DNA from: Bacillota bacterium
Lineage (GTDB): Bacteria; Bacillota; Clostridia; DSM-8532
Length of the DNA: 39,100 nt
Assembly (NCBI GenBank): GCA_022702935.2
Contig: JAKIML020000121.1
Span: forward strand, 1 to 39,100
Direction of reading: 5' to 3'
The translations under genes were made by a program, and so were the position numbers. Shown one piece after another: positions 1 to 39,100 of this stretch; position 1 is the first letter of the stretch, and every line of letters starts with the position of its first letter. Below the pieces are notes generated by a model, which saw only the letters and a list, made by a program, of their open reading frames with translations, was not told where the DNA came from and made no database searches.

Positions 1-1694
1 CGGTTCTGGCGGCTCAGGAGAAGGCCAAAGCCCTTGCAGAGCAGATCCGGCAAGCCCAGGACGAGGTAAAAAACAAAACCGAGCAGTTCACGGCTGAACT
101 TAGAAAGCTGCCCGAGGCCATAAGAAAACTGCCCATGGAACAAATGGGCCTGGAGCTTTCCAGAATGAAGGATAGCGCATCCCAAAAGCTTAAGGCCATA
201 GAGGCCTGGGAGCAAAAGCTGGAGGCGTATGAAAAAGAGCAGCAGAAGCTCAGGGACAGCTTAAATCAGCATAGGCTCAACGAAAGTGGTATTTTAAGCG
301 AGCTTAAGGTGAATAAAGAGAGCCTTGCCGAAGCCCAAAAGGCCTTAGCAATGGCTCAAAACGCATTCAACGAGAAACATCAGCAATACGAGGCTTTTCT
401 AAAGGCGCACAACCTGGAAAGCGCCAGTGCCGAACTCAAACGGCTTTCCGACAACGACCGCCGCATGGATGCTCTCCAAAAGCAGATGGAACAGATTCAG
501 ACCAATCTGGACAACAAGCGAAGGCTTATGGACCAATGGAAGGAAGAGCTGCGGCTGTTGCAGGATAATCATACCAAGGCCCAGACCGAGCACAAAGGCC
601 TTGAGGCTCAAAAGACTGAAAAACAGAGCAAGCTTAAGGAGCTGGCGGGGGACAAGCCCATAGAGGATGAAATCAAGCATGTGGATGAAAAGCTTAAGCA
701 GTATTCAGACCTCGAAAAGCAATACGGCGAGGCGCTGAAAAAGCTTGAAGCGCAGTATAACGACCTCACCTCCCGGCAATCCCGGCTGTTGGCCGAGAAA
801 GCCATTCATGCCGAGAACCTCAAAACCGAGGAAGCACGGCTTAAGGCCGCCCTGACCGAGAAAGGCTTTGAGAATAGCCTTGAAGTGGAGGCCTCCTTAC
901 TTCCACCCGAAGTCCAGAGAGCTCTTAAGGACGAGATTCAGGACTATGACCAGACGGGACTTAACATCAAGGCCCAGAAAGAAATGGTGCAAAAGAAACT
1001 CAACACCCGAAGCATTACCGAGGAGGAATGGGGCCAGGTCAGCCAGGCCTATCAGGAGGCGGCGGCCGCCAGGGAGGACATTAAATCCAAAAGCGATATC
1101 GCGAAAAATCACTTTGAATATGTCAAAGATAAGCATGAGAAATGGATTGAGCTTAACAGCACCTATCAGGAACTGATCCATAAGCAGGAACTGTTCGACC
1201 AGATACAGAAGCTCCTTCGGGCCAACAGCTTCATTGACTTTATTGCCGAGGAGCGCCTGCGCTATGTGGCGGCCAAGGCCTCCGAGACCCTTGGGGTCAT
1301 GACCCGGTACAAGTACGCCCTGGAGCTGGATACCGATGCCGGGTTCATCATCCGGGACAATGCCAATGGCGGGGTTCATCGCATGGTCAGCTCCCTGTCG
1401 GGCGGGGAAACCTTCCTAACCTCCCTGGCCCTTGCTTTGGCATTGTCCGAGCAGATTCAGCTTAAAGGGCAGAGCCCTTTGGAGTTCTTCTTCCTGGACG
1501 AGGGCTTCGGAACCCTGGACAGCAGCCTTCTGGATACCGTCATGGACGCTCTGGAGCGCTTAAGCCGGAAGGAAAGGGTCATAGGGCTCATCAGCCATGT
1601 GCCCGAACTTAAGGTAAGGCTGGGACGAAGGCTCATGGTACAGCCGCCCACGGCCCAGGGTGAGGGAAGCCGGGTCAGCATTGAAAAGAACTGA
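1..1694 (+). CDS. sbcC: Exonuclease SbcC, C-terminal part (5' truncated by window)
   Basis: SMC-like ATPase subunit of the SbcCD (Mre11-Rad50 type) nuclease, which trims hairpins and blocked DNA ends. The reading frame is open from base 3, so the start lies outside the window. What is visible is a long charged, heptad-like coiled-coil arm followed by the C-terminal ATPase lobe with the ABC signature SSLSGGETF (about base 1390), the Walker B/D-loop FFFLDEGFGTLD (about base 1490) and a switch-like SHVPELK. No CxxC zinc hook occurs in the visible part, so the hook must be upstream and this is the returning arm. The partner sbcD would be expected upstream. The LSGGETF signature and the D-loop separate SbcC from SMC and RecN. 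Very sure of the family. Confidence 0.95.
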   Translation, partial: VLAAQEKAKALAEQIRQAQDEVKNKTEQFTAELRKLPEAIRKLPMEQMGLELSRMKDSASQKLKAIEAWEQKLEAYEKEQQKLRDSLNQHRLNESGILSELKVNKESLAEAQKALAMAQNAFNEKHQQYEAFLKAHNLESASAELKRLSDNDRRMDALQKQMEQIQTNLDNKRRLMDQWKEELRLLQDNHTKAQTEHKGLEAQKTEKQSKLKELAGDKPIEDEIKHVDEKLKQYSDLEKQYGEALKKLEAQYNDLTSRQSRLLAEKAIHAENLKTEEARLKAALTEKGFENSLEVEASLLPPEVQRALKDEIQDYDQTGLNIKAQKEMVQKKLNTRSITEEEWGQVSQAYQEAAAAREDIKSKSDIAKNHFEYVKDKHEKWIELNSTYQELIHKQELFDQIQKLLRANSFIDFIAEERLRYVAAKASETLGVMTRYKYALELDTDAGFIIRDNANGGVHRMVSSLSGGETFLTSLALALALSEQIQLKGQSPLEFFFLDEGFGTLDSSLLDTVMDALERLSRKERVIGLISHVPELKVRLGRRLMVQPPTAQGEGSRVSIEKN

Positions 1695-1737
1695 ACCGGG
1701 GCAGGCGTGCGCAAGGTGTTTATTTCCCTTGTTTTCA

Positions 1738-1746
1738 TGGTAAAAT
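1738..1746 (+). promoter_or_regulatory. Candidate extended -10 promoter for glgA
   Basis: TGG followed by TAAAAT makes a TGn-extended -10 box about 40 bases before the glgA start. The -35 region is poor, as is common for extended -10 promoters. It suggests glgA begins its own transcription unit after sbcC. Inferred from motif match only. Confidence 0.4.
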
Positions 1747-1786
1747 CTTAGAGTGAGTGTGGATTACGACTTAAGGACAGGATGCT

Positions 1787-3253
1787 ATGGAAAACAAGCT
1801 AAAGGTTTTATTTGTGGCCGCCGAATGCGCCCCTCTTATTAAGGTGGGGGGCCTGGGCGACGTGGCCGGAGAGCTGCCCGTCAAGCTCCAGGAGCTGGGG
1901 ATTGATGTGCGGGTGGTCATTCCCGCCAATAAGGATATTGATGTTCCCACCGTCTACCAGGGCGATTTCCCGGTCAATTTGGGCTGGCGAAATGAGACCT
2001 GCATTGTCCGTGAAGTTTTAAATACCCCGGTAAAGACCTATCTGGTCGATAACTACCACTATTTCGGACGGGCGGGCGTCTATGGGCACCGGGACGATCC
2101 CGAGCGCTTCGCCTTTTTCTGCCTTTCGGTGCTGGAGATGCTTCGGCGCTTTGACTACAGGCCCGACATTCTCCATTTGAATGACTGGCACACGGCGCCC
2201 CTGGCCATGCTCCTTCGGGAACACGAAAGGGAGGAGCCCCAGCTTTCCGACATCGCCATCCTTTACACCATCCACAGCCTGGAATACCAGGGCGTCAGCG
2301 GCAGGAACATCTTTAACCTGTTCGGGGTCAAGGATGTGGTCTTCAAGGTGGACAAGGTGGAGTATTTTGGATGCTTCAATCCCATGAAGGCGGGCATCAA
2401 TTATGCCGATTTGATCAATGGTGTCAGTAAAACCTTTACCCAGCAAATGCTTACCTCCAAATACGGCTTTGGCCTGGAGGGGGTTTTAAGCAATAGAAAG
2501 CATCAGCTCCGGGGCGTCATTAACGGGATTAACACAAAAAACTGGGATCCGGAGAACGATCCATATATCTATGCCCCTTACAGCAAGGATAACCTCGAGG
2601 GCAAGAAGGAGAACAAGCGCCGACTTCAAGAGGATTTGGGCCTTGAGCCCAGCGACAGGCCCCTGTTTGCCGTAGTGTCCAGGCTTGTGCCCAATAAGGG
2701 GCTGGAGCTGATGGAGGGCGCGGCCGAGGCCGTGCTCAAGGAGGGTGGGCAGTTTGTGCTATTGGGAAGCGGCGAGAAATTCTATGAGAATGCCTTTTTA
2801 AGGCTCATGAGCCGCTATCCGGGCCAAGTCTCGGTCAACCTGGAGTTCAACAATGAAAAGGCGCACCGCATCTATGCGGGCAGTGACGTATTTTTAATGC
2901 CCTCCCGCTATGAACCCTGCGGCTTAAGCCAGCTTATTGCCATGCGCTACGGCTCGGTGCCTTTAGTTCATAAAACGGGAGGCCTGGCCGATACCGTCAG
3001 GGACGAAGGCCGGTACGAGGGGGAAGGAACGGGCTTTACCTTCAGCACCTATTCCCTGGATGCCCTGTTAAGGGCCCTTAAGAAGGTCCTTCGCCTGTAT
3101 GAGACACCCAAGGCCTGGAAGAACCTGATGATTCGGGCCATGACCAATGTTCCCACCTGGGAGAACGCGGCCAGAGAGTACTTAAACCTCTATGCCGAGG
3201 CCCGGGAGGAAAACAGAAAACGAAGAATCAAAGGAAGGAAGAACCCTTTTTGA
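1787..3253 (+). CDS. glgA: Glycogen synthase (ADP-glucose, GT5)
   Basis: Transfers glucose from ADP-glucose to the non-reducing end of alpha-1,4-glucan in the cytoplasm. The N-terminus carries the GT5 signature KVGGLGDV (residues 19-26), whose Lys binds the ADP-glucose phosphates. The C-terminal Rossmann lobe has SRYEPCGLSQLIAM near residue 372-386, the retaining GT-B E-x7-E region, followed by KTGGLADTV. At 488 residues it is normal length for bacterial GlgA (about 480). The ATG is preceded by TTAAGGACAGG. Its stop overlaps the TTG start of nth by three bases, so the two are translationally coupled. No glgC, glgD, glgB or glgP is adjacent, so the rest of the glycogen pathway must be elsewhere. 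Confidence 0.95.
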   Translation: MENKLKVLFVAAECAPLIKVGGLGDVAGELPVKLQELGIDVRVVIPANKDIDVPTVYQGDFPVNLGWRNETCIVREVLNTPVKTYLVDNYHYFGRAGVYGHRDDPERFAFFCLSVLEMLRRFDYRPDILHLNDWHTAPLAMLLREHEREEPQLSDIAILYTIHSLEYQGVSGRNIFNLFGVKDVVFKVDKVEYFGCFNPMKAGINYADLINGVSKTFTQQMLTSKYGFGLEGVLSNRKHQLRGVINGINTKNWDPENDPYIYAPYSKDNLEGKKENKRRLQEDLGLEPSDRPLFAVVSRLVPNKGLELMEGAAEAVLKEGGQFVLLGSGEKFYENAFLRLMSRYPGQVSVNLEFNNEKAHRIYAGSDVFLMPSRYEPCGLSQLIAMRYGSVPLVHKTGGLADTVRDEGRYEGEGTGFTFSTYSLDALLRALKKVLRLYETPKAWKNLMIRAMTNVPTWENAAREYLNLYAEAREENRKRRIKGRKNPF

Positions 3254-3888
3254 GAAAGAAAGAGAAAGCAAAGGCCATTTTGGAGACACTGGCCGGCCTC
3301 TATCCCGAGGCCCATTGCTCGCTGGACTTTGAAACACCCCTGGATCTGCTCATTGCTACCCAGCTTGCCGCCCAGTGTACCGATGCCAGGGTCAATATTG
3401 TGACAAAGGATCTGTTTAAGAAGTACAGAACCGCCGAGGACTATGCGGCCGCCTCCCTGGAGGAACTGGAGCAGGATATTAAGTCCACCGGCTTTTTCAG
3501 GAATAAAGCCAGGAATATTAAGGAATGCTGTATAAGGCTCATCACTGTCTATGGCGGAAAGGTGCCCGATACCATGGAGGACCTTTTAACCCTGCCGGGG
3601 GTGGGACGGAAAACCGCCAATGTGGTATTGTCCACCATCTTCAATAAGCCGGGGGTTATTGTGGATACCCATTGCACCCGTCTTTCCAGGAGACTGGGGC
3701 TCACCAAATCCGAGAACCCCGAGATCATTGAGCGGGATTTAATGAAGCTGATTCCCGAGGATCAATGGGCCAATTTTTCCCATTACCTGGTCTTCCATGG
3801 CCGCGAAGTTTGTCAGGCCCGCAAGCCAAGATGCGGTTCCTGTAGTATTTTGCCGTATTGCGATTTCGCAAGAAAAAAGTTAGAATAA
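3250..3888 (+). CDS. nth: Endonuclease III (DNA glycosylase/AP lyase)
   Basis: Removes oxidised pyrimidines and nicks abasic sites in base-excision repair. The helix-hairpin-helix LPGVGRKTANV starts at residue 115, with catalytic Lys121 and Asp139 (in VDTHC), matching E. coli Nth K120 and D138. The [4Fe-4S] ligands C188, C195, C198 and C204 have the exact C-x6-C-x2-C-x5-C spacing. Length of 212 is standard (E. coli 211). The start is TTG at 3250, overlapping the glgA stop; AAAGGAAGGAAG lies just upstream, and no better in-frame start exists. The pairing with glgA is probably only co-transcription. Confidence 0.96.
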   Translation: MRKKEKAKAILETLAGLYPEAHCSLDFETPLDLLIATQLAAQCTDARVNIVTKDLFKKYRTAEDYAAASLEELEQDIKSTGFFRNKARNIKECCIRLITVYGGKVPDTMEDLLTLPGVGRKTANVVLSTIFNKPGVIVDTHCTRLSRRLGLTKSENPEIIERDLMKLIPEDQWANFSHYLVFHGREVCQARKPRCGSCSILPYCDFARKKLE

Positions 3889-3919
3889 AAAGGAAACAAA
3901 CGCACTGGGGGATGCGCGC

Positions 3920-6166
3920 TTGAGTGAGGAACGGACACCCGGTATAATGCCCGAGGATTATATATTCGCACTGGATATTGGAACGCGTACCATCATAGGT
4001 CTTGTAGGGGTTCAGGAGGAAGGACGCTTTATTGTTCATGCCTCTTCGGTCATTGCCCATGAAAGCCGTGCCATGCTGGACGGCCAGATTCATGATATCA
4101 ACAAGGTGGCCCAGGGTGCCCGAAAGGTCAAGGAAGCCCTCGAACAGGAGCTTGGCTTTAAACTGACCCAGGTCTCCATTGCGGCTGCAGGCCGTGTGCT
4201 GAAAACCTATCAGATCAAGGTGGAGCGGGAGATAGAAGAGGGTACCGAGATTGACGCTCCGTTGATCAGCGCCCTGGAAATGGAAGCCATTCAGAAGGCC
4301 CAATTCGAGATTGAAAAGGATCTCCCCCATAAGGAAAGAAACAAGTTCTATTGTGTAGGATATAGTGTTGTCACCTACTATCTCAACGATTATGTCATCT
4401 CCTCACTGGCCGGCCATAAGGGCACCAAGATCGGCGTGGAGCTTTTGGCCACCTTCCTGCCCCAAATGGTGGTGGACAGCCTCTATACGGTCATGGAACG
4501 GGTGGGGCTTGAGGTCAATTTCCTGACGCTGGAGCCCATCGCGGCGCTGAATGTGGCCATTCCCAAGGATTTAAGGCTGCTGAACCTGGCACTGGTGGAT
4601 ATAGGGGCAGGCACCTCGGACATTGCCATTACCAAGTCAGGCACCGTGGTGGCCTATGCCATGGTTCCCGTGGCCGGGGACGAGATCACAGAAACCATTG
4701 CCCAGCATTATCTGGTGGATTTCAATACCGCTGAGGGCATAAAGCTGGCCCTGTCCAACGGCCAGGAGTCCATTGTGTTTACCGATATTCTGGACAATCA
4801 GGTCACGGTTTCCCCCCAGGAGGTCCAGGAGGTTATCAGGCCCGTCATCGAGCAACTGGCCAGAACCATTGCTGAGAAGATTCTAGAATACAACGGCGGC
4901 AAGTCGCCCAATGCTGTCTTCCTGGTAGGCGGTGGCAGCCAGGTTAAGAACCTGTGCGAAACCATGTCCACCCTGCTGGGGCTGCCCAAGGAAAGGGTGG
5001 CGGTAAGAAATCGCAGCATTGCCAAGAATATTGAGGTGGCCAACGACGCTTTGAAGGGGCCTGACAGCATTACCCCCCTGGGTATTATGGTCACCACTGC
5101 CCTTAACAAGGGTCAGGACTTCTATTATGTCACCGTCAACGGTAATAAAGTGAAGATGTATAATTCCCGCAAGATGCTGGTTTCCGATGCCCTGCTTTTA
5201 GCCGGGTTCAATCCGGACCAGCTCATCTGCAAGTCGGGCAAGAACTTAAAGTTCACCCTGAACGGGCAGCCCAAGACCGTTCGCGGCACCTTCGGCAAGC
5301 CCTCTGAGATCTATGTCAACGGCAATATTTCCAGCCTTAATGCCTTTATTGCACCTGGGGACGAGCTCACTGTCATACCCGCCGAGAGAGGTACTGACGG
5401 CTTTATGCGTGTTTCCGACCTGGTTAAGGACCAGGCGCCCATCACGCTGACCTTTAATCACAATACCTATACCGTGCCTTACCCCGTGCTGGTCAATGGG
5501 GTGGAGGTATCCCATGATACCGCTGTCAGGGACGGGGACGATGTGGTGGTGCCCGAGGCCCTGCCGCTGGAGGATATCGCCAACCGGTACGAAATGGATT
5601 CCCTTATTTGGCGGTTTACCGTCAATGGGGAGGACAGCGGCCTTGACCGGCTTGTTAAGCCGGGGGACAAGGTTCAGGGCCTGCCAAAGACCTATGGTGT
5701 GGCCGAGCCTGTGTCCATTCCTGGAAAGCCCATGGTCACCAGTGAAGCCCAGTCAGTGGTTTCAGGCATTGGAAATATGGCCGGAAGCCCGGCTGCCCAG
5801 GCCTATGAAAAGCCTGAAGCACAGCCCGGGGCTGTAATCCAGCAGCAAACCGAGCATCAGGCGGCTCAGTCCGAAGCAGCACTGGGCGGATTATCCTCGG
5901 GCCTGGCCACCGATATCGAGGCCCTGGCCATGGAAGTCAACCAGAAGCGCTCCGGGGACGGCAGCATCCGGGTCATTGTCAATGGCGAGCCTATAGATTT
6001 GCCGCCAAAACAGACAGCCTATATGTTCATCGATATCTTTAACCATATTGATTTTGACCTGTCCAATCCCAAGGGAACCATTGTGCTCCAGCTCAACGGT
6101 AAGGATGCGAATTATACAGATATAATCCAAACAGGGGATTTGATCGATATATATTGGAGAGATTAA
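3920..6166 (+). CDS. FtsA-like actin-fold ATPase with C-terminal beta-grasp-like repeats
   Basis: An actin/Hsp70-fold ATPase related to FtsA/PilM. Visible are phosphate loop 1 (ALDIGTRTIIGLVG, residues 17-30), an SHS2/1C-type insert (about 85-170), phosphate loop 2 (DIGAGTSDIAI, about 227) and the adenosine loop FLVGGGSQ (about 333). The actin core ends near residue 390. The remaining ~350 residues are not part of classical FtsA (about 420 residues): they contain four units with NG, exactly 11 residues, then GD, at residues 467-481, 526-540, 569-583 and 726-740, split by an Ala/Gln/Glu-rich linker (about 600-680). There is no C-terminal amphipathic membrane helix, and no ftsZ neighbour. TTG start at 3920, with GGGGGAT upstream; an ATG one base into that stretch is out of frame and stops at once. 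FtsA role in division is uncertain; long FtsA-domain proteins of this kind are known in Clostridia without a settled function. Confidence 0.8.
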   Translation: MSEERTPGIMPEDYIFALDIGTRTIIGLVGVQEEGRFIVHASSVIAHESRAMLDGQIHDINKVAQGARKVKEALEQELGFKLTQVSIAAAGRVLKTYQIKVEREIEEGTEIDAPLISALEMEAIQKAQFEIEKDLPHKERNKFYCVGYSVVTYYLNDYVISSLAGHKGTKIGVELLATFLPQMVVDSLYTVMERVGLEVNFLTLEPIAALNVAIPKDLRLLNLALVDIGAGTSDIAITKSGTVVAYAMVPVAGDEITETIAQHYLVDFNTAEGIKLALSNGQESIVFTDILDNQVTVSPQEVQEVIRPVIEQLARTIAEKILEYNGGKSPNAVFLVGGGSQVKNLCETMSTLLGLPKERVAVRNRSIAKNIEVANDALKGPDSITPLGIMVTTALNKGQDFYYVTVNGNKVKMYNSRKMLVSDALLLAGFNPDQLICKSGKNLKFTLNGQPKTVRGTFGKPSEIYVNGNISSLNAFIAPGDELTVIPAERGTDGFMRVSDLVKDQAPITLTFNHNTYTVPYPVLVNGVEVSHDTAVRDGDDVVVPEALPLEDIANRYEMDSLIWRFTVNGEDSGLDRLVKPGDKVQGLPKTYGVAEPVSIPGKPMVTSEAQSVVSGIGNMAGSPAAQAYEKPEAQPGAVIQQQTEHQAAQSEAALGGLSSGLATDIEALAMEVNQKRSGDGSIRVIVNGEPIDLPPKQTAYMFIDIFNHIDFDLSNPKGTIVLQLNGKDANYTDIIQTGDLIDIYWRD

Positions 6167-6197
6167 TCGATTAATCGCCATCATGTGGAGGTAGAGC

Positions 6198-7931
6198 TTG
6201 GATATCATCGAACACCACCGCGAGGGGAAAAACTTTGAAAGCTACATAAAGTACGAGGTTATGATTGCGAAGCATGGATGGACAGTCTTCCTTGTGCTGT
6301 TTATAGAGGATTTGCTGGCCCGCATTTATCTGGACTCGCAGGACTTTGTGGCCCCCCTCATTTTTGTGCAGATCTTGTTTTTTGCGCTTTTCTATGGCGT
6401 GAATCTCATGAAGCTTGCCCTATCCAAAAAAGGGAAGGAAGTGCCCAAGTACGCTTTCACGGTGGCAAAAATCTTGGAGATTGTGATCGTTGCTGCCTTT
6501 GTCAGCACCATGTACCACAGCCCATTCTTCTATTCAGTGGCTCTGCTTCCCATTGCCTTTATATGCATGTCCCGTGGCTTTAAAAATACCACGCCCTATA
6601 TTCTAATAGGCCTTGCTGCCCAGATGGGCAATCAGCTTATGACGCTTCTGCTGTTCAGAAATACAGGAATCAAGCTTTTAGATGCGCGTTTCCTGCTCTA
6701 TTTCATCGTTATTGCAGCCCAATACCTCCTGTTTACGGTCTTCTGCCATGTGTGGAGCATTGTTTACGAGGAGTATTTAAGAAGCGAGGAGGAAAACAAT
6801 ATCCTCATCGACAGACTGGGTGACAAGTATGTCCAGTTGGAGCAGGTTAAAAAGGAAATCCAGGCCCATTATGACAAGATCCGCGAGACCAACAGCCAGC
6901 TTGAGGAGGCCAATAACAAGCTGACCGCCAGTGTGGCCGAGTTCTTTACCCTGCAGCAGATCTCCCAGGCCATTACCTCAATTTTCGATATGAATGAGCT
7001 TTTGAAGTTCGTAAATGACGTTATTATCGGCGTTATGGGCGTTTATCACTCCACCATTGCATTATGCTACGGACCTCACAACAAGCTCAAGGTTCAGGTG
7101 TCCAGCATCTTTGATAAAAAGGATCTGGCCATTGTTTCAGATTACATCAACAGTGATGTGTTAAAGCCCTCTACCGAAGAAGGGCGCTCCATGATTGACA
7201 ATGCGGTCAACCCCGACGATTATCCCTTTACCAAGGGTCGTGATATTCAGTCCATGATCTGCGTACCCCTTTTAGCCAAGGGCAAGACCCTGGGTATCGT
7301 GCTCATTGAGCACAATATGAAGGATGCCTTTGACAGTGAGAATGTCAGGCTTCTTGAAATCATTGCCCAGCAGGTGAGTACTGCCATTGAAAACGCCCGG
7401 CTGTATCAGCAGATGCATGATCTGGCTACCCTGGACGGTTTGACCGGGGCCTACAACCGCCTCTACTTCCAGGACAAGCTTATGGAGGAGTTTAAGAAGG
7501 CTCAGGATAAGGGCTATGACCTTTCCTTCATTATCTTTGATATTGACCACTTCAAGAAGTTCAACGACACCTACGGCCATCTCTTTGGCGACCAGGTGCT
7601 CAAATCCATCTCGGCCTTCATTACCAAGACCCTGCGCAAAGAGGACATCTTTGCCCGATACGGCGGTGAGGAGTTTGTCATCCTCATGCCCCATACCACG
7701 CTGGAGCAGGCCAGGGAAAAGGCCGAGGATTTAAGACAGGGCATCTCCATGCTCACTGTCACTGACAGAGTGGTTTCGGCCTCGGTAACCGTCAGTATCG
7801 GTGTTTCGTCCTTCCCTCAAACGGCAGGAAGACCCACCGAGCTTGTGAAGACCGCCGACGACGCGCTCTATGCGGCCAAGAACGGGGGCAGGAACCAGGT
7901 GTGCGTTGCCCAGCCCAGGGATAATAAGTAA
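6198..7931 (+). CDS. Membrane GAF-GGDEF diguanylate cyclase
   Basis: Makes the second messenger c-di-GMP from two GTP. The order is: six predicted hydrophobic segments (about residues 28-200), a coiled-coil signalling helix (about 200-250), a GAF sensor domain (about 260-400) and a C-terminal GGDEF domain. The active site is GGEEF (489-493), which is catalytically competent, and the inhibitory I-site RxxD is intact as RKED (480-483), exactly five residues before GGEEF, so product feedback inhibition is expected. TTG start at 6198 with TGGAGGTAG seven bases upstream; it follows the FtsA-like gene by 31 bases and probably shares its transcript. The input signal is unknown; the N-terminal domain resembles no sensor I can name. 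It ends one base short of the convergent gene on the minus strand. Confidence 0.92.
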   Translation: MDIIEHHREGKNFESYIKYEVMIAKHGWTVFLVLFIEDLLARIYLDSQDFVAPLIFVQILFFALFYGVNLMKLALSKKGKEVPKYAFTVAKILEIVIVAAFVSTMYHSPFFYSVALLPIAFICMSRGFKNTTPYILIGLAAQMGNQLMTLLLFRNTGIKLLDARFLLYFIVIAAQYLLFTVFCHVWSIVYEEYLRSEEENNILIDRLGDKYVQLEQVKKEIQAHYDKIRETNSQLEEANNKLTASVAEFFTLQQISQAITSIFDMNELLKFVNDVIIGVMGVYHSTIALCYGPHNKLKVQVSSIFDKKDLAIVSDYINSDVLKPSTEEGRSMIDNAVNPDDYPFTKGRDIQSMICVPLLAKGKTLGIVLIEHNMKDAFDSENVRLLEIIAQQVSTAIENARLYQQMHDLATLDGLTGAYNRLYFQDKLMEEFKKAQDKGYDLSFIIFDIDHFKKFNDTYGHLFGDQVLKSISAFITKTLRKEDIFARYGGEEFVILMPHTTLEQAREKAEDLRQGISMLTVTDRVVSASVTVSIGVSSFPQTAGRPTELVKTADDALYAAKNGGRNQVCVAQPRDNK

Positions 7932-7932
7932 A

Positions 7933-8634
7933 TCACTTGATCACCTTTACCGATTTGACCATATTGTCGAACAAGGTCTGTACGGCCTCGTTATAGTCCT
8001 TGTCGTTCAGAAAGACGCTGATGCGATACATATAGGGCTTGTCGTCCATGAATGCCTCCAGCCCCCTGACGGTGCGCTCGCCGCTTTTAAAGGTATAGTC
8101 CCATAGGGTGGTGGAAAGGGCATTTTCTTTTTTCTGGGATGAAAAGGAGAGATATTCAAAGGTGGAGCAGCTTTTGGAGGTCTCCAGAAACTCGTCCATG
8201 GAGGTGTTCAGCACCCAGATCTGGATAAGTCCGTTGGCCGGGGGCTGGGCAATGGTAAAGTCCACGCTCTGGGTGATCTCACTGCTTAAATAGGTGGGGC
8301 GGCCCAAGGTCACTACTTCGGGATATTTAAACACAATGGATTTCTTGTCGGGCCGTGGCAGAGTCATCTCCTGGTCGCGGCTTGCAGCCCGGGCCTCGGC
8401 TGAATTACCCAGACTGACGGGTCTGGTAAAGTCATAGAGCTGGCCTAAGGCAAAGCCTTGTGGGGTAAGCAGGCTGAGCCGATTGTCCAGGGTCAGAAAA
8501 TACCGCGGGGCAATGGAGGGCAGGAAGAAAAAGAGCGCCAGCAGCATGAAAAGAGCTGTCAGGAAGGCTATGACAAGCCTGACACGTCTTGTGAATCTGC
8601 GCCTTAACCATAATCTTAAGGATATTCCCTTCAT
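7933..8634 (-). CDS. Membrane-anchored protein of unknown function
   Basis: Not recognised. About 233 residues: a very basic N-terminus (KGISLRLWLRRR), one strong hydrophobic segment at about residues 20-41, then a mixed alpha/beta domain outside the membrane by the positive-inside rule. There is no lipobox and the hydrophobic segment lacks a clear signal peptidase site, so it is probably a single-pass anchored protein. I chose ATG at 8634 rather than the in-frame GTG at 8640 because the only ribosome site (CTGGAG) sits eight bases before the ATG and would be two bases from the GTG. It is tail to tail with the diguanylate cyclase with a single base between stops. The C-terminal part (KDYNEAVQTLFDNMVKSVKV) resembles the end of lipoprotein-like stress proteins such as DcrB/PsbP, but this is only an impression. 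Confidence 0.75.
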   Translation of the reverse strand: MKGISLRLWLRRRFTRRVRLVIAFLTALFMLLALFFFLPSIAPRYFLTLDNRLSLLTPQGFALGQLYDFTRPVSLGNSAEARAASRDQEMTLPRPDKKSIVFKYPEVVTLGRPTYLSSEITQSVDFTIAQPPANGLIQIWVLNTSMDEFLETSKSCSTFEYLSFSSQKKENALSTTLWDYTFKSGERTVRGLEAFMDDKPYMYRISVFLNDKDYNEAVQTLFDNMVKSVKVIK

Positions 8635-8662
8635 GGGCACAACTCCAGAGCAGGTTTATATC

Positions 8663-8677
8663 CCGGCATAGTGCCGG
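8663..8677. repeat. Small inverted repeat upstream of the membrane protein gene
   Basis: CCGGCA-TAG-TGCCGG, six-base perfect arms, about 30 bases before the minus-strand start at 8634. On the minus strand it lies directly upstream of TATAAA (plus 8655-8660), where a -10/-35 spacer would be. Could be an operator; the -35 is not convincing. Confidence 0.3.
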
Positions 8678-8740
8678 CCTTCACCATGTTTTTCCTGCTT
8701 AAAGGATATGCCCCAATCCAGGGGTTTATTTCTCTTTCAA

Positions 8741-8779
8741 TGACAAAAGGCATTCCGCCTGGCTTAAGCGAAATGCCTT
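8741..8779 (-). terminator. Rho-independent terminator of cheW
   Basis: Arms 8747-8758 and 8768-8779 pair over 12 bases with one mismatch around a nine-base loop. Read on the minus strand the stem is followed by TTTTGTC. It lies 20 bases beyond the cheW stop. Confidence 0.75.
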
Positions 8780-8799
8780 GACAACTTACTTTATTGATA

Positions 8800-9279
8800 T
8801 TACTTGAGCACCTCTGCGCTGTGCTTTTCCACGATTTGCTTCATCTGCTCGGTTTCATCGGCCGTCAGAACCTGATCTAAGTCAAGCATCAGAATCAGCT
8901 TGTCCCCCAGCTTGGCCACACCGGACAGAAAACGCTTATCGAAGGTCTTAAGGGAGGGCGGGGTTTCAACAAACTCCTCGTCGGGAATACGTACAATCTC
9001 TGTGACGCTGTCCACGGTAAAGCCTAAAAGGTACTCATCCTTCTTTACAATGATGATCTTGGTATTCTCATCATTCTCCTTGTCAGGCATGTTGAAGCGC
9101 TTTCTTAAGTTGAACACCGTCAGCACCTTGCCGCGCAGATTCAGGAGGCCCTCAATAAAGGGTGGAGTATTGGGTACCTTAAAAATCTCCTGAGGCTTTA
9201 AGATTTGATGAATCTGTGTGATGCCTATGCCGAAGACTTCATCGCCTACCTGAAATTTAATAAGTTGTTGTACGCCCAT
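8800..9279 (-). CDS. cheW: CheW-like chemotaxis coupling protein
   Basis: A single CheW domain (159 residues, typical length), which links CheA kinase to chemoreceptors. The family signature is seen in GLLNLRGKVLTVFNLRKRF (about residues 67-85), plus the second subdomain ending in LILMLDLDQVL. The ATG at 9279 has GGAGGT seven bases upstream; the reading frame remains open further 5' but has no ribosome site there. No cheA, cheY, mcp or fla gene is near; the gene follows argJ on the same strand by about 106 bases. It could serve a polar chemosensory array encoded elsewhere or be a CheV-like remnant without receiver domain. Confidence 0.9.
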   Translation of the reverse strand: MGVQQLIKFQVGDEVFGIGITQIHQILKPQEIFKVPNTPPFIEGLLNLRGKVLTVFNLRKRFNMPDKENDENTKIIIVKKDEYLLGFTVDSVTEIVRIPDEEFVETPPSLKTFDKRFLSGVAKLGDKLILMLDLDQVLTADETEQMKQIVEKHSAEVLK

Positions 9280-9379
9280 GGGATTACCTCCATTAGTATT
9301 CTCTATATTTCTTACCCAGCTTGAGGCCTTGTTTAAACAATGTCGTGACAAAAAATCTAGGTTTTATGGCTTTGTATGA

Positions 9380-9406
9380 AACGGCTCAGCTTCTGTAGGA
9401 GCCGTT
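9380..9406 (-). terminator. Hairpin at the argJ stop codon
   Basis: Perfect eight-base arms AACGGCTC and GAGCCGTT (9380-9387, 9399-9406) with an 11-base loop. It overlaps the last codons of argJ. Only three T residues follow on the minus strand, so this is a weak terminator or an mRNA-stabilising hairpin between argJ and cheW. Confidence 0.4.
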
Positions 9407-10582
9407 GATTTTCACATAATCATAGGAGAAATCGCAGGTCCAGATTCTGTCGTTGACCTTGCCGTCCTTGAAATTGAGGGTGACCAGAACCTCTTCCTTC
9501 TTTAAGATATCAAGGGCTTTCTCCTCGTCAAAGGGCAGGGCTGTGCCGTTTTTGCAGACCATGAGATCGCCGATGTAAATATCCACCTTGTTGGGGTCGA
9601 ACTCGGCTCCCGAATAGCCTGCTGCCGTAAAGATTCTGCCCCAGTTGGCATCCTGGCCGTAGAATGCGGTTTTTACCAGGGGGGATTTGGCAATGGCATT
9701 GAGGATAAGGTGGGCATCCTCCCTGCTCCTGCAATGGATAACCCGAATCTCTATAAGCTTTGTGGCGCCTTCCCCGTCCTTGGCCAGCATCTTGGAAAGG
9801 GTGACGCAAACCTTCATCAGGGCACTGACGAAGGCATCGTATGCGGGGCCTTCCTCGGTAATGGGTGTGTTGCCGGCCATACCGTTGGCTAAAATCAATA
9901 CCTTGTCGCAGACACTGGTGTCCCCGTCCACCGAAACCCGGTTATAGGAGGCATCGGCAACGGTTCTCAGCGCCTTGTCCAAAAGTTCCTGTGAAATGGC
10001 GGCGTCAGTGGTCAGTACCGAAATCATGGTGGCCATATTGGGGTGGATCATGCCCGAGCCCTTGGCCATGCCGCCGATGGTTATAGTCTTGTCCTCCAGG
10101 GGGAAGCTATAGGAGGCTTCCTTGGGATAGGTATCGGTGGTCATAATGGCCTGGGCGGCCAGATGTCCCCCGTCCTCGGATAAAGCCTTATGGGCCATGG
10201 ATATGCCCTGGTCGATTTTCTCCATGTCCAGGCGATACCCGATAACGCCTGTAGAGCCCAGCATCACATCCTCGGGCGCGCAGCCTAAGAGCCGGGATGC
10301 CATTGTAGCCATGGCCTTTGCATCCTCATCGCCCTGAGGGCCCACACAGGCATTGGCGCATCCGCTGTTGATGACAACCGCCTTAGCCGTGCCTCTCTGT
10401 ATTTGTCTTTGAGACCATTGAAGGGAATGGCCCTTGACCCGGTTGGTGGTAAATATTCCTGCCGCCTGAGCCGTATTCTCCGAAACCACCATGGCCAGAT
10501 CCAATTGACCATTCTTTTTAAGACCGCAAGCCACCCCTGAGGCTTTAAAGCCCCTGGGTGCCGTAACACCATTCTTCACCAT
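9386..10582 (-). CDS. argJ: Bifunctional ornithine acetyltransferase / N-acetylglutamate synthase
   Basis: Moves the acetyl group from N-acetylornithine to glutamate in the cyclic arginine pathway, and may also make N-acetylglutamate from acetyl-CoA. About 398 residues. The self-cleavage site is clear in KGSGMIHPNMATMISVLTTD (roughly residues 170-190): cleavage before the Thr of MATM yields alpha and beta chains and exposes the catalytic Thr. The start is ATG at 10582 with GGAGGGG eight bases upstream; a GTG seven codons further up overlaps that ribosome site and is unlikely. No other arg gene is adjacent, so it is an isolated biosynthetic gene with its own promoter. Whether it has the acetyl-CoA activity cannot be told from sequence. 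Confidence 0.96.
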   Translation of the reverse strand: MVKNGVTAPRGFKASGVACGLKKNGQLDLAMVVSENTAQAAGIFTTNRVKGHSLQWSQRQIQRGTAKAVVINSGCANACVGPQGDEDAKAMATMASRLLGCAPEDVMLGSTGVIGYRLDMEKIDQGISMAHKALSEDGGHLAAQAIMTTDTYPKEASYSFPLEDKTITIGGMAKGSGMIHPNMATMISVLTTDAAISQELLDKALRTVADASYNRVSVDGDTSVCDKVLILANGMAGNTPITEEGPAYDAFVSALMKVCVTLSKMLAKDGEGATKLIEIRVIHCRSREDAHLILNAIAKSPLVKTAFYGQDANWGRIFTAAGYSGAEFDPNKVDIYIGDLMVCKNGTALPFDEEKALDILKKEEVLVTLNFKDGKVNDRIWTCDFSYDYVKINGSYRS

Positions 10583-10608
10583 GATTACACCCCTCCATAA
10601 CACTACCC

Positions 10609-10637
10609 ATTGTAACGCAATTTAATCTGGCTAGCAA
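10609..10637 (-). promoter_or_regulatory. SigA-type promoter of argJ
   Basis: On the minus strand TTGCTA (10632-10637), a 17-base spacer and TACAAT (10609-10614), i.e. 4/6 and 5/6 matches with ideal spacing. Transcription would start about 20 bases before the argJ ATG. I see no arginine-box-like palindrome that I could defend. Confidence 0.65.
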
Positions 10638-10717
10638 TATGGAATGTCAAGCGTTAGAAGGGTTTACAGGGAGTGGACCGGGGCGGGCAATGGGTATGCA
10701 ACTTGAAGAATGTTGGC

Positions 10718-10723
10718 TATAAT
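10718..10723 (+). promoter_or_regulatory. Candidate -10 box for the yerC-secA operon
   Basis: A perfect TATAAT 100 bases before yerC without a good -35. A second option is GATAAT at 10774-10779 with TTGCAT 17 bases upstream. The region 10640-10826 is AT-rich and must hold the operon promoter, but the exact box is uncertain. Confidence 0.3.
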
Positions 10724-10826
10724 GTTTTTGACAGATTTATGAATTGAAATTTGCATTTATTCAAATCTAATGAGATAATTCTATAGAGAAAAAAGTAACC
10801 ACAAAATGTACCGGAGTTGAGATAAT

Positions 10827-11123
10827 GTGAATCATAAGCTGAAGGATGAGCAGACCGATAGGCTCTTTGAAGCCATTTTAGCCCTTGAAACCGTAGAGGA
10901 ATGCTATAATTTTTTTGAGGATCTGGGCACCATATCGGAGATAAAGGCCTTTGCCCAGCGCTTTGCCGTGGCGCAAATGTTGACTGAGAAAAAGACCTAC
11001 AGGGAAATTCACGAAAAAACCGGTGCAAGTGAAGCCACCATAAGCAGGGTCAACAGAGCGCTGAATTACGGTGCCGACGGCTATCGTCTGGCGCTTTCCC
11101 GCTTAAAAGAGAAGGAGTTGTAA
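10827..11123 (+). CDS. yerC: YerC/YecD-family TrpR-like DNA-binding protein
   Basis: A 98-residue all-helical protein of the TrpR superfamily. The helix-turn-helix is visible in [20 protein letters not shown] (about residues 61-80), followed by the family end ALNYGADGY. Known YerC proteins lack a proven tryptophan response and their target is poorly defined. GTG start at 10827 with GGAG ten bases upstream (the ATG two bases earlier runs straight into TGA). It precedes secA by five bases, so it is the first gene of this operon and might regulate it. Confidence 0.88.
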
Positions 11124-11128
11124 AAGAA

Positions 11129-13861
<2,733 letters not shown>

Positions 13862-13895
13862 TAGAACGCATAAGTCTGATACGAAGGAGAAAGCA

Positions 13896-15197
13896 TTGAC
13901 TTATACAGAGGCCATAAACTATCTGGAATCCCGGAGACCCCTGGGAATAAAGCCGGGTCTTGAAAGAGTAAAAGCCCTGCTGAGGCTGTTTGACAACCCT
14001 CAGCAAGGGCTTCCTTGCATTCATGTGGCAGGCAGCAATGGCAAGGGCTCTACGGCATCCTTCCTGGCCCATATGCTTATGGCCCGGGACTATAGGGTGG
14101 GGCAGTTTTCCTCCCCGTATTTCGCTTCCCCCTGTGAGATGTTCATGATCCAGGGAAAGCCCGTGGACCCGCAAGCTTTTGCCGACCTGGTGGCCGAGGC
14201 CGCCGGCTATTGCGCCCAACTGGACCATGCTTTGGGCCAGGGGCCCACCGAGTATGAGATCTATGCCTGCCTGGCCCTGGTATATTTTAAGCGTAGCGGC
14301 TGCCATTATGCAGTTATTGAGGCCTGTATGGGCGGGCGGTTTGACTGCACCAATGTATTGGAGGAGGTATTGGCCTGTGTCATTACCCGGCTCTCATTGG
14401 AGCATCAGAGCTTTCTGGGGGACACTCTGGACAAAATCGCATGGCATAAGGCGGGCATCATGAAGCCGGGGGTTCCTGTCATCACCTGTCCCCAGACCGC
14501 CGAGGCTATGGCGGTGCTTACTGCAGAAGCCCGGAGCCTTCAGGCTCCCTTACATATCACACATCCCGAGGACATCAAAGTTCATGAGGTTTCCCGGGAG
14601 GGTATTCATTTCGATAATGGGGAACTGACGGGGCTTAAGCTTTCAAGCCCGGCCCTTTATCAGACCGAAAACGCCGCCCTGGCCCTTTTGACCATGGATA
14701 TCCTTAAGAGACAGGGACTTGCTGTTGACCGGGAGGCTCTGAAACAAGGCTTATGGGAAACCCGATGGCCCGGCCGTTTTGAATTTTTGCGCCGGAGGCC
14801 CGACTTTATTTTAGATTGCTGTCATAATCCCAATGGGGTGGAGGCCTTTGTAAAATCCTACCGCGCCCTTTATGGGGATAAAAAGGCTATACTCATTGTG
14901 GGTGTTTTAGCCGATAAGGATTATGGAACCATGATGGAAAGCCTTTCTACCATTGCCTCTGCCATGATTGCTGTAACAACCGACTCACCTCGCGCCCTTT
15001 CGGCAGATATTCTTCTTAAGGTGGCTTCCAAGTATTGTGAATTTGTCGTCAAAAGTGATACAATAAGAGAAGCAGTGAAAAAAAGTCTCAATATGGCAGG
15101 CAATACAGGCGTAGTCTGTGCGCTGGGTTCCCATTTTCATGCGGCCGCTGTTAAGGAGGCGCTTATACTAAAGGATTTTGGGGGATTGTTATGCTGA
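13896..15197 (+). CDS. folC: Folylpolyglutamate synthase / dihydrofolate synthase
   Basis: Adds glutamate to dihydropteroate and/or to folates using ATP; a Mur-ligase-fold enzyme. About 433 residues, normal for the family. The P-loop GSNGKGST is at residues 46-53, followed by SSPYFASPCEMFMIQGK (folate/omega-loop region), the Mg-binding stretch ACMGGRFDCTN, and the C-terminal domain motif DCCHNPNG. I chose TTG at 13896 because AAGGAG sits seven bases upstream. An in-frame ATG at 13854, overlapping the secA stop, would add 14 residues with a poorer ribosome site and no family similarity. The last seven bases overlap the next gene. Confidence 0.93.
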   Translation: MTYTEAINYLESRRPLGIKPGLERVKALLRLFDNPQQGLPCIHVAGSNGKGSTASFLAHMLMARDYRVGQFSSPYFASPCEMFMIQGKPVDPQAFADLVAEAAGYCAQLDHALGQGPTEYEIYACLALVYFKRSGCHYAVIEACMGGRFDCTNVLEEVLACVITRLSLEHQSFLGDTLDKIAWHKAGIMKPGVPVITCPQTAEAMAVLTAEARSLQAPLHITHPEDIKVHEVSREGIHFDNGELTGLKLSSPALYQTENAALALLTMDILKRQGLAVDREALKQGLWETRWPGRFEFLRRRPDFILDCCHNPNGVEAFVKSYRALYGDKKAILIVGVLADKDYGTMMESLSTIASAMIAVTTDSPRALSADILLKVASKYCEFVVKSDTIREAVKKSLNMAGNTGVVCALGSHFHAAAVKEALILKDFGGLLC

Positions 15198-16390
15198 ACG
15201 TTCGTGAAGAGTTATCAAGTTTTAAATCCATTGATATTGAAACCTTGGAACAGAAGCTCGGGAAGATTCCCGAGGATATGAAACAGGCCATTGATTTATA
15301 TAATAAAGCCGTTGAGGATGTATCCAACAAAAACGAGGACATGGCCATTATTGCCCTTAAAAAGGCCGTTGCCATCTATCCGGCCTTCTATGAGGCCATG
15401 CTTCTTATGGGCGTCTGCTATGCCGCAGAGGACCAGGAGGACGAAGCCCGGGCCATGTTCAGCAAGGTCATCAAGATGGATGACAGCAGCATCCGTGCCT
15501 CCCGGTATTTGGATGAGCTGGACGGCAAAATCCCCGCCCCCGATACCAAAGGCAAATCCTTTAAGGCAAGAAGCAAGCCGCAGAAGGAATCGACGGTGGC
15601 CTCCTGGCTCAAAAGAGGCTTAGGCCCTGAAAAGAAGTCGCCTTATTATCTTAAATATGTGGTGGGTGTTGTCATCGGTGTACTTATCATGTGCCTGGTA
15701 TGGCTGGCGGTTCCGGTGGACAAGCCCATTGTCATTGATATAAAGGGCTTATTCAGCAAGACCACCGACCAGTCGGGACAGGTTAAGCAGCTCCAGGAGG
15801 AAGTCCTGACCCTGAACACGCGATTGGATGAGGCGCTGACTGCCCTCCAAAAGGCGCGGGAAACCGAAAAGCAGCTTCAGGATCAGATGGATCAGTATGT
15901 GAAGTGGAGCGCCATATTAAGGGATCTTCAGAACCTGGCTGATCAGGGCAAGTACAAGGAAGTTGTCATTGAGATAGAAAAGAATCTGGCAGGTCTCACC
16001 CTGCCCGCCGAGATCGAAAAGGAGATCATCGCCCTCAACAATCTCTGCAAGCCCAAGGCCATCAAGCAGTTCTATGACTCGGCCAAGAAGGCCTATGACG
16101 GCAATGCCAAGGCCAAGTCCCTGGAGGTCTATCAGCAGGCCGCCAACGATTATGCCATGGCTATTCGCATCATGGAAGAACTGGGAGAGGAGCCCTCCTT
16201 CAGATCCGAGCTCTATTACTACGGCGGAAAGGCCATTGCCCTTTCCGAGTCCCCGTCCAAGGAAGAGGCCAATCAGGAAGCCATCCGCTGCTTTAAGGCT
16301 GTCATCAGCAACTTCCCGGGCAGCAAGCTGGCCTCCTATGCACAGGCGAGAATTAACGAGATTGAAGCGGGGATAGCCATTAAGCATTAA
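15191..16390 (+). CDS. TPR protein with a central transmembrane helix
   Basis: Not assignable to a named protein. 399 residues. An N-terminal tetratricopeptide-like segment (about 35-110), a basic Lys/Arg-rich linker, one transmembrane helix (about 155-176, VVGVVIGVLIMCLVWLAVPV), a coiled coil (about 195-235), and a second helical repeat region (about 300-390) ending in ASYAQARINEIEAG, typical of TPR/YbgF-like repeats. The basic linker before the helix puts the N-terminal repeats in the cytoplasm and the C-terminal ones outside. It overlaps folC by seven bases and ends the yerC-secA-folC operon. A link to protein export or envelope assembly is suggested only by co-transcription with secA. Confidence 0.8.
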   Translation: MLNVREELSSFKSIDIETLEQKLGKIPEDMKQAIDLYNKAVEDVSNKNEDMAIIALKKAVAIYPAFYEAMLLMGVCYAAEDQEDEARAMFSKVIKMDDSSIRASRYLDELDGKIPAPDTKGKSFKARSKPQKESTVASWLKRGLGPEKKSPYYLKYVVGVVIGVLIMCLVWLAVPVDKPIVIDIKGLFSKTTDQSGQVKQLQEEVLTLNTRLDEALTALQKARETEKQLQDQMDQYVKWSAILRDLQNLADQGKYKEVVIEIEKNLAGLTLPAEIEKEIIALNNLCKPKAIKQFYDSAKKAYDGNAKAKSLEVYQQAANDYAMAIRIMEELGEEPSFRSELYYYGGKAIALSESPSKEEANQEAIRCFKAVISNFPGSKLASYAQARINEIEAGIAIKH

Positions 16391-16522
16391 GCTGTTATCA
16401 GGAGCTCAGAAGTGTTCAGATAAGATTTCTGATATCTGGATAAAGGCGTTCATCAAGATGCTTGGTGGTAAGCACCTTTCCGAATATGGTTCCCTGAATG
16501 GAGATTGTAAGCGTAAACAACC

Positions 16523-16553
16523 GGGCCGCCCTTTGAAATGGGGTGGCCCTTTT
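16523..16553 (+). terminator. Terminator of the yerC-secA-folC-TPR operon
   Basis: Arms GGGCCGCCC (16523-16531) and GGGTGGCCC (16541-16549) pair fully with one G-U, loop of nine, then TTTT. It lies between convergent genes; the minus-strand T run is weaker (GGTTGTTT), so any use for the opposite gene is less certain. Confidence 0.75.
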
Positions 16554-16562
16554 GATTACCGA

Positions 16563-19142
16563 CTATTTCTTAAACAGGCACACTGTCCGCTGGGACATGG
16601 TGTCCGAAAGCAGGGTAAGCTGTCTGGCAGAGGTGTCATAGACCCGGATAATGTCGGAAAGCTCGGCCTCCGAGGGCTCCATGGCCGCTAAAAGATTATC
16701 AAGACCGTCCAGGAGCTGGGGCTGGTAGATCATCCTGTTGCCCGAATCAAAGAGAGCCACATAGAAGATGCCCGTCTCCACCAGATCCTGAAAGAAGTGG
16801 CTGCCAAAGGAGAGCTCGGGCATGTACCCGGCACCCTCATAGGATATCTCACAAAGCACCTTGATGGCGTTTATCTCCGCAAACCGCACCGGAACTCCCA
16901 GCTCGGGGGAGGTGGTACCCCAGCGGCCTGGGCCCATGAGCATGACCGATTTTTGGCTCTGCTTGAGGATGGTGTTCAGCTTTCCAATGGCCCGGGCCAC
17001 CCGATGCTTGGTGTTCATGGTGCTTAAGTAATAGTTCCTGGGATCCACCATTATGACCATATCAATGGGCTGGAAGATGGAGCCGCCCATAGTGGAGCCG
17101 GTCAGCGAGAACAGATGCTTTTCAGTGCCATTCCTGGGGATGGGAACCTTGATGCCCAAGCCCCGGGTCTGAAGGGGACGGCATTGGAGAAGGTTGACGG
17201 CGAAATCCCCCTGCTCCGAGAAATTGATGGTAAACTCAATATCCACCGGATACCGGTACTGGGCTTCAATGGTCTGAAGCATCTCCTTCAAATGCTTGAG
17301 GAGGGCCTCATCGTGAAGGATGCCGTCACAGGTGGTAAACAAAACCTGACCGTTGAGCCCCCGTTCTCTCAATCGGCTCTCGGCCTCGGTATCATGCTCG
17401 ATCATGCGGGCCTTATACCATTGGGGAAGCTTAGGGGCCAGGGACTCCAGCGAAACCACCTGGTGGGTATTCTGCTGGAGATTCAGGATATCCAGATACC
17501 GCTGGGAGAAGCGGCTGCGCTCAATTTGGCTGGCTAACGGGCGAAGGTCGGGCTTATCCAGGGATGCCACCCGGGGATAATCCCCGTCGGAGCGATCCAC
17601 GGCCCGGGTACCCAGACCCAGCACCAGGCGGACCATGCCCGCCTTGGGGTCAATAGCCTTGTTCCAGACATAGGAGTTATAGGAGTAGCCCACCCCTGCG
17701 GCACAGGGCATAAAAACATCATCAAACCTGGAGCCCGAAACCCGCTGGACCAGAATGGCCATCTGCTCGTCATTCTGATCCAGGCCCCGCTGCATGCGGT
17801 AGGCCAGGGCCGACTCGTCCATGGAGCTGGCGTAAACCTTTCTGACAGCGTCCTCAAATTCTTTGAACCGTTCCTCGGGACTGCCCGAATTGACACAGAA
17901 GATGGACTCGTATTTACCGGCAAAGGCATTGCCGAAGCTGTCCTCCAAAAGACTACTGGAGCGGACAATGATGGGGTTCTGGCCGAAATACTCCAGCATT
18001 CTTCTGAACTGCTCCCGAATACCGTTGGGGAAGACCCCGTTCAAAAGCTTATCTTTCAGCTCCCTGGCAGCCTGGAAATAGCCCTTGGGGGTTCGCTGCA
18101 TGATACGCAGCTTCCACCAGCCGTTTTGCACTAAATAGGTATAGAAGACGTCGGAGCCGATGTAGAAGGAATCATGGGGCTCCAAACGCATATAGAGGTC
18201 GGGGCGGATATTTTCCAGTATCTTTCGGGCCAGCAGCATACCGGTGGCCTTGCCGCCGATGCGGCCCGAGCCTATCATCCGCTGTTTGATCTTTAAGTAA
18301 TCGGCCAGCTTGAAATGGGAATGGATAAGGTCGGTCAACTGGGGCTCCCGGCCTATGAGCATGCGGCAGAGCTTGCTTAAGGTCTCGGATGAGCCTGCCG
18401 AACCCGTCTCCATTTCCTGCATGGCCTTAATAAAGAAGCGATCCCAATTGTCCAGGGACTGGTCGCTGTGACCAATGCCCTGATTGGCCATATGGGCGTA
18501 GAACTGGCTGGCGCTGATGCCGTCGGTGAGGGGCAGCAGGGCTTTGTTATCGTCGGAGAATTTATGGGGAAGGAACATGGTCTGGGAATAACGCTTCCAG
18601 ACCTTTACCGGATGGACATACATGCCCTGTCCGGTGCCGAACACGTCCAACAGGATCTGGGTGGTTTCGCGGATGGTGGCGATGGTTTCATAGGAATGCC
18701 GGTTTCGTAAAATTCCGAAGAAGGCCACCGTATCCAGCTCAAATAAATAGGGGCAGGTCACCCTGAAAAAATTGCCCATCATCAGGTCTGCGGCCCAGAT
18801 GGACTGAAGCTCGGACAGGCAGTCAAAGACATAGAAGGCTTCCCGGCCTTCCCTGGAGATAATCTCGTTGACTTTTACCGTAAAGCTCTCAAAGCCCGAA
18901 TCGGCATCCAGTTCATAGATTGTAAGGCCCGGCCTTGGAGAGAGCAGGGGGTCATGGGCCGCAAAGCGCATATAGATAATATTCCTGTTTTCTTCAATGG
19001 CCTTGGCCACAAAGGGCTGAACAAAGAACTGATAGTCGTCCAGATTGGACAACTGAAGCACCACATTGTCTCCCAGCCGGATAGAATCCAGCACCTGATC
19101 CAGGCCGTCCAGGCCCGAGTGTATTCTGTCAAAAGCCGCCAT
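16563..19142 (-). CDS. PEP/pyruvate-binding (PPDK-N type) ATP-grasp protein with degenerate KaiC-like N-terminus
   Basis: 859 residues. Residues 1-about 210 look like a RecA/KaiC domain (start RIHSGLDGLDQVLDSIRLGD, then IIYMRF and a YVFDCLSEL strand), but the Walker A loop is replaced by LSNLDDYQFF, so it probably does not bind ATP in the usual way. Residues about 290-655 carry the PEP synthase/PPDK ATP-grasp domain: GGKATGMLLARKIL (near 296), IIVRSSSLLEDSFGNAFAGK (near 390) and LLQCRPLQTRG (near 650). The phosphohistidine swivel domain and the PEP-binding barrel of true PEP synthase are absent; instead about 200 unassigned residues follow (GPGRWGTTSPELG and others). It may phosphorylate an unknown acceptor or bind a nucleotide as a sensor. 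GGGGGAG lies nine bases before the ATG. Single-gene unit with its own promoter. Confidence 0.8.
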   Translation of the reverse strand: MAAFDRIHSGLDGLDQVLDSIRLGDNVVLQLSNLDDYQFFVQPFVAKAIEENRNIIYMRFAAHDPLLSPRPGLTIYELDADSGFESFTVKVNEIISREGREAFYVFDCLSELQSIWAADLMMGNFFRVTCPYLFELDTVAFFGILRNRHSYETIATIRETTQILLDVFGTGQGMYVHPVKVWKRYSQTMFLPHKFSDDNKALLPLTDGISASQFYAHMANQGIGHSDQSLDNWDRFFIKAMQEMETGSAGSSETLSKLCRMLIGREPQLTDLIHSHFKLADYLKIKQRMIGSGRIGGKATGMLLARKILENIRPDLYMRLEPHDSFYIGSDVFYTYLVQNGWWKLRIMQRTPKGYFQAARELKDKLLNGVFPNGIREQFRRMLEYFGQNPIIVRSSSLLEDSFGNAFAGKYESIFCVNSGSPEERFKEFEDAVRKVYASSMDESALAYRMQRGLDQNDEQMAILVQRVSGSRFDDVFMPCAAGVGYSYNSYVWNKAIDPKAGMVRLVLGLGTRAVDRSDGDYPRVASLDKPDLRPLASQIERSRFSQRYLDILNLQQNTHQVVSLESLAPKLPQWYKARMIEHDTEAESRLRERGLNGQVLFTTCDGILHDEALLKHLKEMLQTIEAQYRYPVDIEFTINFSEQGDFAVNLLQCRPLQTRGLGIKVPIPRNGTEKHLFSLTGSTMGGSIFQPIDMVIMVDPRNYYLSTMNTKHRVARAIGKLNTILKQSQKSVMLMGPGRWGTTSPELGVPVRFAEINAIKVLCEISYEGAGYMPELSFGSHFFQDLVETGIFYVALFDSGNRMIYQPQLLDGLDNLLAAMEPSEAELSDIIRVYDTSARQLTLLSDTMSQRTVCLFKK

Positions 19143-19176
19143 GAGTGACTCCCCCTTTTGAACGGGCGTACCCTGA

Positions 19177-19198
19177 ATTCTCTTTGAGTATAGAGAAT
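19177..19198. repeat. Inverted repeat over the -10 box of the PPDK-N-like gene
   Basis: ATTCTC (19177-19182) and GAGAAT (19193-19198), perfect six-base arms ten bases apart, spanning the -10 hexamer. Its position fits a repressor operator; the protein is unknown. Confidence 0.4.
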
Positions 19199-19215
19199 AT
19201 CCCAGATTGCGTCAA
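19187..19215 (-). promoter_or_regulatory. Strong SigA-type promoter of the PPDK-N-like gene
   Basis: On the minus strand TTGACG (19210-19215), exactly 17 bases, TATACT (19187-19192): 5/6 matches in both boxes. Predicted start about 38 bases before the ATG at 19142. Confidence 0.8.
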
Positions 19216-19250
19216 TCCTCGGAAAGGAGCGGCCAAAGCATTGGATAACA

Positions 19251-19293
19251 GAAAGCCGGCCCCATGGCGCAAATATGCCCATGAAGGCCGGCT
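19251..19293 (-). terminator. Hairpin terminator of the glycosidase-like gene
   Basis: AGCCGGCC (19254-19261) and GGCCGGCT (19286-19293) pair perfectly, with further partial pairing (ATGGC/GCCCAT) inside. On the minus strand it is followed by TTTCTGTT, ten bases beyond the stop codon at 19303. Confidence 0.6.
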
Positions 19294-19302
19294 GAAGCAT
19301 CT

Positions 19303-20778
19303 TTACGAGGGTCTGTATGGTCCTGCCTCAGTCGGAGCATAGCGAATACGGAAGCGGGGCAGGGTTTTAAGGGTGGTGTAATAGTTGATGGCCCAGTCCT
19401 CGCCCTGGGAGGGGTCGTTCTCCCCCGAGGCGGGAGGGGCGAAGAGCTTAAAGGTCAGTGTGGCTGCTCCTTTCAGGGGCTTTTTGAAGAAGGCCGGCAT
19501 CACATCCACAGTGGTCACCCCGGGCTTTTTGTAGAACCAGTGACCGTTGATTTCAAAGACGGCATTGAGCTCGGGCTCATCGAACAGGACCTCGCAGAAG
19601 ACAGGATTCTTTTCAAAAACCAGGGGAATGGCCAGGCCGTCCGAGTCCTCGGTGCCGCCCCAGCGCAGGGTGACAGGGAGGCTGATTTCCTCACCCTGAC
19701 TAAACACGGGCAGGAAATAGGGATCATGGATGATCTCACGGTAGGCCTCCAGCACGGGCTGTTCGATGCCATTGTCGGGATTGTTGGGGTCCTCGATTTC
19801 AAGGCCTAGCCTTCCCCGATCCCGGAACTGGTAGAAGGTGATGCCCGACAGCCAGCGCCTGTCATCGTTCTTAATCAGCTCGTAGAAGTCCTTAATCATC
19901 TGGGCCTGATCATAGGGGCCCGTCACATCTCCGTCGGCATTGAGCTCCGAGAGTACCATGGGCTTTTTAATGCCCTCGTTATTGGCCAGGAATCTTTCGT
20001 AGGCAAAATGGTTTTCATCATAAATGTCTTCTACCAGGGCTCTCTTGTGGGTGTTGCCTCCCGGCTCGGCCACCGTATAGGGCCAACCCCAGTTGAGGGC
20101 CAGGTAATTGTCTCCCGACCAGATATCACATACCCTGATGGCCTCATTAAACTCATCCTCATAGGCCATTTTCCGGGTTCCGTTGACGGGGCCGCCGCCA
20201 ATACAGAGGATGGTTCTGATCTGAGGGGCTTCTTCCTTAATGATCTTATGGGCCCGCACAAAGAAATCGGCCACCTGCTGGTAGGAATAGCGTTTATTAA
20301 AGGCGAACCAGTCGCCGGTGGCTTCATGGTTAATGCGCAGCAGCAAACGGCCAAAGGGCTTAAGCTCACGGCCTATGGCCCGCAAATGGTCATCGGATAT
20401 GGCGCAGTCCATGGTCAGGGTCAGGGTCACATCCTGGCCGTGGGAGCGTACGTCGCGCATGGAACGGAAGGGCTCTGCATCGGGGGCGGTGCTTTTCTTG
20501 GCACCGTTGAGCCCGCATTCGTAGGGGAAGTAGTCGTCATAGGGATAGTCCCAGGCAAAGGCATTGGTGGCGTTTTCAAAAGCCTTGCTGGCTCTTGCCG
20601 GCCAGCCCTTGTCCAGGGGGTAATAGCAGAACATGAGATTAATGCTGCGATGGGGGCGTCCCAGCTTATGGAGAATATAATCCTGGTTCACATATTCACC
20701 GCGCTCGCTGCCGTCGCCTAAATCCACGGCGCAGGCCGCCGGCCCCATATGCAACTTAAAGGCTTTTAGTTCACTCAT
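19303..20778 (-). CDS. Putative clan GH-A glycoside hydrolase, family not assigned
   Basis: 491 residues, no signal peptide, so cytoplasmic. The region of about residues 30-370 reads like a (beta/alpha)8 retaining glycosidase: LLLRINHEATGDWF places a candidate acid/base Glu152 after His at the end of a strand, as in the HE motif of GH26, and KPMVLSELNADGD gives a candidate nucleophile Glu278, 126 residues later; ITFYQFRDRGRLG fits strand 8. The last ~120 residues look like a beta-sandwich (ISLPVTLRWGG, VFEINGHWFYKKPG). I could not place it in a named GH family. The ATG at 20778 has AAAGGAGGT upstream; an earlier start would include that site. It is divergent from the GH31-GH42-GH95 operon and shares the control region, so it likely acts on the same or a related glycan. 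Confidence 0.65.
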   Translation of the reverse strand: MSELKAFKLHMGPAACAVDLGDGSERGEYVNQDYILHKLGRPHRSINLMFCYYPLDKGWPARASKAFENATNAFAWDYPYDDYFPYECGLNGAKKSTAPDAEPFRSMRDVRSHGQDVTLTLTMDCAISDDHLRAIGRELKPFGRLLLRINHEATGDWFAFNKRYSYQQVADFFVRAHKIIKEEAPQIRTILCIGGGPVNGTRKMAYEDEFNEAIRVCDIWSGDNYLALNWGWPYTVAEPGGNTHKRALVEDIYDENHFAYERFLANNEGIKKPMVLSELNADGDVTGPYDQAQMIKDFYELIKNDDRRWLSGITFYQFRDRGRLGLEIEDPNNPDNGIEQPVLEAYREIIHDPYFLPVFSQGEEISLPVTLRWGGTEDSDGLAIPLVFEKNPVFCEVLFDEPELNAVFEINGHWFYKKPGVTTVDVMPAFFKKPLKGAATLTFKLFAPPASGENDPSQGEDWAINYYTTLKTLPRFRIRYAPTEAGPYRPS

Positions 20779-20812
20779 GGGAGACCTACCTCCTTTGGGA
20801 TTGCTGTCCATC

Positions 20813-20818
20813 ATTTTA
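20813..20818 (-). promoter_or_regulatory. Weak -10 candidate for the minus-strand glycosidase gene
   Basis: TAAAAT on the minus strand 35 bases before the ATG, with a poor -35 (TAGATT, 17 bases upstream). Would need an activator if real. Confidence 0.25.
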
Positions 20819-20849
20819 CACTTCCCGGGCCAAAAAATCTAAAAGTATT

Positions 20850-20878
20850 TTGACATTTCTTAACACTCTTTTGATATT
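20850..20878 (+). promoter_or_regulatory. Candidate promoter 1 of the GH31 operon
   Basis: Consensus TTGACA (20850-20855), 17-base spacer, GATATT (20873-20878). The -10 overlaps the left edge of the 22-bp inverted repeat, so a bound regulator would block or modulate it. It would give a leader of about 108 bases. Confidence 0.45.
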
Positions 20879-20896
20879 TTGATAGTCATCAAAATA
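20875..20896. repeat. 22-bp inverted repeat (operator candidate) in the divergent sugar promoter
   Basis: TATTTTGAT, four bases (AGTC), ATCAAAATA: perfect nine-base arms. A third related half-site AGTATTTTGA is at 20844-20853 and pairs with TCAAAATACT at 20889-20898. The cluster of sites in a divergent intergenic region is typical for a sugar-responsive regulator. Confidence 0.6.
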
Positions 20897-20944
20897 CTGT
20901 TAGATAAAGTTAATATCGTTAAAGTATCTATATATCAATGGCAA

Positions 20945-20950
20945 TATAAT
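20945..20950 (+). promoter_or_regulatory. Candidate promoter 2 (-10 TATAAT) of the GH31 operon
   Basis: Perfect TATAAT 42 bases before the start, but no -35. Two direct TAAAGT copies at 20905-20910 and 20920-20925 lie in the -35 zone, which would suit an activator of the AraC type. Inference from position only. Confidence 0.35.
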
Positions 20951-20992
20951 GATATCAGGGGCCCCCTACAATGTGATATTTGGAGGAAATTT

Positions 20993-23311
20993 ATGAAGTT
21001 TACGGATGGTTTTTGGAGAAACCGGGACAATGTCTCGGTATATAATGCTGCCATGGCCTATGAAGCAGTATGTGATGACCAGTCGGTGACCGTGTATGCC
21101 CCATATGCCTATGTCACCAACCGGGGTCAGACCCTTCAGGGGCCGGTGATTACCGTGCGTTATTCCTCTCCCATGCCCGAGGTCATCAGGGTTCAGGCCT
21201 GGCATTACCAAGGGGCTATCAAGAACAAGCCCGGCTTTGCGCTCAGTGAGCAGGCCTGTCCGGTGGAGATCCGGGATCAGGAGGATGCCGTAGAACTCCA
21301 AAGCGGACGCCTGAAGGTGAGGATCAGGAAGGGTGAGGGCTGGCAGGTAGACTTCTATGACAATGATCGCTATCTGACAGGAAGCGGCTGGAGATGCCTG
21401 GGCTATGTGATTAATGAAGACAAGCAGGCCTATATGAAGGAGCAGCTCTCCCTGGAGGTGGGCGAATGCGTTTACGGCATGGGCGAGCGCTTCACCCCCT
21501 TTGTCAAGAACGGACAGGTGGTGGATGTCTGGAATGCCGATGGCGGAACCAGCTCGGAGCTGGCCTATAAAAATATACCCTTCTATTTGACCAACAATGG
21601 CTACGGTGTATTTGTCAATGATCCGGGGCTGGTTTCCTATGAGGTGGCCTCGGAGGTGGTGTCCCGGGTGCAGTTCAGCGTTCCCGGCGAGTATTTGGAA
21701 TACCTTATCATCAACGGCCCCACACCCAAGGAGGTGCTGGAAAGGTATACGGCATTGACGGGAAGGCCGTCGCTGCCCCCGGCCTGGAGCTTCGGGCTGT
21801 GGCTGACCACCTCCTTTGTGACCCAATACAATGAAGAAACCGTCAATCATTTTGTGGATGGTATGGCTCAGCGGGAGATTCCTCTCCATGTCTTCCATTT
21901 CGACTGTTTCTGGATGAAGGAATACAACTGGACCAACTTAGAATGGGACAAGCGGCAGTTCCCCGATCCCGAAGGCATGCTCAGACGCTTAAAAGACAGG
22001 GGACTTAAGATATGTGTGTGGATTAATCCCTATATTGCCCAGCGCTCCAGTCTTTTTACAGAAGGCATGGAAAAGGGGTATTTACTGAAAAAGCCTAATG
22101 GAGAAGTGTATCAGGTGGATACCTGGCAGCCGGGTATGGCCTTTGTGGACTTTACCAACCCCGAGGCCTGCAAGTGGTTTGCCGAAAAGCTTAAAGCCCT
22201 GGTGGATATGGGTGTGGACTGCTTTAAGACCGACTTTGGCGAGAGAATTCCCACCGACTGCGTCTATTATGACGGCTCTGATCCGGTGAAGATGCATAAT
22301 TATTACACCTATCTCTATAATAAGGTGGTCTTTGAGGTGCTGGAGGAGAAGCTGGGCCGGCAGGAGGCCATTTTATTCGCTCGCTCCGCCACCGCTGGCG
22401 GCCAGAAATTCCCCGTCCATTGGGGCGGCGACTGCACCGCCAATTATCGATCCATGGCCGAGAGCCTGCGGGGCGGTCTGTCCTTAAGCCTTTCGGGATT
22501 TGGCTTCTGGAGCCATGATATCTCCGGCTTTGAGAATACGGCCACACCCGATCTGTATAAGCGTTGGTCGGCCTTTGGCCTTCTGTCCAGCCATAGCCGG
22601 CTCCACGGCAATATGTCCTACCGGGTGCCCTGGCTCTTTGATGAAGAGGCCGTGGATGTTTTAAGGCATTTTACCCGGCTGAAGTTAAGCCTGATGCCCT
22701 ATCTCTACGCTGCAGCCCATGAGGCCACAGAAAAGGGCATTCCCATGATGCGGGCCATGCTGCTGGAATTCCCCGAGGATCCGGCCTGCGATTATCTGGA
22801 TCGGCAGTATATGCTGGGAGAAAGGATTCTTGTTGCGCCTATCTTTAACGACAAGGGCATGGCAAGCTACTATCTGCCCCAGGGAACCTGGACCCATCTT
22901 TTGTCCAATGCCACCGCACAGGGCGGTCAATGGCTGAGAGAGGTCTATGACTATTTCAGTCTTCCCCTTTGGGTGAGAGAAAACAGCCTCATTCCCACAG
23001 GAAGCAATCATGTACGTCCTGATTACGACTATACCGACAACACAGCTTTCCATCTTTTCGCGCTGAAGGATGGCGCTTCGGCTTCCTGTTTTGTCTATGC
23101 CGAGAAAGGGAATAACAGGATAGAGGCCAAAGCGATCCGGAAAGGGGAGACCATCAACTTCACGGTTACCACGGCCCATAAGCCCTGGACCCTTGTTCTG
23201 CGCAATATTGAAAAGGTATTCCGGGTGGAAGGCGGGGCCGCAGAACCCACCCCGCAGGGTCTTAGGATTGCTCCTGCGCATGGAAGCAGTACCCTTGTCA
23301 TTCATTTATAA
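20993..23311 (+). CDS. yicI: GH31 alpha-xylosidase (YicI/XylS type)
   Basis: Cleaves alpha-1,6-linked xylose from xyloglucan oligosaccharides such as isoprimeverose. 772 residues, the same length as E. coli YicI. Nucleophile Asp414 in CFKTDFGERIP and acid/base Asp480 in HWGGDCTANY, two residues off the YicI positions 416 and 482. HFDCFWMKEYNW and WINPYIAQRS form the +1/-1 subsite; the FDCFWMK stretch is typical of alpha-xylosidases rather than alpha-glucosidases. No signal peptide. I start at ATG 20993, where GGAGG is seven bases upstream; the upstream open frame is AT-rich leader with no ribosome site. First gene of a five-gene operon; 15 bases to the GH42 gene. Confidence 0.93.
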   Translation: MKFTDGFWRNRDNVSVYNAAMAYEAVCDDQSVTVYAPYAYVTNRGQTLQGPVITVRYSSPMPEVIRVQAWHYQGAIKNKPGFALSEQACPVEIRDQEDAVELQSGRLKVRIRKGEGWQVDFYDNDRYLTGSGWRCLGYVINEDKQAYMKEQLSLEVGECVYGMGERFTPFVKNGQVVDVWNADGGTSSELAYKNIPFYLTNNGYGVFVNDPGLVSYEVASEVVSRVQFSVPGEYLEYLIINGPTPKEVLERYTALTGRPSLPPAWSFGLWLTTSFVTQYNEETVNHFVDGMAQREIPLHVFHFDCFWMKEYNWTNLEWDKRQFPDPEGMLRRLKDRGLKICVWINPYIAQRSSLFTEGMEKGYLLKKPNGEVYQVDTWQPGMAFVDFTNPEACKWFAEKLKALVDMGVDCFKTDFGERIPTDCVYYDGSDPVKMHNYYTYLYNKVVFEVLEEKLGRQEAILFARSATAGGQKFPVHWGGDCTANYRSMAESLRGGLSLSLSGFGFWSHDISGFENTATPDLYKRWSAFGLLSSHSRLHGNMSYRVPWLFDEEAVDVLRHFTRLKLSLMPYLYAAAHEATEKGIPMMRAMLLEFPEDPACDYLDRQYMLGERILVAPIFNDKGMASYYLPQGTWTHLLSNATAQGGQWLREVYDYFSLPLWVRENSLIPTGSNHVRPDYDYTDNTAFHLFALKDGASASCFVYAEKGNNRIEAKAIRKGETINFTVTTAHKPWTLVLRNIEKVFRVEGGAAEPTPQGLRIAPAHGSSTLVIHL

Positions 23312-23326
23312 AGGGAGGTTTGTTCT

Positions 23327-25372
23327 ATGGTATCCCTTGAGTTTCCTGTTGTCTATTTTGGCGGGGACTATAATCCCGATCAATGGCCCAGGGAGATTTG
23401 GCATAAGGATATGGAACTGTTTAAAAAAGCCCATGTCAATATCCTGACCCTGCCGGTGTTCAGTTGGGCTTTACTTCAGCCCGCAGAGGATGTTTATAAC
23501 TTTGAATGGCTGGATGAGCTTTTGGACATGATTCACGCCCAGGGCATCAAGGTCTGCCTGGCCACGGCGACAGCGGCCCAACCCGCCTGGATGTCCAGAA
23601 AATACCCCGAGATCCTGCCCGTGGACTTTGAAGGCAGGAAGAGAAAGCACAGCGGGCGGGTCAACTTCTGCCCCAACAGCCCGGTGTTCAGGGAGTTCTC
23701 GGGCAGGCTTGTCCGGAAAATGGCTGAGCGCTATAAGGATCATCCGGCCCTGGCCCTCTGGCATGTGGGTAATGAATATGGAACCTACTGCTATTGCGAG
23801 ACCTGCGAAAAGGCCTTCCGGGAATGGCTGAAAAAGCGTTATGGAAGCATTGAGGAGCTTAACCGGAGATGGAACATGAATTTCTGGGGCCATACCGTCT
23901 ATGACTGGGAGGATATTGTAGCCCCCTCGGGCTTAAGCGAGGTATGGAGGGACGGCCATCTTGAAAGAACCACCTTCCAACCCATGGTCCTGGATTACAA
24001 GCGCTTTATGTCCGAATCCAGCCTGGCCTGCTATAAAAACGAGTATGATATCATAAAAGGCATATGCCCTGATATTCCTGTCACCACCAACCTGATGGGC
24101 GCCTTTAAGCCCCTGGACTATTTTAAATGGGCCGAGCATATGGACATCGTGTCCTGGGACAATTATCCCGGACTGAAGGACTCGCCGGGGAGCATTGCCT
24201 TTAACCATGATCTGATGCGGGGCCTCAAAGGAGGCCAATCCTTCCTCCTGATGGAACAGACCCCCAATCAGACCAACTGGCATCCCTATAACAGCCTCAA
24301 GCGGCCGGGCGTCATGCGCCTGCTGAGCTATCAGGCCATGGCCCATGGCGCCGATTCGGTCATGTACTTCCAGATGCGGCAGTCCATCGGCAACTGCGAG
24401 AAATTCCACGGCGCTTTGATTGAGCATGCGGGCCATGAGCATACCCGGGTGTTCAGGGAATGCGCCCAACTGGGCCAGGAGCTTGAAAACCTCAAGGGTG
24501 TCATTGGTGCACGGCTTAAGGCAAGAGCGGCCATTCTGTTTGACTGGGAAAACTGGTGGGCTGTGGAGCTCTCCAGCGGGCCCACTGTCCAGCTCAGCTA
24601 TGTGCATCAGGTTAAAAAGTATTATGAGGCGCTCTTTAAGCGGAATATCACCGTGGATATCATAAAGCCCGGGGATGATTTATCCCCTTATGCCCTGGTC
24701 ATTGCCCCCGTCCTCTATATGCTGAAGCCGGGGGTGGCCGAGAGCCTCAAAGACTTTGTAGAAAACGGCGGAACCTTCCTGACCACCTTTATGAGCGGTT
24801 TGGTGGATGAAAACGACAGGGTCACCACCCTGGGATATCCGGGCGAGCTTAAGGAACTGCTGGGCATCTGGGTGGAGGAGATTGACGCTCTGGAGCCCGG
24901 CATGTGCAACAGTATCCGCAAGACCCAAGCCGCAGAGGCTCTTTCCGCCCTGACCAGGGAGCGGTATGCCTGCGCCATGCTCTGTGATGTGATGGAGGCT
25001 CAGGGGGCCGAGGTTTTGGCTGTTTATGAAAATGATTTCTATGCGGGAAAGCCTGCGGTGACCCGAAACGCCTATGGCAGGGGCCGGGCCTACTATGTGG
25101 GCACCGATTCGGAGGAAGACTTTATCCAGGAGCTGTTAGAGGCCATCTGTGATGAGTGCGGCATCATCCCCGACTTCCAGGTGCCCCAAGGCGTGGAGAT
25201 CACCCAGCGCTTTAAGGGTGACACCTGCTATACTTTTGTGTTGAACCATCTTACTGAAAAGGTTATTGTGGATCTGAACAACCTGACCGGCAAAGACCTT
25301 ATCACCGGAAAAACCGTGGCCCAAAGGCTTGAACTGGAGCCCAAAGGGGTCGCGGTGCTGGAAGAAAAGTAG
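23327..25372 (+). CDS. GH42 beta-galactosidase
   Basis: Retaining beta-galactosidase (some members act on alpha-L-arabinopyranosides). 681 residues: GH42 barrel, trimerisation domain (about 390-600) and short C-terminal beta domain. Acid/base Glu150 in HVGNEYG and nucleophile Glu310 in LLMEQTPNQTNW. The zinc cluster is complete with C115, C155, C157 and C160, like the Cys106/150/152/155 set of the Thermus enzyme. No signal peptide. AAGGGAGGT lies before the ATG; nine bases separate its stop from the next ribosome site and gene. Beside an alpha-xylosidase and alpha-fucosidase its likely task is removing galactose from xyloglucan side chains. Confidence 0.93.
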   Translation: MVSLEFPVVYFGGDYNPDQWPREIWHKDMELFKKAHVNILTLPVFSWALLQPAEDVYNFEWLDELLDMIHAQGIKVCLATATAAQPAWMSRKYPEILPVDFEGRKRKHSGRVNFCPNSPVFREFSGRLVRKMAERYKDHPALALWHVGNEYGTYCYCETCEKAFREWLKKRYGSIEELNRRWNMNFWGHTVYDWEDIVAPSGLSEVWRDGHLERTTFQPMVLDYKRFMSESSLACYKNEYDIIKGICPDIPVTTNLMGAFKPLDYFKWAEHMDIVSWDNYPGLKDSPGSIAFNHDLMRGLKGGQSFLLMEQTPNQTNWHPYNSLKRPGVMRLLSYQAMAHGADSVMYFQMRQSIGNCEKFHGALIEHAGHEHTRVFRECAQLGQELENLKGVIGARLKARAAILFDWENWWAVELSSGPTVQLSYVHQVKKYYEALFKRNITVDIIKPGDDLSPYALVIAPVLYMLKPGVAESLKDFVENGGTFLTTFMSGLVDENDRVTTLGYPGELKELLGIWVEEIDALEPGMCNSIRKTQAAEALSALTRERYACAMLCDVMEAQGAEVLAVYENDFYAGKPAVTRNAYGRGRAYYVGTDSEEDFIQELLEAICDECGIIPDFQVPQGVEITQRFKGDTCYTFVLNHLTEKVIVDLNNLTGKDLITGKTVAQRLELEPKGVAVLEEK

Positions 25373-25387
25373 AAAGGAAGCGTGATC

Positions 25388-27703
25388 ATGGCAACATCCG
25401 CCTTATGGTATGAAAAACCGGCCGAGGACTGGAACTGGGCGCTCCCCATTGGCAATGGCCGTTTGGGAGCCATGGTCTTTGGCGGTGTCAGCCGAGAGGT
25501 GCTTCAGCTCAATGAAGACAGCGTCTGGTACGGCGGACCCCGAAACCGGAACAATCCCGATGCCCAAAAGTACCTTCCCGAGATCCGGAGACTTTTGATG
25601 GATGGACAGGTGGCAGAGGCAGAACGGCTTGCCGTGCTGGCGTTAACAGGTGTCCCTGAAAGCCAGCGCCATTACCAGCCCTTGGGGGATCTGGTTCTGG
25701 ACTTTGACTACTCGGAGGAGATACAGCTTAAGGATCGAAGCCCTCTGGGGTTACCGCCCCAGGCAGAATTCACCCATTATCGCAGAGAGCTGGATCTGGA
25801 CAAGGCCCTGGTGACGGTAAGCTATCGGGTCAATGGGGTGGGCTATACCCGAACCCTCTTTGCCTCGGCGGTGGATCAGGTCATCACCGTAAGGCTTTCC
25901 GCCGATACACCCGGGAAGCTTACCTTCAACGCCCATTTTGAGCGGGAGCGCTGGCTGGATGCCACCCAGGCGCTTAAGGATCATGGTCTTCTGATGACGG
26001 GTAGCTGCGGCGGCAAGGGGGCTGTGAGCTTCTGCGCCGGTGTCAGCGCCCTATGCCAGGGGGGGAACATCTCTACCATTGGCGATACCCTGAGGGTGGA
26101 AAAGGCCGATTCTGTATTGCTGTTGATCTCCGGCAATACCAGCTTTCGCCATAAGCGCTATAAGGATGTTTGTATAAAGCAGATGAAGCAGGCCCTGGCC
26201 AAGGGCTATACCCGGCTCTATCAGGACCATGTGGTCGATTACGGCAGCCTGTTTCATCGGGTGCATTTTGAACTGGGGAGCCCGGAAGATACGGAGACCA
26301 GTCTGGAGCATCTTCCCACCCATGAAAGGCTGGAACGGGTAAAGCATGGGGAGCAGGATCTGGATCTTGTGTCCCTCTATTTCCAATATGGCCGGTATCT
26401 TTTGATAGCCAGCAGCCGGCCTGGTTCCCTTCCGGCAAACCTTCAGGGCCTGTGGAACAAGGATTTCCACCCGCCATGGGGGAGCAAGTACACCATCAAC
26501 ATCAATACCCAGATGAACTACTGGCCCGCCGAAGTATGCCATCTTGCCGAATGCCATCTTCCGCTGTTCGACCTTATTGAGCGCATGCGGGAGCCGGGAC
26601 GGGTGACGGCCCGGGAGATGTATAACTGCAGGGGCTTTGTGGCCCATCACAACACTGATATTTGGGCCGACACAGCGCCCCAGGATGTCTGGATTCCTGC
26701 CACCTACTGGCCCATGGGCGCGGCCTGGCTCTGTCTTCACCTCTGGGAGCATTACCTGTTCAACCTGGACAAAAACTTTTTAACCAGGGCCTATCCCATC
26801 ATGCGTGAGGCGGCCGAGTTCTTCGTGGATTTCCTGATTGAGAATGAAAAGGGGTATCTGGTGACCTGTCCGTCCCTGTCCCCCGAGAATGTCTATCGGT
26901 TGGACAACGGCCAGGAGGGCTGTCTGTGCGCGGGAAATGCCATGGACAGCCAGATCCTTCATGAGCTTTTCTCAGCCTGTATCGAGGCGGCAGAGATTCT
27001 GAAGGTGGATGAGGCTTTCACTGCCACTCTCAGCACCATGAGAAGCAAGCTTCCCAAAACCGCCATAGGAAGGCATGGTCAGATCCGGGAATGGCTGGAG
27101 GACTATGAGGAGCCGGAACCCGGACACCGCCATATATCCCAGCTCTTTGCCCTCTATCCGGGGCATATGATCTCCTGGGAGAAAAATCCCGAGCTGGCCC
27201 AGGCCGCCATAAGGACCCTGGAGCGGCGCCTGGCCCATGGCGGAGGTCATACGGGCTGGAGCAGAGCCTGGATCATCAATCACTGGGCCAGGCTTAAGGA
27301 GGGGGAGAAGGCCTGGGAGAATATCCTTGCGCTCTTGAAGCACTCCACCCTGCCCAATCTCTTTGACAACCACCCGCCCTTCCAGATAGACGGCAATTTC
27401 GGCGGTACTGCCGGCATTGCCGAAATGCTTCTCCAAAGCTGGGACAACGAAATTGAAATATTGCCTGCTCTGCCCAGGACCTGGTCGGAGGGTGTCATCC
27501 ATGGGCTGCGGGCCCGGGGAGGCCTTATTGTGGATATGGAATGGCAGAGGGGGAAATTGGTCAAAGCCAGCCTGTTAGCAACACAGGAAAGACGGGTTAA
27601 AATAAAGTATGAAGCGTATTGTCTGGATGTCCAGCTCCCGTCGCAAAAGCGTGTCACCCTAAACTTCGCCATGGATCGAGGCTTAGGTATTCTTGAGGAG
27701 TAA
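25388..27703 (+). CDS. GH95 alpha-L-fucosidase (or alpha-L-galactosidase)
   Basis: Inverting enzyme releasing alpha-1,2-linked L-fucose (some members L-galactose). 771 residues. The N-terminal beta-sandwich opens with WALPIGNGRLGAMVFGG and LNEDSVWYGGP, classic GH95 signatures. In the (alpha/alpha)6 barrel the Asn pair N371 and N373 (ININTQMNYWPAE) activates water with Asp668 (DGNFGGTAGIAEMLLQ). The acid Glu should lie in the IREWLEDYEE segment, which I cannot pin to one residue. No signal peptide. ATG 25388 is preferred to GTG 25382 because AAAGGAAG is at ideal distance from the ATG only. Third gene of the operon. Confidence 0.92.
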   Translation: MATSALWYEKPAEDWNWALPIGNGRLGAMVFGGVSREVLQLNEDSVWYGGPRNRNNPDAQKYLPEIRRLLMDGQVAEAERLAVLALTGVPESQRHYQPLGDLVLDFDYSEEIQLKDRSPLGLPPQAEFTHYRRELDLDKALVTVSYRVNGVGYTRTLFASAVDQVITVRLSADTPGKLTFNAHFERERWLDATQALKDHGLLMTGSCGGKGAVSFCAGVSALCQGGNISTIGDTLRVEKADSVLLLISGNTSFRHKRYKDVCIKQMKQALAKGYTRLYQDHVVDYGSLFHRVHFELGSPEDTETSLEHLPTHERLERVKHGEQDLDLVSLYFQYGRYLLIASSRPGSLPANLQGLWNKDFHPPWGSKYTININTQMNYWPAEVCHLAECHLPLFDLIERMREPGRVTAREMYNCRGFVAHHNTDIWADTAPQDVWIPATYWPMGAAWLCLHLWEHYLFNLDKNFLTRAYPIMREAAEFFVDFLIENEKGYLVTCPSLSPENVYRLDNGQEGCLCAGNAMDSQILHELFSACIEAAEILKVDEAFTATLSTMRSKLPKTAIGRHGQIREWLEDYEEPEPGHRHISQLFALYPGHMISWEKNPELAQAAIRTLERRLAHGGGHTGWSRAWIINHWARLKEGEKAWENILALLKHSTLPNLFDNHPPFQIDGNFGGTAGIAEMLLQSWDNEIEILPALPRTWSEGVIHGLRARGGLIVDMEWQRGKLVKASLLATQERRVKIKYEAYCLDVQLPSQKRVTLNFAMDRGLGILEE

Positions 27704-27709
27704 ATAGCT

Positions 27710-29317
27710 ATGCTGAGCGTGATCTTGATTGACGATGAGCCCTCCATTCGGGAGGGCCTAAAATCCATCATTGACTGGGAGGCTCATGGTTTCACCATTT
27801 GCGGCGAGGCCTCCAACGGAATGGAAGGCCTTGAAAAAATATGCCTCCTGAATCCCGACCTGGCTATTGTGGACATCAAGATGCCGGTCATGGATGGCTT
27901 TCAGATGATTTCAGAACTGAGAAAGCTCGGAAACTCCTGTGAATATATCATTCTTTCGGCCTATTCGGACTTCAAGTATGCCCAGTCGGCCATTGACCTT
28001 AGCATCGGCTCCTATATCCTCAAGCCCATTGAGCAAGAGGAGCTCATTGAGAAGATCACCAAGGTAAGGGAGACAGTTCTACAAAAGCGTGAGGCCAAGC
28101 AGGCCCTGGACTTAAGCCTGTCCCTTTCCCGGAGTGAGATGATTCAGTCCCTGGTTCTGGGTCAGCCCATGACCGGGGACTGTGAAGAGAAAATGGGCCT
28201 CTGCGGTCTGGATTTCCCCTGGAAAACCTATCAGGTCACTCTTATTGATATTGAAAACAACGGCTTTGATGCGCCAAACCTTCGCCAGAAGATTATGCAG
28301 GAGGTGGAACATCTTCTCACCTGCTATGAGCAGGGGTATGTGTTCAGCATTAACCAGTACATAGGTCTGCTCACCAAAAAGCTGAGCAACTGCCATTATT
28401 CCCGTATCTTAAGCGACCTCCATGAGCGTATTTTAAAGCTGACCGGCCTGGATGTTTTCATCTCCCTGGGGCAGCCTGAGAAGAGCCTGGACAGTATAAA
28501 GCTGTCCTACCAAACCGCCTGCCGGCTGCTGGACAAGAAGTTCATCTATGGCTATAAAAAGATTATTACCTATCAGCAGATTCCCCAGAAAGAGGACGGC
28601 AGGAAAAGCCCCTTAAACCGTTGGGATATCGACGCCGTTACACATGAACTGTATCGGGCCATTGATGTGGAGAACAGCGAAGCCATCAATGATCAGCTTG
28701 AGGCCATCAAGGACTATTTTATTGCCTCCGAGAGTGATGAGTCCTTTATCAAAATCCAGTATTCCAATATTTATACGGCCATTGTCAGCAGGCTCACCAA
28801 CAGTAATGAGGCCCTGAGGCAGACCTTAAGCATCCAGCAGAGCGTCCTGACCGAGATCTGCACCAAAAGCAGCCTCCAGGAGCTTCATGGGTATATTAAG
28901 TTCGTTCTGATTGCCCTAAGTGAGGAGGTGGCACGGATGAGGCCTGCCGATCCTGTCAAAAAGATTCTGGATTATGTGGAACGCCATTACAGTGAGGACT
29001 TAAAGCTCGAAAGTCTGGCGGCCCTGTTCCACTATAACAGTGCCTACTTAGGAAAGCTCATCCGCAGCAAAACAGGGGTCCAGTTCAGCGCCTATCTGGA
29101 AAGGCTGCGCATTGAAAAGGCCAAGGAGCTTTTAGAGGCAGGGTATAAGGTCTATGAGGTGGCGCAAAGGACGGGATACCGCTATATTGATTACTTCTAC
29201 AGAAAGTTCAAAAAGCATGTGGGTGTCTCTCCGACCGATTACAAGGGTAAAAAATCAGGCGCTGCTACGCCGGGTGCAGGAGGGAACGAGGATGGTACAG
29301 GCTCCGAAAAGATTTAA
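27710..29317 (+). CDS. YesN-type response regulator, REC plus AraC HTH
   Basis: 535 residues. N-terminal receiver domain with acidic pocket LIDDE and phosphorylation site Asp55 (AIVDIKMPVMDG); Lys in SYILKPIEQEEL. A long helical middle part (about 130-420) is typical of the YesN group. The C-terminal AraC-type double HTH (about 425-520) contains LESLAALFHYNSAYLGKLI and VYEVAQRTGYRYIDYFYRKF. It lies six bases after the GH95 gene and overlaps the kinase gene by 26 bases, so it is its cognate partner. It probably activates the glycosidase operon and perhaps the transporter in response to an external sugar. Confidence 0.93.
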   Translation: MLSVILIDDEPSIREGLKSIIDWEAHGFTICGEASNGMEGLEKICLLNPDLAIVDIKMPVMDGFQMISELRKLGNSCEYIILSAYSDFKYAQSAIDLSIGSYILKPIEQEELIEKITKVRETVLQKREAKQALDLSLSLSRSEMIQSLVLGQPMTGDCEEKMGLCGLDFPWKTYQVTLIDIENNGFDAPNLRQKIMQEVEHLLTCYEQGYVFSINQYIGLLTKKLSNCHYSRILSDLHERILKLTGLDVFISLGQPEKSLDSIKLSYQTACRLLDKKFIYGYKKIITYQQIPQKEDGRKSPLNRWDIDAVTHELYRAIDVENSEAINDQLEAIKDYFIASESDESFIKIQYSNIYTAIVSRLTNSNEALRQTLSIQQSVLTEICTKSSLQELHGYIKFVLIALSEEVARMRPADPVKKILDYVERHYSEDLKLESLAALFHYNSAYLGKLIRSKTGVQFSAYLERLRIEKAKELLEAGYKVYEVAQRTGYRYIDYFYRKFKKHVGVSPTDYKGKKSGAATPGAGGNEDGTGSEKI

Positions 29318-31139
29318 GCTTCTTAAGAATTACTTGGCCAAGGTTGAGATCAAAAAGCAGCTTTACATCGTGTACCTCATCGCATGTATTTTGCCCATCC
29401 TGATCATTGGTATCTTCTTGCTTATCAATACTAAAAATCTGGTGCTCAATCAGCACTATTCACAGGCCTCGGCCGATAACACCCGTGTGCGCAGCATTTT
29501 GCTGGACACCTCTATTTCTCTGACCAATATGTCGGACAACCTTTTCCAGGATGACGCCCTGCAGAGGGTCCTGTCGGCTGAGTATCCCACGGCCGAGGAT
29601 TCCTATGCGGCCTGCCGCAGGTATTCGCTTCTGGACTATTTCGCGGCCAACTATACCGAAATTTCGGCCATGTATCTGTACTATAACAACAAGACCATGC
29701 ATGACTACGGGCGGTTCAAGGCCATAACCCCTGAGATCATGGCCACTGACTGGTATCAAAAGGCCGTATCCAGCTACGGCTATCACTGGATGACCGCCAC
29801 CCGGGAGGATGTGTTTCAAAACTCAGTCAGTGAGCTGGCCCTGATCCGAAAAATCCCCGTCCATGGCTCCAGGGACTTTGCCATTCTGTTTATCAGTGTC
29901 AGCAATAACTATCTTAAATCCAGAATCAATACCAGCCCCCTGGTGACCGAGGCCACGGTCAACGATAATCCGTTGTTTTACTCCAGCCTTCGGGATAATA
30001 TCGGGGGTAAACTGGGCTTTGAGATTGACTATGAACAACAGTATTTTACCTATGAGGGTATTGGAAGGTATCATGGGGAACAGGCCCTCATGCATATTTC
30101 AACGCTTGCGCCCATCAAAAGCAGGGACAAGCTCTATATTGTGACCCTGGACTATGAGGCGGTATCCAATACAACCCGCATTATCAGAATCTGCCTGGCC
30201 ATTGTATTTGTGAGCCTCCTGGTGCCCCTTATCATGGTTTACCTCTTTTCAAAAACCTTCAGCCGCAGAATTAAGACCCTCAGAGAGGAGATGCATAAGG
30301 TCAGCATCGGGCAGTTGGACATTATTGACGACTTTAACGGCAATGACGAGCTGGTGGATCTCTATCGGGATTTGAAGGTGATGATTGAGGCCATTAAGAG
30401 CCGGGATGAGGAGATATACAAGGAGAAGATTGCCAGGCAGCAGCTTATCAACCACCAGCAGGAGATGCAGTTTGAAATGCTGGCAAGCCAGATCAACCCT
30501 CATTTTCTGTTCAACACCCTTGAAACCATAAGGATGAAGGCCCATTGTGCAGGGGATGAGGAAGTGGCCACGGGCATTAAGCTGTTGGGAAAATCCATGC
30601 GCCATGTGCTGAAAATACGGGGAAAGGTGACCTCCTTAAAGTCGGAGCTGGAGTATATTGCCGTGTATCTGGACATCCAAAAGCTTCGTTTTAAGGACAG
30701 AATCAATTATGAGATTCAGGTATCCCCGGAGATTGATACCGAAGCCTATAAAATCCTGCCGCTATTGCTCCAGCCCATTGTGGAGAATGCCTTCATCCAT
30801 GGTCTTGAGAGTATTGAAAGCGGCGGGTTTATCCATATTCAAATTGCACGGGAGAAGGATTATTTGGTTGTTTCGGTGACCGATAATGGTGCGGGCATCT
30901 CTGAAAAGGAGCTCAACGCGTTAATGGAGCGTCTTAACTGCGATGAAATGCCTTCGGGTGAAAAGAGTATGGGGCTTTTAAATATCAGCCAGCGCATCAA
31001 GCTGTTCTACGGCAAGGATTATGGCCTGGATATTGAAAGTACCCTTGGCAAGGGCACCTGTGTTAGGGTTCGTCTCCCGCTTCACTTTAACCATGAGGAG
31101 CAGATATCCCAGACCTTTTTTGCACATATTCCGGAATAG
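29292..31139 (+). CDS. YesM-type sensor histidine kinase
   Basis: 615 residues. Short cytoplasmic tail, transmembrane helix (about 24-44, LYIVYLIACILPILIIGIFL), a large extracellular sensor domain (about 45-290), second helix (about 297-320), HAMP linker, then the LytS/YesM kinase domain. Phospho-acceptor His404 in ASQINPHFLFNTLE, N box LLQPIVENAFIHGL, G1 DNGAGIS and G2 GLLNISQR. The ATG at 29292 has AGGAGGG upstream and lies inside the end of the regulator gene. Last gene of the operon. YesM-type kinases often sense via a transporter binding protein; the lipoprotein gene is next door but convergent. Confidence 0.92.
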   Translation: MVQAPKRFKLLKNYLAKVEIKKQLYIVYLIACILPILIIGIFLLINTKNLVLNQHYSQASADNTRVRSILLDTSISLTNMSDNLFQDDALQRVLSAEYPTAEDSYAACRRYSLLDYFAANYTEISAMYLYYNNKTMHDYGRFKAITPEIMATDWYQKAVSSYGYHWMTATREDVFQNSVSELALIRKIPVHGSRDFAILFISVSNNYLKSRINTSPLVTEATVNDNPLFYSSLRDNIGGKLGFEIDYEQQYFTYEGIGRYHGEQALMHISTLAPIKSRDKLYIVTLDYEAVSNTTRIIRICLAIVFVSLLVPLIMVYLFSKTFSRRIKTLREEMHKVSIGQLDIIDDFNGNDELVDLYRDLKVMIEAIKSRDEEIYKEKIARQQLINHQQEMQFEMLASQINPHFLFNTLETIRMKAHCAGDEEVATGIKLLGKSMRHVLKIRGKVTSLKSELEYIAVYLDIQKLRFKDRINYEIQVSPEIDTEAYKILPLLLQPIVENAFIHGLESIESGGFIHIQIAREKDYLVVSVTDNGAGISEKELNALMERLNCDEMPSGEKSMGLLNISQRIKLFYGKDYGLDIESTLGKGTCVRVRLPLHFNHEEQISQTFFAHIPE

Positions 31140-31236
31140 TTAAGGCCAACAGGAGCCAGGAACCCATCCGGAATAGGAACGTATGACGATTGGTTTAATA
31201 TAGAAAAGCAGTATTCAGCGCATATCATGTTCAATG

Positions 31237-31272
31237 AAAAAAGCCTGCCCAAGAAATTCTACTTAGGCAGGC
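31237..31272 (-). terminator. Strong terminator between the two convergent sugar operons
   Basis: GCCTGCCCAAG (31243-31253) and CTTAGGCAGGC (31262-31272) pair with one mismatch, loop of eight. The minus strand then reads TTTTTTC, so it ends the transporter operon. On the plus strand TTTATTTT follows two bases later, so it may also stop the kinase transcript. Confidence 0.85.
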
Positions 31273-31290
31273 CGTTTATTTTATGAGCGA

Positions 31291-33084
31291 TTATTTTGCG
31301 TTTGCTATAGCTTCTTCACGAGCCTTTCTGGTGTTTTCAGCTATCTTGACGTCAAAGGCGAAGACTTCGTCATAGCCAAGACCCTTAACTGTATCCTGCA
31401 TATCCTTCAGCAGTGCTTCGAATTCGGCATCATTAGCGGCAAATACCATCTTCCAGGAGTTAGCCTTAATGATTTCACGGCACTGGTTGCGGAGGGTATC
31501 GATTTCAGCAGGAGCTGCTTCAGGAATGTAGCTGTTGCCGGGAGCCACCGTATAGGCATTGTGCTGACTCAGATAATCCAGCGTGGTTTCGGCCTTCATG
31601 AATTCCTTCCAGGACTTGTCAAGAGGTGTGGTGTTGGATTCCAGGTAGGAAGGCCACAGTGAGTAGTTATAGGGTGCATTGTTTAAAGGATTGATTTCCA
31701 TGGTGGAAACGGCCTGGTAGTTGAGCTGTGAAATACCGTCCTTATAGGTGCCGCCGCCCCAGGATTCGGGCATCATCAGAGTCTGATCGCCCGAGAAGGC
31801 TTTCACACCGAACTCAGTCAGGACAGGGCGTCCGTCCTTCATTTCCCAGGTCAGGCCTTCGGGACCGCAGGAACCGGTGGTCTGAGCACAGGACATCATA
31901 ACGCCTTCAGGAGAATAGAGCCAGTCAATAAAGTCTACCATTCTCTGAGGATCCTGAGCCTTGGAGCCAACGGCGATGCAGTACTTGTTACCGGTAGGAT
32001 TGCAGCCGTAGGAGAATATCTTCATATCTTCCATGGGTGCAATCATGAAGCCCTTGCCTTCAGCCTTATGCTCAACGGTGTTGTAAATCTGGCCCTGCCA
32101 TGGCCAGGGAGACCAGTGAACAGCACCATCGGCGTATTTGGCAGCCAGGGTATCCCAGTTCTGTGTGGGGGAGTCGGGATCCAGGATACCAAGCTGGTTG
32201 GCCTCATAGAAGAATCTCAAAGAGCGAATGTATTCGGAATCGCTGTCAATAATGCTTTGTACGGTTTTACCGTCGGCGGAAACCAGAGCAAAGCCGATTT
32301 CGTCATAGCCATACATACAAGCGGGCTGCTTGGCCAGACACATCATGTTGCCGTCCCAATCCTTAAAGAGGGAGATGGCATAGGCCTTTTTGCCGCTGTC
32401 GCTGGTGGGGTACTTATCCTGCATTTCCTTGAGAATAGGAAGCAGATCCTCGAGGGTTCTGATTCTGGGAGCACCCAGTGCCATGTAGTAATCCCAGCGC
32501 AGGTAGGGACCATAGGTCAGGTCATTGCCTTCAGAGGGAGTCAGCGGGGATAAGGATGATACCTGTGAGGGAATGGCATAAATCCTGTCCGAGCCGATAA
32601 GGTTTTTCAGCATATCGGTGGCCTGAGGATATTTGGATAAGTACTGGCTCTTAACCACCATATCGGTGATGTCCATGAGGAGCCCTGCCTTTACGGTATC
32701 GGCAAGTCTTCCGTTTTCGGCACCCAGTGTAACGATATCACCCAGGAAACCTGCTGCTGAGCGGGTCTGGAAGAGGGTGTCGCCGCCGCCGGCCACGTTG
32801 GGAGCGATAATGTTGATTTCCATATTAAATCTGTCTTTTATAACTTTGCCGAACCAACCCGATTGAATGCCCTGATAGTTTGCCTGGCTGTTGAACATAT
32901 CGATGGTGATGAACTTATCATAGGCTTTATCAGCGGGTGTTGATGTGTCCGAAGGTGTGGTGTTTGAGCTGTTGGAAGGTGTCGGTGTTGGATTGCTGGC
33001 AGGCTGTGAGCCGCAGGCGCCAAGACCAAGGATCATAGTCAGGACCAGAACCAAGCTCAGAACCCTCAATCCGTTTTTTTTCAT
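31291..33084 (-). CDS. Sugar ABC transporter lipoprotein (LplA-type binding protein)
   Basis: 597 residues. Lipoprotein signal peptide with lipobox LGAC, Cys24 as the lipidation site, followed by a Ser/Thr/Pro/Asn-rich spacer (about 26-52) and a large extracellular solute-binding domain (SBP family 1, LplA/YtcQ group, typically 500-600 residues). Repeated aromatic residues (GPYLRWDYYMALG, HWSPWPWQGQ) suggest a carbohydrate site. AAAGGAGGAG is eight bases before the ATG. Last gene of the lplB-ytcP-type operon, 64 bases after the second permease. The ligand is not known; the neighbours point to plant oligosaccharides. Confidence 0.92.
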   Translation of the reverse strand: MKKNGLRVLSLVLVLTMILGLGACGSQPASNPTPTPSNSSNTTPSDTSTPADKAYDKFITIDMFNSQANYQGIQSGWFGKVIKDRFNMEINIIAPNVAGGGDTLFQTRSAAGFLGDIVTLGAENGRLADTVKAGLLMDITDMVVKSQYLSKYPQATDMLKNLIGSDRIYAIPSQVSSLSPLTPSEGNDLTYGPYLRWDYYMALGAPRIRTLEDLLPILKEMQDKYPTSDSGKKAYAISLFKDWDGNMMCLAKQPACMYGYDEIGFALVSADGKTVQSIIDSDSEYIRSLRFFYEANQLGILDPDSPTQNWDTLAAKYADGAVHWSPWPWQGQIYNTVEHKAEGKGFMIAPMEDMKIFSYGCNPTGNKYCIAVGSKAQDPQRMVDFIDWLYSPEGVMMSCAQTTGSCGPEGLTWEMKDGRPVLTEFGVKAFSGDQTLMMPESWGGGTYKDGISQLNYQAVSTMEINPLNNAPYNYSLWPSYLESNTTPLDKSWKEFMKAETTLDYLSQHNAYTVAPGNSYIPEAAPAEIDTLRNQCREIIKANSWKMVFAANDAEFEALLKDMQDTVKGLGYDEVFAFDVKIAENTRKAREEAIANAK

Positions 33085-33148
33085 AATAAACTCCTCCTTT
33101 ATGATGTTCTATTAAAATCAGAGCGGACTCTGATTAAAACCGACAGGA

Positions 33149-34078
33149 TTAACCTTTTACCGAACCAATCATTATACCCTTGATAAAGAATCTCTGGAAC
33201 ATGGGGTAAACCAGCAGAATAGGAATGACAACAATGACTGATACGGTCATGCGCACCGAGGTAGGGGTTTGCTGGGATGCCAGGTTGGCCATGGTTTCAT
33301 TGCTTAAGTTAGTGCTGTTCTTAATGAGCATGGCCAATGAGTTGGCTTGATTGATGTATTTATAAAGCACATATTGCAGGGAGTGGAGCTTTTCATCGGT
33401 GATATAAATCAGGGTGTCCTGGAAGGAGTTCCACTGATTGACCGCCGAGAAAATGGCGATGGTGGCAAGGATGGGTCCTGAAATGGGAAGAATGACCTGG
33501 AAGAAGATTCTCAGGGTACCGGCACCGTCAATCTCGGCCGCCTCCTGTATGGAGGAGGGTAGGGACTCCAGATAAGTTTTGACCAGAATCACGTTAAAGG
33601 GCTGTATGATGGCAGGGATGATATAAACCCAGAAATTGTTGACCAGCTTCAGCAGAAGGCCAATGGTGATAAAGGTGGGAATAAGGCCCGCATTAAAGTA
33701 CATGGTGATGATCATGAACCGGTACCAGAACTTTCGTCCCCACATCTTCTGCTGGGTGAACATGAACCCTAAGAAAGCCGATACCATGACGGTTAAAACA
33801 GTACCGATGACAGTTCTCAATACCGAGATGAGAGCGGCCTGGGACAATCCCTTGAGCTTAAGGATTTCAATATAGTTGTTAAAATGAATCCCCTTGGGAT
33901 AGAAGTTGACCAACCCATTGGCGCTGAGATTATTGGCGCTGATGGTGTTGATGATGAGGTAATAAAAGGGGAAGATGCAGATAAGGGTAAAGAGCCCGAA
34001 CACACTGTAGTTGATGATATTAAAGCATATCTCCCCAGGGGTGCGTTTTCTTCTATGTATAACTTTGGCTGTACTCAT
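33149..34078 (-). CDS. Carbohydrate ABC permease, YtcP/LplC type
   Basis: 309 residues, six predicted transmembrane helices; the first is FGLFTLICIFPFYYLIINTI. The EAA loop that contacts the ATPase is visible in SIQEAAEIDGAGTLRIFFQV (about residues 180-200). The C-terminus FIKGIMIGSVKG is the typical MalG-like end of this family. It lies 26 bases after the first permease gene, in the usual order permease B, permease C, binding protein. No ATPase gene accompanies it, so a shared MsmX-type ATPase from elsewhere is implied. Confidence 0.93.
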   Translation of the reverse strand: MSTAKVIHRRKRTPGEICFNIINYSVFGLFTLICIFPFYYLIINTISANNLSANGLVNFYPKGIHFNNYIEILKLKGLSQAALISVLRTVIGTVLTVMVSAFLGFMFTQQKMWGRKFWYRFMIITMYFNAGLIPTFITIGLLLKLVNNFWVYIIPAIIQPFNVILVKTYLESLPSSIQEAAEIDGAGTLRIFFQVILPISGPILATIAIFSAVNQWNSFQDTLIYITDEKLHSLQYVLYKYINQANSLAMLIKNSTNLSNETMANLASQQTPTSVRMTVSVIVVIPILLVYPMFQRFFIKGIMIGSVKG

Positions 34079-34104
34079 TTCGAAACCTCCTTAAGCCTTT
34101 GCGA

Positions 34105-35019
34105 TTAAACAATGGTTTCGCCGCGGGTAACCTTGGAAAGCCGGTTGACGACGAACAGCAGGGTGACACTGATAATACTCTTCAATATACTTAAGGCGGT
34201 GGCAGGAGAGTAGCTGTTTTGCCCGCCCACACTGATGTTATAGACATACAGGTCCAGAACCTGGATATGCTCGCGATTGAATGCGTTCTGGAAGACATAG
34301 TACTGATCCAGGCCATTGGACAGGAAGTTGGCCACCGAGAGCAGTATCAGCACCGAGAAGGTGGGCAATAAGCCTGGAAGGGTAATGTGCCACATGAGCC
34401 GGAATCTTCCGGCACCATCCACCCTGGCCGCTTCATAAAGCTCCTGATCAATGCCGGTTATGGCGGCCAGATACATAATGGCGCTCCAGCCAAGGCCCTT
34501 CCATACTCCCCAGAGACACATCTTCAGCCAGGTGTGGTTATCGGATTCGAGAAACTTTATAGGGGTATCAATCAAACCCAGGTTGATGGCCAGATTGTTG
34601 ACCATACCGGAGTTTGAAAACAATGAGAAGGCAAAGGAGTAAACCAAAACCCAGCTTATAAAATTGGGCAGGGTGGTGAAGGTCTGTACGAATTTCTTAT
34701 ACCAGGGCGCCTTAATCTCATTGAGGAAAATGGCGAACATGATGGGCAAACCCGACACCAGCAAACCCAATCCGCTCATGGCAAAGGTATTGCGCATGAC
34801 CTTCAAAAGCTGCTTGACCTGAGTAGGATTTCTGAACAACATCTCAAACCACTTCAGCCCAACGAAATCACATTGGGAAAGCTTCAGCGGGGGTCTGTAG
34901 TCAAAAAACGCATAAGCCCACCCATACAAGGGGAAGTAGGAGAGTATAAAGACTAAGAGCATGAAGGGTGAAATCAGCAAGAAGAGCTTAAACCCAGGTG
35001 AAATTCTCTTTTTAGGCAT
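34105..35019 (-). CDS. Carbohydrate ABC permease, LplB type
   Basis: 304 residues, six transmembrane helices, with the LplB-family opening LFLLISPFMLLVFILSYFPL and YGWAYAFFDYRPP. EAA motif in ELYEAARVDGAGRFRLMWHI (about 205-225). Start ATG 35019 with GGGGGTAG upstream. First gene of the transporter operon, which has a leader of about 90 bases to the candidate -10 at 35113. MalF-like partner of the following permease. Confidence 0.93.
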   Translation of the reverse strand: MPKKRISPGFKLFLLISPFMLLVFILSYFPLYGWAYAFFDYRPPLKLSQCDFVGLKWFEMLFRNPTQVKQLLKVMRNTFAMSGLGLLVSGLPIMFAIFLNEIKAPWYKKFVQTFTTLPNFISWVLVYSFAFSLFSNSGMVNNLAINLGLIDTPIKFLESDNHTWLKMCLWGVWKGLGWSAIMYLAAITGIDQELYEAARVDGAGRFRLMWHITLPGLLPTFSVLILLSVANFLSNGLDQYYVFQNAFNREHIQVLDLYVYNISVGGQNSYSPATALSILKSIISVTLLFVVNRLSKVTRGETIV

Positions 35020-35112
35020 TTAATCTACCCCCAGTAGTTTTTTATGTCAACAAAAGGTTTAATTGCCTGATTTGAAAAATCCAATGAAGTGCTGTTGCAT
35101 CTTTATTTTAGG

Positions 35113-35133
35113 ATTATGGTACAGGCAGTGCCT
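35113..35133 (-). promoter_or_regulatory. Candidate regulated promoter of the transporter operon
   Basis: On the minus strand CATAAT (35113-35118) with a poor -35 17 bases upstream. A palindrome AGGCA-G-TGCCT (35123-35133) lies in the spacer. A poor -35 plus palindrome suggests control by one of the nearby AraC-type proteins; not proven. Confidence 0.35.
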
Positions 35134-35216
35134 ACCGGAAAAATTAATACTTTTTCAATGTAAAAATTAGACATGGCTCAAATCAAAGAAAGACCATCCC
35201 TGTGTAATGCCGATAT

Positions 35217-35240
35217 AAAAACCTACCCAGAACGGGTAGG
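35217..35240 (-). terminator. Terminator of the araC-family gene
   Basis: CCTACCC (35222-35228), loop of five, GGGTAGG (35234-35240), then TTTTT on the minus strand. It starts seven bases beyond the stop codon and separates this gene from the transporter operon. Confidence 0.85.
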
Positions 35241-35246
35241 CGATGA

Positions 35247-36134
35247 TTATGACAATGACTCCTCTTTTTTACGGTATTCTGAGGGGGTACAATGCATATA
35301 CTGCTTGAAAATATTGGTGAAGTAACTGAAATTATCAAAGCCCACCTCCATGGCGGCATCAATAATACGCATATCGCTTTCCAGCAGGAGCTTGGCAGCT
35401 CGGTTGACCTTGTAGTAATTAATGTAATCCACAGGGGATTTGTTGGCCATCTGCTTAAAGAATCTGCAGAAGTGTCCTTCACTTAAATTGGCAACCTGGG
35501 CCAGTTCAGAAAGGCTGATCTTTCGGCTGTAGTTGTTCTGGATGAAGCTGAGCACCTTCTTAAAGCGCTCGGTCTTGTAGAGATGGGCCGATAAGCCCCG
35601 GTCAGCGGTGCGGGGCTTACTATGGCTGATAAGCTCCGAGATCATCTCATAGAGACAGGCCTTAACCCTTAATTCATAAGTAAAGTGCTTGGTGCCATAG
35701 ATCTCAATCATTTCCTCCAGCTTATTGAGGAGCCTTTTCTGCCAGTCGGTCTCCCCGTTGATATGCTGAGGAATCAGATACTTCTTTTTTGTAAGGGGCT
35801 CTAAATATTTACTGACTATGCGATCGCAACTGTTTCCCTGAAGCATGTCAGCACTGAAAACCACGGCGTAGTATCCCCAAGGTGCCGAGCCGGATGAAAA
35901 GGCGGCATGGACCTCCCCGCTGTTGACAAAAAGCCCTTCGCCCTTGGAGAGCTGGTAGGAGTCGGTCTCAATCTGAAAGGTGGCGGATCCCTCGGTAACA
36001 TACAAGAACTCAAGCTCATCATGCCAATGGCAGTCCAGTGAGCTGTTGGGATGGGTGTAGCGCATGGAGTAGACCTCCATGGGAAACATGATATCGCCGT
36101 GTATTCTGTTTTCTTTTAACAGGCTCTTGTCCAT
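35247..36134 (-). CDS. AraC-family regulator with N-terminal cupin
   Basis: 295 residues. N-terminal cupin sensor (LDCHWHDELEFLYVTEG, about residues 33-49) that would bind a sugar, and C-terminal AraC/XylS double HTH (about 190-290) with LSELAQVANLSEGHFCRFF and MEVGFDNFSYFTNIFKQYM. ATG at 36134 is favoured: TAGGTGAT, complementary to the 16S end, is four to six bases upstream; ATG 36140 and GTG 36143 lie inside that site. Its own extended -10 promoter and terminator flank it. It sits before the transporter genes, so it is a likely local regulator of them and perhaps of the glycosidase operon. Confidence 0.93.
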   Translation of the reverse strand: MDKSLLKENRIHGDIMFPMEVYSMRYTHPNSSLDCHWHDELEFLYVTEGSATFQIETDSYQLSKGEGLFVNSGEVHAAFSSGSAPWGYYAVVFSADMLQGNSCDRIVSKYLEPLTKKKYLIPQHINGETDWQKRLLNKLEEMIEIYGTKHFTYELRVKACLYEMISELISHSKPRTADRGLSAHLYKTERFKKVLSFIQNNYSRKISLSELAQVANLSEGHFCRFFKQMANKSPVDYINYYKVNRAAKLLLESDMRIIDAAMEVGFDNFSYFTNIFKQYMHCTPSEYRKKEESLS

Positions 36135-36144
36135 TGGCATCACC

Positions 36145-36165
36145 TATTGATGAGAAATCAAAATA
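36145..36165. repeat. araC leader element sharing a half-site with the glycosidase promoter
   Basis: On the minus strand TATTTTGAT, five bases, ATCAATA. The left arm equals the nine-base arm of the inverted repeat at 20875-20896; the right arm differs by a lost AA. It lies between promoter and start of the araC-family gene, where self-control would be possible. Confidence 0.45.
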
Positions 36166-36201
36166 TTGCTGCGCGACCATGAAGTCCCAGACCATAGGAC
36201 C

Positions 36202-36231
36202 ATTATACCATGAATCGACAGGATGTATCAT
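36202..36231 (-). promoter_or_regulatory. Promoter of the araC-family gene
   Basis: On the minus strand ATGATA (36226-36231), 18 bases, TATAAT (36202-36207), the latter preceded by TGG (extended -10). Leader of about 60 bases. Confidence 0.65.
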
Positions 36232-36263
36232 CATGTTGGCCTATGGAAGGCAGGGACGAATAC

Positions 36264-36293
36264 AAAAGAAGCCGCTTTTTCAAGCGGCTTCTT
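36264..36293 (-). terminator. Terminator of the phosphofructokinase gene
   Basis: AAGAAGCCGCTT (36266-36277), loop of four, AAGCGGCTTCTT (36282-36293): 12 perfect pairs, with TTCTTTTGT on the minus strand at the exit. 16 bases beyond the stop. Confidence 0.9.
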
Positions 36294-36309
36294 AAGTGAA
36301 TTCAACAAT

Positions 36310-37563
36310 TTACTTTGTAGCAAAAACCTTCTTAAGCTTGGCAAAACGAGGTACACCGTCCTCAATGGGGGGCTTGGATTCGCCCTGGATGAGGGGCAGA
36401 ACGTAATCAATGTAGTCCTGAGTAAGTCCGGTGCCGTCGGCGTTGATCCACTCACGGGGGATTTTCTTCTCGGTATTGGCAACCTCGCTTAAGTTAACGA
36501 GCACGTACTCGCAAACGTACTGACCGTTCTTTTCGCCTCTCTTGTAGGCCACCATGTGGTCGGTTACACCTTCAACGGCGTACTGAACAGCCTTTTGACC
36601 AGCGGTGAAGGCTTCTTCCACGTCGGCTGCGGAAGCCCAGTGAGCAGCGCATCTCTGGAGCAGGGAGAACTCAATGGCGCGAGCCTTGCACTTGAGTTCC
36701 TTCTTCAGTACATTGGCGAGCACCTGAGCGGTTCCACCCAACTGAGCATGACCGAAGGAGTCCTTCTCCTTGGCCAGGTCAGAGCCGTACTCGGAGATAT
36801 ACTTGCCGTCCTTATCCTTGATACCCTCGGAAACGGCAACGATGAGCTTTCCGTTGTTCTTCTCGTAAACCTTCTTACAATCGGCAACGAATTTGTCCAT
36901 GTCAAAGACGATCTCGGGGAGGTAAATTAAATCGGGGCCCTGTCCCTTGTAAGCTGCAATAGCGGTAGCAGCGGTCAGCCAGCCGGCATTTCTACCCATA
37001 ACCTCGAGCACGCAAACCATGGGAGTGTCATAAACACGAGCATCCAGGAATACTTCCATAGTGGATGTAGCCACGTATTTTGCAGCGCTGGCGTAGCCGG
37101 GGCAGTGGTCGGTAGCGTACAGGTCGTTGTCAATGGTCTTGGGAACGCCCATAACGCGGCATTCGTAACCGGCCTTCTGCATGAACTTGCTCACCTTGTT
37201 GCAGGTGTCCATGGAGTCATTTCCGCCATTGTAGAAGAAGTAGCGGATATCATACTTTTTGAATACTTCCAGAAGTCTGTTGTAATCGGTGGGATCCTTG
37301 TCGGGGTCTGCCAGCTTGTAGCGAACAGAGCCGAGGGCAGAGGAAGGAGTAGTCTTCAGAAGTTCAAGCTCCTTGGGATCTTCCTGGGTCATATCATAGA
37401 ATTTTTCTTCAAGAATACCGCGGATACCGTTTGCGGCACCGAAGACCTTGGGGATGCAGTCCATCTTAAGAGCCTCGGTTATAACACCAGCAGCGCTTGC
37501 GTTAATAACGGAGGTGGGTCCGCCGGACTGACCAAAGATTGCATTTCCGACTAATTTAGCCAT
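36310..37563 (-). CDS. pfp: Pyrophosphate-dependent 6-phosphofructokinase
   Basis: Phosphorylates fructose 6-phosphate with PPi instead of ATP, reversibly. 417 residues. The phosphoryl-donor site reads GGND with Asp116, and PKTIDND with Lys142: both the Asp in the second position of GGxD and the Lys in PKTIDND mark PPi enzymes, whereas ATP enzymes have GGDG and PGTIDTD. N-terminal GQSGGPTSVINAS is the family start. ATG 37563 has TTGGAGG eight bases upstream. Flanked by its own promoter and terminator, so a single-gene unit. Codon use is strongly biased (for example few rare codons), suggesting high expression. Confidence 0.9.
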   Translation of the reverse strand: MAKLVGNAIFGQSGGPTSVINASAAGVITEALKMDCIPKVFGAANGIRGILEEKFYDMTQEDPKELELLKTTPSSALGSVRYKLADPDKDPTDYNRLLEVFKKYDIRYFFYNGGNDSMDTCNKVSKFMQKAGYECRVMGVPKTIDNDLYATDHCPGYASAAKYVATSTMEVFLDARVYDTPMVCVLEVMGRNAGWLTAATAIAAYKGQGPDLIYLPEIVFDMDKFVADCKKVYEKNNGKLIVAVSEGIKDKDGKYISEYGSDLAKEKDSFGHAQLGGTAQVLANVLKKELKCKARAIEFSLLQRCAAHWASAADVEEAFTAGQKAVQYAVEGVTDHMVAYKRGEKNGQYVCEYVLVNLSEVANTEKKIPREWINADGTGLTQDYIDYVLPLIQGESKPPIEDGVPRFAKLKKVFATK

Positions 37564-37659
37564 GTTTGTTGCCTCCAATCAAGAATAGGTTTTATTATTA
37601 TTCTTTAATAAACCATGTGTTTTCAGGCTACTTCAAGGGACTGAAAATAACCAGCATTT

Positions 37660-37688
37660 AATATATCATAAAGGGATTTTTCGCGCAA
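37660..37688 (-). promoter_or_regulatory. Extended -10 promoter of the phosphofructokinase gene
   Basis: On the minus strand TGA-TATATT (-10 at 37660-37665) with TTGCGC (37683-37688) 17 bases upstream. Leader about 90 bases. Confidence 0.5.
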
Positions 37689-37754
37689 CGGATAATGTGC
37701 GGACATGCCGCGCCATGTTTTTGGCGGGGGAGAAGGTATGCGCGCTCAAATACC

Positions 37755-38537
37755 CTATAAGATACCTGTGACCTTAGTGAAGAAAAGCAAAAATCCCATT
37801 CCGTTGACCATGTAATGCGCAATAAACCCCGGCCAAAAGCTTTTGCGCTTCTGTGCCGCAAAGGCGATAACAAGGCACACGGGCACAAGACTCACAACAT
37901 CCCACCACTTAAAGCTGTGGTACAGGGCCCACAGGATTCCATGAATCCACCATGCGTTTCTGCCAAAGGCCAATTCCTGCCTGGGCAGGACATATCCCCG
38001 CCAGAACAGCTCTTCGCCAGTGATGTTAAAGAACAACATGACGAAATACTTAAGGAGCACCGGCCAGTTGCCGAGGATTTTTCCTCCAACGGCCTGGTCC
38101 AGGGCCGCCTGGCTGAACTCAGCGTGCGGGTCCAACAGAAGCGGGAGCCCCTTCGGAACAGGGAGAAGCCCTGCGTCAATGACTTTAGCCCCCAGTACCG
38201 AGAATAACCCCATGCCAGCCATGGATACAAGTCCTGCGCCAATACCCCAGGCCACATCCTTCATGCTGAAGCTGCGCATTCTATAGCGTTCCCCCATATC
38301 CTTCAGGCTATTTTGCCCATTAAGCCTGCCCAATACCCATGCGGCTATAAACATGAGGGCCATGGGGACGGTCATTGCCAGAAAAAAGCTGTCAAAGTCA
38401 GACATTTTCCCGGCCATTAAACAGGGCATAAAGACATAGGTGCTGATGAAAAGAATCACTGCCCAGGCACCGAACCATAAAAGGGATTCCCAAAGATACA
38501 TGGGCTTTAAGGTCTTTTTTTCTGTAACAAGGGCCAT
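37755..38537 (-). CDS. CPBP-family intramembrane protein (Abi/Rce1-like)
   Basis: 260 residues with about seven to eight hydrophobic segments. The CPBP motifs are complete: GEELFWRGYVLPRQ (motif 1, EExxxR type, about 170), HGILWALYH (motif 2, about 197) and FIAHYMVNG (motif 3, about 240), with the Glu and His residues that form the putative metal site of Rce1-type proteases. Substrate unknown; members serve in prenyl-protein processing in eukaryotes, bacteriocin immunity or surface protein control. GGAGG lies eight bases before the ATG. It follows the TetR-family gene on the same strand with an operator-like palindrome between them. Confidence 0.9.
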   Translation of the reverse strand: MALVTEKKTLKPMYLWESLLWFGAWAVILFISTYVFMPCLMAGKMSDFDSFFLAMTVPMALMFIAAWVLGRLNGQNSLKDMGERYRMRSFSMKDVAWGIGAGLVSMAGMGLFSVLGAKVIDAGLLPVPKGLPLLLDPHAEFSQAALDQAVGGKILGNWPVLLKYFVMLFFNITGEELFWRGYVLPRQELAFGRNAWWIHGILWALYHSFKWWDVVSLVPVCLVIAFAAQKRKSFWPGFIAHYMVNGMGFLLFFTKVTGIL

Positions 38538-38558
38538 TGATAGTGCCTCCTTTATATA

Positions 38559-38578
38559 AACATACTTGAATGTATGTT
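38559..38578. promoter_or_regulatory. Palindromic TetR/AcrR-type operator
   Basis: AACATAC-TTGAAT-GTATGTT, perfect seven-base arms around six bases, 22 bases before the CPBP start. GAATGTATGT within it is shared with the known E. coli AcrR operator. The adjacent regulator is the obvious ligand. Confidence 0.7.
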
Positions 38579-38604
38579 AAATGATTAAAAATTTTTACAT
38601 TTGT

Positions 38605-39100
38605 TCATATCCCGTGGATGAAGATATCGGCTAAATGGGGCGCCATTTCCTTAATGGAAAACCATTCAGGGTTCTGAAGCCAGTTTACCGTTACCCCCTG
38701 CTGGTAAGCCAGAAACGCTTGGGTGAGCTCAATGGGCTTCTTGTCGCTTCTTAGCTCTCCCATCTCGATGGCGGCCTTCATGTATTGTGCAATGGTGTTC
38801 ATCAACTGTGTGGAATTCTCCAGTAAAACCCGTCTGCATTCATCCAGCTCTGGGGCTGTACCGGTATTAAACAGCACCAGCCTGACCGTGTCCCGGTAAT
38901 CCTCATCCTCCTCTAAAAGCGTCCATTGCGCCACCATGATCTTCTTGCAGATCTCCTTTGCGGTGCCGCCGCTTTCCATGGCCCTGGCAATAACATCGTC
39001 GCCCCGGATATTGGCTTCATCAATGAGGGCCTTGTAAAGCGCAGCCTTATTCTCAAAATGCCAGTAAACTGCGCCGCGCGTCACACCTGCCGAACGTGCA
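38605..39100 (-). CDS. TetR/AcrR-family regulator, N-terminus beyond the window
   Basis: The frame is open to the window edge, reading ARSAGVTRGAVYWHFENKAA: the recognition helix of a TetR HTH, closest to the AcrR/TtgR group (VTRGAxYWHF). About 165 residues are visible, including the C-terminal ligand domain; some 30-40 residues are missing. The GTG at 39084 is inside the HTH and is not the start. The stop is 67 bases before the CPBP gene and the operator lies in between, so it most likely represses the CPBP gene. Its own promoter is outside the window, so autoregulation cannot be judged. Confidence 0.9.
   Translation of the reverse strand, partial: ARSAGVTRGAVYWHFENKAALYKALIDEANIRGDDVIARAMESGGTAKEICKKIMVAQWTLLEEDEDYRDTVRLVLFNTGTAPELDECRRVLLENSTQLMNTIAQYMKAAIEMGELRSDKKPIELTQAFLAYQQGVTVNWLQNPEWFSIKEMAPHLADIFIHGI

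Follow-up and report, generated by a model that had tools for sequence, protein, structure and literature searches.

The window, the whole stretch of 39,100 nucleotides analysed here from a Bacillota bacterium that is probably related to Clostridium, very probably carries a Gram-positive locus for using xyloglucan oligosaccharides, in a fucosidase-bearing version of the kind known from Ruminiclostridium cellulolyticum (XygS/XygR). This reading is supported by the genes present and their order, by compartment signals, by the residues at the catalytic sites, and by homology and gene co-occurrence, from which we infer activities, cargo, ATPase, induction and order of action. Since the locus matches a known one, its kinase falls in a telling clade and related loci swap enzyme families, the use of fucosylated xyloglucan oligosaccharides is well supported, and the side chain proposed as target in the initial annotation is likely the right one.

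The enzyme operon and its neighbourhood

The features of the locus are as follows.

20993..23311, + strand: predicted GH31 alpha-xylosidase, YicI type, 772 aa (Pfam, YicI alignment, NCBIfam)
23327..25372, + strand: predicted GH42 beta-galactosidase, 681 aa, without signal peptide (Pfam, best PDB relative 3tts)
25382..27703, + strand: predicted GH95 alpha-L-fucosidase (or alpha-L-galactosidase), 773 aa (Pfam, XacAfc95 alignment)
27710..29317, + strand: response regulator, receiver and AraC-type DNA-binding domain, D55 (Pfam)
29292..31139, + strand: sensor histidine kinase, XygS-like, 615 aa, H404, two membrane-like segments (Pfam, tree)
31242..31273, - strand: terminator-like hairpin of 12 pairs, separating the two convergent operons
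31291..33084, - strand: solute-binding lipoprotein of the ABC importer (Pfam; lipobox LGAC judged by eye)
33149..34078, - strand: ABC permease 2 (Pfam)
34105..35019, - strand: ABC permease 1 (Pfam)
35247..36143, - strand: cupin-AraC regulator, located upstream of the importer cluster

Positions 20993-31139 form a tight five-gene operon whose products are the enzymes GH31, GH42 and GH95 plus a response regulator of AraC type and a kinase of YesM type. The initial annotation had described this operon with built-in two-component control, and its borders, its Pfam families, its short gaps (15, 9, 6 and -26 bp, in order) and the two regulatory genes at its end bear this out. The start at 20993 is an ATG with GGAGG ahead, and the end at 31139 is correct too. 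A TTG at 20879, which would lengthen the GH31 frame, was discarded as merely the mechanical first start, and the mechanical kinase start at 29154 was replaced by 29292. The same inventory had overlooked the ABC importer at 31291-35019, convergent to the enzyme operon and 151 bp away. An Rfam scan of the window gave nothing at gathering score. Promoter-like hexamers ahead of the GH31 and importer genes were set aside as weak evidence: the region holds 26 such sites versus 16.9 expected (sd 4.1), and the one ahead of the importer overlaps its ribosome site. No sign of recent transfer of the locus was seen in third-position GC, which is 0.60-0.68 in locus genes and 0.62-0.72 in the flanking genes tested. 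Among 13 other genomes of the genus, a YicI-type GH31 is present in one, and the best match to the binding protein has an E-value of 1.3e-14.

The first enzyme (Pfam E-value 2.4e-100) matches Escherichia coli YicI over its whole length with 1047 bits and the NCBIfam alpha-xylosidase family NF007940 with 1305 bits (cut-off 606). Its D414, D480 and C305-F306 align with YicI D416, D482 and C307-F308, which we take to be functionally key positions; the full-length match, the two Asp and the C-F pair identify it as a predicted YicI-type alpha-xylosidase, as initially annotated. GH42 (8.2e-155) has its TIM barrel, trimerisation and C-terminal domains, with Glu 150 and Glu 310, presumably the catalytic residues, at the catalytic motifs. 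GH95 (1.1e-186) contains three GH95 Pfam domains, and its N373, N375 and D670 align with XacAfc95 N397, N399 and D690; its best PDB relative is 7kmq (648 bits). The three families suit the Fuc-Gal-Xyl side chain to which they had been matched, while the gene order is the opposite, Xyl-Gal-Fuc. Inspection of the three proteins found no hydrophobic N-terminus, in agreement with the claim that they lack signal peptides; they would thus reside in the cytoplasm, and oligosaccharides need to be imported.

The regulatory pair shows Response_reg plus AraC HTH and His_kinase plus HATPase domains. In a tree of 22 chosen kinases, the window kinase belongs to a clade of eight (support 99/98), and the seven others all adjoin YicI-type GH31 genes. 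Searched against the 1708 ORFs of the compared loci, its sensor region retrieves those seven members at E <1e-13 and one further kinase at 3.7e-5. The kinases of L093, L163 and L183, which also adjoin a GH31 of the YicI kind, fall outside the clade. The pair can be assigned to the XygS/XygR type, the kinase by clade and sensor region and the regulator by identity only.

Recurrence and comparison with known xyloglucan systems

Other genomes repeatedly combine GH31, accompanied by GH42, GH95 or both, with a two-component pair and an importer, so that this association exceeds chance. Of the 40 other genomes having a YicI-type GH31, six have a GH95 no more than 10 kb from it, versus about 0.3 expected under uniform placement. 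The remaining 34 have no GH95 within this distance (some contigs end nearby), so that a YicI-type GH31 alone carries little information. Related loci serve the same linkages with other families, GH29 standing for GH95 or GH2 for GH42: L175, whose kinase is closest to the window's, combines GH29, GH42, GH31 and GH3, and L160 and L161 read GH95-GH2-GH31-permeases-binding protein. In L161 the series goes on with a GH74-like protein; of its 18 PDB matches, 12 carry the names of xyloglucan enzymes. In a rough GH95 tree (88 rows, FastTree only, after removal of rows <600 aa, of rows with <38% identity and of L012 and L068 as duplicates), the GH31-linked genes are scattered, with five changes, at least four of them forced by starred branches, which suggests that GH95 was likely recruited repeatedly to GH31 loci. 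L091, from Ruminiclostridium cellobioparum, was rejected as a related locus, as it has a YicI-type GH31 and no other ORF matching the window locus proteins. Other GH31 places of that genome lie beside importers, yet are only about 28% alike. L152 and L153 were also retrieved and left aside.

The best described relative is Ccel_2451-2458 of R. cellulolyticum, which comprises GH42, an AraC-like regulator, a sensor, GH3, GH31, two permeases and a binding protein (PMC4780118). Its binding protein has a Kd of 3.65 nM for XXXG, Gal42A, Xyl31A and Glu3A are cytoplasmic enzymes, and alpha-fucosidase genes are named in related clusters (Fig. 12 legend); the locus is positively regulated by XygS/XygR (PMC4780118; PMC8576529). 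L172, whose gene order is exactly that of this locus, is taken to be the locus itself. Its seven proteins in common with the window align almost end to end, with identities of 57% (GH31), 45% (GH42), 36% (response regulator), 37% (kinase), 66% and 57% (permeases) and 42% (binding protein). The window GH42 scores 898 bits with PDB 3tts, its best PDB relative (phmmer), versus 574 bits with the L172 GH42 (BLASTP), on differing scales. With the R. cellulolyticum locus the window shares cytoplasmic GH31 and GH42, the AraC-type regulator with its sensor kinase, and the binding protein with its pair of permeases. Unlike that of R. cellulolyticum, the window locus has no GH3, carries GH95 inside the enzyme operon, has convergent rather than divergent operons and holds an importer of a different sub-branch. 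With GH3 missing and a GH1 candidate elsewhere in the genome, the window locus would be a variant working like that of R. cellulolyticum and not a strict copy.

Similarly, L174 (G198), L177 (G231) and L176 (G332) hold GH31, GH42, a two-component pair, an importer and GH95 within 20 kb. Unlike the window, they have GH3, and their GH95, only about 42% alike to the window's, is encoded past the binding-protein gene and on the same strand as the importer. In Anaerocellum bescii, a xyloglucan-oligosaccharide ABC importer (Athe_2052-2057) adjoins GH31 as in the window, and a putative fucosidase (Athe_2072) is encoded fairly near, whereas GH42 (Athe_1927) is located elsewhere (PMC12710961). The Xanthomonas system also directs GH95, a beta-galactosidase and GH31 at the same side chain, but it is Gram-negative, uses GH35 for GH42, has a PA14 domain in GH31 and its own GH74 (PMC8245568).

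Importer cargo, fucosidase specificity and alternative readings

The enzymes and kinase could serve xyloglucan while the convergent importer has a different cargo, such as arabinose-rich oligosaccharides, xyloglucan pieces entering through another importer. In a tree built on the three concatenated importer proteins, the window branches with L135 and L137, loci of the same family (100/99), and L135 adjoins GH39, GH51-like, GH127 and apiosidase-like genes, an arabinosidase-type set; the AU test rejects a clade uniting the window with the four importers of L172 type (p 0.0075). Since the importer groups with these relatives and not with the known xyloglucan importer, we infer its cargo from context. 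However, the L135 set is known from Pfam only and L137 is mostly unread, which fixes the glycan of neither. Moreover, the window's permeases belong to a superclade of 11 rows (100/100) with those of L172, L174, L176, L177, L093, L160 and L161, all beside YicI-type GH31, GH31-adjacent importers occurring in three other places within it, and the importer gene cluster is very close to the enzyme operon. A separate cargo is therefore considered unlikely. Against PDB sequences, the binding protein gave no match at E 0.001 or better, and its AlphaFold model (from 3 rows; mean pLDDT 38.5) was discarded.

The predicted fucosidase could also remove L-galactose, as the Thr/His site (here T371, a Thr at the debated specificity position) is not diagnostic of L-Fuc versus L-Gal. 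That GH95 is an alpha-L-galactosidase or dual enzyme, with L-galactose-bearing xyloglucan or complex xylan as target, would fit the genome search in which the L-fucose isomerase domain PF07881 was not found. This is improbable, however: XacAfc95, the closest PDB relative, and Blon_2335 are both L-fucosidases sharing this Thr, T395H left the preference unchanged, and L175, the sister-kinase locus, has a GH29 fucosidase. The GH95 and GH42 families also include enzymes for mucin and milk glycans, and the two could act on Fuc-Gal termini in a host-glycan locus. Against this stand a YicI-type alpha-xylosidase without known place in such loci, a two-component system and neighbours of the xyloglucan kind, and a genome in which no GH29 was found; a host-glycan role is highly improbable.

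Genome context and proposed pathway

The rest of the genome was searched as well. One GH5 with a lipoprotein-type N-terminus, whose best PDB relatives are endo-glucanases, is a candidate endo-glucanase, and one GH1 beta-glucosidase (at C67) scores above its NCBIfam cut-off; GH9 was not found in the whole assembly. The initial annotation had called for such a search, which thus yielded the endo-enzyme candidate without GH9 or PF07881, and had suggested that the cell may be a scavenger. This is not supported: the idea rested on absences in one 39 kb window, and the genome has the GH5 candidate and the GH1. The locus genes include no GH3. A search of the genome for a full GH3 of the Glu3A kind also found none: of the two PF00933 matches, one is a NagZ-like lipoprotein and the other a beta-xylosidase-like piece truncated at the edge of a contig.

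Xyloglucan fragments would be generated outside the cell by its own GH5 or by neighbours, bound by the lipoprotein and taken up intact via the permease pair, probably powered by a shared ATPase encoded elsewhere. In the cytoplasm, GH95 would take off the terminal alpha-1,2-L-fucose, after which GH42 would cut beta-galactose and GH31 alpha-xylose at the non-reducing end. Backbone glucose may then be released by a beta-glucosidase encoded outside the locus (GH1 being the best candidate), letting GH31 act again. The kinase would sense the oligosaccharide and the regulator turn on both operons. As PF07881 was not found, the freed fucose may go unused. A further, doubtful proposal is a fucose-keyed branch: the window and L175, which share a kinase sub-branch, both have a fucosidase (GH95 or GH29) together with GH42 near the kinase, and the sensor and separate importer lineage may prefer fucosylated oligosaccharides, fucose being cut off and not catabolised by the usual isomerase route. 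Released fucose could then be shed, feeding neighbours.

This type of system has already been worked out in another species, and the window locus is useful rather than surprising. That different families serve the same side-chain linkages (GH95/GH29, GH42/GH2) favours annotation by locus over single gene. With this locus, a plant-fibre uptake system that is already characterised would reach a further bacterial family. The locus also offers a test of fucosylated xyloglucan oligosaccharide uptake by Gram-positive importers, a question left by the 2016 paper.

Organization of the locus and its enzymes

The window corresponds to contig 45 in an assembly totalling 3.17 Mb over 132 contigs, which is rated 99.98% complete. 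The five-gene operon described in the initial annotation is indeed present, with intergenic gaps of 15, 9, 6 and -26 bp and a sensor kinase starting at 29292, while the importer and the cupin-AraC regulator beyond it had been overlooked. A terminator-like hairpin separates the enzyme operon from the importer operon.

20993-31139, plus strand: tight operon, GH31-GH42-GH95-response regulator-sensor kinase
31291-35019, convergent with the operon, directly past the kinase: ABC importer (binding lipoprotein and two permeases)
31291-36143: the importer together with the cupin-AraC regulator behind it

The GH31 enzyme aligns over its full length with E. coli YicI (1047 bits) and exceeds by a wide margin the cut-off of the NCBIfam alpha-xylosidase equivalog (1305 bits, cut-off 606). 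Its residues D414, D480, C305 and F306 align with YicI D416, D482, C307 and F308, residues of known role in YicI. The score against YicI and the two aligned aspartates support its earlier prediction as a YicI-like alpha-xylosidase. No hydrophobic N-terminus was found in GH31, GH42 or GH95 (the N-termini of all three were examined), consistent with the proposed lack of signal peptides. The nearest PDB relatives of GH42 and GH95 are 3tts and XacAfc95 (7kmq), respectively, the latter being described as the fucosidase of a Xanthomonas xyloglucan system (PMC8245568). GH95 has N373, N375 and D670 at the catalytic positions given in the same article (PMC8245568) and a threonine at its single debated specificity site. 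This threonine was regarded in 2015 as a possible mark of L-galactose specificity (PMC4491172), but according to a 2021 article, L-fucosidases also carry it (PMC8245568), so that L-fucose is a likely, although not proven, substrate.

Among the other ORFs of the window, one of 503 aa (19303-20814, minus strand), located upstream of the operon, matches nothing in Pfam or NCBIfam at E 0.001. An FtsA/PilM-like protein (3920-6166) shows, within its C-terminal half, a short match to Mut7-C ubiquitin, an unusual combination. An 859 aa protein (16563-19142) has a central PPDK/PEP-synthase ATP-binding domain, and its matches to PEP synthases are partial only.

Related loci and the predicted glycan

Stretches around related genes in other genomes (L-numbers) show different enzyme families.

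L175:2991-4466: alpha-L-fucosidase of family GH29; the locus is of xyloglucan type and has the kinase nearest to that of the window
L161:17675-19900: GH74-like protein, the last in a locus of the order GH95-GH2-GH31-importer

L175 contains GH42 (cut by the stretch end), a BD-FAE esterase-like gene, GH29, GH31 and GH3, with GH42, GH3 and GH31 named by similarity to reference sequences. L160 and L161 share the order GH95, a 1057-1058 aa protein (in L161, a GH2 beta-galactosidase by Pfam), GH31, two permeases and a binding protein; 12 of the 18 PDB matches of the L161 GH74-like protein are named xyloglucan enzymes of the GH74 kind. In L093, GH3 (cut), GH31, GH95, a binding protein and a kinase follow each other, with a divergent importer. 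The conservation of the Fuc-Gal-Xyl linkages with changing families is the best evidence that fucosylated xyloglucan would be the glycan, as initially suggested.

YicI-type GH31 is found at E <=1e-200 in 41 of 343 genomes of the class, including that of the window. When GH95 was searched in these 41 genomes (E <=1e-40), it was located within 10 kb of GH31 in six of the 40 others (G114, G340, G332, G231, G279 and G198), spanning three genera; G230, with a distance of 10.8 kb, was not counted. Even placement of the 36 GH95 places predicts ~0.3 linked genomes, a value which is too low since carbohydrate genes cluster and the true background is higher. The remaining 34 have no GH95 within 10 kb of GH31, some owing to contig ends, and YicI-type GH31 thus often occurs without GH95. 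L092 and L093, obtained from a GH95-started search, also hold both genes. GH31-linked GH95 genes need five changes in a rough GH95 tree, which makes it probable that such loci acquired the fucosidase repeatedly. Two YicI-type GH31 genes look broken, one by an inner TGA (G102:C12:13146-15146) and one as two separate frames (L190:6769-9200).

Sensor kinase, importer and genomic context

The kinase sensor region (320 aa) was searched against 1708 ORFs of at least 200 aa from the collected loci, 11 repeat loci being excluded and some overlaps double-counted. It matched the kinases of L175, L172, L176, L174, L177, L092 (the same gene as the L068 kinase) and L168, with E 1.8e-70 to 6.3e-14, followed by L031 (E 3.7e-5). 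YicI-type GH31 adjoins all of the first seven kinases. A tree was built from 22 of the kinases in these loci, which had been collected by searches with GH31, GH95 and the binding protein and are not a random sample. In it, these seven and the window kinase form a clade (support 99/98), within which L175 is sister to the window kinase (100/100). The L093, L163 and L183 kinases, near YicI-type GH31, fall outside this clade.

The window permeases belong with those of xyloglucan loci to one superclade (100/100, 11 rows), which also includes the importers of L135 and L137, from the window's own family. The L135 importer neighbors GH39, GH51-like, apiosidase-like, GH127 and beta-helix genes; for L137, only a beta-helix neighbor was scanned. 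With the three importer proteins joined, the window groups with L135 and L137 (100/99), and a clade uniting it with four L172-type importers was rejected (AU p 0.0075). Proximity and the superclade favor xyloglucan oligosaccharides as cargo, which the tree does not confirm.

The proposed genome search for endo-enzymes and sugar catabolism revealed a xylose isomerase and one GH5 with a lipoprotein-type N-terminus, whose best PDB matches are beta-1,3-1,4-glucanase 4x0v and endoglucanase 1edg, xyloglucanases ranking lower. GH9, GH29 and the L-fucose isomerase domain PF07881 had no match in this genome, the PF07881 control search being positive in 3 of 14 known genomes. One GH1 beta-glucosidase, above the TIGR03356 cut-off, lacks a hydrophobic N-terminus, and the two GH3 N-domain matches are a NagZ-like lipoprotein, which scores under the NCBIfam cut-off, and a fragment resembling beta-xylosidase, truncated by the end of its contig. 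Given the GH5 lipoprotein and the GH1 enzyme, we lean against the idea that the cell scavenges oligosaccharides. Among 13 other genomes of the genus, YicI-type GH31 occurs in one (G014) and the best binding-protein match reaches E 1.3e-14. At family level, 6 of 11 further genomes contain a binding protein at E <=1e-90.

Relationship to the R. cellulolyticum system

L172 has exactly the gene order of the R. cellulolyticum locus Ccel_2451-2458. It is adjoined by a gene of PF00291, a family with tryptophan synthase beta among its members. The latter is named as a flanking gene in a legend of PMC4780118, and L172 is taken to be this locus. Ccel_2451-2455 encode GH42, an AraC-like regulator, a sensor, GH3 and GH31. 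The products of Ccel_2456-2458 are two permeases and a binding protein whose affinity for XXXG, a xyloglucan oligosaccharide, is nanomolar; interruption of the binding-protein gene led to a strain unable to grow on xyloglucan (PMC4780118). The two-component pair XygS/XygR is a positive regulator of the locus (PMC8576529). Window and L172 proteins share 57.4% (GH31), 44.7% (GH42), 35.6% (regulator), 37.2% (kinase), 66.0% and 56.5% (permeases) and 42.2% (binding protein) identity. In contrast to the published locus, that of the window has GH95 inside the enzyme operon, lacks GH3, is convergent and has an importer from another sub-branch. According to the Fig. 12 legend of PMC4780118, related clusters include alpha-fucosidase genes, and a putative fucosidase is reported fairly near an Anaerocellum importer (PMC12710961). 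The window locus is a new example of this published kind of system.
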